DNA of 64,000 bases from Actinomycetota bacterium (GTDB lineage Bacteria > Actinomycetota > UBA4738 > HRBIN12): positions 16,259 to 80,258 of the forward strand of contig VAYU01000025.1 of assembly GCA_005884925.1 (NCBI GenBank), in the 5' to 3' direction. The position numbers and the translations under genes were made by a program. Below are positions 1 through 64,000 of this stretch, in pieces. Position 1 is the stretch's first letter. Every line of letters begins with the position of its first letter. The notes beneath the pieces are model-generated. The model saw only the letters and a program-made list of their open reading frames with translations. It made no database searches and was not told the origin of the DNA.

Positions 1-8
1 TCGATCGC

Positions 9-881
9 TCACCGAGGGTCTGTCCAGCGGTCCAGGACGGCCGCGACCGCCGCCCGGCCGGCCTCGGACAACCGTCCGGCCCCCACGGCCAGATCCAGCG
101 CCACCCGACACATCGCGACATAGGCAGACACCGTGTCCGGCGCGTGTCGTTCGAGCGCGTCGAGGTTCCGGGTGATCGTCGTCGTGTCACCCCGGACGGC
201 CGGACCGGTGAGCGCCACCGCGGTTCCCAACCTCGCGATGTTGTCGAGCGTGGCCATCTGGAGCGGATGCATCGCGTCCGCGGGATCGGGCACGCCGGCC
301 ACGGCGAACAACCGCTCGGCGATGGCCGTCGTCGCCACGAGGTAGTTCGATGCGAAGACCGCGGCGGCGTGATACAGCGGGCGAAGATCGTCGCGGAGAC
401 GGAACGGCGCGGCGCCCAGCTCGCTCGCGAGCCACTCACCGAGCGTGAAGCCCTCATCGTCGTCGGCCGTGACGGCGATCCGACAGCCCGGGAGGGTGCG
501 GATGGCCCCGTCGACGTCCGGGAAGGTCTGCAGCGGATGGGTCGCCAGGCGGCGCGCCCCTCGTTCGCGGAGAGCGAGGAGGACGTCGAGGCCGGTCGCC
601 CCCGACAGGTGCGTCACCCAGCTGCCCGAGGGCACCGTCCCCGCCCTGGCAAGCTCCGCCACGACCGTACCCAGGGCGTCGTCGGGAACCCCCAGCAGCA
701 GGAGGTCGCCGAGCGCGGCCGTCTCCGCGGCGGGAAGGACCGGAACCCCCGGCAACCACGCAGCTGCGCGCTCGGTCGTCGCGCCGCGACCAGAGACGGC
801 GGCCACGTGGTGTCCAGCACGAGCGAGCAGGACGGCGACGGCGGTGCCCACACGCCCGGCGCCGATCACGGCGATCCTCAC
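9..881 (-). CDS. Rossmann-like / DUF2520-type NAD(P)-binding protein
   Basis: Translation from GTG at 879-881: VRIAVIGAGRVGTAVAVLLARAGH (GxGxxG), then HPLQTFPD and HAAAVFASNYLV typical of DUF2520; overlaps upstream stop by GTGA. Upstream part of the 755-aa ORF is out-of-frame read-through. Confidence 0.85.
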   Translation of the reverse strand: MRIAVIGAGRVGTAVAVLLARAGHHVAAVSGRGATTERAAAWLPGVPVLPAAETAALGDLLLLGVPDDALGTVVAELARAGTVPSGSWVTHLSGATGLDVLLALRERGARRLATHPLQTFPDVDGAIRTLPGCRIAVTADDDEGFTLGEWLASELGAAPFRLRDDLRPLYHAAAVFASNYLVATTAIAERLFAVAGVPDPADAMHPLQMATLDNIARLGTAVALTGPAVRGDTTTITRNLDALERHAPDTVSAYVAMCRVALDLAVGAGRLSEAGRAAVAAVLDRWTDPR

Positions 882-2203
882 GACGCCGATCCCGAGGGAT
901 CGAGCGAGGACGGACTCCACAGCAGGGGCCCGGCCGGGCGAGGCGCGCCTGGCGGCAACGTGAGGGGACGGAGCTCGCGGGCCCGGACGAAGGAGAGCTC
1001 GCCGTCCTGCAACAGGATGAGGTCGCCGCCCGCCGTGACCGTCGCCTCGATCGTGGCCGCGTCGGTCTGGTCGACGAGCTCGGGCACGCGCAGACCGACA
1101 CCCGGGCCCATCGTGATGCGATAGACACCGCGAACGCCGCGATACAGGCCAAGCACGTAGGCATCCCCGGCGTCCCAGGACCACGTGAGGAACTCGTCGA
1201 CCAGCAGCGGCTGGCTCCTCCTGCCGAACGGGACGGGACCGTTCTGTGAGGGGGATCGGTGGTAGAGCTCCAGGCCCGGCGGCGGCCGGCCCGTCTCGCC
1301 CGAGCCTGGTCGTGGGACCGGGGTGACGAGGAAGTCGCCGCGGGTGGACAAACTCACGAGCGCGTGGTCGTCGATGAACCGCTCCGTGTAGCCGCCGCCG
1401 ATGAAGACGATCGACGCCGCCGTCCTTCGCGCGGCAACCACGTAGATGAATGTCCCGTCCCGTGCGATCGTCAGGGGGAGGCCGCACATCGGCCCGTCGT
1501 ACCGGACGTCGGACGTGCCGAACGACACGATATGGCTGGTGATCACGACGTGTCGGAGACAGCCGTGGGTGCGATCTCCGAACCGCAGCGAGGTCACGTC
1601 CTGGCCGCCGGACGACCAGGTCACGAGGTCGCCGGCGGCGACGCGGATCGCGCGGCCGTCCGGTGTGAGGAAGTGCAGGATGCTGGCAACCTGCCGACGT
1701 CCTTCGCTCGAGGTCACTCCGACCCAGCCGGGGGTCACGCTCGATGCGTCGACGAGGGTGGTCGGCTCCTCGACGCTCGGCCCGCGCGCGACCCGACCCG
1801 TCCGGAGATCCCACGTCCACAGCACCCAACCGTGTGGATCCTGCGCCGCGTAGATCAGGGTCCCGTCCAGACCCGACGCCGGACCGTTCGCGGTCGCGGG
1901 TGTGGCGGCCGGCGTGTGCGAGCTGATGAAGACGAACGCGCCGACCGCGACGGCGACGATGAGGCCGGAGGTGATCCACGCGCGGGGTCGGGCTCGTGCA
2001 TCGCGGGAGCTCCGTCCCGCCGACCGCGGTTCCTCCGGAGGCACATCGACGCGATCCCGGCGTTCGGGGGACGAGACCTGCCGGTGAGCTGAACGAGGTG
2101 TCTCCGGCGGCGCCGACGTGAAGAGACCCGTCCCGCACTCCGGGCAGGTGCTCGACGGCGTCTCCCCCGACCAGTCGCAGCGGAGGCAGAGCTTGTCGCT
2201 CAT
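878..2203 (-). CDS. Zinc-ribbon N-terminal, single-TM hypothetical protein
   Basis: Starts MSDKLCLRCDWSGETPSSTCPECGTGLF (CxxC...CxxC), TM segment AWITSGLIVAVAVGAFVFI, WD40-like extracytoplasmic part; start overlaps folK stop. Confidence 0.7.
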   Translation of the reverse strand: MSDKLCLRCDWSGETPSSTCPECGTGLFTSAPPETPRSAHRQVSSPERRDRVDVPPEEPRSAGRSSRDARARPRAWITSGLIVAVAVGAFVFISSHTPAATPATANGPASGLDGTLIYAAQDPHGWVLWTWDLRTGRVARGPSVEEPTTLVDASSVTPGWVGVTSSEGRRQVASILHFLTPDGRAIRVAAGDLVTWSSGGQDVTSLRFGDRTHGCLRHVVITSHIVSFGTSDVRYDGPMCGLPLTIARDGTFIYVVAARRTAASIVFIGGGYTERFIDDHALVSLSTRGDFLVTPVPRPGSGETGRPPPGLELYHRSPSQNGPVPFGRRSQPLLVDEFLTWSWDAGDAYVLGLYRGVRGVYRITMGPGVGLRVPELVDQTDAATIEATVTAGGDLILLQDGELSFVRARELRPLTLPPGAPRPAGPLLWSPSSLDPSGSAS

Positions 2204-2691
2204 GGGAGGACCAGCGGGGGGGCGTAGGGCCGCGCTGTGTCGCCGTCGACGGCCAGGTCGAGGACCCGTGTTCCATCCGCGAGGACGGGATCCGGGTCGA
2301 TCTCCAGCAGGGGCAGGACGACGAACGAGCGCTCGGTCATGCGCGGATGCGGGATCGTGAGGGTCGGCTCGTTCACGATCAGGTCGTCGTAGATCAGGAC
2401 GTCGATGTCGATCGTCCGCGGGCCCCAACGGACCCCGCGCGTGCGCCCGAGCTCGGCTTCCACACGGTTGCACGCCGCCAGCACCTCGTGCGGCCCGGCC
2501 TCGGTCTCCGTGCGGACCACGGCGTTCAGGTAGGGAGGCTGGTCGGGCGGGCCGCCCATGGGCTCGGTCTCCCAGATCCGCGAGGAGGCTACCGCGCGCA
2601 CGCCTTCGGCCGCGAGCAGGTCGACCGCCGCTTGGAGGGAACGCAGACGGTCGCCGAGGTTCGCGCCCAGCCCCAGGGTCGCCACGTGCAT
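2200..2691 (-). CDS. folK: 2-amino-4-hydroxy-6-hydroxymethyldihydropteridine diphosphokinase
   Basis: MHVATLGLGANLGDRLRSLQAAVDLL...ETEPMGGPPDQPPYLNAVV...RWGPRTIDIDVLIYDD...PHPRMTERSFVVLPLLEI. Confidence 0.95.
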   Translation of the reverse strand: MHVATLGLGANLGDRLRSLQAAVDLLAAEGVRAVASSRIWETEPMGGPPDQPPYLNAVVRTETEAGPHEVLAACNRVEAELGRTRGVRWGPRTIDIDVLIYDDLIVNEPTLTIPHPRMTERSFVVLPLLEIDPDPVLADGTRVLDLAVDGDTARPYAPPLVLP

Positions 2692-2696
2692 CGCGC

Positions 2697-3047
2697 TCAG
2701 CGTTCCGGGAGCGTCACCGCCGCGGCGACGCCCTGGATCCCGAGGCGCATCGCTGCATCCGGCTTGTGGACGATCACCGTGGCGCTGACGATGCGATCGA
2801 ACGTCAGGCACTCGCGCGCGACGGCCTGGGCCATCGACTCGATCAGATCGAACGACCCCTCCCCGACGATGCCCCGGACACGCTCGGTGACGTCGCGGTA
2901 GTCGGCCGTCGCGTCGATGCGGTCATCGCCGACGTCGATCTCGAGGTCGAGGTCCACGACGAACGGCTGCGCCGCGTCCTTCTCCCCCGGGCGCGCACCG
3001 TGACGACCTTCCACCTCGATGCCGGACAGGAACACCCGCGAGCTCAT
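2697..3047 (-). CDS. folB: Dihydroneopterin aldolase
   Basis: MSSRVFLSGIEVEGRHGARPGEK...PFVVDLDLEIDV...DDRIDATADYRDV..., adjacent to folK/folP. Confidence 0.92.
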   Translation of the reverse strand: MSSRVFLSGIEVEGRHGARPGEKDAAQPFVVDLDLEIDVGDDRIDATADYRDVTERVRGIVGEGSFDLIESMAQAVARECLTFDRIVSATVIVHKPDAAMRLGIQGVAAAVTLPER

Positions 3048-3895
3048 GCGTTCGGTCCCACCTCCTGCCCGGAGGGGTCGGGCACGGTCGACCCGTTGGC
3101 ATCGTCCCCCTCGCCCGGCACCAGGTCCACCCATCCCGGCCGACGCTCCAGCTGGAGCGTCGTGATCCCGCCGTGGTCGTGCGGCGCGCGGAGGTAGCGG
3201 GCGCGCAGGTACTCGAGGATCATCACGCCGATCGTGTCGAAGGCATCGTCGAGGAGCAGATGACCCGACTCGGGGACGAACCCGAGCGTCGAGGCGGGGA
3301 TCGCCGCGCTCAGCCGTTCGGCGATCCCCGGATCGACGATGCGGTCTTCGTCGCCGTGGAGCATGAACACGGGTTGCTCCCACGAGGCCATCGCGTCCTC
3401 GAGGCCGGTGACGTCGTCACCGGCCTCGAGGACGGCGCGACCCCGCGCGTACGCGCCGGGATCGCGCTGCCACCGCACGAGGTACCCCTCCTCGTCCGCG
3501 AGCGCGAGCGGCTCGACGTGCGCGAACACGAGCGCTTCCTCCGCCGTCTCGGGGAGGACCGGGACCCCTGTGGGGCCGACCGAACCGAGCAGCACGACCG
3601 CGTCCACGTCGGTTCCGCCACCGTCGAACGCCAGGATCTGCGCGACGCGTCCGCCGGTCCCGTGCCCGACCAGCGCGGCTCGCTCGATCCCGAGCTCGCG
3701 CAGGCGGCCGCGGACCGCGGCCGCCTGCGCTCGCGACCCATCGCCCTGCAGGCCGGCGAGGTCCGCGACTAGGACGCGGAACCGGGTCGCCAGCAGTGGA
3801 ACGAGCTGCCGGAACGCGTACCCGCCGAACGGGAACCCCGGCAGGAGCACGACGGGCTCCCCATCGCCGGTCGTCTCGAACGGCAGCTCGTTCAC
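3044..3895 (-). CDS. Alpha/beta hydrolase
   Basis: VVLLPGFPFGGYAFRQLVPLL, nucleophile elbow LVGHGTGG, HGDEDRIVDP, SGHLLLDDA; overlaps folB and folP by short start/stop overlaps. Confidence 0.88.
   Translation of the reverse strand: MNELPFETTGDGEPVVLLPGFPFGGYAFRQLVPLLATRFRVLVADLAGLQGDGSRAQAAAVRGRLRELGIERAALVGHGTGGRVAQILAFDGGGTDVDAVVLLGSVGPTGVPVLPETAEEALVFAHVEPLALADEEGYLVRWQRDPGAYARGRAVLEAGDDVTGLEDAMASWEQPVFMLHGDEDRIVDPGIAERLSAAIPASTLGFVPESGHLLLDDAFDTIGVMILEYLRARYLRAPHDHGGITTLQLERRPGWVDLVPGEGDDANGSTVPDPSGQEVGPNA
3141..3162. repeat. 22-bp exact palindrome inside CDS
   Basis: CGACGCTCCAG|CTGGAGCGTCG. Confidence 0.95.
3295..3330. repeat. 12-bp inverted repeat, 12-nt spacer, inside CDS
   Basis: CGGGGATCGCCG at 3295-3306 and CGGCGATCCCCG at 3319-3330. 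Confidence 0.95.
3394..3434. repeat. 19-bp perfect inverted repeat, 3-nt spacer, inside CDS
   Basis: CGTCCTCGAGGCCGGTGAC gtc GTCACCGGCCTCGAGGACG. Confidence 0.97.
3698..3730. repeat. 16-bp perfect inverted repeat, 1-nt spacer, inside CDS
   Basis: GCGCAGGCGGCCGCGG a CCGCGGCCGCCTGCGC. Confidence 0.97.
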
Positions 3896-4749
3896 GCCGG
3901 CTCCCGGACGACCGCGTCGGCGACCTTGAGCGCCCGGACGGTCGCCTGGACGTCGTGCACGCGCACCAGGTCCGCGCCGTGTGCCGCCGCGAGCACCGCC
4001 ACGGCGAGCGAGCCTTCGAGACGAGCCGCCGGATCCTCGACACCGGTCAGCGTTCCGATGAAGCGCTTGCGGGATGCCCCGACCATGACCGCGGCGCCCA
4101 GCATCCGCAGCGTCGGAACCGCGCGCAGGAGCGCGAGGTTGTGGTCCACGTTCTTGCCGAACCCGATCCCGGGGTCGATGCAGACGCGCTCCTCGGGGAT
4201 GCCGGCGAACACGGCTGCCTCGATCCGCTCGCGCAGGAACTCGTTCACCTCGGCCACGACGTCGTCGTAGCGCGGGTCTTCCTGCATCGTCTTCGGCTCA
4301 CCGAGCATGTGCATCAGCACGATCCCGGCGCGGGCACCGGAGACGATCTCCAGGAGCCTCCCGTCGCGACCGCCTGCGATGTCGTTGACGACGCAAGCGC
4401 CGGCGTCCAGCGCAACCCTCGCCACCTCCGGCTTGTGCGTGTCGACGCTGATAGGCGTCCCGGGCCGGGCCTTCGCGAGTCCCTCGATCACGGGAACCAC
4501 ACGCCGGAGCTCCTCGTCGGCCTCCACGGGATCGGAGCCGGGGCGGGTCGACTCACCGCCCACGTCCACGAGGTCCGCGCCATCGTCGACCAGCCGCGCG
4601 GCGTGGGCCACCGCATCCTCGGCGCTCGCGAACAGCGCGCCGTCGCTGAAGGAGTCCGGCGTGACGTTGACGATGCCCATCACCAACGTGCGCTCGCCGA
4701 GCGTGAACACCACGTCGCGGCATATCCAGATCCGAGCCCCATCCGGCAT
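3892..4749 (-). CDS. folP: Dihydropteroate synthase
   Basis: LVMGIVNVTPDSFSDGALF...DLVDVGGESTRPGSDPV...ISVDTHKPEVA...ACVVNDIAGG...DPGIGFGKNVDHNLALL...GASRKRFIG. Confidence 0.97.
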   Translation of the reverse strand: MPDGARIWICRDVVFTLGERTLVMGIVNVTPDSFSDGALFASAEDAVAHAARLVDDGADLVDVGGESTRPGSDPVEADEELRRVVPVIEGLAKARPGTPISVDTHKPEVARVALDAGACVVNDIAGGRDGRLLEIVSGARAGIVLMHMLGEPKTMQEDPRYDDVVAEVNEFLRERIEAAVFAGIPEERVCIDPGIGFGKNVDHNLALLRAVPTLRMLGAAVMVGASRKRFIGTLTGVEDPAARLEGSLAVAVLAAAHGADLVRVHDVQATVRALKVADAVVREPA

Positions 4750-4788
4750 AGGGCCATCGTAGATGTGCGGCGCGGAACCGGCCCTCCT

Positions 4789-5901
4789 TCAGGCGGGCTG
4801 CACCGACCAGGCGATCGGACCGGAGACCGACCAGCCGTCGGGAGGCGTGAGCGGTCCGGTGCTCGTGCCGTCCGGATTCATGAAGACGGCGGTACCCCGG
4901 TCGTCCTCGATCAGGAGGCGGGACCCGTCGGGCGACCAGGTGACGGTGTACCAGTTGCCGCTCGTGGCATCGGTCACGCGTCGCACGTTCGAGCCATCCG
5001 CGTCCATCAGCCAGATCGCGCCGCTGTTCCCATCGGATTCCTGCTCCGAGAACGCGATCGCCGAACCGTCCGGCGATAACGCCACCCACCCCACGTGCCG
5101 CGGCAGGTCCGCGAGCACGCGCGAGCCGCTGCCGTCGGCGTTCGCGACCCAGACGTCCCCACTGGCGTAGTAGATACGCGAGCTGTCCGGCGACCACGAA
5201 GGGGAATCCTGGTTCGGGCCGCCGGTCCGCTGCCAGAGCACGCGCTCGTTCGTGCCGTCGACATCCACCACGTGGATGCCTCCGTCCTGTTCGGAATAGA
5301 ACGCGATCGTCCGACCGTCCGGCGACCAGGCGATCTCGCCCATCTGCGCATCACGCTTGACGACGCGGAAGTTCGAGCCGTCGAGGTCGATCATGCAGAG
5401 CGAGTTGATCCCCTCCGTGTATCTCCGGACGAACGCGATCGTTCGGCCATCCGGGGAGAACGAGGGGCTGTCGTCGCTGGCGAAGCTGAATCGGGCGATC
5501 TGGGGATCCGCTTGGTGATCCGCAGGCAGACCGGTCAACTGCCGGAACCCGGTTCCGTCCGATCTCATCACCGCGATCACCAACCCGGTCGTCGACCCAC
5601 GCAACTGGGCGGCGAAGGCGAGGAGCCCATCGGAGGTGGCGGGCGCGACGGAAGCCGTTGCGGTCGCGGTCGGCGTCGCACCCGTCGCGGCCGGAGCTCG
5701 ATCGTCCGTGCCGCGCGCCCTGAGCAGCAAGCCGAACCCCGCGGCCGCGACGACCGTTGCGAGGAGGATCACGCCGACCCGGCGCGCTGCGGACGCGGGC
5801 AGCTCCTGCGGCTCCTTCGGTCCGAGAGTGCGCGCTCGCGCGTACACGTCCGGAACGTCGAGGTCGTCGAGCGAACGGAAGCGGTCATGGATGTCAGTCA
5901 C
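4789..5901 (-). CDS. TolB/PD40-type beta-propeller protein with N-terminal TM (possible sigma-linked sensor/anti-sigma)
   Basis: Repeated FSPDGRTIAF/WSPDGRTIAF/LSPDGSAIAF blades; TM VGVILLATVVAAAGFGLLL; 8-bp overlap with upstream ECF sigma ORF. Confidence 0.75.
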   Translation of the reverse strand: MTDIHDRFRSLDDLDVPDVYARARTLGPKEPQELPASAARRVGVILLATVVAAAGFGLLLRARGTDDRAPAATGATPTATATASVAPATSDGLLAFAAQLRGSTTGLVIAVMRSDGTGFRQLTGLPADHQADPQIARFSFASDDSPSFSPDGRTIAFVRRYTEGINSLCMIDLDGSNFRVVKRDAQMGEIAWSPDGRTIAFYSEQDGGIHVVDVDGTNERVLWQRTGGPNQDSPSWSPDSSRIYYASGDVWVANADGSGSRVLADLPRHVGWVALSPDGSAIAFSEQESDGNSGAIWLMDADGSNVRRVTDATSGNWYTVTWSPDGSRLLIEDDRGTAVFMNPDGTSTGPLTPPDGWSVSGPIAWSVQPA

Positions 5902-6358
5902 CGGTCTCCTCCAAGAGAGGGCGCAGGCGCTTCCGCGCTTGCGCGAGATGCACCCGGACGGTCGCCTGGCTGCAGCCCAAGATGCGGGCCACGTCGCGGG
6001 TCGAGAGGTCGGCGTACTCGTGCAGGACGGCGGCGGCGCGCTGGTTCGGGCTCAGGCTCGCGAGCGCGTGGACCAGATCCGCGACCGGTTCCGGCATCTG
6101 GTAGCTGAGCGTCGGCATCTCGCCGGAGCGACGGCTCCGCGCCTTCAGCTCCCCCGCCGCGATCCGGAACGACGCCCGCCAGATCCACCGGTCGTGATCG
6201 CGAACGGCGTCTCCACGCCCGAGCGCCTGTGCGAACGCCTCCGCCATCGCGTCGGTCGCGACGTCCGGGTCGGCCGTGAAGGCGACCAGCGATCGCCAGA
6301 GCTTGGCGCCCTGCTCCCTCCACACCCGCTCGACCGCGTCGTGCGGCTCGATGCTCAC
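5894..6358 (-). CDS. ECF-type RNA polymerase sigma factor
   Basis: Region 2-like HDAVERVWREQGAKLWRSLVAFTADPDVATDAMAEAFAQAL; region 4 LSPNQRAAAVLHEYADLSTRDVARILGCSQATVRVHLAQARKRLRPLL; GTG start assigned. Confidence 0.85.
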   Translation of the reverse strand: MSIEPHDAVERVWREQGAKLWRSLVAFTADPDVATDAMAEAFAQALGRGDAVRDHDRWIWRASFRIAAGELKARSRRSGEMPTLSYQMPEPVADLVHALASLSPNQRAAAVLHEYADLSTRDVARILGCSQATVRVHLAQARKRLRPLLEETGD

Positions 6359-6443
6359 CGCTGCATCCTGCACCACACCGGTACAGGAACGCCGGGCGAG
6401 GGAACCGTGTAGGCGGTACGCTCGGCCGTCCACGGGAGGCCGG

Positions 6444-9400
6444 ATGACCTGCACGAACTGCGGCACCGAGAACAGGCCCGGGCGCAAGTTCTGCGCGAGC
6501 TGCGGCGTGGCCCTCTCGACGACCTGCCCGTCGTGCGGCGCCGCGAACGAACCGACCGACCGTTTCTGCGGCGAATGCGGAACGTCCCTCGCTCCGGGCG
6601 TCGCACCGGACGAACGCGCTGCCCCGGTGGCCGAGCGACGGCTCGTGTCCGTCCTGTTCATGGACCTCGTCGGCTTCACCGCCGCGTCGGAATCACGCGA
6701 CGCGGAAGATGTCCGGGACCTGCTCTCGCGCTACTTCGACATCGCTCGAACCGTCGTCGGGCGCTACGGCGGAACGATCGAGAAGTTCATCGGTGACGCC
6801 GTGATGGCGGTCTGGGGGACGCCGATCACCCGCGAGGACGATGCCGAGCGCGCGGTCCGAACGGCGCTCGAACTGGTCGCGGCCATGCCCGCCCTCGGCG
6901 CAGAAGCCGACGTCGACGGCCTCGCCGCGCGCGCCGGCGTGGCGACGGGCGAAACCGCGGTCACGCTCGACGCCGAGGGACAGGGCATGGTCGCCGGCGA
7001 CATCGTGAACACCGCCTCTCGCGTCCAGTCGGCCGCCCCGCGCGGGGGTGTCTTCGTGACCGATGCAACGCGCCGCGCCACCGATGCCGCGGTCGCGTAC
7101 GAAGAGGTTGGACCGCACGAGCTGAAGGGCAAGGCCGAGCCGCTCATGCTGCATCATGCCCTGCGCGTCGTTGCGCTCCGAGGAGGGGAGCTCCGGTCGA
7201 CGGGATTGGAATCGCCCTTCGTCGGGCGCGATCGGGAGCTCCGCTTGGTGAAGGAGCTGTTCCACGCCAGTGCGGATCAACGGCGAACGCATCTGATGGC
7301 CGTGACCGGCGTGGCTGGGATCGGCAAGTCTCGGCTCGGATGGGAGTTCTTCAAATACGTCGACGGTCTGGCGGACGATGTGTACTGGCATCGGGGACGC
7401 TGCATCGCGTACGGCGAGGGCGTCACCTACTGGGCACTCGCCGAGATGGTGCGAGGTCGCGCCGGGATCGCCGAGGACGAGGTCCCGGCATCGGCTGCCG
7501 AGAAGCTCTCCGACCTGGTCGCGCGGTTCGTCGGCGACATGGAGGAACGTCGCTGGATCGAGGGACGATTGGGCCAGCTGCTCGGTTTGGAGGACCGGGC
7601 CACCGCATCGCGCGACGACCTGTTCGCGGCGTGGCGCCGATTCGTCGAACGGATCGCGCAACGTGGTCCCGTCGTGCTGGTCTTCGAAGATCTGCAGTGG
7701 GCAGATCCCGAGCTCCTCGATTTCATCGACCATCTGCTCGACTGGAGCCGCGATCAGCCCATCTTCGTGCTGGGTCTCGCACGTCCCGAGATCGTCGACC
7801 GCCGGGCCGGCTGGGGAACGGGGAGACGCGGCGTCACGTCGCTCTTCCTCGAACCGCTCGATGACACGACGATGGAAGCGCTCCTGCACGGGATGGTGCC
7901 GGGCCTCCCCGAGCTCGTTGGCCGCAAGATCCGGGAACGCTCCGAAGGGATCCCGCTCTACGCCGTCGAGACCGTGCGGATGCTCCTGGATCGAGGGCTG
8001 CTTCGCCGTGACGGGAACCGCTTCGAGCCCACCGGTCCGATCGAGGACCTGGACGTCCCGGAAACCCTCCACACGCTGATCCAGGCGCGACTGGACGGCC
8101 TCGCGCCGGAAGATCGGGCGTTGCTGCAAGACGCTTCCGTCCTCGGCAAGACCTTCCCGCCGGACACGCTCGCCGCACTCACGGGCCGCGACGAGCACGC
8201 GGTCCGCAAGACCCTCGAGGGGCTCGTCCGTCGTGAGTTCCTCGCGGTCCAGACCGACGAGCGTTCGCCCGAGCGGGGACAGTTCGGATTCCTGCAGTCC
8301 CTGATGCAGCGCGTCGCGTACGAGACGTTGTCGCGGCGTGACCGCAAGGCGAAGCACCTCGCGATCGCGCGATGGCTCGAGGACTCGTGGGCCGGCGATG
8401 ACGACGAGATCGTCGAGGTGATCGCGTCGCACTACCTCGAGGCGTATCGAGCGGATCCCGAAGCGGAGGACGCACACGCCCTTCGAGCGAATGCGCGCGT
8501 GGCGCTCGCGCGAGCGGGGGACCGTGCGCGCGCGCTTGCGGCCGCCCGTCAGGCTCGCGGCTATTACCAACGTGCAGCAGAGCTCGCGGACGAGCCGTCC
8601 GAGGAGGCCGGGTTGCTCGAGCAGATCGGGATGACGCACCGTGAGGACGGCGATCCTGCCGACGCCCTCACCGCGTTCGAGCGCTCGCACGCGTTGTTCT
8701 CCGAAGAGGGACTGCATCACGACGCCGCGCGGCTTTCGGCACGCATGGGCGAGGCGCTCTGGCTCTTGGGGAGGCCGGACGAGGGAGCCGCGCGCATGGA
8801 GCAAGCCCTCGGTTCGCTCGGCGAGGACGAGCAGGATCGCGATCTCGCGACGCTCGCGGCGCAGATGGGCCGGATCCTCTTCTTCCTCGGCCGGCTCGAT
8901 GACTCCTGGGACCGATCGGAGGCCGCGCTCCGCACGGCGGAGGCGATGTGGCTCCCGGACGTTCTCTCCGAAGCGCTCAACACGAAGGCGCTCGTGCTCA
9001 GCACGCGGGATCGGCCCGAGGAGTCCTTGGCGCTGCTCACGCGCAGCCTCGAACTTGCGCGCGAGGGCGACGTCCCGAACTCCGCCCTCCGGGCGTATAC
9101 GAACCTCTCGAACCACATGATGGAGCTCGAACGGTGGGACGACGCGGCCTCCTATCAGGAGGAAGGCGGGAAGCTTGCCGAACGGGTGGGCTTCCGATCC
9201 TCGTGGTGGTTCCTGCAGCAACACGTCGGTTTCCGGCTGCTGGCCCTCGGGCGATGGGATGAGATGCTCGCGATGATCGAAGCGTTGCCAGCTCCCGAGG
9301 ACGACCCCGCGGTTCTGGCCGGCCGCGACGGACTGGCATGGGCAGCCATGCAGATCTCGACGCGCAGAGGCCGGCTCGAGGACGCGGACCGATACGCCGC

Positions 9401-9944
9401 GATGTGGGCTCGCTCCGAAACAGACGTCCAGAGCCTCGCCGCAGCAGCGTCCGGCGACGCCGAGCGTCTGCTCGCCAGACACCAGGTCGAGGCGGCCCTC
9501 GAGCGCAGCCGGTTCGCCTTCGACTCGCGGAACGCGTTGAGCTTGCGACACGGGGCGGTGAAGGACGGCTTCCGCGTTGCCTGCGAGGCCGCCCTGGAGC
9601 TCGGCGACGCCGACACCCGGACCCAGCTCCTGGCCGTCGTCGAGGCGATCCCGCCGGGCTTGCTGGCACCGTCCATGCGAGCGACGCGGGACCGGATGCG
9701 AGGGCATACGGACGCGATCGATGGCCGGATCGAGGATGCCGATCGACGCTTCCGCGCCGCCGCCCAGATCTACGGTGAGCTCGCGATGCCGTTCGAGCGC
9801 GCGGTCGTGCTGCTCGAACGGGTCGAGCGACTCGGGGTCGCGTGGCCCGGCGCCGAAGACGATCTGCGGGAGGCGTCGCAGACCTTCGAGGATCTCGGCG
9901 CGGCCCCCGGGCTGGCGCGGGCCCGGTCGGCCGCGTCCAGCTGA
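6444..9944 (+). CDS. Class III adenylate/guanylate cyclase with N-terminal double zinc ribbon, AAA-type ATPase and TPR C-terminus
   Basis: MTCTNCGTENRPGRKFCASCG...CPSCGAANEPTDRFCGECG; cyclase LVSVLFMDLVGFTAASE...GTIEKFIGDAVMAVWG; P-loop VTGVAGIGKSRLGWEFF; TPR-like C-terminus. Confidence 0.92.
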   Translation: MTCTNCGTENRPGRKFCASCGVALSTTCPSCGAANEPTDRFCGECGTSLAPGVAPDERAAPVAERRLVSVLFMDLVGFTAASESRDAEDVRDLLSRYFDIARTVVGRYGGTIEKFIGDAVMAVWGTPITREDDAERAVRTALELVAAMPALGAEADVDGLAARAGVATGETAVTLDAEGQGMVAGDIVNTASRVQSAAPRGGVFVTDATRRATDAAVAYEEVGPHELKGKAEPLMLHHALRVVALRGGELRSTGLESPFVGRDRELRLVKELFHASADQRRTHLMAVTGVAGIGKSRLGWEFFKYVDGLADDVYWHRGRCIAYGEGVTYWALAEMVRGRAGIAEDEVPASAAEKLSDLVARFVGDMEERRWIEGRLGQLLGLEDRATASRDDLFAAWRRFVERIAQRGPVVLVFEDLQWADPELLDFIDHLLDWSRDQPIFVLGLARPEIVDRRAGWGTGRRGVTSLFLEPLDDTTMEALLHGMVPGLPELVGRKIRERSEGIPLYAVETVRMLLDRGLLRRDGNRFEPTGPIEDLDVPETLHTLIQARLDGLAPEDRALLQDASVLGKTFPPDTLAALTGRDEHAVRKTLEGLVRREFLAVQTDERSPERGQFGFLQSLMQRVAYETLSRRDRKAKHLAIARWLEDSWAGDDDEIVEVIASHYLEAYRADPEAEDAHALRANARVALARAGDRARALAAARQARGYYQRAAELADEPSEEAGLLEQIGMTHREDGDPADALTAFERSHALFSEEGLHHDAARLSARMGEALWLLGRPDEGAARMEQALGSLGEDEQDRDLATLAAQMGRILFFLGRLDDSWDRSEAALRTAEAMWLPDVLSEALNTKALVLSTRDRPEESLALLTRSLELAREGDVPNSALRAYTNLSNHMMELERWDDAASYQEEGGKLAERVGFRSSWWFLQQHVGFRLLALGRWDEMLAMIEALPAPEDDPAVLAGRDGLAWAAMQISTRRGRLEDADRYAAMWARSETDVQSLAAAASGDAERLLARHQVEAALERSRFAFDSRNALSLRHGAVKDGFRVACEAALELGDADTRTQLLAVVEAIPPGLLAPSMRATRDRMRGHTDAIDGRIEDADRRFRAAAQIYGELAMPFERAVVLLERVERLGVAWPGAEDDLREASQTFEDLGAAPGLARARSAASS

Positions 9945-9950
9945 GACTGC

Positions 9951-10529
9951 TCAGCGCATCCGTATGTGATCCATCGCCTCCTGGCGGGTCCGAGCGTCCG
10001 TCCGGAACAGACCGCGCACCGCGGACGTCACCGTGAGCGACCCCGGCTTCTTCACCCCCCGCATCGTCATGCACAGGTGCTCCGCCTCGATCACCACGAA
10101 GACGCCCCGGGGCGACAGCGCCCGCTCGATCGCCTCCGCGATCTCTGTCGTCAGCCGTTCTTGCACCTGCGGCTTCTTCGCCATGATGTCGACGACCCGA
10201 GCGACCTTCGATAACCCCGTGATCTGCTGCGACTTGTTCGGGATGTACGCGACATGTGCCTTGCCGACGAAGGGAAGGAGATGGTGCTCGCAGACCGAAT
10301 ACAACGGGATGTCCCGGACCATGATCATCTCGTCGAAGTCGGCGCCCTCGACGACGGTCACGACGTCGGCGGCGTCGACGTCGATCCCCGCGAAGATCTC
10401 TTGGTACATGCGAGCGACCCGCGACGGCGTCTCGCGCAAGCCCGCGCGTTCAGGGTCCTCCCCGATGCCGTCGAGGAGCAGCCGCACGCCCTGTTCGATC
10501 TTCGCGTGATCGAAGCGCTCGCTGGTCAT
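9951..10529 (-). CDS. folE: GTP cyclohydrolase I
   Basis: [28 protein letters not shown]...[21 protein letters not shown]...[10 protein letters not shown]...[13 protein letters not shown]...[12 protein letters not shown]. Confidence 0.97.
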
Positions 10530-10562
10530 GCCCGGATGCTACAAGTCCTCTGCCCCACGGCA

Positions 10563-11090
10563 TCAAGGAGGTGTCGCCGTCGGCGTGCAGGGAGCGTTGG
10601 CGGGGGTGTCCGACCGACACGGCGGAGGCGGACGGAACGCCAACAGCAACGCGGCGAGGACGATCACGATCACGACCCCCACGACGACCTTCGCCAGGAA
10701 GACCAGGAGGCGGAACTCGTCGTGCGTGTCCTCGTGTCGCGGTTCAGATGCGACCGTCGTCGCGGGCCTCCTCACCGGTGGCCGGGCCGCGGGCCCGCGC
10801 ACGGCCGTGTTCCCCGTGGGGCCGGGGGCGACACGCGCGGCCCGCGGCCCGGCCACGGCCGCGCGCCGGAGGTCGTAGGAGCGACGGCGATCGACGTCGA
10901 CGAGGATGTCGTAAGCCTCGGTGATCTGAGCGAACCGGGCAGAGGCGCGAGCGTCGTTGCGGTCGGCGTCGGGGTGGAACCGACGCGCGAGCATGCGGTA
11001 CGCGTGATGGATGTCGTCCGATGTCGCGGACGGGCTCACGCCCAAGACGGCGTAGGCATCGAACGGCAGACCCCTCGCGCCGGCGCTCAC
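10563..11090 (-). CDS. J-domain protein with C-terminal TM anchor
   Basis: LPFDAYAVLGVSPSATSDDIHHAYRMLARRFHPDADRND...FAQITEAYDILVDVDRRRSYD; TM VVVGVVIVIVLAALLLAF. Confidence 0.85.
   Translation of the reverse strand: MSAGARGLPFDAYAVLGVSPSATSDDIHHAYRMLARRFHPDADRNDARASARFAQITEAYDILVDVDRRRSYDLRRAAVAGPRAARVAPGPTGNTAVRGPAARPPVRRPATTVASEPRHEDTHDEFRLLVFLAKVVVGVVIVIVLAALLLAFRPPPPCRSDTPANAPCTPTATPP
10778..10856. repeat. 18-bp perfect inverted repeat, 43-nt spacer, inside CDS
   Basis: GTGGCCGGGCCGCGGGCC at 10778-10795 and GGCCCGCGGCCCGGCCAC at 10839-10856. Confidence 0.95.
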
Positions 11091-11109
11091 CCGGCGAGTG
11101 TAGGTCGGC

Positions 11110-11478
11110 TCAGCGGATGCCGGTGTCCACCGTAAGGTCCACGCGGATCGGATGTCCGGCCTGCACGTCGATCGCGACCGGTTGGCCCGTCGGCGGCCCG
11201 CCGTCCGTCACCGCCACGACCTCGTAGCTCCCGGGCTCGAGCGTCAGCGTGTAGTCGCCGTTCTCGTCGGTCGTCGTCTCGGTCGGATGGCCGGCGTCGT
11301 CGGTCGCTCGCACGGTCCCGACCCACGGAGCTGGCGGACACGGAGAACCCACGCGCTCGACGGGACAGGTCGGACCAGCGGTGACGGTCCCAAAGATCCC
11401 GGACGTGCTCGCGGGCCCGGACGTCCGGCCGCACGCGATGAGCGCCAGGAGGAGGGCCGTCGCGAGGGTCCTGCGCAT
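11110..11478 (-). CDS. Small exported/lipoprotein-like protein with carboxypeptidase-regulatory-like fold
   Basis: MRRTLATALLLALIACGRTS lipobox-like; GIFGTVTAG...TTTDENGDYTLTLEPGSYEVVAV. Confidence 0.65.
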   Translation of the reverse strand: MRRTLATALLLALIACGRTSGPASTSGIFGTVTAGPTCPVERVGSPCPPAPWVGTVRATDDAGHPTETTTDENGDYTLTLEPGSYEVVAVTDGGPPTGQPVAIDVQAGHPIRVDLTVDTGIR

Positions 11479-11515
11479 GTTCCTGGGACGTGCCCGACGT
11501 GCCGTCGGTTCCCGG

Positions 11516-12064
11516 TCAGCCGCCGTACGCCGAAGGTTTGAGCGTCCCGATGTAGGGCAGGTTGCGGTACTTCTCGGAGAAGTCGAGCCCGTAGCCGACC
11601 ACGAACTCGTTGGGGATGTCGAAGCCGCAGTAGCGGATGTCCAGCGGGACCTGCTGGATCCCCTCTTTGCGCAGGAGGGCCGCAACCTCGAGCGTCGCGG
11701 GCTTGCGTCCGGCCAGGTTCTTGAGCAGGTACTTGAGCGTGAGGCCGGAATCCACGATGTCCTCGACGACCAACACATCGCGATCCTTCAGATCGTGATC
11801 GAGGTCCTTGAGGATCCGGACGACGCCCGAGGTCTTCGTGGCCGCGCCGTAGGACGACACCGCCATGAAGTCGAACTCGAGCGGGAGCCGGATGTGTCGG
11901 GACAGATCGGCCATCACCACGAACGCTCCCTTGAGGACACCCACGAGCAGGAGATGCCGGCCCTCATAGTCCCGCGTGATCTGCTCGCCCATCTCGGCGA
12001 GCTTGGCCTCGATCTCGTCCGCCTTGATCAGGACGTTCTCGATGTCGTCGGCGTAGGTCTCCAC
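11516..12064 (-). CDS. hpt: Hypoxanthine phosphoribosyltransferase
   Basis: LLVGVLKGAFVVMADLSRHI...DFMAVSSYG...DVLVVEDIVDSGLTLKYLL...PNEFVVGYGLDFSEKYRNLPYIG; GTG start. Confidence 0.96.
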   Translation of the reverse strand: METYADDIENVLIKADEIEAKLAEMGEQITRDYEGRHLLLVGVLKGAFVVMADLSRHIRLPLEFDFMAVSSYGAATKTSGVVRILKDLDHDLKDRDVLVVEDIVDSGLTLKYLLKNLAGRKPATLEVAALLRKEGIQQVPLDIRYCGFDIPNEFVVGYGLDFSEKYRNLPYIGTLKPSAYGG

Positions 12065-12077
12065 GGAAGCCGGGAGT

Positions 12078-13061
12078 CTACCCCTCGACCTCGACGTGCG
12101 TGCGGGTGCGCCGCGCCTTGATCCCGAGCAAGAGGTCGCGCGTCCGCCCGGGCGAGCCGGCCGCCAGGTCGAGCACTGCGTCGATCGCCTCATGGTCCCA
12201 GCCGAGATCCGCCCGCTGGAAGCCGCGCCGCGCGACCCGAGACGAGAGCGCCGGGGGCAGGTCGAGGAGCGGCCGAGCGCGGACCGCGAACCCACGGTCG
12301 CGGAGCTCGACGAGTGCCTGAGCGTGCTCGTCCGCGTGCGCGAAGAGCGCCGCAGCGTCCCGACGAAGATGGTCCGCCGTCCGAGCGAAGGTGCGCTTCA
12401 CGTCGCGCCCCGTGGATCGTTCGATCGCGGGGATCGCCTCCAGACGGAGGGCGTTGCGCAGCAGATCCGTGTCGGCGTTCGTCGGATCGCGTCGAGGACG
12501 CAGGTGGAGCGCTCGACAGAACCCTTCGACGTCTTTCCGAGTCACGTCGAGCAGCGGACGGACGAGCGTGCCGTTCACCGGAGCGATCCCGCCCATCCCG
12601 TCCAGCCCCCAGCCGAGCACGAGGCCCATCAGGATCGTCTCCGCCTGGTCATCCAGCGTGTGCCCATCGGCCATCCGGGTCGCACCGATCGCTCGTGCGA
12701 CCCGCCCCGCCTCACGCGCGCGCTCGAACCGGCCCCACATCTCGACCGAATCCGAGCGGCCCGGCTCGTTCGCGGCGACCGCCAGATGGAACGGCAACCC
12801 GTGCCGGACGGCGAGCCGGCGGACGTATGCGGCATCCGTCGCCGAGCCGGGGCGCAGTCGATGGTCCATGTGGAAGACGGCGAGACGGATCCGGAAGAGG
12901 CGGCGCAACCGGACCAGCGACTCGAGGAGGCACACCGAATCTGGACCGCCGCTCACGCACAGCAGGACCAGGTCGCCGGGCGTGAACTGGTCGTGTACGC
13001 GCACGGTCTTCGTGACCCGTTCGAGGACCCGTGCGACGGCGGGCGGTCTCCGCGCCGCCAT
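12078..13061 (-). CDS. tilS: tRNA(Ile)-lysidine synthase
   Basis: VLLCVSGGPDSVCLLESLVRL (SGGxDS PP-loop), AVFHMDHRLRPGS, GHTLDDQAETILMGLV, RPLLDVTRKDVEGFCR. Confidence 0.95.
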   Translation of the reverse strand: MAARRPPAVARVLERVTKTVRVHDQFTPGDLVLLCVSGGPDSVCLLESLVRLRRLFRIRLAVFHMDHRLRPGSATDAAYVRRLAVRHGLPFHLAVAANEPGRSDSVEMWGRFERAREAGRVARAIGATRMADGHTLDDQAETILMGLVLGWGLDGMGGIAPVNGTLVRPLLDVTRKDVEGFCRALHLRPRRDPTNADTDLLRNALRLEAIPAIERSTGRDVKRTFARTADHLRRDAAALFAHADEHAQALVELRDRGFAVRARPLLDLPPALSSRVARRGFQRADLGWDHEAIDAVLDLAAGSPGRTRDLLLGIKARRTRTHVEVEG

Positions 13062-13065
13062 CGGT

Positions 13066-14130
13066 CTACCGCGCGACGCGGGCGATCCAGCGATCCGGAT
13101 CGGCCACCTCGCCTGGCTGCGGGAGATGCTCGCTCGACTCCCACACCAGGTTAAAGCCGCTCATGCCGACCCGTTCGATCACGTCGCGCACGAATCGCTC
13201 GCCGCTGTCGTACTGCGCCACCTTCTGGTCGAACCCGATAACACGCTGGAAGCGTTGCTCGACGCCGTGGACCCGGCGCCTCGCCTGCAGGGCATCCTTG
13301 AGCCGCGGGAGGGTCGCGATGTGTTCCTTCCCCACCTCGTTCATCACGAACGACGCGTGCCCCTCGAGGAGCGACATCATCGCTTGGGTCCGTTCGAAGA
13401 TCGCGCGCTGCTCCGGCGTCAGCAGCCGGAGGATCCCTCCGGGACCGGCCCCGGTCCGGGCTTCCTCTGCCGCACGACGCAGCTGATCCATCAGCTGATG
13501 CGGGTCGAGCGACACGGTCTCGAGGTACTCGTCCACCATCCCGCCTAGGAACGCCCGGAGCCACGGCGCCGCCGAGAACTGCACCCGGTGCGTGACTTCG
13601 TGGATCGCGACCCACAGCCGGAAGTCGCTCGGGACCAGGCCGTACCGGCGCTCGACCTCGATCAGGTTGGGGCCGACGAAGTAGATCAACCCGTCATCGT
13701 CCGGTGGCAGGAACACATCGAACTGCCCGAGGACCCGACGCGAGACGTACCCGAGGATCGCACCGGCTTGTGCACCGACGGCTTTACGCGCGATCGTCGG
13801 TCTCGTCGGACGGCGCTCCAACAGGCGCTGCGCGAGCGGTTCCATCAGCCGCTGGAGCCCGGCGACGTTCTGTCGGATCCAGTCGCCCCTTCCCATCACC
13901 CAGGCGCGAGACCGGAACCCGGTGACGCCGAGATCGGTGAACCCCGCCACGAGCTCCTCGCCCCGCAAGACGTGGGCGGCGAGGTCCTCCCGCATCCGGG
14001 CCCGATCTTCAGGAGGAACGAGGGGCCCGGGTCCCGCGACGCGTTTGCCGACCTGCAGCGCCACGTCCCAGTCGGCCAGACGGGCCGCGTGGGAACCCAT
14101 CGACCAGTCGACGTCTGCCGCGGGATCCAC
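13066..14130 (-). CDS. Zinc-dependent metalloprotease (DUF2342/F420-biosynthesis-associated family)
   Basis: WVAIHEVTHRVQFSAAPWLRAFL (HExxH), EGHASFVMNEVG; actinobacterial tilS-adjacent position. Confidence 0.88.
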   Translation of the reverse strand: MDPAADVDWSMGSHAARLADWDVALQVGKRVAGPGPLVPPEDRARMREDLAAHVLRGEELVAGFTDLGVTGFRSRAWVMGRGDWIRQNVAGLQRLMEPLAQRLLERRPTRPTIARKAVGAQAGAILGYVSRRVLGQFDVFLPPDDDGLIYFVGPNLIEVERRYGLVPSDFRLWVAIHEVTHRVQFSAAPWLRAFLGGMVDEYLETVSLDPHQLMDQLRRAAEEARTGAGPGGILRLLTPEQRAIFERTQAMMSLLEGHASFVMNEVGKEHIATLPRLKDALQARRRVHGVEQRFQRVIGFDQKVAQYDSGERFVRDVIERVGMSGFNLVWESSEHLPQPGEVADPDRWIARVAR

Positions 14131-14140
14131 GGGCGGGCGC

Positions 14141-14896
14141 CTAGCCCTCGCCCGCAGCCTTCTTGCGGGCGGCGATCATGGCCGCACGTCGGGCTTTGCC
14201 CTCGGCGATGCGGCGGTCTGTCCCCTGCGCGAGGAGCTCCTCGAGCGTCTTGTCGAAGGTCTCCTGATCGAGGGACACCTCCGGGCGATGCTCTTCGGCA
14301 GCCGGGGCGGGCGCAGGGGCGGGCGCGGCGGCGGGTTCGGCAGCGGCTTCCACGGCGGGTTCCTCTGGCGTGGTGGCTTCTTCCGCTGCGGGGGTGGGCG
14401 AAGCCTCGGCAGCAGGCGCCGCCGCCGGAGCTTGGGCTGGGGCTGCGGCAGGCGCTTGGGCCGGGGCCGCGGCGGGCGCCGGAGCTGGGGCGGGCGCTTG
14501 CGATGGAGCTGCGGCGGGGGCGGCCATGGCGGGTGCAGCCACCGCGGCAGGGATCGCGGGTGGTTGCACGACGATCGGCGCCGCTTGCGTCAGGTCGACG
14601 ATCCGGCGGGCCGGCTCCTTGCCCGGCAGCACGCGATCGGCGTGGACGAAGCGCGCGCCCTCCTCATCCTTCGCGAACCGCGGCGCATACCGCATGTAGG
14701 CGGCGACGAGGAAGATGAGCAGCAGGAGCGCGAGGATCCCGCTCAACCAGCCGAGCCAGAAGATCCAACCACCCGTGTTGCGCACGGGTGGGACGGTCGG
14801 ATCGATCGATGTCTGCGCGACCGCGGCGCTGCCGGTCATGAGAACGGCGATGACTGCCCCCGCGAACACGCCGACGATCCTCCGGGCCGTCACCAT
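14141..14896 (-). CDS. TM protein with Ala/Pro-rich low-complexity linker, unknown function
   Basis: Signal-like MVTARRIVGVFAGAVIAVLMTGSAAVAQ, TM WIFWLGWLSGILALLLLIFLVAAYMRYAPR, then PAAAPAQAPAAAPAQAP repeats. Confidence 0.6.
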   Translation of the reverse strand: MVTARRIVGVFAGAVIAVLMTGSAAVAQTSIDPTVPPVRNTGGWIFWLGWLSGILALLLLIFLVAAYMRYAPRFAKDEEGARFVHADRVLPGKEPARRIVDLTQAAPIVVQPPAIPAAVAAPAMAAPAAAPSQAPAPAPAPAAAPAQAPAAAPAQAPAAAPAAEASPTPAAEEATTPEEPAVEAAAEPAAAPAPAPAPAAEEHRPEVSLDQETFDKTLEELLAQGTDRRIAEGKARRAAMIAARKKAAGEG

Positions 14897-14952
14897 CGGG
14901 CGGGATTCTCGCAACCCGGAACCCACCCGGCAACCGATGGCACTCCGATAGG

Positions 14953-15024
14953 AGCCGGAGGGGGGATTCGAACCCCCGACCTACCACTTACGAGGCGGTT
15001 GCTCTACCCCTGAGCTACTCCGGC
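14953..15024 (-). tRNA. tRNA-Thr (anticodon CGT)
   Basis: Reverse complement GCCGGAG TA GCTC AGGGGTA GAGC A ACCGC CTCGTAA GTGGT AGGTC GGGGG TTCGAAT CCCCC CTCCGGC folds as cloverleaf; CCA not encoded. Confidence 0.95.
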
Positions 15025-15115
15025 GGGTGCGAGCGAGTTTATCCGACGGGGTGCAGGCACCACGCAGGAAACGCGAGCCGGCCACCATGGTCAGAGGGAC
15101 TCGGGACGCGGCATC

Positions 15116-17227
15116 ATGCTCGGGATGGGAACCGAGCTCGTGAACGGTGGTGTCGGTCGCGTGATGGTCGGCACGGACCGATCGCAGACGGCGTCGAAGG
15201 CGGTTGGATGGGCCGCAGCGTTCGCGGAGGCGTACGGAGCCGAGCTGCACCTCGTCCAGGTCGTGATCCCCACGAGCCCCACCGACACCGAGTTCGGGGC
15301 GGCTGAACGGACTCGGGCGGCCGCGGCCGCCGACGACCTGCAACAGGAAGCGGAGCGGATCGCGGGCGGCCGCGGCCGCTCCCACGTGGTGATCGACGAC
15401 GACCCCGCGATGGCGATCGTGCACGCGGCGGAAGCTGCCGACATCGACGTGCTCGTCGTCGGGAACGCCGGCATGGCCGGGCGCAAGGAGTTCCTGTTGG
15501 GGAACGTGCCCAACCGGATCAGCCACAACGCGCGATGCACCGTGATCATCGTGAACACGACCGACGGCGTCGCGAGCGCCGTCCGCGACCCACGGAGCAT
15601 CACGACCATCCGGTCAAGCGCCGTCGAGACCGAGACCCAGCCGCACCTCATGGCCCGAGGAGCCACGATCACCACGGTCTTCGCCAAGCACGGGCTGAAG
15701 GAACTCTTCGGCCGGCCTGACGACGAGGGGGCCGTCGGGAAGGCTCGGCAAGCCAAGCGGATGCGCCAAGCGCTCGAGGAGCTCGGCCCGACCTTCTGCA
15801 AGCTCGGGCAGATCCTTTCGACCCGTCCCGACCTGATCCCCCCGGAGTTCGTCGACGAGCTCGCGCAACTCCAGGACAACGTCCCTCCGCTCAGCGAAGA
15901 GCAGGTCGTCAAGGTCATGGAGCAGGAGCTCGGCGTCCCGTGGGAGGACGTCTTCGAACACATCGATCCCATACCGCTCGCGGCCGGGACGATCGCCCAG
16001 GTCCACCGCGCGAGGCTCGCCAACGATGACCCGGTCGTGGTCAAGGTGCAGCGTCCCGACGCGAAGGAGCAGATCGAGCAGGATCTCGCGCTCCTCGAGG
16101 TCTTCGCGGAGAAGGTGGGCGGCCGCCAGCAGCTCAGGCAGGTGATCGACATGCCGGCCGTGTTCGAGCATCTGTCGACGTCGCTCCACCGAGAGCTCGA
16201 CTTCCGGCAAGAGGCCAGGAACATGGAGCGGCTCCGCGGGGTGATCGAACCGTTCTCGCGCCTCGCGGTCCCCGTGCTGTTCGCCGACTACTCCACGTCG
16301 CGGCTCCTCGTGATGCGCGACGTCCAGGGCGGGCCGCTGTCGCTCGCGCCCGAGGGACCGATCCGTCATGAGGTCGCGGTCCAGCTCCTCGAGTCCTTCT
16401 ACAAGCAGGTGATGGTCGACGGGTTCTTCCACGCCGACCCGCACCCCGGGAACCTGATGTGGCAGCCCGAGGAGGACCGGCTCTATTTCCTGGACCTCGG
16501 GATGGCGGGTGAGGTCGGCCCCGACATGCGCGAGTCGATGATGCTCCTCCTGATGGCGTTCTGGCAGGAGGACGTCGGGTTCCTCACCGATGTCTCGCTG
16601 ATGCTGTCGGGCGCGATCGATCGCAGCGACCTGGACGTGGATTCCTTCCAGGAGGAGATCGGCGCCCTGATGGGGAAGTACCGGGGCGCGTCGCTCAAGG
16701 ACATCCAGCTCGGACCCGTGCTGCAGGAGATGACCGAGATCTCGCTCCGTCACGGGGTCCCGCTCCCGGCTTCATTGACCCTCACCGCGAAAGCCCTCGC
16801 CCAGATGCAGCTGGCCGCGGCCCAACTGGACCCGGAGGTCGACCCGTTCGACGTGGCGGGCCGGTTCCTGATGCGGAGCGTCCTCAAGGGGATGGGGGCC
16901 AAGACCGACCCGAAGGCGCTCTTCTACCAGACGCAGCGGCTCAAGGTTCGATTCATGCGGGTCGTGGAGGCGCTCGAGCGGCTGATCGGCGCCCGGCCGG
17001 GGCAGAAGCTCGAGGTCAACTTCCGCGCGACCACGCTGGAGCAGACGATCCGCCGGGCCGGTCGCAGGCTGGCGCTCGCACTCACGGCAGGTGCGGCGAT
17101 CCTGGGAACGGCGCTGACGGCGGTGTCCGAGAAGGTCGCAGCCTGGGTGCCCGCGGCGTTCGGAGTCGGCGCCTTCCTGCTCACGATCGCGCTCGTCGCC
17201 GACCTGCTTCGCTCGCGTCAGCGGTGA
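15116..17227 (+). CDS. Universal stress protein (UspA) domain fused to ABC1/AarF/UbiB-type kinase
   Basis: N-term RVMVGTDRSQTASKAVGWAAAFA...DVLVVGNAGMAGRKEFLLGNVPNRISHNARCTVIIV (USP); C-term GPTFCKLGQILSTRPDLIPPEFVDELAQLQDNVPP...GTIAQVHRA...VDGFFHADPHPGNL...LDLGMAG (AarF). Confidence 0.93.
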   Translation: MLGMGTELVNGGVGRVMVGTDRSQTASKAVGWAAAFAEAYGAELHLVQVVIPTSPTDTEFGAAERTRAAAAADDLQQEAERIAGGRGRSHVVIDDDPAMAIVHAAEAADIDVLVVGNAGMAGRKEFLLGNVPNRISHNARCTVIIVNTTDGVASAVRDPRSITTIRSSAVETETQPHLMARGATITTVFAKHGLKELFGRPDDEGAVGKARQAKRMRQALEELGPTFCKLGQILSTRPDLIPPEFVDELAQLQDNVPPLSEEQVVKVMEQELGVPWEDVFEHIDPIPLAAGTIAQVHRARLANDDPVVVKVQRPDAKEQIEQDLALLEVFAEKVGGRQQLRQVIDMPAVFEHLSTSLHRELDFRQEARNMERLRGVIEPFSRLAVPVLFADYSTSRLLVMRDVQGGPLSLAPEGPIRHEVAVQLLESFYKQVMVDGFFHADPHPGNLMWQPEEDRLYFLDLGMAGEVGPDMRESMMLLLMAFWQEDVGFLTDVSLMLSGAIDRSDLDVDSFQEEIGALMGKYRGASLKDIQLGPVLQEMTEISLRHGVPLPASLTLTAKALAQMQLAAAQLDPEVDPFDVAGRFLMRSVLKGMGAKTDPKALFYQTQRLKVRFMRVVEALERLIGARPGQKLEVNFRATTLEQTIRRAGRRLALALTAGAAILGTALTAVSEKVAAWVPAAFGVGAFLLTIALVADLLRSRQR

Positions 17228-17233
17228 GGCGCC

Positions 17234-17428
17234 TCACTCCAGGTCGACCTCACCGCCCTTCGACGTGACCCTGGTCGGCGCAGGCTGGGCTTTCGATTCT
17301 CCGCTCTTCCTCACCGAACGCATCACGAGTCGCTCCAGGATGAACGCGACGACGGCCATCGCCAATCCAACGAGCCATCGCTCGACGCGGCGGATGCCGC
17401 GAGGTCTGCGCGCCGCACGGGTCGCCAT
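17234..17428 (-). CDS. Small single-TM hypothetical protein
   Basis: MATRAARRPRGIRRVERWLVGLAMAVVAFILERLVMRSVRK; ATGA overlap with upstream gene stop. Confidence 0.55.
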   Translation of the reverse strand: MATRAARRPRGIRRVERWLVGLAMAVVAFILERLVMRSVRKSGESKAQPAPTRVTSKGGEVDLE

Positions 17429-18219
17429 CACGCGATCCGCGCTCGACGCTCGGCGAGCGCGACGATCACCACACCCCAGACGATCGCGAGCGTACCCCAG
17501 AGCGAGCCTTCGCTGCTCGGATACGGGACGGTGCTTCCCGGGTAGGTCGCGAAGGCTATCGACGCCACGCCGTACACGACCGAGCCGAGACCGGTGAGCC
17601 ACGCAACGATCCGCCACCCCCGGGTCCGCAGCGAAACGAGAACGACCATCAAGACGAGGCCGATCGCCATGATCGCCATCCCCGTCCAGTGGTGCATCGA
17701 GACGTGCGGATCGTTCGGGGGGCCGGCCCGCTGGAGCCGAGCCATCGTGAGGGCGAACACGGCCCAGAAAGGCCCTCCGACAACCGCGGTGATCAGGAGC
17801 GCTGGGACGAGGCCGGCCCCGGGCGCGACGTACCGCTTCCATCCCCGCGAGATCGCCAGCAGGATCACGACGGGGACGGCGAGGATCGCGACGTATAGCA
17901 GGAACACCCAGTCGAGCGACAGCGCGCTGCCGATCACCGTGGCGATCGCAGCCACACCGAGCATCTGCAAGAGGGCGATGTCCGCGCGGCGCCACGCGAG
18001 GATCAGCAACGGCACGGCCACGAGGATCCCCGTGGCGACACCCGACGAGCCGATGTCGTGGACACGGTGGATCTGATCCTTGCCACTCGCGAACCAACCG
18101 CCGATGAGCCCGATCCAGCCGAACAGACCCACTCCGAAGATGAGCGCGAAGACGACCGCCACGACGCTGAACCATGTGCGGCGCGACCTGGAGAGCTCCT
18201 CCGTCTGTTTCACGTCCAT
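17428..18219 (-). CDS. Multi-pass membrane protein of unknown function
   Basis: Multiple hydrophobic segments (WFSVVAVVFALIFGVGLFGWIGLIGGWFA etc.). Confidence 0.65.
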   Translation of the reverse strand: MDVKQTEELSRSRRTWFSVVAVVFALIFGVGLFGWIGLIGGWFASGKDQIHRVHDIGSSGVATGILVAVPLLILAWRRADIALLQMLGVAAIATVIGSALSLDWVFLLYVAILAVPVVILLAISRGWKRYVAPGAGLVPALLITAVVGGPFWAVFALTMARLQRAGPPNDPHVSMHHWTGMAIMAIGLVLMVVLVSLRTRGWRIVAWLTGLGSVVYGVASIAFATYPGSTVPYPSSEGSLWGTLAIVWGVVIVALAERRARIA

Positions 18220-18250
18220 CGTCTGATCCCCCCTCCGGTCGTCGTAATCA

Positions 18251-20374
18251 TCAGACCGGCACGTGTTCGTCCTCGACGGCGAGCTCGTTTTCGCTATAGG
18301 TCGTTGCGGCGCTCTCTCCAGTGATCGGCACGCGACCGGTCACCTCCGTGCCTTCGCCGGCTGAGCTCTCGACATCGAACGTGCCCCCGATCGCTGCGAG
18401 GCGGTCGGCGACGCCCTCGAGGCCTCCGCCGGACCCCACCGTGGTGGGATCGAAGCCGCGCCCGTCATCGGTCACAGCGAACGTGAGGAGCGTCGGTGCG
18501 CGCGTGATCGTGATCGCAGCCCCGGAGGCTCCCGCGTACTTCGCGACGTTCTGGAGCGCCTCGAGGCAGGAGAAGTACACGGCGGCCTCGATGTCCTGCG
18601 GCAACCGACCGACGCCATCCGCGTCGACACGAACCGGGAACGACGCCTTCCGCGCCTGCGCATCCAGCGCGGACCCGAGGCCCTTGTCGGCGAGCAGCGG
18701 CGGGTAGATCCCGCGCGCAAGGTCCCGGAGATCGTCCAGGGCGGTCTGCGTCTCCGCTTCGATCTGCGCGAGCATCTCCTCCGTCTTGGCGGGGTCGCGC
18801 GCCACGGACTGCCGGGCGAGGCGTGCCTTGACGGCGAGCGCGACCAGCTGCTGCTGCGCGCCGTCGTGGATGTTGCGTTCAAGCTTGCGACGCTCGTGGT
18901 CCTGCGCCGCGACGAGCCGGCGACGTGATCCGCGGAGCTCCTCGACCAAAGCGACGTTGCGGAGCACGAGTCCCGCCTGTGACGCGAGATCGGCCACCAA
19001 CCGCTCCTTGTCCGGCGTCATGGGGTCGCTCGCCGGCATCTCGACGGATAACGCGCCGAGCAACTCACCCCGGTCGCGGACCGCGCCGACGTACACGCCA
19101 GGGATCGACGGCACCGCGTCGCCGTCGACCGCCAGGTTCGGTGGAATCGCCGCGTCCGGAGGCCAGGATGCGCTCGGCCGGAGCTCTCGACCGACGCGCA
19201 GCCACACCCGCGCCACCTTCGCTCCGGCGCCCTCACCGAGGATCTGCGCCATGCGCGGCACCACGTCCTCGGTCGCGTACGCGCCACCGACCCGGGAGGA
19301 GAACTCCGTGAGGACCTCGTAGGGGTTCGCGCGTTTGCCGTAGACGACGCGGTCGGCGAAGCGCCGGGCGCGCGCGCGGACCGGCTGGAAGGCCAGCGCA
19401 AGGATCACGGCGGCGATCACGGAAACCGTGGCGTCGTTGCGACCGAGCAGGAAGCCGCCCGCGGCAACGATCGCGGCGTAAACGGCTGCCACGAACACCG
19501 CGAGCACCCCCGCCACCACGGTCTTCCTGACGACGATGTCGAGGTCGTACAGGCGGAACCGCAGGACGGCGATGCCGATCGAGACGGGGAAGGCCAGGAA
19601 GCCTGCCCCGCCGATCACCGCCGACAGGATCGCGTTCCCGGGGATGACGAAGTCGCCGACGATGATCGAGACGAACGCGAAGACGAGCCCGAACACGACC
19701 CATTTGATCTGCTGGCGCTCGATCCCGGCGGCGCGTCGGAACCGCCTGATGAGCGAGCCGACGGCAACGAGGAAGGTTATGGGGAACAGGACCGCGATCA
19801 CGATGTCGAGATTGGGCACATGGCTCGTCGCCTCGACGAAGAAGGGGTTGGCGATGCCCACGTCCTGGTTCGACCCGCTCAGCGTCCGCTGGCCCACGAT
19901 GAACGAGACCCCGATCACGAAGAGGAACGCGAGGATGAACCCCAGCAACGGACGCCATCGGGGCGACGGCAGACGGCCGTCGGGAAAGACGAGCGGCAGG
20001 ATGAAGAGGACCGGCAGGATCCCCAGCAGCCACCCGAAGTTGTTCATGAGCCCGAAGAACACGGCAAGCGGTCCCGTTTGTCCCCGTACAACGAGCCATG
20101 TGAGGAGCTCGCCGCTGAGGAAGCTGCTCGCCGTCATCAATGACGCGTAGAGGAGCATCAGCCCGATCACGTTCCGCCGGTCACGGCTGACGATCAGGGC
20201 GCCGACGATGCCGAACATCGTGAAGGCGACGATGTACGGGACCTGTGCCGCGACCGACTCGTGGTTCGCGACGACGACGATCGTGCCGATCACCGCGAAG
20301 CTGAAGAAGACGGCCAGGCCGATCCACGGCCACCGAGCCGGCCGGGTATCGATCCGATCAGCCGATGACGACAC
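18251..20374 (-). CDS. Multi-TM sensor histidine kinase (HisKA_3/HATPase), paralogue of the 23-35 kb array
   Basis: LVFPDGRLPSPRWRPLLG, RLYDLDIVVRKTVVAGVLAVFVAAVY, RRKLERNIHDGAQQQLVALAVKARL, DDGRGFDPTTVGSGGGLEGVADRL; GTG start overlapping the cyclase-RR ORF by 17 bp. Confidence 0.93.
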   Translation of the reverse strand: MSSSADRIDTRPARWPWIGLAVFFSFAVIGTIVVVANHESVAAQVPYIVAFTMFGIVGALIVSRDRRNVIGLMLLYASLMTASSFLSGELLTWLVVRGQTGPLAVFFGLMNNFGWLLGILPVLFILPLVFPDGRLPSPRWRPLLGFILAFLFVIGVSFIVGQRTLSGSNQDVGIANPFFVEATSHVPNLDIVIAVLFPITFLVAVGSLIRRFRRAAGIERQQIKWVVFGLVFAFVSIIVGDFVIPGNAILSAVIGGAGFLAFPVSIGIAVLRFRLYDLDIVVRKTVVAGVLAVFVAAVYAAIVAAGGFLLGRNDATVSVIAAVILALAFQPVRARARRFADRVVYGKRANPYEVLTEFSSRVGGAYATEDVVPRMAQILGEGAGAKVARVWLRVGRELRPSASWPPDAAIPPNLAVDGDAVPSIPGVYVGAVRDRGELLGALSVEMPASDPMTPDKERLVADLASQAGLVLRNVALVEELRGSRRRLVAAQDHERRKLERNIHDGAQQQLVALAVKARLARQSVARDPAKTEEMLAQIEAETQTALDDLRDLARGIYPPLLADKGLGSALDAQARKASFPVRVDADGVGRLPQDIEAAVYFSCLEALQNVAKYAGASGAAITITRAPTLLTFAVTDDGRGFDPTTVGSGGGLEGVADRLAAIGGTFDVESSAGEGTEVTGRVPITGESAATTYSENELAVEDEHVPV

Positions 20375-21635
20375 GGAACACCTCGACGGGCTCCTCGCGG
20401 CCCTTCACGATGCGGGGGCCGATCGGGGTGGCCGCGACGTCGGGAGCGGCCGCGACGGTCGAGGCGGCGGCGACGATCTCCCCGGCCTCGGCCTCGGACT
20501 GCAGCCGCTGCGCGACGTTCACGGCGTCGCCCACGACGGTGTACTCGAGCCGGCCGCCGCCGCCCACGGTGCCGGCGATCACCGATCCGGTGTTGACGCC
20601 GATCCCGAGCCCGAGGGTCTCCACGTCCGTCCCCCAGCCCACCGCGTTCAGCTCCCCTTGGCGCTGCTGCATGCCGAGCGCGCAGCGGAGCGCGCGCTCG
20701 GCGTGATCATCGACCGGATCGGGCGCGCCGAAGATGGCCATCACGGCGTCGCCCTGGAACTTGTCGATCGTCCCACCGTGCAAGAGCACCACCTCGGCCA
20801 TGGCCTCGAGGTGGCGCCCGACGATCGTGGCGACGTCGCGGGCGGAGAGCCGCTCGGCGAGCGTCGAGAACCCACGGATGTCGCTGAACAGGACCGAGAC
20901 CACGAGCTCCTGCGGCTCGATGGCCGTCTCCGGGTGCGCGGCCAGCCGGTCGGCGAGCTGCTGCGGCACGAACGACGCGAGCGTCGTTCGTGCCGCAGCC
21001 TGCTCGACCACGGCCGCATGGAGCCGTTTGAACTCGCCGAGGAGGCCGGCACCGGCGCCGTCGCCCGCCATCCGCCCGAACAGCTCGGTGACGCGTCGGT
21101 CGACCGCTTCTTGCGTGGTGCCGAGCTCGCGAGCCATGTCGGCGTATCCGAGGCCCTTGCTCATCATGTCCAGGACGGCGCGGTCCTCTTCGTCCGCGTG
21201 TTTGCTCCCGGTCAGTCGCTCGGCGATCACGGGATCCACGGCGCTTCCGCCGGCGTGCACCTCGTGGATCGCGCGGACCAACTCGTCGCCCTGGGCGATG
21301 CGGTCCTTGAGCAGGTACGCGAGGCCGCTGTGCCCGCCGCCGAGGAGCGCGATCGCGTACTCCTCGTCGTCGTGGGCGGAGAGCACGACCACGCCCGTGT
21401 CGGGGTGGTCGTGCCGGATCGCATGCGCGCAGTCGATCCCCTCGAGCTGGAACGACGGGGGCATCTTGATGTCCGTGACGACGACATCAGGGACGTGTTC
21501 GGCTGCCGCCGCCATCAGCGTGGGTGCGTCCTGCGCCACCCCCACGACCTCGATGTCCTCGTAGGAATCGAGCAGCGCGCGGACGCCCTCGCGGACGAGC
21601 ACGTTGTCCTCGCCGAGCACCACCCGGATCGTCAT
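20358..21635 (-). CDS. Response regulator: REC domain, HTH-like segment, class III adenylate/guanylate cyclase
   Basis: MTIRVVLGEDNVLVREGVRALL...VVVTDIKMPP...GLAYLLKD (REC); AVLDMMSKGLGYADMARELGTTQEAVDRRVTELFGRM (LuxR-like HTH remnant); LVVSVLFSDIRGFSTLAERLSARD...GTIDKFQGDAVMAIFGAP...GGRLEYTVVGDAVNVAQRLQ (cyclase). Confidence 0.93.
   Translation of the reverse strand: MTIRVVLGEDNVLVREGVRALLDSYEDIEVVGVAQDAPTLMAAAAEHVPDVVVTDIKMPPSFQLEGIDCAHAIRHDHPDTGVVVLSAHDDEEYAIALLGGGHSGLAYLLKDRIAQGDELVRAIHEVHAGGSAVDPVIAERLTGSKHADEEDRAVLDMMSKGLGYADMARELGTTQEAVDRRVTELFGRMAGDGAGAGLLGEFKRLHAAVVEQAAARTTLASFVPQQLADRLAAHPETAIEPQELVVSVLFSDIRGFSTLAERLSARDVATIVGRHLEAMAEVVLLHGGTIDKFQGDAVMAIFGAPDPVDDHAERALRCALGMQQRQGELNAVGWGTDVETLGLGIGVNTGSVIAGTVGGGGRLEYTVVGDAVNVAQRLQSEAEAGEIVAAASTVAAAPDVAATPIGPRIVKGREEPVEVFRVVIG
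20960..20999. repeat. 19-bp perfect inverted repeat, 2-nt spacer, inside CDS
   Basis: GCTGCGGCACGAACGACGC ga GCGTCGTTCGTGCCGCAGC. Confidence 0.97.
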
Positions 21636-21667
21636 GCCGCCGCCAACCCCCCGTGTACGATGCGCGC

Positions 21668-22336
21668 GTGTTGCGCGTCGTCTTCGCGGAGGATAACTAC
21701 CTGGTCCGGGAGGGGACGGTCGCGCTCCTCACCGACGCCGGCGACGTCGACATCGTCGGGACCGCCGCATCCTTCGACGAGCTCCTCGCGGCCGTCGAAG
21801 AGCACGCGCCGGACGCCGTCCTGACCGACATCCGGATGCCGCCGTCGGGGACCGACGAAGGCATCCGCGCCGCCAAGCAGATCCGCGCCACGCACGCCGA
21901 CATCGGCGTCGTCGTCCTGTCGCAGTTCGCCGACGAGGAGTACGCGTACGACCTGCTGAAGGACGGCGCCGCGGGTCTCGGGTACCTCTTGAAGGAGCGG
22001 GTCGCCGACGTGCACGAGGTGACCCGCGCGCTCAACGAGGTCGCCAAAGGTGGCTCGGTCCTCGATCCCAAGGTCGTCGAGGCGTTGGTCGCCGCGAAGG
22101 ACCGGATGGCCCATTCGCCGCTCGGGGAGCTCACCGAGCGCGAGCGGGAGGTCCTGTCGCACATGGCCCAGGGCCAGAACAACGCGGCGATCGCGAAGGA
22201 GCTCTTCCTGACCGAACGAGCCGTGGAGAAGCACATCAACTCGATGTTCCACAAGCTCGGCCTCACGGAGGAGATCGACGTGCACCGCCGCGTGATGGCG
22301 GTGCTCGCGTTCCTTCGCGAGACCGAGCATGCCTAA
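21668..22336 (+). CDS. LuxR/NarL-family response regulator
   Basis: LRVVFAEDNYLVREGTVALLTDAGDVDIVG...VLTDIRMPPSGTDEGI...LGYLLKERV; HTH LTEREREVLSHMAQGQNNAAIAKELFLTERAVEKHINSMFHKLGL; GTG start. Confidence 0.95.
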   Translation: MLRVVFAEDNYLVREGTVALLTDAGDVDIVGTAASFDELLAAVEEHAPDAVLTDIRMPPSGTDEGIRAAKQIRATHADIGVVVLSQFADEEYAYDLLKDGAAGLGYLLKERVADVHEVTRALNEVAKGGSVLDPKVVEALVAAKDRMAHSPLGELTEREREVLSHMAQGQNNAAIAKELFLTERAVEKHINSMFHKLGLTEEIDVHRRVMAVLAFLRETEHA

Positions 22337-22400
22337 GCCGTCGCCCTGAGCACCGTCGTGAGCTTCGTCAGAGCGGCGGCGGAGATGCCAGATGGCCTCC

Positions 22401-22808
22401 TCACTGTGCGCGCCTCGTATCCACGATGAACACGCTGCACGGCGAGTGTCGGAGCACCAGGTTGGGGACGCTGTCCCGGACGCGCCACCACGAACCGTGC
22501 GTCCCCCGGTTCCCGACGACGATCGTGTCCGCGCTGAGCTCCTGAGCGACCGCCACGATCCGCTCGGCCGCCTCGCCGTGCTCGACGCGCGTGCTCGTTG
22601 GCACACCGGGGAACCGTTGGGCGACGTGCGCCAGGTATCGGCCGGGATCTGCCGCCTTGCCGGGGTCCACGACCGACCGAAGATCGCCGTCCGATCGTAC
22701 GAGCAGGACCACCAGGTCCGACTCGCGGTCCCGCGCGAGCCGGGCCGCATGATCGACGGCCAGGTCCGCCGCCGCCGAAGAATCCGTTCCCACCAAGATC
22801 GTCGTCAT
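22401..22808 (-). CDS. Universal stress protein
   Basis: MTTILVGTDSSAAADLAVDHAARLA...ADTIVVGNRGTHGSWWRVRDSVPNLVLRHSPCSVFIVDT. Confidence 0.9.
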   Translation of the reverse strand: MTTILVGTDSSAAADLAVDHAARLARDRESDLVVLLVRSDGDLRSVVDPGKAADPGRYLAHVAQRFPGVPTSTRVEHGEAAERIVAVAQELSADTIVVGNRGTHGSWWRVRDSVPNLVLRHSPCSVFIVDTRRAQ

Positions 22809-23049
22809 CACGGTCGCCTCCTCACCATTTGTCTGCAGGGAGAACGCTAGGCCGTCGTGGCCGGGGATCCGAACCGGCGACCATGCGGAAACGTGCGTGG
22901 TGCCAGCACCCGAGCGAGGGTGGGGTTCCCGCGCACGAACCAGCAGGTCTGACCCCCTTTCGGGCCGTTCGCCGGGATGTAAGCATCCGTTCCATGGAGC
23001 AGGAGGAGCGAGCAGGAACGGGTGTCGTTCGGTCGCCCGGGGAGTCGCG

Positions 23050-25116
23050 TTGAACAAGCGCACAACGGCGTGGGCGATCTTCGTCATCGATCTGGTCAGC
23101 CTGCTGGTGGCCGGGTGGTTGGCATGGCTTACGCGTGATGCGACCAGCTCGTCGGGCTGGAGCGGCAACGGGTTCGTCTCCGGGCTGCTGTTCGCGCTCG
23201 CGCTGCTCCCGTTCCCGATCGTCGGACTCATGATCGCGGTCCGTCGGCCCGAGAACGCGATCGGCTGGCTCCTGCTGGCTATCGGGTTCAGCTGGTACTT
23301 CGGCGAGGTCCTGACCGGCTACGGGGTCTACGGGCTCGGGGTGTCGCACCTGCCGGCGGCCGACTGGGTCCTGTCGTTCACGGGATGGCAGTGGATCCCG
23401 CCGATCGGGCTGATGGGCAGCTTCGCGCTGCTGCTGTTCCCCGACGGGCACCTCCCGTCAGCCCGTTGGCGGTGGTTCGCGTGGGTGACCGCCGTCGTCC
23501 TCGTGGTGTCATCGGCCGGCATCCTGTTCGGTCAGGGCAACCTCGCCGACGCAGGATTCCCGAACGTCGCGAATCGGTTCGGCGTTCCCGGCCTCTCGTT
23601 CCTCGCGGTCGCCCTCGTGCTGTTCCCGTTCTGCATCCTGGCGAGCGCTGCCAGCCTCGTGGTTCGATTCCGCCGGTCCCGCGGAGCCGAACGCGAGCAG
23701 CTGAAACTGCTCGCGTTCGCTGCGGCAGCCGTCGCGGTCGCGTACCTCATCGTCATGCTGCTGTCGCTCGTCCCTTCGTTCACTGGATCGAGCGGTGAGA
23801 CCCCTGGATGGCTCGCGGTGGCGCAGACACTCGTCGTGTTCTCGTTCACGCTGATCCCTCTCGCGATCGGCGTGGCGATCCTTCGCCACGGCCTCTACGA
23901 GATCGACCTCATCATCCGCAAGACGGTCCGCTACGCCGTTCTGGTGGCACTGCTCCTCGCGATCGTCGTCGGCACCTTGCTCCTTGCCGGAGCGCTCGCG
24001 GCCGGCCGCGGAGGCCTCCGAGAGGACCCGGCGGCGCTGGTGATCGTCGGGGTCGCCATCGGCCTGGCGTTCTGGCCGCTCCGACGGTTGGCCGCGACGG
24101 TTGCCGACCGTGTGGTTTTCGGGAACCGGGCGAACCCTTACGAGGTCCTGAGCGAGTTCTCGGACCGGGTCGGCGATGCCTACGCCGCCGAGGACGTCCT
24201 GCCCCGGATGGCCCAGGTGCTCGGGATGGGCATCGGCGCCGACGCGGCGGCCGTCTGGCTCCTATCCGGGGGCGAGCTCCATCCCGCCGCGGTCTGGCCC
24301 GCCGCCACCGACCCACCGACCGGCGATCTCGTGGATGTGGAGCACCGGGGCGAGCGCCTGGGTGCGCTCTCGGTCGCGATGCCTCCCGCCGAGCCGCTGA
24401 GCGGCGCCCGCGAGAACCTGATGCACGATCTCGCCTCCCAGGCTGGCCTCGTGCTCCGCAACGTCCTGCTGATCGAGGAGCTCCGGTCGTCGCGACGGCG
24501 TCTCGTTGCCGCGCAGAACGACGAGCGCCGGAAGATCGAACGGAACCTGCACGATGGCGCGCAGCAACAGCTCGTCGCGCTCGCCGTGCAGCTCAAGCTG
24601 GCGCGGTCGATGGTCGAGCGCGACCCCGCTAAGGCCGGAGCATTGCTCGATACGCTCCAGGGTGCCGCCACGGACGCGTTGGAGGACCTGCGGGACCTGG
24701 CTCGTGGGATCTATCCGCCCCTGCTCGCCGACAAGGGGGTGACGACGGCCCTCGAAGCGCAGGCGCGCAAGGCGATCGTGCCGGTCACCGTCGAGGCCGA
24801 CGGGGTCGGCCGGTTCCCCGCGGACGTCGAATCGGCCGTCTACTTCTCCTGTTTGGAGGCGCTGCAGAACATCGGCAAGTACGCGGACGCGAGCGCGGCG
24901 ACGATCCGGCTGTCGAACAGCTCGGGCGAGCTGCGCTTCGAGATCCGCGACGACGGGCGGGGGTTCGACCCCTCCGCCACGAGCTACGGGACGGGCCTGC
25001 AGGGGATCGCGGATCGGCTCGCCGCCCTCGGCGGCGAGCTGGTCGTGACCTCGGCGCCCGGCGACGGCACCGCCGTCGCCGGGCGCCTCCCGCTGGATCG
25101 AGGGGCGATCGGATGA
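23050..25116 (+). CDS. Multi-TM sensor histidine kinase, array member 1
   Basis: LFPDGHLPSARWRWFAW, LYEIDLIIRKTVRYAVLVALLLAIVVG, DERRKIERNLHDGAQQQLVALAVQLKLA, DDGRGFDPSATSYGTGLQGIADRL; likely TTG start (ORF open from 22897). Confidence 0.9.
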   Translation: MNKRTTAWAIFVIDLVSLLVAGWLAWLTRDATSSSGWSGNGFVSGLLFALALLPFPIVGLMIAVRRPENAIGWLLLAIGFSWYFGEVLTGYGVYGLGVSHLPAADWVLSFTGWQWIPPIGLMGSFALLLFPDGHLPSARWRWFAWVTAVVLVVSSAGILFGQGNLADAGFPNVANRFGVPGLSFLAVALVLFPFCILASAASLVVRFRRSRGAEREQLKLLAFAAAAVAVAYLIVMLLSLVPSFTGSSGETPGWLAVAQTLVVFSFTLIPLAIGVAILRHGLYEIDLIIRKTVRYAVLVALLLAIVVGTLLLAGALAAGRGGLREDPAALVIVGVAIGLAFWPLRRLAATVADRVVFGNRANPYEVLSEFSDRVGDAYAAEDVLPRMAQVLGMGIGADAAAVWLLSGGELHPAAVWPAATDPPTGDLVDVEHRGERLGALSVAMPPAEPLSGARENLMHDLASQAGLVLRNVLLIEELRSSRRRLVAAQNDERRKIERNLHDGAQQQLVALAVQLKLARSMVERDPAKAGALLDTLQGAATDALEDLRDLARGIYPPLLADKGVTTALEAQARKAIVPVTVEADGVGRFPADVESAVYFSCLEALQNIGKYADASAATIRLSNSSGELRFEIRDDGRGFDPSATSYGTGLQGIADRLAALGGELVVTSAPGDGTAVAGRLPLDRGAIG
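25053..25087. repeat. 16-bp perfect inverted repeat, 3-nt spacer, inside CDS
   Basis: GGCGCCCGGCGACGGC acc GCCGTCGCCGGGCGCC. Confidence 0.97.
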
Positions 25117-27143
25117 AATCACGACTGGCCTGGTGGCTGTGGGCGCTGGGGATCTTGGGCGTCGCCATCGCCGCGGCATTCGGGATCGCCGACGGCAAGG
25201 GGGCGGAGTGGAATGGCTTCACCCAAGTCGTCGCGTTCTTCGCGGTGGGGACGATCGGGCTCGTGGTCGCACGGCACCAGCCGAAGAACCCGCTCGGCTG
25301 GATCTACCTCGCGGTGTGGACGGGGGCGGCTGTTGTCTTCGGAAGCTTGAGCGGATTCGCTCGGTGGGCAGCCATCAAGGACCCGTCCATGCCGGGTTCG
25401 ACCCTGGCCGCATGGGTCGGGAACTGGGTCTGGGTCCCGATCTTCGTGGCCCTGGTCACCTTCCCGTTCCTCCTCTTCCCCGACGGGCACCTCCCATCTC
25501 CGCGATGGCGCACCGTCGCCTGGGGAACCGTCGTGCTTACGGTGCTGTGGTCGATCAGTTTCGCGTTGGAGGGACACGACTACACCGACGCGCTGAACCG
25601 TCCAAGTCCCAACCCCTACGCCATCCCCGGCCTCGTTCCGTTCTTCGATGGAGCGAGACTGGTCCTCGGCCTTCTGTTCATCGCTGTGATGGGAGTGTGC
25701 GTGGCGTCGCTCGTGGTGCGTTTCCGGCGTGGCGATCGCGAAGAACGCGAACAGATCAAGTGGTTGATGTTTGCAGGAGCCGCAACGGTGATCTGGTTCG
25801 GCCTGCCCCTCAACCATGGGAGCGGCGGGTGGCCCGACTTCGTCCAGGGCTTCGTCCTAGCCCTTATCCCGCTCTCGATCGGGGTCGCGATCCTGAAGTA
25901 CCGGCTCTTCGACATCGACGTCGTCATCCGCAAGACGGTGGTGTTCGGCGTCCTCGCGGTGTTCATCACGGCCGTCTACGTCGCGATCGTCGTCGGGGTC
26001 GGCACCATCGTCGGCTCACGAGGGAGCCCCTTGCTCTCCGGGATCGCCGCAGCCGCGGTGGCGCTCGCGTTCCAGCCGGTCCGTCGCTGGGGCCAACGCG
26101 TCGCCAACCGCCTGGTCTACGGGAAGCGCGCAACCCCGTACGAGGTCCTATCGGAGTTCTCGAGCCGACTGGGCGGCGCATACGACCCCGAAGACGTCCT
26201 GCCTCGCATGGCTCGCATCCTCGCCGAAGGGACGGGCGCCAGACGCGCAGACGTCTGGCTGCATGTCGATCGGAAGCTTCGCGTCGCGGCGAGCTGGCCG
26301 ATCACGGACGAACCTGCGAACGAGCTCGCAGCGGAGCCGTTCCCTCCGGGCCTCGTTCCCGTGCGGCATCGCGATGAGCTCCTCGGAGCGCTCGGCGTCC
26401 AGACGTCGACGGGAGAGTCGCTGACTCCGACGGAGTCGACGCTCGTGGACGACCTCGCGGCGCAGGCCGGCCTCGTTCTTCGGAACGTTGCACTGACGGG
26501 GCAGTTGCGCGCGCGTCTGGAAGAGCTTCGTGCGTCACGGCAACGTTTGGTCGGGGCGCAGGACGAGGAGCGGCGGAGGATCGAGCGCAACATCCACGAT
26601 GGCGCGCAGCAGCAGCTCGTCGCGCTCGCGGTGAAGCAGCGGCTGGCCGCGTCCCTGGTCGGCCGCGACGATGAGCGCGCTCGGACGATGCTCGAGGAGC
26701 TCCAGATCGAGACGAACGCGGCGCTCGACGACCTCCGGGACCTCGCGCGCGGGATCTTCCCCCCACTGCTTGCCGACCGGGGACTCGCGGCAGCGCTCGA
26801 GGCGCAGGCCCGGAAGGCCGCGTTGCCCGTCACGGTGGACGCCGGTGGGATCGGCAGGTTCCCGCAGGACGTCGAGACGACGGTGTACTTCTGCACGCTC
26901 GAGGCACTGAACAACGTCGCGAAGTACGCCGATGCGACCCGCGCGACGGTTCGGCTCGCGAACGGCAATGGGGCACTCCGCTTCGAGGTCACCGACGACG
27001 GCCGGGGCTTCGACCCGGCCGTCGTCGGCTACGGCACCGGCCTGCAGGGGATGGCGGACCGGCTCGCCGCCGTCGGCGGCGAGCTGACGGTACGGTCGGC
27101 CCCCGGCGCCGGCACGACGATCGCTGGGACGGTGCGCGCATGA
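25113..27143 (+). CDS. Multi-TM sensor histidine kinase, array member 2
   Basis: LFPDGHLPSPRWRTVAW, RLFDIDVVIRKTVVFGVLAVFITAVYVAIVVGVG, ERRRIERNIHDGAQQQLVALAVKQRL, DDGRGFDPAVVGYGTGLQGMADRL; ATGA overlap at 25113-25116. Confidence 0.95.
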   Translation: MKSRLAWWLWALGILGVAIAAAFGIADGKGAEWNGFTQVVAFFAVGTIGLVVARHQPKNPLGWIYLAVWTGAAVVFGSLSGFARWAAIKDPSMPGSTLAAWVGNWVWVPIFVALVTFPFLLFPDGHLPSPRWRTVAWGTVVLTVLWSISFALEGHDYTDALNRPSPNPYAIPGLVPFFDGARLVLGLLFIAVMGVCVASLVVRFRRGDREEREQIKWLMFAGAATVIWFGLPLNHGSGGWPDFVQGFVLALIPLSIGVAILKYRLFDIDVVIRKTVVFGVLAVFITAVYVAIVVGVGTIVGSRGSPLLSGIAAAAVALAFQPVRRWGQRVANRLVYGKRATPYEVLSEFSSRLGGAYDPEDVLPRMARILAEGTGARRADVWLHVDRKLRVAASWPITDEPANELAAEPFPPGLVPVRHRDELLGALGVQTSTGESLTPTESTLVDDLAAQAGLVLRNVALTGQLRARLEELRASRQRLVGAQDEERRRIERNIHDGAQQQLVALAVKQRLAASLVGRDDERARTMLEELQIETNAALDDLRDLARGIFPPLLADRGLAAALEAQARKAALPVTVDAGGIGRFPQDVETTVYFCTLEALNNVAKYADATRATVRLANGNGALRFEVTDDGRGFDPAVVGYGTGLQGMADRLAAVGGELTVRSAPGAGTTIAGTVRA

Positions 27144-29239
27144 GCGTCGTCGAGGCGCGAAGGGATCGCTGGGTCCCGCGGCTCGCCCGACTCGCGCTCG
27201 GGGTCGTGGTCGTGGTCGGGACGTGCGGCCTCACGCTCGCAGCGATGCGACGCGAAACGGGAGTCATCCTCGGCGCGCTCGCCGTATCCGCGATCCTCAT
27301 CGTCTTCTCGCTCTTGGGGATCCTCATCGCGGGGCGCAAGCACAACCCCGTGGGCTTGATCTTCTCTGCGCTCGCGGTCGCGGCCGCCATCCAGCTCACG
27401 GCCGGCGACTACATCCTGCGTGCGAATGTGACCGCGCCCGGTTCGCTGCCGCTCGTGGTGTATGCGGAATGGGTCGATCGGTGGATCGGGGCAGCGGCGA
27501 TCACGCTCCTGCCCCTGCTCTTCCTGCTGTTCCCGACCGGTCGCATCCCGTCGGCTCGTTGGCTGTGGGTGTTCCGCGCGTGGGCTGCCTCCGCCTGCCT
27601 CTGGGTCGTGGGATTCATGCTGACGCCTGGCCCACTCGACGTGGGCAACTCCGACCACGCGATGAACCCCTTCGGGGTGAGCTTCGGGTCGGCCCTCGGG
27701 TTCATCGGCGGCGTGGGTCTGCTCGTGTCGACGATCGCATCGATCGCATCGCTGTTCGTCCGATGGCGACACGCAGCCGGGGAGGAACGCCAGCAGCTGC
27801 GGCTTCTCGTGTTCGTTGCCGGTGTTGGATTCGTCTTCTTCTGGCTGTCTGGCGTCCCGGGACCCATCTCCAGCGTCGGATGGGCGGGCTTCCAGGTGTC
27901 CTTGCTTATCGGGATCCCGGCAGCGATCGCGATCGCGATCCTGAAGTACCGCCTCTACGACGTCGACCTCGTGATCCGGAAGACGGTGGTGTTCGGCGTC
28001 CTCGCCGCGTTCATCACCGCGGTCTACGTCGCGGTCGTGGTGGGTCTCGGGTCGATCTTCACCGACACGCTGGTCCTGCGGATCGCGGCGACGGCGCTGG
28101 TCGCGGTGGCGTTCCAGCCGGTGCGCGACCGCGCGAACCGGCTCGCGAACCGGCTGGTGTTCGGCGATCGGGCGACGCCGTACGAGGTGCTCGCTCGCTT
28201 CGGCGAGCGCGTCGGCGAGACCTATGCGAGCGATGACGTCCTGCCACGGATCGCGCGTGTGATCGCCGAGGGAACGGCCGCGGCTCGCTCGGACGTCTGG
28301 CTCCGACTGGGCGACCGGTTCACGCTCGCAGCTTCGTGGCCGGTCAGCGAACCGCAAGGGTCGTTCGCGATCGAGGGCGACGAGCTCCCGCCGATCGATG
28401 CCGACCGGGTCGCTCCGGTCGGCCATCAGGGCGAGCTCCTCGGCGCGATCGCCGTGACCAAGCCCGCGAGCGAGCCGCTCACCCCTGGGGACGCCGAGCT
28501 CCTCGACCGCCTCGCCGAGCAGGCGGGGCTGGTGCTCGCGAACGCGCGGCTCACGGCCGATCTGGAGGCTCGGCTGATGCAGATCGCGCAGCAGGCCGCC
28601 GATCTCCGTTCCTCCCGGCAACGGATCGTGGCCGCTCAGGACGAGGAAAGGAGGCGGCTGGAACGCAACATCCACGACGGAGCGCAGCAGCATCTGGTCG
28701 CGCTCGCGGTCAAGCTTCGGCTCGCGAAGACCGCGCTCCAGACGGATCCGGAGCACGGACGACGCATGCTTGGAGAGATCAGCGACGAGGTGGACGCGGC
28801 TCTGGACACCCTCCGTTCGCTCGCCCTCGGGATCTATCCGCCGCTGCTGGAGGAACAGGGGATCGCAGCCGCGCTGGCTGCGCAGTACTTGCGCAGCAGT
28901 CTGCCCGTGCGGATGGAGAGCGACGGGATCGGCAGGTACCCGATCGAGCTGGAGGCGGCCGTCTACTTCTGTACGCTCGAGGCGCTCCAGAACGCGGCGA
29001 AGTACGCACACGCCTCCGCGATCACGATCTCGTTCCGAGAACAGGGCGGGGCGCTCGAGTTCACCGTCACCGATGACGGCGTTGGGTTCGATCCGGGATC
29101 GAACGGGACCGGCACGGGGATCCAAGGGATCCGAGATCGGATCTCCGTGTTCGGCGGCGATGCGGAGATCGAGTCCTCACCCGGACTGGGAACGACGGTC
29201 CGTGGCCGCGTGCCGTTGCTGGAGGAGGTGTCGCGATGA
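27140..29239 (+). CDS. Multi-TM sensor histidine kinase, array member 3
   Basis: LFPTGRIPSARWLWVFR, RLYDVDLVIRKTVVFGVLAAFITAVY, ERRRLERNIHDGAQQHLVALAVKLRLA, DDGVGFDPGSNGTGTGIQGIRDRI; ATGA overlap at 27140-27143. Confidence 0.95.
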   Translation: MSVVEARRDRWVPRLARLALGVVVVVGTCGLTLAAMRRETGVILGALAVSAILIVFSLLGILIAGRKHNPVGLIFSALAVAAAIQLTAGDYILRANVTAPGSLPLVVYAEWVDRWIGAAAITLLPLLFLLFPTGRIPSARWLWVFRAWAASACLWVVGFMLTPGPLDVGNSDHAMNPFGVSFGSALGFIGGVGLLVSTIASIASLFVRWRHAAGEERQQLRLLVFVAGVGFVFFWLSGVPGPISSVGWAGFQVSLLIGIPAAIAIAILKYRLYDVDLVIRKTVVFGVLAAFITAVYVAVVVGLGSIFTDTLVLRIAATALVAVAFQPVRDRANRLANRLVFGDRATPYEVLARFGERVGETYASDDVLPRIARVIAEGTAAARSDVWLRLGDRFTLAASWPVSEPQGSFAIEGDELPPIDADRVAPVGHQGELLGAIAVTKPASEPLTPGDAELLDRLAEQAGLVLANARLTADLEARLMQIAQQAADLRSSRQRIVAAQDEERRRLERNIHDGAQQHLVALAVKLRLAKTALQTDPEHGRRMLGEISDEVDAALDTLRSLALGIYPPLLEEQGIAAALAAQYLRSSLPVRMESDGIGRYPIELEAAVYFCTLEALQNAAKYAHASAITISFREQGGALEFTVTDDGVGFDPGSNGTGTGIQGIRDRISVFGGDAEIESSPGLGTTVRGRVPLLEEVSR

Positions 29240-31254
29240 GGCGCGTGGGGGCGATCCTCTTCCTCGTGGCGCCGCCGTTGCTGCTACTGATCGCGTGCGT
29301 CCTGAACGCATGGGCGGGAAGGGGTTGGATCAGCCCGCTCGAGTGGGCACCGCTCGCGTTCGCGTCCGCCGCCGTTGGCTCCCTCCTGTGGATCCGGCGT
29401 GCTGGTGGGGCGATGGCGGGGTTGTTCATCTACATGGGGCTGGGGCTGCCGATCGGCATGATCTTCGAGGCGTACGCACGAGGCGCGGTCGACCACGGTC
29501 TTCCCGGGGCGCCGTGGGCAGCGTGGCTCTTCCAGGCTTCCCTTGGCTTGTCGCTCGGCTTCTACCTGATCATGCAGCTCTTCCCGACGGGCGCTCCCTT
29601 GTCACGTCGGTGGCGGACCCTCGTCTGGCTCACGATCGCGACCGCGACGGTCGTTCTCCTGACGCCAGCATTCGGGGTGACGTCCGAGTTCACGGCGAAC
29701 TTCCCGGGCGTTGTGCATCCGCTCCAGATCCTCCCGGCCAAAGCAGCGAACGTCCTCGACACGATCGGCGGCGTCGGCACGTTGATCTTGTTCATCGCAT
29801 CGGCCGCGGAGATCGTCCTGCGATACCGACGCTCCGCCGGGGACGAGCGAGCCCAGATGAAATGGTTCGCAACGGCGTCAGCGGTGGCGGCTGTCGGTTT
29901 CATCGTCGGCTTCGCAACGCTCCCAGACAACCCAGCGATCGCCTTCGCGCTGCTCACACCGCTGATCCCGATCGCCGCCGGCATCGCCATCCTGAAGTAC
30001 CACCTCTACGACATCGACGTCGTGATCTCGAAAGCGGTGGTCTTCGCACTGCTCGGCGTGTTCATCGCGGTCGTCTACGTCGCGATCGTGGTGGGGATCG
30101 GGACGCTCGCCGGGAACACGACGAGCCCCGCGCTCTCGATCGCCGCGACCGTGCTGGTGGCGGTGCTGTTCCAGACCGTTCGCGTGCGCGCGCGCCGGCT
30201 CGCGAACCGATTGGTCTACGGTGAGCGAGCCACGCCCTACGAGGTGATCGCGGGCTTCTCGGAGCGCGTCGCCGACGCCGTTTCGACGGATCGGGTCTTG
30301 CCGCAGATGGCCGAGGCGGCCGGACGCGGGGTCGGAGCGGTCGAAGCGACTGTCCGGGTACGTTTGCCCGGCGGGCTCGACCGGACCGAACGGTGGTCGG
30401 GACCGGGCGTCACCCCCGAGCGCGTCGCCGAGCCGTGGACGGTCACGGTCGGCTATCAGGGGGAACCCGTCGGGGACCTGATCGTGACGAAGCCCACGAA
30501 CGATCCCCTCACCCCCGCGGAGCAGAACCTCCTCCGCGATCTGGCTGCGCAGGCGGGGTTGGCACTGCACAACGTCCGGTTGACCGAAGAGCTCGGGATC
30601 CGTCTGCGGGAACTGGACGAGCAGGCCGCGGCGCTGCGCGTTTCGCGCGAACGGCTCGTAACCGCTCGGGACGCGCAGCGCCGCGGCCTCCAGCGGGACA
30701 TCCACGAGGGGCCCGAGCGGCATCTCCTTGACATCCGGCAACGACTCCACCGGGTGGTCGACCCCGTCGAACTGGACGGGCTCATCGGGCACACGAACGA
30801 AACCCTCGACGGCCTCCGCGATCTGGCGCGCGGGATCTTCCCCCCGCTGCTCGCGGAGCAGGGCGTGATCGCCGCGCTCCGGGCGCACATCCGCAAGGTA
30901 GGCGCGAACGTAACCGTCGAAGCGGCGATCGGCTTCGCCGATCGCCGCTTCGACGCCGACACCGAGGCGGGCGTGTACTTCTGCTGCCTCCAGGCCATCC
31001 AGAACGTGATCCGCCATGCGAACAACGCGACGTGCGTGGTCGCGCTGTCCAGCGACGCCGACGCGATCGTGTTCGAGATCCGTGACGACGGGCCAGGGTT
31101 CGATGTCGCCGCGACCCCCCGCGGGATGGGCCTGCAGATCGTGCAGGACCGGGTCGACGCGCTCGACGGATCTCTCGAGGTCACGAGTGACCCGGGGCGC
31201 GGGACGCGCGTCGCCGTCCGCCTGCCGATCCGAGCACTGGAGCCGGTCCGATGA
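29236..31254 (+). CDS. Multi-TM sensor histidine kinase, array member 4 (divergent DHp segment)
   Basis: LFPTGAPLSRRWRTLVW, HLYDIDVVISKAVVFALLGVFIAVVY, QRRGLQRDIHEGPERHLLDIRQRLHRVV, DDGPGFDVAATPRGMGLQIVQDRV; ATGA overlap at 29236-29239. Confidence 0.93.
   Translation: MRRVGAILFLVAPPLLLLIACVLNAWAGRGWISPLEWAPLAFASAAVGSLLWIRRAGGAMAGLFIYMGLGLPIGMIFEAYARGAVDHGLPGAPWAAWLFQASLGLSLGFYLIMQLFPTGAPLSRRWRTLVWLTIATATVVLLTPAFGVTSEFTANFPGVVHPLQILPAKAANVLDTIGGVGTLILFIASAAEIVLRYRRSAGDERAQMKWFATASAVAAVGFIVGFATLPDNPAIAFALLTPLIPIAAGIAILKYHLYDIDVVISKAVVFALLGVFIAVVYVAIVVGIGTLAGNTTSPALSIAATVLVAVLFQTVRVRARRLANRLVYGERATPYEVIAGFSERVADAVSTDRVLPQMAEAAGRGVGAVEATVRVRLPGGLDRTERWSGPGVTPERVAEPWTVTVGYQGEPVGDLIVTKPTNDPLTPAEQNLLRDLAAQAGLALHNVRLTEELGIRLRELDEQAAALRVSRERLVTARDAQRRGLQRDIHEGPERHLLDIRQRLHRVVDPVELDGLIGHTNETLDGLRDLARGIFPPLLAEQGVIAALRAHIRKVGANVTVEAAIGFADRRFDADTEAGVYFCCLQAIQNVIRHANNATCVVALSSDADAIVFEIRDDGPGFDVAATPRGMGLQIVQDRVDALDGSLEVTSDPGRGTRVAVRLPIRALEPVR
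30623..30689. repeat. 19-bp perfect inverted repeat, 29-nt spacer, inside CDS
   Basis: AGGCCGCGGCGCTGCGCGT at 30623-30641 and ACGCGCAGCGCCGCGGCCT at 30671-30689. Confidence 0.97.
30916..30954. repeat. 18-bp perfect inverted repeat, 3-nt spacer, inside CDS
   Basis: GTCGAAGCGGCGATCGGC ttc GCCGATCGCCGCTTCGAC. Confidence 0.97.
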
Positions 31255-33338
31255 ACCACCCGGATCGCGAACGTGCGATCGCGCGGAGGGTCGCGATCGG
31301 TCTGGTCGCGTTCTACGTCGCGCTGTGGCTCGTGCGCCTGATCCTCGGCTTCGCAACGGGGAGCCTGACGGACCAGCCGGGCTGGGTCCTCGACCTGGTC
31401 TACGGCGCGGGGACGATCGTCTTCTCCACGCTGATACTCCTCGTCGGGTGGGCGATCGTGACGAGACAGTCGAGGAACACGATCGGCTGGCTCCTGATGC
31501 TCATCCCGATCCTCGGGATCTTCGGCTTCGTCGTCGGCGATTACGCAACCCAAGCGCTCGTCACGCACCCGGGCTCGCTCCCGTTCGGTCGGGTGGCGGC
31601 CTGGTTCGACCGTTGGCTCATCGTCGCCATGATGGCGATCTTCATCCCGTTGTTCCTCTCGTTCCCGGACGGGAAGCTCCCGTCGCGACGGTGGCGGCCC
31701 GTCCTGTGGTTCACGATCGCTGCCACCTCCGTCACCGTGATCGGGTTCGCCGTGACGCCGGGACGCTTGACCGGCGCGTTCTCCGACCTCACGAGCATCA
31801 CGGTGACCAATCCGCTCGGCATCGAGGCTCTCGCAGGACCGATCGATGCCATCACGCAGCTCGCAGGGATCGCCATCTTGATCAGCGCGTTCCTCGCGGG
31901 TGCGGCGATCATCGTTCGGTTCCGGGGTGCTTCGGGTGAGGTCCGCCAGCAGATCAAGTGGCTCGCGTTCGTCGGGGTTGCCTTCATGGTCGAGGTCCTG
32001 GTCGGCGCGGTCCTGACGGGGATCCTGGGCGATCGCTCGAGCGCATCCGACACGGTGGGCAACGTCCTGTTCACGGTCTGGTTCCTCACGCTCCTCGGCG
32101 GGATCCCGATCGCGTGCGGGGTCGCGATCCTCAAGTACCACCTCTACGACCTCGACGTCGTGATCCGCAAGGCCGTGGTCTTCGGATTGCTGGTCGTCTT
32201 CATCACGGCTGTCTACGCGGCGATCGTCGGCATCCTCACGACCCAGGTGAGCTCGACGATCGGATCGTTCGCGGCCGCGGCGACCTTGGCGGTGCTCTTC
32301 GCGCCGGCGAGGGACCGCGCACGCAAGCTCGCCGACCGCGTGGTCTACGGGAAGCGAGCGACCCCCTACGAGGTCTTGGCGGACTTCTCGGGCCGGGTCG
32401 GTGAGGCGTATGCGGCCGAGGACGTCTTGGATCGGATGGCCGGCGTACTGGCCAAGGGAGCTGGCGCCGAGGTCGCTACGGTCTGGTTGAAGGTCGCGAA
32501 CGACGTGAGACCCGCAGCGACGTTCCCCGAGGGGGCGCCTCCGGCCGATGGAACGACCGTCCCGGTCGTGCATCACGGCGAGGAGCTGGGGGCGCTCTCG
32601 GTCAGGATGCCCGCATCGGATCCGATCGATCCTACGAAACGCAAGCTCGTCGAGGACCTGGCGGCACAGGCGGGTCTGGTCCTCAGGAACGTCCGGCTGA
32701 TCGAGGAGCTCCGCGCCTCGCGGCAACGACTCGTGGCCGCGCAGGACGAAGAGCGACGCAAGATCGAACGGAACCTCCACGATGGCGCTCAGCAGCAACT
32801 GGTCGCCCTGGCGGTCCAACTGAAGCTCGCCGAGAAGCTCGCGGGCACGCATCCCGACAAGGAGCGAGAACTCCTCGCCCGGCTCGGCTCCCAGGCGAAC
32901 GCCGCCCTCGAGGACCTCCGCGGCCTCGCGCGCGGGATCTACCCGCCTCTGCTGGCGGACAAAGGGCTCGCCGCGGCGCTCGAGAGCCAGGCGCGGAAGG
33001 CCGCGGTGCCGACGACGGTCGAAGCCGACGGCATCGGGCGGTACCCGCAAGACGTCGAGTCGACGATCTACTTCTGCACGCTCGAGGCGCTCAACAACGT
33101 CGCGAAGTACGCGGAGGCGAGCCGCGCGATCGTGCGGTTGTCGCAGCGAGACAGACACGTCGAGTTCGCGGTGGATGACGACGGCCGAGGCTTCGATGCC
33201 GACGCGACGGGCTACGGGACAGGGCTGCAGGGCATGGCCGACCGGCTCGATGCGATCGGGGGCGAGCTGCTGGTCCAGAGCCGACCCGGGGCTGGCTCGA
33301 CGGTGTCCGGACGCGTTCCGGTCGGAGGCACGGGATGA
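31251..33338 (+). CDS. Multi-TM sensor histidine kinase, array member 5
   Basis: SFPDGKLPSRRWRPVLW, HLYDLDVVIRKAVVFGLLVVFITAVY, DEERRKIERNLHDGAQQQLVALAVQLKLAEKL, DDGRGFDADATGYGTGLQGMADRL; ATGA overlap at 31251-31254. Confidence 0.95.
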   Translation: MNHPDRERAIARRVAIGLVAFYVALWLVRLILGFATGSLTDQPGWVLDLVYGAGTIVFSTLILLVGWAIVTRQSRNTIGWLLMLIPILGIFGFVVGDYATQALVTHPGSLPFGRVAAWFDRWLIVAMMAIFIPLFLSFPDGKLPSRRWRPVLWFTIAATSVTVIGFAVTPGRLTGAFSDLTSITVTNPLGIEALAGPIDAITQLAGIAILISAFLAGAAIIVRFRGASGEVRQQIKWLAFVGVAFMVEVLVGAVLTGILGDRSSASDTVGNVLFTVWFLTLLGGIPIACGVAILKYHLYDLDVVIRKAVVFGLLVVFITAVYAAIVGILTTQVSSTIGSFAAAATLAVLFAPARDRARKLADRVVYGKRATPYEVLADFSGRVGEAYAAEDVLDRMAGVLAKGAGAEVATVWLKVANDVRPAATFPEGAPPADGTTVPVVHHGEELGALSVRMPASDPIDPTKRKLVEDLAAQAGLVLRNVRLIEELRASRQRLVAAQDEERRKIERNLHDGAQQQLVALAVQLKLAEKLAGTHPDKERELLARLGSQANAALEDLRGLARGIYPPLLADKGLAAALESQARKAAVPTTVEADGIGRYPQDVESTIYFCTLEALNNVAKYAEASRAIVRLSQRDRHVEFAVDDDGRGFDADATGYGTGLQGMADRLDAIGGELLVQSRPGAGSTVSGRVPVGGTG

Positions 33339-35575
33339 CCCCGCGCGCGGCGACCCTGATCTCTCGAACCCTGATCGGACTGGGGCTCGTGATGATCGCG
33401 CTCGCGGTCTTCGTGAGCAGAACGACGTTCTCGCGAGCCGATCCCCACGAGATCGTCGTGATCCCGCAGGCCCTCGAGCCGCGGGTGCTCGCCGCTGCGG
33501 ACGCCCTGCGTCGCGACCCCGGGGTGGCGACCGACCCGGCCCTCGCCGACGCGCCAGAAGTGATGGTTCACGAGCAAGACCGCGTCGCCCACGGCGAACG
33601 GCTGACTACGACGGCCAACTCTCCGGGCGCGAGCGTCGTCTTGGTGGTCAGCCTGCTGTGGATGGGGACGGGGAGCGTGATCGTGTCCCGGCAACCTCGC
33701 AACCTGGCTGGGTGGGTGTTCCTCGCGCTGGGCTTCCTGATCGTCCTCGAAGGACTTAGCCAGATCATGGTGTTCGCCGCGTTCAGGGCGGATGCGGCCG
33801 TCCCGCTCGCGTCGGTGTGGGCCATCGCGGGTGAATACGCGGTCTATCCCATCGTCCTCCTGCCCCTGCTGTGGCTGCTGTTCCCCGACGGCCAACCGCC
33901 ATCGCCGCGGTGGCGGTGGGCCGTACGGGCGTACCTCGTCGCGGTGTGGATCGCGTTGGCCGCGTACGTGGTGACACCGGGGCCGCTGAACAACTTCGTG
34001 GACTTCGGCGTCCTGTACATGAACCCACTGGGCGGGTCAGCCGTATCAGGGATCGCCCCTGCGATCACCGGCATCGGCGGCATGGTCGCGCTGATCCTGA
34101 CGATCGCGACGATCTTCGGCGTCCGAGGTCGATTCAAGCGGGCGACGGGGGACGAACGTCAGCAGCTCCGGTGGCTCGTCTTCGTGACGACACTGGCGCT
34201 GGTGCTGTTCGTCGCCATCTTCGCGGGCGGGCTCATCGTCGAACAGATCTTCCATCACCAGAACCCACAGATCGGTCGTGTCGATGTGTTCGACCTGCTG
34301 TTCAGTCTGTTGGCCGCTCTGGTCGTGATCGGGATCCCCGGCGCCTATCTCGTCGCGATCTACCGCTATCACCTCTGGGACCTCGACGTCGTGATCAAGA
34401 AGGCGCTGGTCTTCGCGCTCGTCGCCGGAGGGCTGACGGTCGTCTCGCTCGGGGTCGTCCTTCTGCTTCCGGCGCTGGTCGTCGGGACTGGGTTGACCGG
34501 GACGGAGCGCACGGTCTTCGTCGTCGGCGTCGCCATCGGCACGCTGTTCGGTCCCCTCCGGCGACTCGCGCGGCGACTCGCCGACCGCATCGTCTATCAC
34601 ACGCGAGCAACGCCGTATGAGGTGCTCACGGAGTTCTCCGGCCGCGTCGGGAGCACCTACGCGACCGACGACGTGCTCCCGCGTATGGCTCAGGTCCTCG
34701 CGCGAGGCGCCGGAGCGCCATCCGCGCGCGTGCTGCTTTCGGTTCACGGGGAACGACGAGTGGCCGCTTCGTTCGGCGAGACCGCGGATGGCTCCGATTT
34801 CGAGGTCACGGTCACGCATCAAGGCCAGGAGCTGGGGGCGCTCGCGGTGACGATGCCAGCGAACGACCCGATCGACCTAGCGCGCGAGAAGCTCGTCCAC
34901 GACCTCGCGGCGCAGGCCGGCCCAGTGCTCCGCAACGTTGCGCTGATCGAAGACCTTCGGGCGTCCCGACAGCGCCTCGTCGTGGCGCAAGACGACGAAC
35001 GTCGCAAGATCGAGCGGAACCTGCACGACGGCGCGCAGCAGCAGCTGGTCGCGCTCGCGGTCCAGCTGCGACTGCTGGAGCAGACCGCGGGCAAGGACCC
35101 GGAGCGGGACCGCGAGGTCGCGGCGAGGCTCGGCTCCCAGGCGAACGCCGCCCTCGAAGATCTACGCGACCTCGCGCGCGGGATCTACCCGCCGCTCCTG
35201 GCGGACAAGGGGCTCGCCGCGGCCCTCGAGGCCCAGTCGCGCAAGGCGGCCGTCCCCACGACGGTCGAGGCCGACGACGTCGGCCGGTACCCCCAGGGGA
35301 TCGAGTCGGCGGTCTACTTCTGCGTGCTCGAGGCGCTGAACAACGTCGCGAAATACGCAGGGGCCACGCGCGCGACCATCACGCTGGCGCAGGCCGATGG
35401 TCACCTCTCGTTCGAGGTGGACGACGACGGAGCGGGGTTCCAGGTGGATCGAGCACGCGGCGGGACCGGCATCCAGGGGATGGCCGACCGGCTCGATGCG
35501 ATCGGGGGCTCGCTCACGATCCGGAGCGTTCCTGGGGAGGGCTCGACCGTCGGCGGACGGGTGCCTGTCACGTAA
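33335..35575 (+). CDS. Multi-TM sensor histidine kinase, array member 6 (extra extracytoplasmic loop)
   Basis: LFPDGQPPSPRWRWAVR, HLWDLDVVIKKALVFALVAGGLTVVSLG, DDERRKIERNLHDGAQQQLVALAVQLRLLEQ, DDGAGFQVDRARGGTGIQGMADRL; ATGA overlap at 33335-33338. Confidence 0.95.
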   Translation: MTPRAATLISRTLIGLGLVMIALAVFVSRTTFSRADPHEIVVIPQALEPRVLAAADALRRDPGVATDPALADAPEVMVHEQDRVAHGERLTTTANSPGASVVLVVSLLWMGTGSVIVSRQPRNLAGWVFLALGFLIVLEGLSQIMVFAAFRADAAVPLASVWAIAGEYAVYPIVLLPLLWLLFPDGQPPSPRWRWAVRAYLVAVWIALAAYVVTPGPLNNFVDFGVLYMNPLGGSAVSGIAPAITGIGGMVALILTIATIFGVRGRFKRATGDERQQLRWLVFVTTLALVLFVAIFAGGLIVEQIFHHQNPQIGRVDVFDLLFSLLAALVVIGIPGAYLVAIYRYHLWDLDVVIKKALVFALVAGGLTVVSLGVVLLLPALVVGTGLTGTERTVFVVGVAIGTLFGPLRRLARRLADRIVYHTRATPYEVLTEFSGRVGSTYATDDVLPRMAQVLARGAGAPSARVLLSVHGERRVAASFGETADGSDFEVTVTHQGQELGALAVTMPANDPIDLAREKLVHDLAAQAGPVLRNVALIEDLRASRQRLVVAQDDERRKIERNLHDGAQQQLVALAVQLRLLEQTAGKDPERDREVAARLGSQANAALEDLRDLARGIYPPLLADKGLAAALEAQSRKAAVPTTVEADDVGRYPQGIESAVYFCVLEALNNVAKYAGATRATITLAQADGHLSFEVDDDGAGFQVDRARGGTGIQGMADRLDAIGGSLTIRSVPGEGSTVGGRVPVT

Positions 35576-35587
35576 GAGACCGGCCGA

Positions 35588-35959
35588 TCAGGACCCGGAG
35601 GCCTCGGTCCAGGCCGCCTCCAGGCGGTCCGGGCCGAAGACCGCCTTGGGGATGTACGAGGCCGCGCCGCATTCCGCGGCACGCGGCGCATACTCCTCCT
35701 CCTCGTATGTCGAGAGGAGCAACACGACCGGGGGACCATCGGCGCCCAGGATGCGACGGGTCGCCTCGAGCCCGTCGATCCCGGGGAGGTTGACGTCCAT
35801 CAGCACGAGGTCGGGTGCGAGGTCGGCCGCCATAGTGACGCCCTCCTCGCCGGTCGCGGCCTCGCCGACGACGTCGAAACCGTCGGTGACGTCGACCACC
35901 ATGCGCGCGGCGAGGCGGAACGGCTCCTGGTCATCGACGATCAGCACGCGAACGGGCAT
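35588..35959 (-). CDS. Single-domain response regulator (REC only)
   Basis: MPVRVLIVDDQEPFRLAARMVVDVTDGFDVVGEAATGEEG...DLVLMDVNLPGIDGLEATRRIL...ASYIPKAVFGPDRLEAAW; ends with no HTH or output domain. Confidence 0.88.
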   Translation of the reverse strand: MPVRVLIVDDQEPFRLAARMVVDVTDGFDVVGEAATGEEGVTMAADLAPDLVLMDVNLPGIDGLEATRRILGADGPPVVLLLSTYEEEEYAPRAAECGAASYIPKAVFGPDRLEAAWTEASGS

Positions 35960-36050
35960 CTGGATCTCCGACTCGAGCGTCGCAGAGGACGTCGCGTCTG
36001 ACAGTGGTGCCAGCACCACTCCCCGTGTCCCCTTCGGTACGTCGAGGAGC

Positions 36051-37508
36051 TCAGGATCGGCGCTGCTCGTCCGCCTCGCGCCGCTCCTTCGACCCCGGCT
36101 TCTTGAGCGCGGCGGTTCGCGCGAGCTTCGCGCGGAGATCGCTCGGGGCATCGGTGGACCCGTGCTCGGCGACCGGTTCCACCAGGCGGTCGAGCAGATC
36201 CGAAGCCGACTCCCGCCCGACCGACGTGCGCGCGGGCCGCAGCTCTGGGACGACCACGACCTCGGGCCGCGCCGTCGCATCGGTCGGTTCGACCTTCGCG
36301 ACGGGGACAGGCTCGGCCTCCGGCGTGGTGATCGGCTCGGGCGGTGGTACGGGTTCGGAAGGTGGAACGATGGGTGCCGGCTCGGGTTGCGGCGTCTCGA
36401 CGACCGGCTCCGGCTGCGGCGTCTCGACGACCGGCTCGGGCATCGTCGGCTTCGGAGCTGGAACCGCAACCGGTCTCGGCTTGCGCCTCGGGGTCCGCTG
36501 TTTCTTGGGCGTTGGCTGGCGGCGCCGCGCCGGGGCCGGCTCGGGCCGCGCAACGCGAACCGGCTCGGGCTCCGGCTTCGCAACGATCGGCTCGGGTTCG
36601 GGAACCTTCACGACGTCCTGTGAGACCGGGATCACCGTGGGCACCGGCATCCGACTCCGACGCCCCGGTTGCGCAAGCGCCGCCAGTGCTTGCTGGAGCT
36701 GACCCTCTGCACGACGGCGTGCGGCCTCGCTCGCATCCAACTTGTGCTGGAGCGAGGCGACGCGCTCCTTGATCCGATCGCCCGCTTGTTCGATCGCGAC
36801 CGCGCGGTCGACCTCGACCAACGCGAGGTCTTCCGGCACCGACTCGGCGAAGAAGGGCACCCCGGTCCCGATCTTCGCCGCCGGCTCACGCATCGACAGC
36901 AACGAGAGGGTCAGGGCCAGCAGCAACCCGAGCCCGATCGCGATCTGGTACCCGAGCCATGAGAACCGAACGTCAGACGTCAGCGCCGCATCGCGGTACT
37001 CGAACTGTGCGACGAAGGGTTGCGCCCCGATCGCCGTGTACGAGTAGAAGGTCGCTGGTCCCCGTTCATTGGTCGGTGTCCGCTTCGTGACGACCCACGT
37101 CGGCGCGCCGGCTGCTGCGACCGCCGCGTCGATGTCCGCGTCGTTCAGCGAGTGGGCGGAATCGAGGGGCTCGTGGAGCGAGGACCACAAGAGGAAGTGT
37201 TGCGGCGACCAGATCCGGACCGCCCTGATCCGGGCGTCGTTCACGAGGATCTCGTCGTGGACCTCTTCGATCACGAGATCGCTCAGCGATCCCGTGATCG
37301 GCAACGATGCTGAAGCCGACAGGACGTTCGGCTGGATCACCCGTTGGCTGAGCGCGGCATCCAGGGCGGCGGTGTCACGATGCCGCGTCGCGACCGCGCG
37401 GTGCTCGGCGGGGAACGTCAAGACGAACAGAACGAGGAGCACCATGGTGAAGGGCCACCACACCCTGGCGCTGAACTCATCCCGCGTGAAACGATCGATG
37501 AAGCGCAT
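36051..37508 (-). CDS. Membrane protein with extracytoplasmic domain, coiled coil and PEP-rich repeat tail
   Basis: Two TM segments (WPFTMVLLVLFVLTFPAEH; SWLGYQIAIGLGLLLALTLSLL), coiled coil, then PEPVVETPQPEPVVETPQPEPAP repeats. Confidence 0.7.
   Translation of the reverse strand: MRFIDRFTRDEFSARVWWPFTMVLLVLFVLTFPAEHRAVATRHRDTAALDAALSQRVIQPNVLSASASLPITGSLSDLVIEEVHDEILVNDARIRAVRIWSPQHFLLWSSLHEPLDSAHSLNDADIDAAVAAAGAPTWVVTKRTPTNERGPATFYSYTAIGAQPFVAQFEYRDAALTSDVRFSWLGYQIAIGLGLLLALTLSLLSMREPAAKIGTGVPFFAESVPEDLALVEVDRAVAIEQAGDRIKERVASLQHKLDASEAARRRAEGQLQQALAALAQPGRRSRMPVPTVIPVSQDVVKVPEPEPIVAKPEPEPVRVARPEPAPARRRQPTPKKQRTPRRKPRPVAVPAPKPTMPEPVVETPQPEPVVETPQPEPAPIVPPSEPVPPPEPITTPEAEPVPVAKVEPTDATARPEVVVVPELRPARTSVGRESASDLLDRLVEPVAEHGSTDAPSDLRAKLARTAALKKPGSKERREADEQRRS
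36379..36432. repeat. Two tandem 27-bp units (GGCTCGGGTTGCGGCGTCTCGACGACC) in the PEP-rich coding region
   Basis: 36379-36405 and 36406-36432 differ at two positions; a partial third unit follows. Confidence 0.9.
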
Positions 37509-37603
37509 CCCCCTGGCGTCCCTCCTCAGCCGCCCGACGGTTGAGGGTACCTCCCCAGGTCAGGTGGGTCGACGGCCGGAAGTCGGTCGGACTGGCGAAA
37601 GGC

Positions 37604-38719
37604 CTACCTGCCTTCCTGCAGCGAGAGCTGCAGGAAGGCGCGTTCCACGACAAGCCGCGGGTTGAGGTTCACATCGTCGGCGAGCGCAGCCCTCGCCTCC
37701 TCCATCGCCGCCAGACCCGCCACGGCCTTCGTCAGCGAGCTGTCCTCGGCCACCTCCCGATCCGGGTTCAACAGAGCGCGATCGGACGCCCCGGTCCCGG
37801 CGGCGACCGCGTCGCGCAGCAGGGCCGACGCCGCCATCAGGACTCGATCGAGATGATCCCGTTCGGCCCGACGCTCCCGGCGGTGGAACCGGGTCTCGAT
37901 CCGCCGGATCGAGCCCCGGTACGCCTCCTCGGGCCGTCCCTTCTCATCGAGGAACGGCGCGAGCTCGGCATCGAGCTCGCGCCCGAGTCCTTTCTTGTGC
38001 TCGGCCGCCGCCGCGATCACCGCGTCGGCGGCCTCGAGCGCCCCCGCCGCCCCCATGGACCCGAGCTCGAGCGCGCGCGCGGCCACGTCGCGGAACGCGA
38101 GCCCGTCGTCATCCACCGCCATCCGGCGGGCGCGTCCGAGGTTCCCACCCGCCAGGCGCGCGGCGAGCCGGGCCCGGGCCGCCGCGACTCCCTCGGCCTC
38201 GAGCTGCTCGACCACGAACGGCTCGCTGAGCGCCGTGAACGTCACGATGTGGCACCGGCTCCAGATCGTCTCGGGCAGCTCGTGCGCCCGCGCGGAGAGC
38301 AACAGGAAGACGGCGTCGGCGGGAGGCTCCTCCAAGACTTTCAGCAACGTGTCGGCGGCTGACGGCGACAGTCGGTCGGCCTCGCGGATCAGGAAGACCT
38401 TCCGGCCGGGCTCCGGCGCGGTCAGGTAGGCGGGATGCCACACCTCTTCGCGCACGGTGTCCACGTGGATGTCGCGGCCCTCCGGCTCGACCACGAACTC
38501 GTTCGGATGTTGGTCGCGAAGCGCGAGCCGGCAGTCGCGGCACTCGCCGCATCCGCCGTTCGCGCACAGGAGCGAGGCGGCGAACGCCCGCGCGGCGAGC
38601 GACTTGCCGGACCCTTCGGGCCCGGCGAAAACGTAGGCGTGGTGCGGGCGTTCCGCCGCGCCGCGGAGGAACGTCATCGCGGCGTCCTGTCCCGGCACGT
38701 GATCGAGAACCGTTGGCAC
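37604..38719 (-). CDS. holB: DNA polymerase III delta' subunit
   Basis: HHAYVFAGPEGSGKSLAARAFAASLLC...CGECRDCRL...HPNEFVVEPEG...KVFLIREADRLSPSAADTLLKVLEEPPADAVFLLLS. Confidence 0.95.
   Translation of the reverse strand: MPTVLDHVPGQDAAMTFLRGAAERPHHAYVFAGPEGSGKSLAARAFAASLLCANGGCGECRDCRLALRDQHPNEFVVEPEGRDIHVDTVREEVWHPAYLTAPEPGRKVFLIREADRLSPSAADTLLKVLEEPPADAVFLLLSARAHELPETIWSRCHIVTFTALSEPFVVEQLEAEGVAAARARLAARLAGGNLGRARRMAVDDDGLAFRDVAARALELGSMGAAGALEAADAVIAAAAEHKKGLGRELDAELAPFLDEKGRPEEAYRGSIRRIETRFHRRERRAERDHLDRVLMAASALLRDAVAAGTGASDRALLNPDREVAEDSSLTKAVAGLAAMEEARAALADDVNLNPRLVVERAFLQLSLQEGR
37610..37639. repeat. 13-bp perfect inverted repeat, 4-nt spacer, at 3' end of holB
   Basis: GCCTTCCTGCAGC gaga GCTGCAGGAAGGC. 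Confidence 0.95.
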
Positions 38720-38766
38720 GTCACCAAGAGTAACGACGGCCGCGGACGTGCGGACCGTCCGGGGAT

Positions 38767-40812
38767 TCAGTTCGTCGGGTGGTGATCATCACGCTCGTGG
38801 ACCGCGCGCTCCAGCGCGTCGCGGACCGAATCGAACACGCTCGCCGGATCGCGGTTGGCGTCCACCACCACGAACCGCTCCGGGTGTTCCTCCGCGATCT
38901 TGAGGTACGCGTCCGCCACCTTCGCGAGGAACTGCTGTCCCTCCTGCTCCATCCGATCGCGCGGCTCGTCCTCGGATCTGGCCAGCCCGAGCTCCGGCTC
39001 CAGGTGGAGCAGGATCACCATGTCCGGGAACAATCCCTGCGTCGCCCAGACGTTCAAGGACAAGACGTCAGGCTCGCCCAACCCGCGCGCCCATCCCTGA
39101 TAGGCGAGCGACGAGTCCACGTACCGGTCACAGATCACGACCTTGCCCTCCGCCAGCGCCGGCCGGATCACGCTGGCCACGGTCTGCGCGCGGGCGGCGG
39201 CGAACAGGAGCGCCTCGGCTCGGGCATCCAGCTTGCCGGTCCCCGGATCGAGGAGGAGCTCGCGGATCTGTTCCCCTGCGGCCGTCCCTCCGGGTTCACG
39301 CGTGACGAGGACGTCGAGGCCGAGCGAGCGCAGGTGGGCTTCGGCCATCGCGATCTGCGTGCCCTTGCCGGCGCCCTCGACGCCTTCGAAGGCGATGAAC
39401 AGGCCGGTGGCGGGAGGTCGCTTGAGTTTGGGCACGAGGGTGAGCGGGACGGGACGCGACAGACGGTACCGCTTGAGCAGGCGCCTGGTGTTGATGCCGG
39501 CACCGACGACCAGCGATCCGGCGACGGCGAGTGCGAGCCGCGTCCCGGACAGGTCGATCCGGTTCCCCCCGACGTAGAACTGCCCGGGACCGATCCATCT
39601 CACGAACGTCTCGAAGCCCTGCGCAAGGGTCGGGAACGCCGCGAGCGACAGGAACAGGAACATCCGCGACAACGTCGTCAACGACCCGAACGTCCGGCCG
39701 CGGAACTCGTCGACGACGTTCTCCTGCAGCAGCGTGTACCCGCTGACCCACGCCAGACCGCAGAACGCGCCGAGCCACACGGTGAACACGATGGCCCAAG
39801 AGAGGTTTGGCATCGTCGCCAGGACGAACAGGGAGGCCGCGGCGGCGATCAGCGACCAGACGAACACGATCTCGCGATCGACGACCTTGGCCGCCTGTCC
39901 GGCCGTCGCCATCCCGAGCCCCATCCCGACGCCGAACGCGGTCACGACCAGCCCCCATCCCGATGGGCCGGCCTCGAGCGTCGACGTCACGAACACCGGA
40001 CCGATCGCGAGCACCGCTCCGACCGCGCCGAAGGCGACCACGATGCCGCCCGTCATAGCCGACGCGATCGAGTTCTCACGGAGGAAGTTGATCCCGTCCT
40101 TCGTGTCCCGCCAGACACGCGACAGCGTGAGGCGTTGGGTGGTGTGGCTCGGCTGCGGACGGATCGCGATCCCCGCGACCATGCTCGCCGAGAACAGGAA
40201 TGTGCCCGCGTCTAACAGAAGGGCGAGCGACTCCGGCTGGGTCGCGAGCGCGGGGATCCGCCCACCCATCCAGATCGAAACGGCGGTGAGGACCGCGAAC
40301 GCCGCGCCGCCGATCGGGAGCGTCGCGTAGGAGCTGAGCAGCACGAGCGAGTTCGCGTTGGTGAGCTGGCGTCGCGGGACGAGGTTCGGGAGCGACGCAT
40401 CCCGAGCCGGTCCCCACAGCAGCGATAAGCACTCGATCGCGAACGACAGCAGGTAGATCGCCCACAACTCGCGCAGGAAGACCATCGACAGGTACATCGC
40501 GCCCCGCGCCAGATCGGCGACGATCATCAGACGCTTGCGATCGAGCCGATCGACGAGGGTGCCGGCGATCGGACCGAACAGGAACGCGGGAAGCGTGCGG
40601 GCGATCATGACGCCCGCGACCGCGAGCAATGCGGTTCCGCCACCGAGGTTAGCGACGATGGCCGTCACCGCGACGAACCCGACCCAGTCGCCGAACGATG
40701 AGACCGACATCGCCGCGAGCAGCCGGACGAACGCCCGGTGCGTCAGCAGATCCTTGAAGGTCGCCGACCGTGCGCCGCGGAGGACCTCGACCTCCTCGGC
40801 GACGGACGACAC
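38767..40812 (-). CDS. tmk: Fusion of MFS transporter (N-term) and thymidylate kinase (C-term)
   Basis: N-term FVRLLAAMSVSSFGDWVGFVAVTAIV... multi-TM MFS; C-term GLFIAFEGVEGAGKGTQIAMAEAHL...VTREPGGTAAGEQIRELLL...VICDRYVDSSLAYQGWARGLG (Tmk). Confidence 0.95.
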   Translation of the reverse strand: MSSVAEEVEVLRGARSATFKDLLTHRAFVRLLAAMSVSSFGDWVGFVAVTAIVANLGGGTALLAVAGVMIARTLPAFLFGPIAGTLVDRLDRKRLMIVADLARGAMYLSMVFLRELWAIYLLSFAIECLSLLWGPARDASLPNLVPRRQLTNANSLVLLSSYATLPIGGAAFAVLTAVSIWMGGRIPALATQPESLALLLDAGTFLFSASMVAGIAIRPQPSHTTQRLTLSRVWRDTKDGINFLRENSIASAMTGGIVVAFGAVGAVLAIGPVFVTSTLEAGPSGWGLVVTAFGVGMGLGMATAGQAAKVVDREIVFVWSLIAAAASLFVLATMPNLSWAIVFTVWLGAFCGLAWVSGYTLLQENVVDEFRGRTFGSLTTLSRMFLFLSLAAFPTLAQGFETFVRWIGPGQFYVGGNRIDLSGTRLALAVAGSLVVGAGINTRRLLKRYRLSRPVPLTLVPKLKRPPATGLFIAFEGVEGAGKGTQIAMAEAHLRSLGLDVLVTREPGGTAAGEQIRELLLDPGTGKLDARAEALLFAAARAQTVASVIRPALAEGKVVICDRYVDSSLAYQGWARGLGEPDVLSLNVWATQGLFPDMVILLHLEPELGLARSEDEPRDRMEQEGQQFLAKVADAYLKIAEEHPERFVVVDANRDPASVFDSVRDALERAVHERDDHHPTN

Positions 40813-40827
40813 GGGCGGCCGCGCCTC

Positions 40828-43302
40828 CTAGGCCTTCTTCGGCGCCGAGGGTTCCGCCGCGGCCGTCTTCTTCGCGGCCGTCTTCTTGGTCGTCTTCTTG
40901 GTCGCGGTCTTCTTCCCCGCCGGCTTCTTCCGAGCCGCGGCCTTGCGAGCACGTGCCTCGGCCTTCGTGCGTCGCGCTTCCGCCTCCGCCTCCACGTCAC
41001 CCGGTCTCGTGACGTTGAACTCCAGATCCAGCTCGGCTCCGCAGTTCCAGCAGCGCAGCGACTTCGGCCGGCGAAGCAGCAAGGAGCCACACTCGGGGCA
41101 CGACCGGTCCTTCTCGGGCGGGTTGTTCACCGCCAGATCGCACTCGGGGTACCGGTCGCAGCCGTAGAACGTCCCGAAACGGGTGTGCTTCTCCACCAGC
41201 TCCCCGCGGTGACACTGCGGGCACGTCACGCCGGTGGACGTCGGCGGGTCCTTCTTGATGTAGCGGCACTGCGGATACCCGCTGCATCCGACGAACGGGC
41301 CGTAGCGGCCGACCCGGCGCTGGAGCTGCCGACCGCAATCGGGACAAGTCTCGTCGAGCAGCTCCGGCTCGGCGCGCTCGGTCCCGTCCATGTTGCGGAT
41401 GTAGCGGCACTCGGGGTAGTTGGGGCAGCCGATGAACTTGCCGTAGCGCCCCAGCTTGACCTGCAGTCTCCCCGGCTCCCTCCCCTCCTGGGGACAGAGC
41501 GGGCAGAGCTCGTCGAGCTCCTCGGAGTACCGTTCGAAGGAGTCCTCGGCCTTCTCCAGCGCGCGCTCGAACGGGCCGTTGAACTCCTCGAGCATCTGGA
41601 CCTTGCGGAGCTGACCCTCGGCGATGTCGTCGAGCTCCTTCTCCATGTAGGCGGTGAAGTCGGGGTTGACGATGTCCGGGAAGTGCTCGACGAGCTTGTC
41701 GGTCACCACGTAGCCCACGTCCTCCGGACGGAACCGTCGATCCTCCAAGCGGACGTACCCGCGGTCCTGGATCGTCGAGATGATCGACGCGTAGGTGGAC
41801 GGACGCCCGATCCCGAGCTCCTCCAGCTTCTTCACGAGCGAGGCCTCCGTGTACCGCGGCGGTGGTTGCGTGAAGTGCTGCTCCGGCAGGACCTCGAGCA
41901 TGCGAAGGAGCTGCTCCGCAGTGAGTACCGGCAGCGCGGCCTCGGCGTCTTCGTCGGGCTCATCGTCGCGACCTTCCCGGTAGAGCTTGAGGAACCCGTC
42001 GAAGAGGAGGGTCTGCCCGGTCGCCCGGAGTCCGTAACGGGTCCGCTCGCCGTTGCCGGAACCGGCGGGGACGAGCGCCTCGATGTCGATCCCGACCTGG
42101 TCGAACCGTGCGTCCGCCATCTGCGTGGCGACGGTCCGCTGCCATACCAAGCTGTACAGCCGGAGCTGGTCGCGCTCGAGCGCCGATGCGACGCGCTGCG
42201 GCGTCCGGAGCACGCTCGTGGGGCGAACCGCCTCGTGGGCTTCCTGCGCGTTGCGCGACCGGGTCTTGTACCGGCGCGCCTCGGCCAGGGAGTAGTCCTT
42301 CCCGTAGTCCTGCCGGACGAGCTCTGCGATCTCGCGGAGCGCCGAGTCGGCGATCGTCACGGAGTCCGTCCGCATGTAGGTGATCAGGCCGGTCGTCCCC
42401 TCCCCGGGCAGGTCGATCCCCTCGTACAGCCGCTGGGCGAGCGTCATGGTCTTGCGCGCGCTGAACCCGAGCTTGCGCGCGGCCTCCTGCTGGAGCGTCG
42501 AGGTCGTGAACGGAGGCGCCGGGGAGCGCTTCCGCTCCTTCTTCTCCACCCCGGTGATGCGGTAGGACGCGCCGCGGAGCCGCTTGGCGTGCTGCGCCGC
42601 GTCTGCTTCGATCCCGAGGAGCAGTCCCTTCTTGTCGGGACCGCTGGCCAGCTTGCCCTCGGGGATCTCGATGAGCCGCGCGAGGAACGGCTGCTCGACG
42701 TCCTCGGGGGTGAGCCGGACGTCGATGCTCCAGTACTCGACCGGCACGAACGCGTCGATCTCGCGCTCGCGCTCGACGATGAGACGCACGGCCACGGACT
42801 GGACGCGCCCGGCGGACAGGCCGGGCTGTACCCGCTTCCACAGGAGCGGCGAGATCTTGTAGCCGACGAGCCGGTCGAGGATCCGCCGGGCCTCCTGAGC
42901 GTCGAAGAGCTCCATATCGATCGTCCGGGGGTGGGCGAACGCGTCGAGGATGGCGTCGCGGGTGATCTCGGTGAAGGTGACGCGCTTGGCGTCCGCCGGC
43001 TCCACGCCCAGCAGGGTCGCCACGTGGAAGGCGATGGCCTCCCCCTCACGGTCGTAGTCGGTGGCGAGGACCAGATCCTCCGTCTGCTTCAGGGCCCTCT
43101 TCAGATCCGCCACGTGCCGCTTCGAGTCCTCGGGGACCTCGTACTGCACGGCGAAGTCCTGATCGGGGTCGACCCCGAGCTTGGAGCGGGGCAGGTCCCG
43201 GATGTGCCCATACGAAGCCCGGACGGCGTAGCCGTCACCCAGGTACTTCTCGATCGTCTTCGCCTTGGCAGGCGATTCGACGACGACGAGCGTTTTGGTC
43301 AT
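40828..43302 (-). CDS. topA: DNA topoisomerase I
   Basis: MTKTLVVVESPAKAKTIEKYLGDGYAVRASYGHIRDLP...LATDYDREGEAIAFHV...GLITYMRTDS...several C-terminal CxxC zinc fingers and a Lys/Ala-rich tail. Confidence 0.98.
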   Translation of the reverse strand: MTKTLVVVESPAKAKTIEKYLGDGYAVRASYGHIRDLPRSKLGVDPDQDFAVQYEVPEDSKRHVADLKRALKQTEDLVLATDYDREGEAIAFHVATLLGVEPADAKRVTFTEITRDAILDAFAHPRTIDMELFDAQEARRILDRLVGYKISPLLWKRVQPGLSAGRVQSVAVRLIVEREREIDAFVPVEYWSIDVRLTPEDVEQPFLARLIEIPEGKLASGPDKKGLLLGIEADAAQHAKRLRGASYRITGVEKKERKRSPAPPFTTSTLQQEAARKLGFSARKTMTLAQRLYEGIDLPGEGTTGLITYMRTDSVTIADSALREIAELVRQDYGKDYSLAEARRYKTRSRNAQEAHEAVRPTSVLRTPQRVASALERDQLRLYSLVWQRTVATQMADARFDQVGIDIEALVPAGSGNGERTRYGLRATGQTLLFDGFLKLYREGRDDEPDEDAEAALPVLTAEQLLRMLEVLPEQHFTQPPPRYTEASLVKKLEELGIGRPSTYASIISTIQDRGYVRLEDRRFRPEDVGYVVTDKLVEHFPDIVNPDFTAYMEKELDDIAEGQLRKVQMLEEFNGPFERALEKAEDSFERYSEELDELCPLCPQEGREPGRLQVKLGRYGKFIGCPNYPECRYIRNMDGTERAEPELLDETCPDCGRQLQRRVGRYGPFVGCSGYPQCRYIKKDPPTSTGVTCPQCHRGELVEKHTRFGTFYGCDRYPECDLAVNNPPEKDRSCPECGSLLLRRPKSLRCWNCGAELDLEFNVTRPGDVEAEAEARRTKAEARARKAAARKKPAGKKTATKKTTKKTAAKKTAAAEPSAPKKA

Positions 43303-43436
43303 CTCGGTTGCTTCCTCCGGTGCCGGACGGTACCACCGGCCGCCTCTGCGGCTGGCATGGCCGTCACGAGACCGCCACAACGCGCTGTTACGCTCGGCGT
43401 ATTCCCCGTACCCCTTGAGGCCACCCCGGAGGACGC

Positions 43437-44105
43437 GTGCTCGCCCTGCTCACCGACACGATCATCCGGCTGGTCAGCGAGCACGGATATGTGGCCATCT
43501 TCGTCCTGATGTCGCTGGATTCAGCCTGTGTGCCCTTCCCGAGCGAGGTGACGCTGCTCTTCGGTGGAGCCCTCACCAGCACCGTGGTCGTCGGCGCGGG
43601 GCAGGAGTTGTCGCTGGTTGGAGTCGTGTTCTGGGCGATGGCAGGGACGTTGATCGGATCGTGGCTCGCCTACGGGGTGGGCTACGCGGGCGGGCGGCCC
43701 GCGATCGACCGGTTCGGCCGGTACCTGCTGATCCGACCACACGAGATCGACCGGGCCCACGATTGGTTCGAGCGCCACGGTGAGGCCGTGGCCGCGTACG
43801 GGCGGCTCATCCCGCTGGTCCGGTCCTTCGTGAGCCTGCCGGCGGGCGTCGCGGCGATGCGGTTCTGGCGATTCACGCTGTACACCCTGGTGGGATCGGT
43901 CATCTGGTGCGTCGGCCTCGCGTCGATCGGGCACGTGTTCGGTGATCGCTGGCGCGAAATCGAACGGGTCATCCAGCCGTTCGCTTTGATCATCGCCGGC
44001 GTCGTCGTCGTGGCACTCGTCATGTTCGTGTCGCGTCGCTGGGGACAGGTCCGTCGCGAGTACGCGGCGCTCGACGCGCGCGAAGATGGGTCGACCAGCA
44101 CGTAG
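43437..44105 (+). CDS. DedA-family membrane protein
   Basis: GYVAIFVLMSLDSACVPFPSEVTLLFGGAL...FERHGEAVAAYGRLIPLVRSFVSLPAGVAAMRFWRF. Confidence 0.93.
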   Translation: MLALLTDTIIRLVSEHGYVAIFVLMSLDSACVPFPSEVTLLFGGALTSTVVVGAGQELSLVGVVFWAMAGTLIGSWLAYGVGYAGGRPAIDRFGRYLLIRPHEIDRAHDWFERHGEAVAAYGRLIPLVRSFVSLPAGVAAMRFWRFTLYTLVGSVIWCVGLASIGHVFGDRWREIERVIQPFALIIAGVVVVALVMFVSRRWGQVRREYAALDAREDGSTST

Positions 44106-44111
44106 CGCTCG

Positions 44112-44591
44112 TCAGAGGTTGGCGACCATCGTCCAGTTCCCGCCGGACTCATCGACCTTCTCGAACCCGGCCTTCTGATACATCATCCGCGACCGGTTGT
44201 GCACCGCGACCGAGAGCGACAACGCCTGGAACCCCTCCTCGCGGGCCTGCACCATGCACGATCGCAAGAGCGCCTCGCCGATCCCCTTCCGCCGATGAAG
44301 GGGGACGACCGCGATCGACAGCTCGGGGATCTTGTCGTCCACGAAGCCGTACCCGGGATCCTCGGCGGTGAACAGCCGGTACCACGCCGCTCCGACCGGC
44401 GCGCCCTCAACCTCCGCCACCACCCCACCGTCCCCCTCGCGTCCCCATCCCTGGTGGTAGCGAACGAGCACGGGGTCGGCCAGGACCTCCTCGATCGGCT
44501 CGCGGGGCCAATCGGGGTTCCACCGAGCGGCCTCGTAGAGCATCTTCTTCAGGAACTGCACGTCGTCCTTCGTCGCGGGACGGATGTTCAT
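44112..44591 (-). CDS. GNAT-family N-acetyltransferase
   Basis: MNIRPATKDDVQFLKKML...ELSIAVVPLHRRKGIGEALLRSCMVQAREEGFQALSLSVAVHNRSRMMYQKAGFEKV. Confidence 0.93.
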   Translation of the reverse strand: MNIRPATKDDVQFLKKMLYEAARWNPDWPREPIEEVLADPVLVRYHQGWGREGDGGVVAEVEGAPVGAAWYRLFTAEDPGYGFVDDKIPELSIAVVPLHRRKGIGEALLRSCMVQAREEGFQALSLSVAVHNRSRMMYQKAGFEKVDESGGNWTMVANL

Positions 44592-44650
44592 CCGGATGGA
44601 GCCTCCGTGAGATGCCTCGGCTGCATGGGAACCCTAGCGCACAACGTCGT

Positions 44651-46990
44651 TCAGTCGGCCCGAGACGGGACCGGGGCGGAGTCGCGCTCAAGCAGGAACG
44701 GGACGCTCGTGAGCAGGACGCGATCCTCGTACAGGAAGAGGCGTTTGATGAACAGCGCGCTCTGGTTGTGCAAGGGGAGCTGCCACCAGTGGGAAACGAT
44801 CACCTCGGGCACCAAGACGTTGACCACGGCGTTGGGGTGCATCGAGAACCGCCGAACCTCGTTCAGCATCGGACGGGTGAGGTCTCGGAACGGTGCCTCC
44901 ACGATGTCGAGCGGCACCTCGAGCCCGAGGTTGAACCACGCCTCCTCGAGGTGATGCGCCTGTTCGGGATCCACATCGAAGTAGATCGCGCGCGTGATCG
45001 TCGCGTCCAGCGTGCGGGCATAGTTGATCGCGCGCACGGTGACGTCGTTGACCGAGGAGACGAACACGAGGGTCACGGCCTTCTGCGGGACCAAGGGCTT
45101 CGAAACGTCGGCGTGGCGGGCAGGGTCCTCCACCACCGGCACATCGGTCACGACCACGCGGGGCTCTCCCAGGAGGCCCGCTTTCAGCCGGACCAGCTCG
45201 TTCTTGCCGACGAGGTACCGGACCAGCCCCTGATCCACGATCTCCGGGACCATGATCGTCACCACGTCGTGGGGGCCGGGGTGCAGACGTCGCACGTACG
45301 CGCGCACCGCCGACGTGAGGTTGCCGGCGCCAACGGGTTCGAGCTCCGCGGCTCCGGTACCGGCGAACGAAGGCCACCGCTCCGCCAGAGCCATCGGGAC
45401 GGATGCGCCGGGCGTCACGGCATGCAACGACGCGGGCCGGAACGAGCGGACGTAGCCGAGCGCCTCCGCGGTGGCTGCGTCGATGTCGCGGACCAGCAGT
45501 ACCACGTGGTTGGCCTCGAGTTCTCCGGGCCGCTCCGCACCGCGACGCGTCTGGGCCCGCACCCACGCGTAGTGCCGATGGATGGAGTAGAAGCCCGGCA
45601 CCAGCAACCCGATGATCAGGATCGAGAGCCACGCGCCGTCCGCGAACTTCGAGATCACGACGACGACCAGTACGACCGCGGTCGTGATCGCCCCGATGAT
45701 GTTGATCACTATCGAGCGACGCCATCCGCGCATCGCGCCCGCGCCCTTGCGGCCCTCGGCCAACCAGTGCCTGACCATCCCGGTCTGGGAAAGAGTGAAC
45801 GAGGTGAAGACCCCAACGACGTAGAAGTGGATCAGGGTGTTGAGGTCCGCGTGGAAGGCATAGATCATCGCGCACGAGAGCAGCCCCAGCACGATCACGC
45901 CGTTGGAGAAGACCAACCGGTCGCCGCGGTTGACGAACTGGCTCGGCATGAAGCGGTCGCGCGCGAGGATCGAGGCGAGCCGGGGGAAGTCCTGGTAGGC
46001 GGTGTTCGCGGCCAGGATCAAGATCGCCGCGGTGAAGAACTGCACCACGAAGAATCCCAGCGAGGAGTTGCCGAAGATCCCGATCGCGATCTGCGCGACC
46101 ACCGAGCGCTGCTCGCTCGCGACGACCCCGTCCATGTGCGTGGCGAGCCACGAGATCCCAAGGAACATCGTGACCGCGATCGTGCCCATGATCGCGAGGG
46201 TCGCGGCCGCGTTCCTCGCTTGGGGGCGTTTGAACGCGGGTACGCCGTTGGAGATCGCCTCCACGCCGGTGAGCGCCGTGGCACCTTGCGAGAACGCCTT
46301 CAGGATCGCGAACAGGCCCACCGCCGCGGCCGTCGTGGCGGCGTCCGGGATCAGCTCAGAGCTGACGCCGACCGGCGGACATCCACCGAGGCACCGAGCG
46401 AGCCCGAGCACGACGAGGAGAAGGATCGAGGCGACGAACCCGTAGGTCGGGATCGCGAAGACCGTCCCCGACTCGCGCGCGCCACGGAGGTTCGCGAACG
46501 TCACCAGCAGGACGAACAGCATGGAGAGCAGCACGCGGTGTTCGTTCGCCCAGCCGAACGCCGACCCGATCGCGAACACGCCGGCGACGATCGAGACCAC
46601 GACGGTCATCATGTAGTCGAACAGCAGCGCCGCCGCCGCCACCAGGCCGGGTAAGGTGCCGAGGTTGTCCTTGCTGACGATGTACGCTCCGCCGCCTCCG
46701 GGATAGGCACGGACGGTCTGTCGGTAGGAGCTCACGACGATCGCCATCAGCAGCGCGATCGCGATCGCGATCGGCATCACGTAGGACTGGGGGCGCGACG
46801 TGACGAGCGTGAGCGCGATCAGGATCTCGCCGGTGGCGTAGGCGACCGATGAGAGGGCGTCGGACGCGAAGACCGGGAGGGCGAGCACCTTGGGGAGCAA
46901 CGTGTGCTCCAGCTGTTGGCTCGTGAACGCGCGTCCGACGAAGAAGCGTTTGATGATCGACGTCGGGGGGGCGTGGGAGGTCGTCGCCAT
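44651..46990 (-). CDS. APC-superfamily permease resembling KimA-type K+ importers, long C-terminal cytosolic region
   Basis: RFFVGRAFTSQQLEHTLLPKVLALPVFASDALSSVAYATGEILIAL...SYRQTVRAYPGGGGAYIVSKDNLGTLPGLVAAAALLFDYMMTV...GVEAISNGVPAFKRPQARNAAATL. Confidence 0.88.
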   Translation of the reverse strand: MATTSHAPPTSIIKRFFVGRAFTSQQLEHTLLPKVLALPVFASDALSSVAYATGEILIALTLVTSRPQSYVMPIAIAIALLMAIVVSSYRQTVRAYPGGGGAYIVSKDNLGTLPGLVAAAALLFDYMMTVVVSIVAGVFAIGSAFGWANEHRVLLSMLFVLLVTFANLRGARESGTVFAIPTYGFVASILLLVVLGLARCLGGCPPVGVSSELIPDAATTAAAVGLFAILKAFSQGATALTGVEAISNGVPAFKRPQARNAAATLAIMGTIAVTMFLGISWLATHMDGVVASEQRSVVAQIAIGIFGNSSLGFFVVQFFTAAILILAANTAYQDFPRLASILARDRFMPSQFVNRGDRLVFSNGVIVLGLLSCAMIYAFHADLNTLIHFYVVGVFTSFTLSQTGMVRHWLAEGRKGAGAMRGWRRSIVINIIGAITTAVVLVVVVISKFADGAWLSILIIGLLVPGFYSIHRHYAWVRAQTRRGAERPGELEANHVVLLVRDIDAATAEALGYVRSFRPASLHAVTPGASVPMALAERWPSFAGTGAAELEPVGAGNLTSAVRAYVRRLHPGPHDVVTIMVPEIVDQGLVRYLVGKNELVRLKAGLLGEPRVVVTDVPVVEDPARHADVSKPLVPQKAVTLVFVSSVNDVTVRAINYARTLDATITRAIYFDVDPEQAHHLEEAWFNLGLEVPLDIVEAPFRDLTRPMLNEVRRFSMHPNAVVNVLVPEVIVSHWWQLPLHNQSALFIKRLFLYEDRVLLTSVPFLLERDSAPVPSRAD

Positions 46991-47012
46991 CGCCGGTGAT
47001 GCTACGTGGCGC

Positions 47013-47696
47013 TCAGGCGGATTCACCCACCCACCGGTAGCCGACACCCGGCTCGGTGACGATCAGGGCGGGTGAGGACGCGTCGTCGCCCAGCTTCTTG
47101 CGGAGCGCGCGGATGTACGTGCGGAGGTAGGTCGTCTCCGTCCCGTACCCCTGACCCCACACCCGGCGAAGGAGCCACTGGTGCGTGAGGAGCTTCCCCG
47201 GGTTGGAGACGAGCGCCTCCAATAAGGCGTACTCGGTGGGGGTCACGTGCAGCTGCTCGCCGTCCAGGGTGACCAGGCGTCGCGCGAGGTCGATCTCTAG
47301 CCCCCCATACCGGAGCGTCGGTTGAGGGGGCTCGTCCGGGCCCGCGCGGCGGAGCGCCGCGCGGGCCCGGGCGAGCAGCTCCTCCATCGCGAACGGCTTC
47401 GTCACGTAGTCGTCGGCCCCGGCGTCGAGCGCCGCGACCTTGTCCGACTGCGCCTCGCGGACGGACAGGATGATCACCGGGACGTCGGAGAACCCCCGCA
47501 CCCGCCGGATCACCTCGGTACCGTCCATGTCCGGGAGCCCGAGGTCCAGCAGCACGAGGTCGGGCTGCTGGTCGGCCGAGGCGACCACGCCCTCCTCCCC
47601 CGTGCCGACGGTCGCGACCTCGTAGCCATGGGCCTCGAGGCTCGTCCGGAGTGCCCGCCGGATCTGGGGTTCGTCGTCGACGACCAACACCTTCAC
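47013..47696 (-). CDS. OmpR-family response regulator, KdpE-like
   Basis: MKVLVVDDEPQIRRALRTSLEAHGYEVATVGTGEEG...DLVLLDLGLPDMDG...LHVTPTEYALLEALVSNPGKLLTHQWLLRRVWGQGYGTETTYLRTYIRALRKKLGDD. Confidence 0.93.
   Translation of the reverse strand: MKVLVVDDEPQIRRALRTSLEAHGYEVATVGTGEEGVVASADQQPDLVLLDLGLPDMDGTEVIRRVRGFSDVPVIILSVREAQSDKVAALDAGADDYVTKPFAMEELLARARAALRRAGPDEPPQPTLRYGGLEIDLARRLVTLDGEQLHVTPTEYALLEALVSNPGKLLTHQWLLRRVWGQGYGTETTYLRTYIRALRKKLGDDASSPALIVTEPGVGYRWVGESA
47336..47370. repeat. 16-bp perfect inverted repeat, 3-nt spacer, inside CDS
   Basis: CCGGGCCCGCGCGGCG gag CGCCGCGCGGGCCCGG. Confidence 0.97.
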
Positions 47697-49129
47697 AGCA
47701 CCGTCTCCTCGATCGGGACGTCGACCACCATCGCGGTCCCGCCCCCCGTCGTCTCCTCGATCCGGATGCGCCCGCCGTGAGCCACCACGATGGCGCGCGC
47801 GATCGCGAGGCCGAGGCCGCTGCCCGAAGACTCGGGGCTCTCGCGGCCGCGGTAGAAGGCTTCGAACACCTTCTCACGCTCCTCGGGCTTGATGCCCGGA
47901 CCCTCATCGGCGACGCGGACGCGGATCGCGCCACGCGTTTCGCCGACGTGGATCCGGATCGTCCCGCCCCGCGGGGAATGCCGTGCGGCGTTCTCCAGCA
48001 GGTTCGTCAGCACCTGGTCGAGCTGGACGGGATCCGCCGGGACCTCGGGGAGATCGGGAGCCAGCTGCAGCTCGACCGTGAAGTCGACGAGGAGCGGACG
48101 CATCCGGGCCACGACCGCTTCCGCGACCTCGTCGACGGCCGTCGCCACCCGCTTCGGGATCAGCGCACCGGCGCGGATCTTGGCGAGATCCAGGATGTTC
48201 CCCACCAATCGGTTCAGTCGGTCCGTCTCCTCGAGGATCGTCGTGAGCAGCTCCTGCTGCTGCCCCTTGTCGTGGGTCGCGCTCACATCCAGCAGGCTCG
48301 TGACCCCCGCTTTGATCGACGCGAGCGGGGTACGCAGATCGTGGGTGACCGACGAGAACATCGCGGCGCGCAACTGGTTGGTCTCGGCGTCCAGTTGCGC
48401 GAGACGCGCCCGGGCATCCAACCTCGCCCGGTCCAACGCGACCGCTGCTTGCCGGGTCGCGGCCTCCAGGAGCATCCGCTCGTCACGGGTGAACGAACGC
48501 CTTCCCTCCGGCCGCTCCGCGATCAACGTCCCGAGGGGGATGTTCGACACGACCACCGGGATCACCTCGGTCGGGCCGCCCCGAGGCACGCCCGGCCGGA
48601 CCGCTCGCGCCTCGATGTCCTGGCCGTCGAGCGTCACCGACACCTGGCAGGAGGCGAGACCGAGCGGTTCCAGGAGCACCTGGACGAACTCATCGAGCAC
48701 CCGGTCGGGGACGTCGCCGGACAGGAGCTTCGCGGACAAGAAGGCGAGCAGCCGCGCCTCCCGCTCGCGCCGCCCCGCTCGATCACGCTCATCCGCCGCG
48801 TACCCCACCACCAGCCCGACGACGACGGCGATCGCGAGGAACACGACCGCGGCGATCAGGTCGCGGAGCTGATCGAAGCGGAGCACGCGATCCGGGTATT
48901 CCACGATCGGCAGGGCGATCGAGGCGAGCACGGCGGCCACGACCCCCGCCCACAGCCCGCCGCTCACCGCTGCGATCGTCACGGCGAGGATGAAGATCGC
49001 GACGCCCGCGCCCTGGAGCTGGTACGTGAGCAGCGCGAGCACCGTACCGGCCAGGGTGGCGAGGAGGCCGATGCCGACCGAACGCACCGTCAACCGGGCA
49101 AGACGACCGGGAGGGCTCTCGACGACCAC
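47693..49129 (-). CDS. Sensor histidine kinase with DUF4118-like TM region, lacking the KdpD N-terminal domain
   Basis: LLATLAGTVLALLTYQLQGAGVAIFILAVTIAAV; HisKA FSSVTHDLRTPLASIKAGVTSLLD; HATPase VADEGPGIKPEEREKVFEAFYRG; ATGA overlap with RR. Confidence 0.92.
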   Translation of the reverse strand: MVVESPPGRLARLTVRSVGIGLLATLAGTVLALLTYQLQGAGVAIFILAVTIAAVSGGLWAGVVAAVLASIALPIVEYPDRVLRFDQLRDLIAAVVFLAIAVVVGLVVGYAADERDRAGRREREARLLAFLSAKLLSGDVPDRVLDEFVQVLLEPLGLASCQVSVTLDGQDIEARAVRPGVPRGGPTEVIPVVVSNIPLGTLIAERPEGRRSFTRDERMLLEAATRQAAVALDRARLDARARLAQLDAETNQLRAAMFSSVTHDLRTPLASIKAGVTSLLDVSATHDKGQQQELLTTILEETDRLNRLVGNILDLAKIRAGALIPKRVATAVDEVAEAVVARMRPLLVDFTVELQLAPDLPEVPADPVQLDQVLTNLLENAARHSPRGGTIRIHVGETRGAIRVRVADEGPGIKPEEREKVFEAFYRGRESPESSGSGLGLAIARAIVVAHGGRIRIEETTGGGTAMVVDVPIEETVL

Positions 49130-49159
49130 GGTCGAACGCTACCGCCCGCGTGGGGCCCG

Positions 49160-49225
49160 TTCACGCGTGACGGTCGTTCACGACATCTTCACGCCGCCCT
49201 AGGCATCCTTCACGCCCCGCTCACG
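49160..49225. promoter_or_regulatory. Array of TTCACG direct repeats in divergent promoter region (candidate response-regulator operator)
   Basis: TTCACG at 49160, 49177, 49188, 49209 and CTCACG at 49220; offsets 17, 11, 21, 11 bp. Confidence 0.45.
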
Positions 49226-49349
49226 GCAGATGCCGGAGCCTACTCAGCGGAAAGAGGTTTTCTGCCGGGCGGGCCGCGTGGCCGTCACCCCTAGGCGGTT
49301 CGTCGGGCAGGATGGGTTATCCACCGCTTTCCTCCGAGCCCGTCTTCGG

Positions 49350-49377
49350 GGCCGGCAGCTCCCTCCAGCTGCCGGCC
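49350..49377. repeat. 11-bp stem, 6-nt loop hairpin in the trkA leader
   Basis: GGCCGGCAGCT CCCTCC AGCTGCCGGCC. Confidence 0.8.
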
Positions 49378-49472
49378 TCAAGACATTCCTGGGGTCGTTC
49401 ACGGCGACGACCGCCTGCGCCCGAGGGGTCATGTCATGTCATCGCCAGAGCCCGGCGGTACCCTTCTGCCTC

Positions 49473-50135
49473 GTGCGCGTGCTGATCATGGGTTGCGGGC
49501 GGGTCGGTTCCGAACTTTCGCTCGCCTTGCTCGAGGGCGGCCACGACGTGACCGTCATCGACAAGAACCCTGAGGCGTTCTGGCGCTATCCCCCCGGCGA
49601 GGGCGCTCGTCAGATGGTGGGCCTCGGCTTCGATCGGGAACTGCTGGAGGAAGCGGGGATCAAGGACGCCGACGCGTTCATCGCGGTTTCCTCGGGAGAT
49701 AACTCCAACATCGTCTCCGCCCGGGTGGCGCTGGAGCACTTCCACGTGCCCAAGGTGATCGCCCGGATCTACGATCCGCGGCGCGCCGAGATCTACGGAC
49801 GACTCAACATCCCGACGGTCGCGACCACCACGTGGGGCATCAAGCAGATCCAGCTGATGCTCCTGCACGACCGGGAGGAGATCCGCGAGAGCCTCGGAGG
49901 AGGCGACATCCTCCGCGTGCGGGTTCCGGTCCCCGCGCATCTGATCGGCAAGGCCGCCAACACCCTCAACGTCGACGGCAAGATCCTGGTCGCCGGGGTC
50001 TCACGGGGCGGTACGGGGTGCCTCCCGACACCCGAAAGCACCCTGCAGGCGGGCGACTACCTCGTCGTGATGATGGTCAAGGACGGTCTGGAGCTGCTCG
50101 ACCAGCAGCTCGAGCCCGCGTCGGAGCACCACTGA
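49473..50135 (+). CDS. TrkA/RCK-type potassium channel regulatory protein
   Basis: VRVLIMGCGRVGSELSLALLEGGHDVTVIDKNPEAF...DADAFIAVSSGDNSNIVSARVA...VIARIYDPRRAEIYGRLNIPTV; GTG start. Confidence 0.93.
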   Translation: MRVLIMGCGRVGSELSLALLEGGHDVTVIDKNPEAFWRYPPGEGARQMVGLGFDRELLEEAGIKDADAFIAVSSGDNSNIVSARVALEHFHVPKVIARIYDPRRAEIYGRLNIPTVATTTWGIKQIQLMLLHDREEIRESLGGGDILRVRVPVPAHLIGKAANTLNVDGKILVAGVSRGGTGCLPTPESTLQAGDYLVVMMVKDGLELLDQQLEPASEHH

Positions 50136-50800
50136 TGAGGGTCGTGGTCACCGGGGGCGGGGCGATCGGCCGGCACCTGTCGGCGGATCTGGTGGAGCGC
50201 GGCCACGACGTGACGTTGATCGAGCAGCATCGTTCGGTCGTCGATCGGCTCCGCGAGGAGATCCCCGACGTGAAGGTGATGCTCGGGGATGCCTGCGAGC
50301 CCCGCATCCTCGATGAAGCGCACCTTTCCGATGCGGATGTCGTCGTGGCCGCGACGGGGGACGACGAAGACAACCTGGTCACGTCCCTGCTGGCGAAGCA
50401 GGAGTTCGCCGTGCCGCGCGTGCTCGCCCGGGTGAACCACCCCGGCAACGAGTGGCTGTTCAACGAGCAGTGGGGTGTCGACCAGGCGGTCTCGCCACCG
50501 CACATGCTCACGGCGATGGTCGAGGAGGCCGTCACGACGGGTGACCTGGTCCGGCTGCTTCGGCTGGAGGGCGGACGCGCATCCATCGTCGAGACGAAGC
50601 TGACGGCCGCGTCTCCCGCGGCGGGCAAGGCGCTCTACGAGCTGCGCCTGCCGCCGGATTCGACGATCGTGGCCGTGCTCCGTGAAGGTCACGTCGTGAT
50701 CCCGCAGCCGGAAACGGTGCTCGCGGCCGGCGATGAGCTGGTCGCGCTCGCGGCGCCGGAATCGGAGCTGACGCTCCGCGAGGCGATCGTCGGGGACTGA
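50135..50800 (+). CDS. TrkA/RCK-type potassium channel regulatory protein
   Basis: MRVVVTGGGAIGRHLSADLVERGHDVTLIEQ...VVVAATGDDEDNLVTSLLAKQEF; TGATG overlap with preceding gene. Confidence 0.93.
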   Translation: MRVVVTGGGAIGRHLSADLVERGHDVTLIEQHRSVVDRLREEIPDVKVMLGDACEPRILDEAHLSDADVVVAATGDDEDNLVTSLLAKQEFAVPRVLARVNHPGNEWLFNEQWGVDQAVSPPHMLTAMVEEAVTTGDLVRLLRLEGGRASIVETKLTAASPAAGKALYELRLPPDSTIVAVLREGHVVIPQPETVLAAGDELVALAAPESELTLREAIVGD

Positions 50801-50812
50801 CCGACACATTGC

Positions 50813-51499
50813 TTAGCCGCTCGGCTCGAACCGGTACCCCATCCCGGGCTCGGTGATGAAGTAGCGGGGGCGTGCCGGCTCCGGCTCGAGCTTCCGTCGG
50901 ATCTGCGCCATGTAGACGCGGAGGTAGTTCGTCTCCTCCTCGTATCGCGGGCCCCAGACCTCCTGCAGGAGCTGGCGCTGACTGACCAGCTTCCCCGGAT
51001 GACGGACGAGGATCTCGACGAGGTGCCACTCGGTCGGCGTGAGACGAACGGCCGTTTCGTCGGCGCCGATCACCTTCTTCGCGGCGAGGTCCACGGTGAA
51101 CGCCGCCGTGCGGACCACGGCTTCCTCGTCGTCGGTCGCGATCGCGCGGCGCTCGGACGCTCGCACCCGGGCGAGCAGCTCCCCCATCCCGAACGGTTTG
51201 GTGACGTAGTCATCCGCCCCGGCATCGAGCGCGTCGACCTTCTCGGCCTCCTGCTCGCGCGCCGACAACACGATGATCGGGACGGCGGTCCACGTCCGGA
51301 GGCCCCGGATCACCTCGACACCGTCGATCCCGGGCAGCCCGAGGTCCACGATCACGACGTCGGGGTGACGGCGAGCCGCCAGATCGAGCGCCGCTTCACC
51401 GTCCGGCGCCGTGTCAACGACATACCCCCGGGCGACCAGGTTGGTCCGCAGCCCACGCAGGATCTGAGGCTCGTCATCGACGACGAGCACCCTCGTCAC
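50813..51499 (-). CDS. kdpE: OmpR-family response regulator, KdpE-like
   Basis: MTRVLVVDDEPQILRGLRTNLVARGYVVDTAPDGEAAL...VRLTPTEWHLVEILVRHPGKLVSQRQLLQEVWGPRYEEETNYLRVYMAQIRRKLEPE. Confidence 0.93.
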   Translation of the reverse strand: MTRVLVVDDEPQILRGLRTNLVARGYVVDTAPDGEAALDLAARRHPDVVIVDLGLPGIDGVEVIRGLRTWTAVPIIVLSAREQEAEKVDALDAGADDYVTKPFGMGELLARVRASERRAIATDDEEAVVRTAAFTVDLAAKKVIGADETAVRLTPTEWHLVEILVRHPGKLVSQRQLLQEVWGPRYEEETNYLRVYMAQIRRKLEPEPARPRYFITEPGMGYRFEPSG

Positions 51500-53994
51500 G
51501 TCGACGCCGCCCGGAAGGCGAGCACCATCGTGAGCCCGCCACCCGGCGTGTCTTCGACCGAGAGCTCGCCGTCCATCGCCTCGACGAAGCCCTTCGCGAC
51601 GGCGAGCCCGAGCCCGATCCCGTCACGGCTCGTGCCGTCACCCAAGCGCTGGAAGGGACGGAACATCCGTTCGCGGTCCTGCCGCTGAACGCCGGGCCCG
51701 CGGTCGATCACCCGCAGCTCCACGCGCCCGGCCGCCGTCGATCCATGGATCCGCACCGGGCAATCCGGCGCCGTCAGCGCCGACGCGTTGGCAACGATGT
51801 TCGCGATCGCCCGCTCCAGCAGCCCGGGATCCACGTCCATCCGCGGGAGCGTCTCCGGCACGTCGACCACCAGCTCGCGCCCGCCGTCCGGGAGGCTCGC
51901 GAGCGCCTTCGGCACCACCTCGTCGAAGCCGACGACGTCCCGCACCAGCTTCAGGGCCCCGACCTGCAGACGGCTCATGTCGAGGAGGTTCGCGACGAGA
52001 CCGGTGAGCCGGTCGGTCTCGTCCTCGATCGTGCCGAGGAACAGCGCCGTCTCCTCGGGCGACCACACGACCTCGTCGTCGCGGAGGCTCGAGACCGATG
52101 CCTTGATCGACGCGAGGGGGGTCCGCAGATCGTGCGACACCGCGGCGAGGATGGCGGTGCGGAGCGCGTCCGCCTCCGCACGCGCCGCGGACGCCGCGGC
52201 TTCCTGCGCGAGCGCCCGGCCCCGGACGGCGAGCCCGAGCTGGCTCGCGAACGCGGACAGGAGCTGCAAACGATCGGCCGGGAGCGGACTCCCGCGGAGC
52301 GCCAGGACGGTGTCGTGGCCGAGCTGTACGACCTGAGCTGCCTCCTCGGGGATGGTCGGTGCGTCGGCGCCGGCCGCCGCCTCTCGGATCCATCGGCTCT
52401 GGTCGCCGTCCTCCCGGAGACGGAGCACCGAGACCGCATGCAAGCCGAACGTGGTCCGCGCATGCTCGACGAGCTCGGGGAGGGGATCGCCTTCGGCGGC
52501 CACCCGCGCGGTCAGGCGCGCGAGCGCCTCCGCCTCCGCGCCGCGCCGCTGCGCCTCCGCCCGATGCCTCGCCTCACGGTCCACCAGGATGCTCACGCTC
52601 GCGGCGACGACCACGAACACGACGAGGGCGACCACATCCTCGGGGTTGGCGACCTTCCACGTGTGGACCGGGGGCGTGAAGAACCAGTTGATCAGGAGCG
52701 CCGAGACCACCGCAGCCGGGATCGCCGGTCGCAGGCCACCGCCGAACGCGGTCCCGATCACGACCGTCAGGTACAGGAGCATGATCGTGGACAGCGCCAT
52801 CTGCCGGTCGAGCGCGGCGACCGCGATCGTCAGCCCGACGAGGACGACGGCTCCGGCGATCCCCGCGATGAGCTGACGGTCGCTCGAGAGGCCGGTCGCG
52901 ACGCGGCCGCTCACGCGGGCGCGTTGCGACGCCGGCTCGTGGGAGATGACGTGCACGTCGATCGGCCCCGAACCGCGGATCACGTCGAGGACGACCGAGC
53001 CCCCGAGGAGCCCGCGGAACCGGGAACGTCGACCCGCACCGAGAACGACCTGCATGATCCCCTCCACCCGCGCCAGGTCCAAGATCGCGTCCGGCACGCG
53101 CGCCCCGACGACCTCCTCGAACCGGCCACCGACCTGCCGCACGAGATCGCGGATGGCCTCGAGGTGGGGAGCGTCATCCCGGCCGGCATCCGGGATGACG
53201 TGTACGGCCATCAGCTCGCCGCCGCGCCGCGCGGCCATCCGCGCGGCGCGGCGGACCACGGGCTCGTCCTCCGGACCACCGCGCACCGCGACCAGGATCC
53301 GCTCGCGGGCCGTCGCCGGCTCGGAGCCCCGAGCCGGCGACGGCCCCGCTCGCAGCTCCTCGTCGACCCGGTCGGCCATCCACACGAGGGACAGCTCCCG
53401 CAGGCGCGCGAGGTTCTCCTCCCGGAACGTTCGCGCCAACGCGGCGTCCATCCGTTCGGGAGGGAAGACGTTCCCGTGTGCCAACCGGCGCTGGAGCGCC
53501 TGCGGGGTCATGTCCACGAGCTCCAGCTGATCCGCATCCCGTACGAGCGCGTCGGGGACCGTATCGACCGGCGCCTCGCCCGTGATCGCTTCGATCACAT
53601 CGTGCAGCGACTCGAGGTGATGGATGTTGACCGTCGAGAGCACGTCGATCCCGGCGGCGAGGAGCTCCTCGACGTCCTCCCAGCGGTGCCCGTTGCGCGA
53701 CCCGGCGGCGTTCGTATGCGCGAGCTCGTCGACGACCGCGACCTCGGGATGACGGGCCAGCACGGCATCGACATCCATCTCTTCGATCGCGGAACCGTCG
53801 TCATCGCTCCGGTGAGGCACGACCTCCACACCGCGGGTCTGCGCGCCGACCTCCTGTCGGCCGTACGTCTCCACGAAGCCGAGCACAACGTCGGTCCCGC
53901 GGGCACGCCGGCGCCGCGCTTCGTCGAGCATCGCGAACGTCTTGCCGACGCCCGGCGCATACCCGACGTAGATCCTCAGCCGCCCGCGCTCCAT
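51496..53994 (-). CDS. kdpD: Full-length KdpD-type sensor kinase
   Basis: MERGRLRIYVGYAPGVGKTFAMLDEARRRRARGTDVVLGFVETYGR (KdpD domain), ILVAVRGGPEDEPVVRRAARMAARRGGELMAVHVI (USP), DUF4118-like TM, AVSHDLRTPLASIKASVSSL, HATPase. Confidence 0.96.
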   Translation of the reverse strand: MERGRLRIYVGYAPGVGKTFAMLDEARRRRARGTDVVLGFVETYGRQEVGAQTRGVEVVPHRSDDDGSAIEEMDVDAVLARHPEVAVVDELAHTNAAGSRNGHRWEDVEELLAAGIDVLSTVNIHHLESLHDVIEAITGEAPVDTVPDALVRDADQLELVDMTPQALQRRLAHGNVFPPERMDAALARTFREENLARLRELSLVWMADRVDEELRAGPSPARGSEPATARERILVAVRGGPEDEPVVRRAARMAARRGGELMAVHVIPDAGRDDAPHLEAIRDLVRQVGGRFEEVVGARVPDAILDLARVEGIMQVVLGAGRRSRFRGLLGGSVVLDVIRGSGPIDVHVISHEPASQRARVSGRVATGLSSDRQLIAGIAGAVVLVGLTIAVAALDRQMALSTIMLLYLTVVIGTAFGGGLRPAIPAAVVSALLINWFFTPPVHTWKVANPEDVVALVVFVVVAASVSILVDREARHRAEAQRRGAEAEALARLTARVAAEGDPLPELVEHARTTFGLHAVSVLRLREDGDQSRWIREAAAGADAPTIPEEAAQVVQLGHDTVLALRGSPLPADRLQLLSAFASQLGLAVRGRALAQEAAASAARAEADALRTAILAAVSHDLRTPLASIKASVSSLRDDEVVWSPEETALFLGTIEDETDRLTGLVANLLDMSRLQVGALKLVRDVVGFDEVVPKALASLPDGGRELVVDVPETLPRMDVDPGLLERAIANIVANASALTAPDCPVRIHGSTAAGRVELRVIDRGPGVQRQDRERMFRPFQRLGDGTSRDGIGLGLAVAKGFVEAMDGELSVEDTPGGGLTMVLAFRAAST
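53219..53254. repeat. 16-bp perfect inverted repeat, 4-nt spacer, inside kdpD
   Basis: CCGCCGCGCCGCGCGG ccat CCGCGCGGCGCGGCGG. Confidence 0.97.
53307..53346. repeat. 18-bp perfect inverted repeat, 4-nt spacer, inside kdpD
   Basis: GGGCCGTCGCCGGCTCGG agcc CCGAGCCGGCGACGGCCC. Confidence 0.97.
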
Positions 53995-54010
53995 GCTTCG
54001 GAGGCTAGCC

Positions 54011-54060
54011 TCTTGACGCGATCTTGACGTCGCCACGCGATCCCTAGCGGAACCCTGACG
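54011..54060. promoter_or_regulatory. TCTTGACG direct repeats in kdpD/permease divergent region (candidate response-regulator operator)
   Basis: TCTTGACG at 54011-54018 and 54022-54029 (11-bp offset) plus CCCTGACG at 54053-54060. Confidence 0.45.
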
Positions 54061-54104
54061 CCGCCGCCGGGGGAACCGCTCGTCCGCTCCCTAGCGTGGG
54101 ATGC

Positions 54105-56471
54105 ATGGAACGCGACGTGGATCTCGGGCCGGGCTACGCGTTCAAACGCCTGCTGTTGGGTCGGCCCCTCGCGACGTCCCGGTTGGAGCACGAGCGCCTG
54201 GGCCGGCCCACCGCGCTCGCGGTCTTCTCCTCCGACAACATGTCCTCCGTCGCCTACGCGACCGAGGAGATCCTGCGCGTCTTGATCCCGGCGATCGGGA
54301 TCCTCGCGTTCTCCTACGTGCTGCCGATCTCGGCGGTGATCGTCCTGATCGAGGCGATCTTGATCTTCTCGTACCGCCAGACGATCAAGGCCTATCCGAC
54401 GGCCGGCGGGGCCTACATCGTGACGAAGGACAACCTGGGGCTGCTCCCGGCGCAGCTCGCCGGCGTCGCCCTGCTCGTGGATTACGTCCTGACCGTGAGC
54501 GTCTCGACCGCCGCAGGGGTCCAGGCGATCAGCTCGGTCGTTCCTTTGGGCGTCCCGGTCCGCATCGTCTTCTCCCTGGTGTTCGTCTGGATGATCGCCT
54601 ACGGGAACCTCCTGGGGGTGCGGGAGTCGGGCAAGATCTTCGCCGCGCCCACCTACCTTTTCATCGTCAGCCTCGGTCTCACGTGCATCATGGGGATCTA
54701 TCAGGTGCTGTCCGGCCACCTCCACGCGTTCCCGCTCCAGCAGCAGGTCGCGCACGGGGGCGTCTCGCCCTTCGCAGGGGCGGTCACGGTCTTCATCCTG
54801 CTTCGCGCGTTCGCATCCGGCGGCGCCGCGGTGACGGGCGTCGAAGCGATCTCGAACGGGGTTCCGGCGTTCCGCAAGCCCGAGTGGCACAACGCCCAGA
54901 TCACCTTGGTGTGGATGGGCCTGATCCTAGGGTCGTCGTTCCTCGCCGTGTCGTTCCTGGCGGCCCGGTTGCAGGTGGTCCCCGTTGCGGACGAAAGCAA
55001 GTCGGTTCTCGCGAGCATCGCGCAGGCCGTCTACGGCACCGGCGCGGTGGGTCGGCTCCTGTTCCTGATCCTCCAGGTGGGCACGACCTTGATCCTGATC
55101 CTTGCGGCGAACACCTCGTTCGCCGACTTCCCTCGGCTGGCCAGCTTCCATGCCGGCGATGCCTTCATGCCGCGCCAGCTCACGAAGCGCGGGCACCGGC
55201 TGGTCTTCTCGAACGGGATCGTGGCACTGGCCGCGGCGGCCAGCCTGGTGATCGTCGCGTTCGGCGCGAGCGTCACGAAGATGATCCCGCTCTACGCCCT
55301 GGGGGTGTTCACGTCGTTCACGTTGTCGCAGAGCGGCATGGCCAAGCGCCACCTCCGGCTGCGGGAGAAAGGTTGGAGGTTCGGTCTGTTCGTGAACGGA
55401 TCGGGCGCGATCGCAACCTTCGTCGTGGCGATCGTGATCGCGATCGTCAAGTTCGCGGGTGGCGCGTGGATCGTGATGGTGTTCGTGCCGATCCTCGTCG
55501 CGATCCTGGTGCGCGTGAACAAGACGTACGAGACCGAGGATGAGCAGCTGGTGATCGGGCCCGAGGACCGGGCGAACGGCACCGCGGTCCGGACCGACCA
55601 CACCGCGCTCGTCCTGGTGGATGAGCTGGGCGCCGATACGCTGCACGCCGCGCAGTACGCGCTGACGATCCGCCCGACGCACGTCACGGCGCTGCACCTC
55701 GGGGGTCGTGACCCGGAGCTCGAGGCCGCATGGAAGGACGCCGGGCTGCGGATCCCGCTCGTCGCCGTCCCCGGCGACGAGCGCCCCGGCCGGGCGATCG
55801 CGCGCTACCTCCGTCAACTCGGCGTGACCCGGGACCAGGTCACCGTCATCGTCCCCGCGCCCGCCGACGAGCCCTTCCTGGCCCGGCTCCGACGGATGCG
55901 GGCCTGGGCCGGGCTCGCCGAGTCGGTCCGCGATCTGCCGAACGTCGGCGTGGTCATCGTTCGCGCGCATGGCGCCGCCGCCGATCCGGCCCATCACCAC
56001 CGGATGCAGCTCTCCCCACGCCGTCGTCACGTGGCGTTGATCCTGGTCGAGGACCTGGACCGGGCGGTCCTGAAGGCCTCCCGGTACGCGCGGGGGATCG
56101 AGGCGCTCGAGGTACGGGCCGTGCACGCGGCGAGCGATCCCGACCGCGCCAAGACCTTGATCGACCAGTGGATCGCGTTCGGGTACCTCGCCGGGATCCC
56201 GCTGGACGTCGAGGAATGCAACGATCGCAACATCGAACGCAGCCTGCGACGTTACGTGTCGCGCTTCGAGGACCAAGCGACCGAGGTCACGCTGATCCTC
56301 CCGCGCCGACACTTCCCGAAGCGACGCCACCTCCTGCTGCACGATCGAACCAGCCGCAGGATCGCGAACGCTTTCGCGGAAGAGCCCCACGTGGACGTCG
56401 TCGTCGTGCCGTACTACCTGGGCGATGAGCGGAAGCCGGCACCCGACGCCGAACTCGCCGCTACGAGGTGA
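54105..56471 (+). CDS. APC-superfamily permease resembling KimA-type K+ importers, with duplicated USP-like C-terminal domain
   Basis: FKRLLLGRPLATSRLEHERLGRPTALAVFSSDNMSSVAYATEEILRVLIP...SYRQTIKAYPTAGGAYIVTKDNLGLLPAQLAGVALLVDYVLTVSVS...GVEAISNGVPAFRKPEWHNAQITL. Confidence 0.88.
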   Translation: MERDVDLGPGYAFKRLLLGRPLATSRLEHERLGRPTALAVFSSDNMSSVAYATEEILRVLIPAIGILAFSYVLPISAVIVLIEAILIFSYRQTIKAYPTAGGAYIVTKDNLGLLPAQLAGVALLVDYVLTVSVSTAAGVQAISSVVPLGVPVRIVFSLVFVWMIAYGNLLGVRESGKIFAAPTYLFIVSLGLTCIMGIYQVLSGHLHAFPLQQQVAHGGVSPFAGAVTVFILLRAFASGGAAVTGVEAISNGVPAFRKPEWHNAQITLVWMGLILGSSFLAVSFLAARLQVVPVADESKSVLASIAQAVYGTGAVGRLLFLILQVGTTLILILAANTSFADFPRLASFHAGDAFMPRQLTKRGHRLVFSNGIVALAAAASLVIVAFGASVTKMIPLYALGVFTSFTLSQSGMAKRHLRLREKGWRFGLFVNGSGAIATFVVAIVIAIVKFAGGAWIVMVFVPILVAILVRVNKTYETEDEQLVIGPEDRANGTAVRTDHTALVLVDELGADTLHAAQYALTIRPTHVTALHLGGRDPELEAAWKDAGLRIPLVAVPGDERPGRAIARYLRQLGVTRDQVTVIVPAPADEPFLARLRRMRAWAGLAESVRDLPNVGVVIVRAHGAAADPAHHHRMQLSPRRRHVALILVEDLDRAVLKASRYARGIEALEVRAVHAASDPDRAKTLIDQWIAFGYLAGIPLDVEECNDRNIERSLRRYVSRFEDQATEVTLILPRRHFPKRRHLLLHDRTSRRIANAFAEEPHVDVVVVPYYLGDERKPAPDAELAATR
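55756..55783. repeat. 12-bp perfect inverted repeat, 4-nt spacer, inside permease CDS
   Basis: CGCTCGTCGCCG tccc CGGCGACGAGCG. Confidence 0.95.
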
Positions 56472-56820
56472 ATTCGAGCCTCGGGTTGATCATCTGGATG
56501 CCACCGCGCTGTTCCCCCAGCACCCCTTCGACGACCACCTTCGCGCCCAGGCCGAGCCCGCCGATCGCGCGGCGTCCCATGAACCGGACGACGACCTCGC
56601 CCGTGCCGTCGGACACCACGGCTTCGAGCGACTCGTTGTCCTTCATCGGGAACACGGTGAGCCTGCGGATCACGCCCGCGATCTTGACCCGTTGCCGCAG
56701 CGGCGCGTCGGCGACCCGAACCGAGCCGGGCACCCGTTCCGCCCATTCGCGGATCTCGGACTCCAGACGCGTTTCGTCGCTCTCCGTGAGACGCTGAAGG
56801 AAGCGACGGAACCCTCCCAT
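56461..56820 (-). CDS. OB-fold nucleic-acid-binding domain protein
   Basis: VPGSVRVADAPLRQRVKIAGVIRRLTVFPMKDNESLEAVVSDGTGEVVVRFMGRRAIGGLGLGAKVVVEGVLGEQRGGIQMINPRLEF; convergent 11-bp overlap with permease. Confidence 0.85.
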   Translation of the reverse strand: MGGFRRFLQRLTESDETRLESEIREWAERVPGSVRVADAPLRQRVKIAGVIRRLTVFPMKDNESLEAVVSDGTGEVVVRFMGRRAIGGLGLGAKVVVEGVLGEQRGGIQMINPRLEFTS

Positions 56821-56851
56821 GCCGCGGTGAGCCTATCCGGAACCTTCGGCC

Positions 56852-59104
56852 TCACACGGCCGTGCGCGCCCTGCGGAGATCCTCTTCCAGCTCCGACTTC
56901 CGGTTCTTCGAGACCCAGATCATGGCGGCCAGGATCACGGCACCGACGAGCGCCACCGCGACGCGGATCGCCGTGTCATCGGCGTAGTCGACGACCAGGG
57001 GCGCGATCAGGAGCGCCACGAGGTTCATCACTTTGATCAGCGGGTTCAGCGCCGGACCGGCGGTGTCCTTGAACGGATCGCCGACGGTGTCACCGATCAC
57101 CGCGGCCTTGTGGCTCTCGGAGCCCTTGCCGCCGTAGTTGCCCTCCTCGATGAACTTCTTCGCGTTGTCCCAAGCGCCGCCCGAGTTCGACAGCATCACC
57201 GCGAGCAACTGCCCGGTGAGGATCGCGCCCGCCAGGAAGGCGCCGAGGGCCTCCGCCCCCAGGAAGAAGGCGGCGATCAGGGGCGCCAGGACGGCCAACA
57301 GCCCGGGCGTCATCAGCTCGCGGAGCGACGTCCTCGTGCAGATGTCGACGACCGCGGCGTAGTCGGGCTTCTCCTCGAACGTCATGATCCCGGGGTGGTC
57401 TCGGAACTGGTTGCGGACCTCGACGACCACCTGCATCGCAGCCCGTCCCACCGCGCGGATCGCGAGCGAGGAGAACAGGAACGCGACGCAGCCGCCGAGC
57501 AAGAGCCCGACGAGCACGTCGGGCTGGTCGACCCGGATGCCGAGGAACGTGTAGCCGGCGTTCTCGAGCGCAGCCTCGAACGAGCCGAACAGCGACGTCG
57601 CCGCGATCACCGCGGTCGCGATGGCCATGCCCTTCGTGATGGCCTTGGTCGAGTTGCCGATCGAGTCCAGCCCGCCGAGGATCTCCGCGGGTCGGCCCTG
57701 GAACTCACCGGACATCTCCGCGATGCCCTGCGCGTTGTCCGAGATGGGGCCGAACGTGTCCATCGACACGATCACGCCGACGGTGGTCAACATGCCCATG
57801 CCCGTCAGGGAGATGAAGTAGAGCCGTTCGAAGGCCGTGTGACCGAGGTAGAAGGCCGAGGTCATGGCCGCCCCGATCAGCAACGCCGACCACACGGTGG
57901 ACTCGAGCCCCACCGAGAATCCGGACAGGATCGTGGTCGCGGGACCCGTGACGGTGGCCTCCGCGATCTCCTGTACGGGCTTGTACTTCGCGTCGGTGAA
58001 GTACTGCGTGAGGACCTGGATCAACGATGCGAGGATGAGACCGATCAGCACCGCCGCGAACGGCCGCCAGTCTTTCGTGACCAGCTCGGAGGCGACGAAG
58101 ACGATCGCCGCCGAGAGCGCGGCCGAGATGAAGAAGCCGCGGTTGATCGCCTTCATCCCGTGCTCCTCTTCGGAGCGGGGCGCGACCGACAGGATCCCGA
58201 CGATCGAGGTCAGCACGCCGATCGCACGCACCCAGAGCGGGAACATCACGCCCGCGATCGCACCGACCTCGCTGCCGCTGAACGCCGCCGCGCCCAGGAT
58301 CAGCGATGCGACCAGCGTGACCTCGTAGGACTCGAACAGGTCGGCCGCCATCCCGGCACAGTCCCCGACGTTGTCCCCGACGTTGTCGGCGATCGTCGCG
58401 GCGTTCCGCGGGTCGTCCTCGGGGATGCCCTGCTCGACCTTGCCGACGAGGTCCGCGCCCACGTCGGCGGCCTTCGTGAAGATCCCGCCGCCGACCCGCA
58501 TGAACATCGCGAGGAGCGCGCCGCCGAACCCGAAGCCGACCAGCACGCTCGTCGCGTCGCCCTTGTAGATGATGAGGATCAAGGTCGCGCCGAACAGACC
58601 CATGCCGACCGTGAACATCCCTGCGACGCCGCCGGCGCGGAACGCGATCCGAACCGCCCGGCGGAGGCCGGACTCGCGGGCCGCGTTCGCGGTTCGCACG
58701 TTGGCGCGAACGGCGAGCCACATACCAACGTAGCCGGTGACCATCGACGCGAGGGCGCCGAGCAGGAACGCGATCGAACGCCCGAACCGGATGCTGAGCG
58801 CGCCGTGCTCGGCGTTCTTCGGCACGGGGAGTACGAAGAAGAGCACGACCGCCAGGACGGCGAGGAACACGGCGAGCGTCCGGTACTGGCGGTTGAGGTA
58901 TGCCCTGGCGCCCTCCTGGATGGCGCGGGCGATCTCCTTCATCTTCTCGGTGCCCTCGGGCGCGGCGAGCACCTCGCGGACGAGGTACCAGGCGAACAGC
59001 AACGCGACGAGCGAGACGCCGAAGATGAGCCACAGGGCCAGGTTCTCCCCCGACCCGAACCGCGCTTGGATCGGGCCGCTCTCCTGGGCAAGCCAGCCGA
59101 CCAT
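56852..59104 (-). CDS. hppA: Membrane-bound ion-translocating inorganic pyrophosphatase
   Basis: [58 protein letters not shown]...[57 protein letters not shown]. Confidence 0.98.
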
Positions 59105-59216
59105 CGAACCTCCTACGTTGCGAACCGACCCTCGTCCGCGCCGGCGCGTGCGTGCCTGGCGCTGGAACCGCAGAGGATACCCGAGGCCCGGCGCCCTGAC
59201 CTGCGACGTCGGCGGG

Positions 59217-60599
59217 TCAGGCGTGCGGGGAGTCCTGCACGCCACCGAGGACGATCTCCAGCGCCTCGTACGCCGCGAGCACGTCCCGACGATCCGCGGG
59301 CTCGGGCACAGACTCGTCGGACGCGCGGAGGATCATCTCGGCCTCGAGGCCGAGGACCCCGCGCTCCCGCCCGTCCCCGAGGGCGAGCGCGACCTTCGCC
59401 AGGTTCTCCAGCTGCCGGATCAAGACCGCGGGCATCCCGCGGGCCGACTGCCGGATCTTGTCCGAGGCCTTCCGCACCAAACCGTCGAACGTGACCGTCC
59501 GATCCACCAGGCGCACCACACCCTCGGGATCTCGGTAGAGCCCGCTGGGCAGGGAACCGCGGCCGGCCCGACACAGACAGTCTCCGAGCCAATCGATGCA
59601 CGTGAGGGCGGTGAACGGATCGTTCACGGCCGGTGAGATCGCCCGGATCGCCACCTCGACGAGCTGGTCCACCGCGAAGCCGAGATCCTGCGTGAGCGTG
59701 CGGCTAGAGCCGACGATGTGGGCACGATCCAGCGTGTCGGTGACCACCTCCGTGGCATCGACGGGCCAGACGCGAGCGAGGGGTTGCCCCTCCACGACGA
59801 AGTGGCCGGGACGATGGAGCAGTTGGATCGTCGCGCTCGCGGACGCTGCGATCCGCACGAGCTGCTCGTGCCCGACGCTCTGCAGGAACCCGGCGGTTCG
59901 CGCCCGGACGAGCCCGCTCGCCTCGCCGAGCCGCGCGGACAGCTCACGTGCCTCGACGTCCGGGTCCCGATGTTCGGGCAGCATCCGCGCCGCCTCCTCC
60001 TTGAGCGAGTCGAGCGTCGACCGGAAATCGCGCGCGATCCCGGCGATCACGGAGGTGACCTGGATCGAGGTCGCGACGTGATGGATGAAGTAGATGAGGA
60101 CCCCGAGGTCGCCGAGCGTGAGGACGAGCGCGACCGTGACCGACAGGTGTGGGACGAACGCGGCGGATCCGTGGGCGACCGATCCGAGGGTCAGGACCGA
60201 GTAGACGAACGTCCCGACGAACGCGCCGAGGCTCACCTGCGTGCCGACATCACGGATGAAGTTCCGCAACATGCGGGGGCCGAACTGCTGTGAGGCGAGC
60301 TGAAGCGCCAGGATCGTGATGGAGAACATCACGCCCGCGACGGTGATCACGGCGGCGGCGATGCCGATGAGCACCTGACGCGAGGCATCGGCCTCGCCGG
60401 CGATCGCCCATCCCGGCAGCGACATGCTCCCGTTCGCGATCGCTCGGTCGAAGCGGTAGGTGATACCGAACAGCAGGACCGCCGCCGCCACCATCGCCGC
60501 CGGAACGACCCAAAGCGTCGTGCGCAGAGCCTCACGACGCCAGGGAGCGAGCAACGAGCGCGGCCTTCCCGGCCCCCGGGATCTCCTGCTCTCCGTCAT
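59217..60599 (-). CDS. DUF2254-family membrane protein
   Basis: VMFSITILALQLASQQFGPRMLRNFIRDVGTQVSLGAFVGTFVYSVLTL...AISPAVNDPFTALTCIDWLG. Confidence 0.88.
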   Translation of the reverse strand: MTESRRSRGPGRPRSLLAPWRREALRTTLWVVPAAMVAAAVLLFGITYRFDRAIANGSMSLPGWAIAGEADASRQVLIGIAAAVITVAGVMFSITILALQLASQQFGPRMLRNFIRDVGTQVSLGAFVGTFVYSVLTLGSVAHGSAAFVPHLSVTVALVLTLGDLGVLIYFIHHVATSIQVTSVIAGIARDFRSTLDSLKEEAARMLPEHRDPDVEARELSARLGEASGLVRARTAGFLQSVGHEQLVRIAASASATIQLLHRPGHFVVEGQPLARVWPVDATEVVTDTLDRAHIVGSSRTLTQDLGFAVDQLVEVAIRAISPAVNDPFTALTCIDWLGDCLCRAGRGSLPSGLYRDPEGVVRLVDRTVTFDGLVRKASDKIRQSARGMPAVLIRQLENLAKVALALGDGRERGVLGLEAEMILRASDESVPEPADRRDVLAAYEALEIVLGGVQDSPHA

Positions 60600-60771
60600 C
60601 GCCGGCCTCACCCGCCCAGTCAGTATCGATGCCGACCAGTCTTCCCGGCGCGCCTGCGTGACCGGTGCATCGTACCCCGCAACGGATGCCGGGAGCGTCA
60701 CGGATCGCTTCACGAACTCGCAACGAGCAGATGCCAGGAACGCGCCGGACGCCTGGTAGCCTCGTCGCGAT

Positions 60772-61515
60772 TTGGCAACCGAGGACAAGACCCCGCTCCG
60801 GGAGGGCGCGCCTTCCAACTCCGGGCGAACAACCAAGACCGCAGATCGGTCGAAGGTCGCCCGGAACCGCGTCATCGCCGGCGTCGTCGCTGTCGTCGTG
60901 GTGCTCATCGCGATCTTCCTGTTGACGCGCGGCGGCGGTGTCCTCCAGAACATCATCAATCCGCCCCCACCTCCGGGCAAGGTCAACTTCCAGCTGAAGA
61001 ACTCGACCTTCATCGCCACGCAGCTCGAGGGCGACATCCAGGCGCAGAAGGATGGAGCGAAGGCCACGGCCGTGGCCGTGCGGAACCAGCTGGATGTGCT
61101 GTTCGACAAGGCGTACGTGGATCCCGGCTCCTGGGGAGACACGGGCGAGATCGGGAACCTCTTCACGGACGGCGCCAAAGCCCAGCTGAAGGATGACGTC
61201 GCGACCATCACGCTCGGGGCCAACGCCGGTGGCACGTACGATTCCGTCGACCCTGGGAAAAGCACGATGCGGGTGCGCACGTTGACCGACCCGCACGGGA
61301 ACGCGCTGCGCTCGGCGGCGGACATCTCGTTCACCGGTCTCGCGAAGCACGACGACGGCACCTACACAGAGATCACCGTGACCGGAACCTTCTTCTTCGT
61401 GAAGGACGGCGACACGTGGAAGATCGAAGGCTATCGATTGGACCGCACGGAGAAGCACGCGAAGGCGCCGGTGTCCCGCTCACCGACCGGCTCACCGACC
61501 GGGGTGGCCTCATGA
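60772..61515 (+). CDS. Single-TM hypothetical protein upstream of LCP gene
   Basis: TM RVIAGVVAVVVVLIAIFLLTRGGG; extracytoplasmic part; ATGA overlap with next gene; TTG start. Confidence 0.65.
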   Translation: MATEDKTPLREGAPSNSGRTTKTADRSKVARNRVIAGVVAVVVVLIAIFLLTRGGGVLQNIINPPPPPGKVNFQLKNSTFIATQLEGDIQAQKDGAKATAVAVRNQLDVLFDKAYVDPGSWGDTGEIGNLFTDGAKAQLKDDVATITLGANAGGTYDSVDPGKSTMRVRTLTDPHGNALRSAADISFTGLAKHDDGTYTEITVTGTFFFVKDGDTWKIEGYRLDRTEKHAKAPVSRSPTGSPTGVAS

Positions 61516-62465
61516 CCCGACGGTTCGTCGCGGTCCTGTTGGTCATGGCCGCGTGGGTGGCGGGAACGGTCGCCGGCTCGCTCGGCGGCACGCCCGCCGC
61601 CGCGTCCTCGCCCGGGATCGCGATCGGGAAAGCCCACGCGGACTACACCCCGTCGTTGACCGGCTCCAAGCCGATCGTGATCCTCGCCGTCGGCAGCGGC
61701 GCGCGTCCTGGCGACGATGTGCTGCACTCCCTCTCGGACTCGCTCCACCTGATCTTCCTGAACCCCGACCAGCAGCGGGCGACGCTCGTCGGGATCCCGC
61801 GCGACTCGTGGGTCGACATCCCCGGACATGGCAGCAACAAGATCAACAGCGCGCTGGCAGATGGCGGTCCCGATCTGATGGTCCAGACGATCGAAACGCG
61901 TTTCGGTGTCCACATCGACTACTGGGCGATCACGACGTTCTGGGGTTTCAAGGACATGATCGACAAGATCGGCGGCCTGGTCGTGAACGTTCCGTTCCGG
62001 ATGTACGACCCGCCCTATTCGGGCGTGGACCTCAAGGCCGGTGTTCAGCGGCTGAGCGGTGACCAAGCCCTCGCGATGGCTCGCGACCGGCACAGCTTGC
62101 TGGCGGGTGACTTCGGGCGGCAAGAAGACGGCGGACGGCTGATCCTCGCCGCGCTCGCGCAGTTCAAGAAGGAGTTCGACGCCGACCCGGCCAGCCTCTT
62201 CAACTGGATCGGCGCCGGCTGGACCCACATGAACACATCCTTGACCATCGACGACGTGATGCTGCTCGCCTATACGGCGACCGCCCAACCCGGCGGCGGC
62301 GTCCAGAACATCGTCCTTCCCGGGAGCTCGCAGACGCTCGGCGGAACCTCGGCCGTCGCGCTCAACGATGCGGCGGTCTCGGCGATCTTCAACGACGTCA
62401 CCCCCGACGGCATCGTCTCCAAGAGGAACGTGCCGCCGAGTCCTACCACCAACCAACCGCGCTAG
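61512..62465 (+). CDS. LytR-CpsA-Psr (LCP) family protein
   Basis: LIFLNPDQQRATLVGIPRDSWVDIPGHGSNKINSALADGG...DYWAITTFWGFKDMIDKIGGLVVNVPFRMYDP...LSGDQALAMARDRHSLLAGDFGRQEDG. Confidence 0.92.
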   Translation: MTRRFVAVLLVMAAWVAGTVAGSLGGTPAAASSPGIAIGKAHADYTPSLTGSKPIVILAVGSGARPGDDVLHSLSDSLHLIFLNPDQQRATLVGIPRDSWVDIPGHGSNKINSALADGGPDLMVQTIETRFGVHIDYWAITTFWGFKDMIDKIGGLVVNVPFRMYDPPYSGVDLKAGVQRLSGDQALAMARDRHSLLAGDFGRQEDGGRLILAALAQFKKEFDADPASLFNWIGAGWTHMNTSLTIDDVMLLAYTATAQPGGGVQNIVLPGSSQTLGGTSAVALNDAAVSAIFNDVTPDGIVSKRNVPPSPTTNQPR

Positions 62466-62471
62466 TTCGGT

Positions 62472-63515
62472 TCAGAGCTTCGTCACGACGTACCCGACGT
62501 ACCCGATGTAGAACGCGCCTTGCACCAGGAGGAGGGGCGCGGACAGCCGCCCGCGGATCCGCAGCGTCAGGTACAGGACGGAGCCTGCGATGAGCGCGAC
62601 GCAGGCCGCGACCAATGCCTCGTGGGCGAGCTCCCATGGCGTGAGCAGGAGTCCCACCGTCACCGGGAACGATGACTGGAACACCATGGCGCCGGTCATG
62701 TTGCCCATCGCCAACGTGTCCTTGTTCCGGCGCACCCACAGGACGCTGTTGAACTTCTCAGGGAGCTCCGTCGCGAGCGGGGCGACCAGGAGCGAGAACG
62801 CGAGCGGCGGCAGACCCGCCGCCTTCCCGAGGTTGCCCACGGCGTCGACGAAGAGCTTCGCCCCGCCCACCATGAGGATCAACCCGACGGTGACCTGAAC
62901 GAAGGGCGCGGCCGTCGAGCGCTCGAGGGTCCACGCCGGGAGGCTCCGCACGCCCATCCGAAGCACCACCCACAGGCGGAGCGGCCGGATGTCGTTCCCG
63001 CTCTCCTCGCTCTCGGGTTGCGGCGCCTGGAAGTGCCGTCGCACGTAATACGCGTACCCCACGACCAGCACGATCGCGAGGCACACGTCGATCGTGCGAA
63101 CGTGGAGCAGCCCGGCGACCATCGCCAGGGCGTACATCACCAGGAAATAACCCAGATCCTGGTGTATCACGCGCCGGTCGATATCCAGATCGAGGCTCCG
63201 ACGCCCGCCACGGCCGTAGAACAGGACCGCGACCCCGATCACGACCATCGCGAGCGTCGTCAGCATGAATGGCGCTCCCAGGATGGCGCCGATCCCGATC
63301 TCATCGCCGGCCTCGTGTCCCGAGACGATCGCGACGATCGGCAGCAGGGTCTCGGGCAGGGCGGTCCCGATCGCGGCGAGGACAGAGCCGACGGCTCCCT
63401 CCGACAGGCCGAACCCCTCGCCGACCCACTCGATGCCGTTCGTGAAGAGCTCCGCCGCAACGAGGATGATCAAGAGAGAAGCGACCAGGAAGACCCAATC
63501 CATGTGGCGGGCCAT
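62472..63515 (-). CDS. Sodium/calcium exchanger-family protein
   Basis: ELFTNGIEWVGEGFGLSEGAVGSVLAAIGTALPETLLPIVAI...GGAKLFVDAVGNLGKAAGLPPLAFSLLVAPLATELPEKFNSVLWVRR. Confidence 0.92.
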   Translation of the reverse strand: MARHMDWVFLVASLLIILVAAELFTNGIEWVGEGFGLSEGAVGSVLAAIGTALPETLLPIVAIVSGHEAGDEIGIGAILGAPFMLTTLAMVVIGVAVLFYGRGGRRSLDLDIDRRVIHQDLGYFLVMYALAMVAGLLHVRTIDVCLAIVLVVGYAYYVRRHFQAPQPESEESGNDIRPLRLWVVLRMGVRSLPAWTLERSTAAPFVQVTVGLILMVGGAKLFVDAVGNLGKAAGLPPLAFSLLVAPLATELPEKFNSVLWVRRNKDTLAMGNMTGAMVFQSSFPVTVGLLLTPWELAHEALVAACVALIAGSVLYLTLRIRGRLSAPLLLVQGAFYIGYVGYVVTKL

Positions 63516-63633
63516 GCTCGCAGGGGTGCTAGGGTCTCGCAACCGATGGGCCGCGCGGGGCGACCCAGCGATCCGGTCTCCTCTCCGAGATGGCCGGTCG
63601 GGCGACGTCGCCGGACCCTCGTAGCCTGGGCCG

Positions 63634-64000
63634 GTGGACCCGCAGGCGTTCCTCGATCACCTGACCGCCGATCCCGAGGTCGACGGGTCGCTGGTGCACG
63701 TACAGGAACTCCCCGCACGACCACCCCTCGTGCAGCCGTTCCCCGCGGGTTTCCCTGAGGTGCTGGTCGGACGCCTCGGCTTGCTCGGCATCGACGGGCT
63801 CTATCCGCACCAGGCCGAAGGATTGGCGGCGCTGGCGGACGGGCGTGACGTGATGCTTGCCACCGGCACCGCCAGCGGCAAGTCGCTCGTGTACCAGGTG
63901 GCGTTCGCGCAGGCCGCGCTCACGGTCCCCAAGGCCACCGCGCTGTTCCTGTTCCCGACGAAGGCCCTCGCGCGCGACCAGCTCCGGTCCGTCCGGTCGC
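63634..64000 (+). CDS. DEAD/DEAH-box helicase, partial at window edge
   Basis: GLYPHQAEGLAALADGRDVMLATGTASGKSLVYQVAFAQAAL...ALFLFPTKALARDQLRSV; GTG start, truncated. Confidence 0.88.
   Translation, partial: MDPQAFLDHLTADPEVDGSLVHVQELPARPPLVQPFPAGFPEVLVGRLGLLGIDGLYPHQAEGLAALADGRDVMLATGTASGKSLVYQVAFAQAALTVPKATALFLFPTKALARDQLRSVRS

Follow-up and report, generated by a model that had tools for sequence, protein, structure and literature searches.

The window analysed here, a stretch of 64,000 nucleotides from an Actinomycetota bacterium, holds seven paralogous kinase genes, six of them in a tandem array flanked by three receiver proteins. The genes of the locus are as follows.

15116..17227, + strand: USP-ABC1 (UbiB-like kinase) fusion, recurring near the island in relatives
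18251..20374, - strand: seventh paralogous kinase (P0008), with a 17-bp overlap with the REC-cyclase gene
20358..21635, - strand: P0007, response regulator with REC, a degenerate LuxR-type HTH and a predicted class III nucleotidyl cyclase; D at the DesR-D103 equivalent
21653..22336, + strand: P0009, NarL-type response regulator (REC+GerE), divergent from the cyclase gene; E at the DesR-D103 equivalent
22401..22808, - strand: universal stress protein, conserved beside the first array kinase
23050..25116, + strand: kinase 1 (P0001), 688 aa, TTG start, TM sensor, GAF-like region, HisKA_3 (HDGAQQ), HATPase; spacer 30
25113..27143, + strand: kinase 2 (P0002), 676 aa, HDGAQQ; spacer 37
27140..29239, + strand: kinase 3 (P0003), 699 aa, HDGAQQH; spacer 44; His-bearing half of the putative asymmetric pair
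29236..31254, + strand: kinase 4 (P0004), 672 aa, degenerate H box IHEGPER, intact N/G1/G2 boxes; spacer 44
31251..33338, + strand: kinase 5 (P0005), 695 aa, HDGAQQ; spacer 30
33335..35575, + strand: kinase 6 (P0006), 746 aa, HDGAQQ; spacer 30
35588..36019, - strand: P0010, stand-alone receiver, convergent with the array end; A at the D103 position and a different docking face

All five array junctions are ATGA overlaps (25113, 27140, 29236, 31251 and 33335), and in the genome the six kinases match a common profile along the whole length of that profile, with E values of 0 to 1e-277 that exclude chance; frames, coordinates and these matches confirm the initial description of six homologous HisKA_3 kinases joined by such overlaps. 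ATGA overlaps are common in operons and say little by themselves, and coupling alone is no evidence for the fixed ratios of the earlier note. A sigma-70 promoter scan inside the array found none, a result that is uninformative at 69% GC, and every NCBIfam match to the kinases lay far under its cut-off. The TTG start at 23050 agrees with the same-genus orthologue, and kinase 6 carries an additional stretch of approximately 70 aa close to its N-terminus. The architecture proposed as common to all six stands for the aligned motifs FP[DT]G..[PL]S.RW and D[ILV]D[ILV]VI.K but not for the IHDGAQQ box, for which kinase 4 has IHEGPER.

Kinases 1, 2, 3, 5 and 6, together with P0008, are HisKA_3 (DesK/NarX-type) kinases, defined as having a PF07730 DHp domain with the His and a Gln at H+5, plus HATPase_c: they match PF07730 (E 1e-11 to 1e-15) and PF02518 and carry HDGAQQ, and the sequence from the His onward is HDGAQQ[QH]LVALAV in six of the seven paralogues. 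The regulator-docking face is common to all fully canonical kinase copies and identical in five of the six array kinases. The phylogenies of kinase core and TM sensor, a comparison suggested in the earlier note, conflict in topology (AU p = 4e-5 and 0.002), indicating that sensor domains have been shuffled relative to kinase cores; the TM domain of P0008 is orthologous across cyclase-linked kinases. A fold search with a TM domain model (pLDDT 86.7) gave no significant match, the best PDB hit having an E value of 0.012, with low TM-scores and generic 7TM matches.

The array belongs to a conserved two-component signalling island, which the earlier note did not recognize. The topoisomerase of this genome is approximately 50-52% identical to counterparts in Chloroflexota and Dormibacterota genomes. 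The REC-cyclase is present in 17 of the 27 genomes of the order, adjoining the NarL regulator, the universal stress protein and the kinases. The kinase run comprises one gene in G004, four in G008, six here and approximately 11 in G006 (on two contigs), the regulators remaining single-copy throughout, and G002, of the same genus, has an additional kinase ahead of its kinase-1 orthologue. It had been conceded that the proposal would lose its force if six-gene arrays were common and already described; arrays of 3 to ~11 kinases do recur in the order, but no paper describing such tandem kinase arrays was found by a narrow exact-phrase search, which is weak evidence.

P0007 is, by its metal Asp pair and adenine-specifying Lys, a predicted class III adenylate cyclase: its cyclase domain matches PF00211 (4e-23), and the segments FSDIRGF, IDKFQGD and VVGDAVNVAQR align with adenylate cyclases 6fht, 2w01 and 3r5g. 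P0009 combines REC with a GerE HTH and conserves the phospho-Asp and Lys, as is typical of NarL-type regulators. The receivers of these two proteins share the docking residues V, G, T/V and L and an acidic D103 equivalent, and that of P0010 does not. The absence of a cognate regulator between the kinases, noted at first, is real, but three receiver proteins lie at the flanks. Since the docking face is shared by the canonical copies, the array can be read as a panel of inputs that can expand while its outputs, transcription and cAMP, are held in common, and the sensing panel envisaged earlier gains support from variable kinase number, single output genes and constant docking faces. From proximity and docking residues alone, we provisionally assign the array to P0009 and P0007, and the six kinases probably share the gene switch and the cAMP-making enzyme beside them.

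Kinase 4 has lost the Asp and the Gln that H boxes normally carry, has Arg for Gln at H+5 and misses approximately nine residues in the DHp hairpin; in the profile check proposed earlier it was the one array protein without a PF07730 match, the other five matching, and its HATPase_c is recognized at 51 bits. In two other genera, orthologues beside the same partner have lost the His itself (H to R). Ordinary tandem duplication would explain the locus as six independent homodimeric kinases with diverging sensors and regulator cross-talk, kinase 4 being a decaying or inhibitory homodimer, and the tandem paralogues, their variable number within one genus (as in G002), the altered H box and the rule that kinases are homodimers all agree with this. 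Against this, purifying selection acts on kinase 4 (dN/dS 0.19), and its lineage spans several families with the same neighbour.

The residues of the neighbour also bear on this reading. The regulator of DesK, when docked, contacts alpha1 from one kinase protomer and alpha2' from its mate, and Arg235 forms a salt bridge with Asp103 (PMC5231405). The genes of kinases 3 and 4 adjoin through an ATGA overlap with one member degenerate, an arrangement found in relatives with actual His loss. In the discovery set, the Arg235 equivalent is lost in 6 of 13 His-bearing partners and kept in 12 of 13 His-degenerate members, compared with retention in 105/105 other kinases; at the hydrophobic docking position of alpha1 (Leu200 equivalent), 10 of 13 His-degenerate members have a polar or charged residue or a gap, and all His-bearing partners keep the hydrophobic residue. 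Complementary loss was also seen in Actinomycetota pairs examined later, except in two cases: the His-bearing partner lacks the Arg in 7 of 8 Nocardioidaceae and in all Pseudonocardiaceae, and every His-less partner keeps it. The L055 pair is an exception with Arg in both members. Unpaired actinobacterial kinases keep the Arg in 86 of 88, the misfits to the pattern being unpaired kinases L069 and L081 and G344, and the pattern recurs in Nocardioides astragali and Pseudonocardia bannensis. Actinomycetota His-less partners have lost their ATPase boxes too, so that trans-phosphorylation by that partner is impossible there. The window pair is mildly degenerate, P0004 retaining a His and P0003 the Arg235 equivalent; the helix-2 motif of P0003, LRSLALGIYPP, has lost its second Arg. 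Because a homodimer can spare neither half of its docking site and the Arg is lost in the neighbour but not in unpaired kinases, independent homodimers seem unlikely.

Arg loss amounts to approximately seven changes on the tree, for which an independent-pairs test is underpowered, with three supported pairs; the gapped G019C131 row was left out as an alignment artefact. His loss in tandem versus solitary kinases (10/87 versus 0/50, Fisher p 0.014) is biased by how the loci were fetched, includes one alignment artefact among the ten and was not relied on. With H-box and helix-2 columns removed, the His-degenerate cores of G000, G003, G006, G210, G238, G049 and G063 form one clade (88/98), and the kinase-3-type partners in the window family form a separate one (99/93).

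The spacers from GAF end to His box measure 30, 37, 44, 44, 30 and 30 residues in kinases 1 to 6, leaving as length-compatible only 3 with 4, or 1, 5 and 6 among themselves. The two spacers match (44/44 and 37/37) in every discovery-set pair with both measurable, and also in the G002 pair. Such length matching, like the pairing of clades, could be a legacy of an ancient tandem duplication. One large receptor mixing all six kinases at a fixed ratio could draw on translational coupling and on docking faces identical in five of six, but it was dropped as very improbable, signalling-helix spacers that differ by whole heptads being expected to block mixed parallel coiled coils except within 1/5/6 and 3/4; the heteromeric complexes suggested at the outset thus survive for adjacent kinases 3 and 4 and not for the whole set.

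On balance, we lean towards an expandable island array with shared NarL-type and REC-cyclase outputs, in which kinases 3 and 4 form one asymmetric heterodimer and the others homodimers or mixed dimers. Each kinase joins a HisKA_3 transmitter that is nearly constant to a multi-TM sensor that has been shuffled, and the transmitters would feed P0009, as transcription factor, and P0007, as adenylate cyclase, through the same docking face, with phosphotransfer to both regulators and a cAMP output as predicted consequences. Kinases 3 and 4 look as though they function only in combination with each other, which is unusual; they may be held together by their 44-residue signalling-helix spacers, kinase 3 giving the phospho-accepting His and helix alpha1 of the docking site and kinase 4 giving helix alpha2 and the capacity to bind ATP. 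The remaining four array kinases and the cyclase-linked one would be homodimers, or possibly mixed dimers among those of equal spacer length (1, 5, 6 and the seventh).

It is doubtful that kinase 4 instead acts negatively, by sequestering kinase 3 or the regulator in a RetS/GacS-like manner, without being an obligate co-subunit. RetS/GacS and DivL/CckA are precedents cited in PMC9491836, and His-less members do retain the helix-2 regulator-contact Arg; yet sequestration leaves unexplained why the partner loses its own Arg with its alpha1 face kept, and two proteins that are constant neighbours with spacers of equal length look like stoichiometric partners. The putative obligate pair of kinases 3 and 4 may exemplify, as a more tentative and quite possibly too broad proposal, an old class of HisKA_3 kinases, widespread in Chloroflexota and Actinomycetota, that are obligate heterodimers with a single regulator-docking site split between phospho-His with helix 1 and pseudokinase helix 2, in arrays that grow, shrink and swap sensors around a fixed output pair.

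The textbook sensor kinase is a homodimer with one cognate regulator, and reports of natural obligate heterodimers are, to our knowledge, rare. Here sequence alone yields a residue-level prediction, a split docking site with Arg235/His188 complementarity, and the long-standing question of what lets paralogous kinases mix, or keeps them apart, can be put to direct test in culturable bacteria. The array would also be an example from nature of many inputs evolving while the output, transcription plus cAMP, stays fixed and sensors are swapped onto constant transmitters.

Among known systems, DesK-DesR offers the closest solved transmitter, to which the H box, the phosphatase Gln and the docking residues can be aligned ungapped, but it has a single homodimeric kinase with symmetric docking sites and another sensor. 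DevS/DosT-DevR of Mycobacterium tuberculosis shares GAF and related ATPase domains (weak matches) and a NarL-type regulator; there, one regulator encoded near a universal stress protein serves both kinases, but these are unlinked and soluble, form no tandem array and are not known to have a cyclase regulator. ChrS/HrrS of Corynebacterium demonstrate that paralogous kinases can heterodimerize and that a pseudokinase allele can modulate its partner, whereas they belong to two separate two-component systems and the pseudokinase arose by laboratory evolution (PMC9491836). FasB/FasC-FasA of group A Streptococcus resembles the pair in having two adjacent co-transcribed kinases, a two-hybrid heterodimer, one proposed pseudokinase and a shared regulator (PMC12675982). 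There, however, it is the proposed pseudokinase, FasC, that carries the indispensable phospho-His, and FasC can do without its kinase domain (PMC12675982), whereas in the window pair the ATPase boxes are intact in the His-degenerate partner. No array and no cyclase are reported for Fas, and its likeness to the array pair would be one of mechanism.

The six tandem sensor kinases have the frames, lengths and five ATGA overlaps given in the earlier note, and an N-terminal multi-TM region, a short GAF-like region and a HATPase domain are common to all of them; the HisKA_3 box also ascribed to every member is, however, divergent in kinase 4 (29236-31254), where the H box reads IHEGPER, the DHp hairpin is about nine residues shorter and PF07730 was not matched. 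The six share 25-37% pairwise identity across the TM part and 39-76% across the transmitter. The array forms one side of a signalling island, and although no cognate regulator had been seen between the kinases, three receivers flank them:

23050-35575, (+): kinases 1-6, head to tail
(-): seventh paralogous kinase, overlapping the REC-cyclase regulator gene by 17 bp
20358-21635, (-): REC-cyclase regulator, with REC, a degenerate LuxR-type HTH and a class III cyclase bearing adenylate-type residues
NarL-type regulator, divergent from the cyclase regulator gene
universal stress protein (USP), between the NarL-type regulator and the array
stand-alone receiver, beyond the array, convergent

Over its REC-HTH part the cyclase regulator shares 49% identity with the divergent NarL-type regulator, so it is probably a duplicate that acquired a cyclase, whose catalytic residues suggest cAMP as the product. 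Docking residues of the NarL-type and REC-cyclase receivers are the same in nearly every island analysed, with an acidic residue at the position of Asp103 in DesR; the lone receiver has a different docking face, with Ala or Ser at this position in all but one case. Since they share docking residues and are single-copy, the NarL-type regulator and the REC-cyclase are likely common targets of the kinases. Elsewhere in the window, a 1166-aa protein (6444-9944, +) combines a zinc-ribbon start with a second class III cyclase-like region matching that of the regulator, a universal stress domain is fused to an ABC1/UbiB-like kinase (15116-17227, +; also found near the island in relatives), and a single frame (38767-40812, -) fuses an MFS-type transporter to a thymidylate kinase, with Pfam matches to both.

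The window's genome falls within a Chloroflexota-like lineage. The REC-cyclase is present in 17 of the 27 genomes available for its order, and the island gene set recurs there with a variable number of kinases (one in genome G004, four in G008, six in the window); G006 carries at least nine on one contig and three next to USP on another, about 11 in total if one gene is split. Kinase-kinase junctions usually have a 4-bp overlap. Kinase arrays are thus a regular feature of this order rather than a one-off, which partly bears out the earlier note's reservation that the arrangement might be common and already described; a few searches, the most direct of them narrow, returned no report of comparable arrays. 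More distant families, and also some Actinomycetota, carry the cyclase-kinase-receiver-NarL set, there with between one and three kinases. In a Nocardiaceae MAG (locus L078, 7498-19516), three and four tandem HisKA_3 kinases flank a NarL-type regulator; none of these kinases has a detectable window-family TM domain, and they represent an independent array.

Orthologues of the kinase 3 and kinase 4 cores occur in G002, G003 and G006; they are invariably adjacent and cluster by position in the core trees. The comparison of core and TM phylogenies proposed earlier shows the two to disagree: TM domains of these orthologues do not group, a single clade being rejected for each (AU p = 4.35e-5 and 0.0019), and G003C65_10901 joins a kinase-3-type core to a kinase-2-type TM domain (support 100/100). 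Cyclase-linked kinases, unlike kinases 3 and 4, retain their own TM clade (100/99). A conserved transmitter pair, as these trees indicate, has received exchanged sensors.

Kinase 4 is maintained by purifying selection (dN/dS 0.19, similar to its neighbours), and its predicted cytoplasmic structure (pLDDT 81) still comprises GAF, a 65-residue signalling helix, DHp helices and a CA domain. The H box of its lineage is HEGPER in the window genus and REGPQR, with His changed to Arg, in G006 and G003; in other pairs His is replaced by Glu, Arg, Leu or Gly. Most window-family pairs have intact ATPase boxes; those of G049, G063 and G161 are degenerate. In a tree that leaves out the H-box and helix-2 columns, seven genomes from three families contribute degenerate cores to one clade (88/98), and a second clade (99/94) unites those of G019 (twice) and G020. 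The window pair is in a mild state, kinase 4 retaining its His and kinase 3 the equivalent of Arg235 in DesK, and the strongest evidence for asymmetric pairing therefore comes from relatives. In Pseudonocardiaceae loci L238 and L241-L254, a third small gene with an HDGAALR or HDGPALR DHp and no ATPase boxes lies upstream of the regulator and asymmetric pair.

The spacer between the GAF-like domain and the H box is quantised in exact heptads (30, 37 or 44 residues) in nearly all window-family copies measured, and measures 30, 37, 44, 44, 30 and 30 residues in kinases 1-6. It is equal within all discovery-set pairs (the first analysed) with both members measurable, and in the G002 pair. Of the heteromeric complexes suggested earlier, one of all six kinases is opposed by these unequal spacers, whereas the 44/44 match is compatible with kinases 3 and 4 pairing as a parallel coiled coil; alternatively, matched spacers could have been inherited through shared ancestry.

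In DesK-DesR structures, DesR docks on alpha1 of one protomer and makes minor contacts with alpha2' of its partner; Arg235 of DesK bridges to Asp103 (PMC5231405). Our alignment to DesK is gap-free from the phospho-His to Arg235. Unpaired kinases of the discovery set all have the Arg235 equivalent (105/105), as do 12/13 His-degenerate members; it is lost from 6/13 of their His-bearing neighbours, and the alpha1 docking residue is eroded in His-degenerate members only. Among Actinomycetota, loci L055, L058, L066, L076, L083 and L091 had been fetched earlier for another purpose; the remaining pairs were found by homology to a His-less member and are therefore relatives of the first pairs rather than independent of them. 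The Arg is lost in 7/8 Nocardioidaceae and all Pseudonocardiaceae partners of His-less members, retained in every His-less member examined, present in both members of the Acidimicrobiaceae pair L055, and found in 86/88 unpaired actinobacterial kinases. These losses amount to about seven changes on the tree, and a strict independent-pairs test is underpowered. Such complementarity of Arg and His would be expected of a heterodimer in which a single docking site works, because a homodimer requires both docking halves on one chain. In these Actinomycetota the ATPase boxes of the His-less partner are gone as well, and those pairs would have to autophosphorylate in cis. Few natural kinase heterodimers are known, among them FasBC (PMC12675982) and the RetS/GacS, DivL/CckA and ChrS/HrrS cases (PMC9491836).
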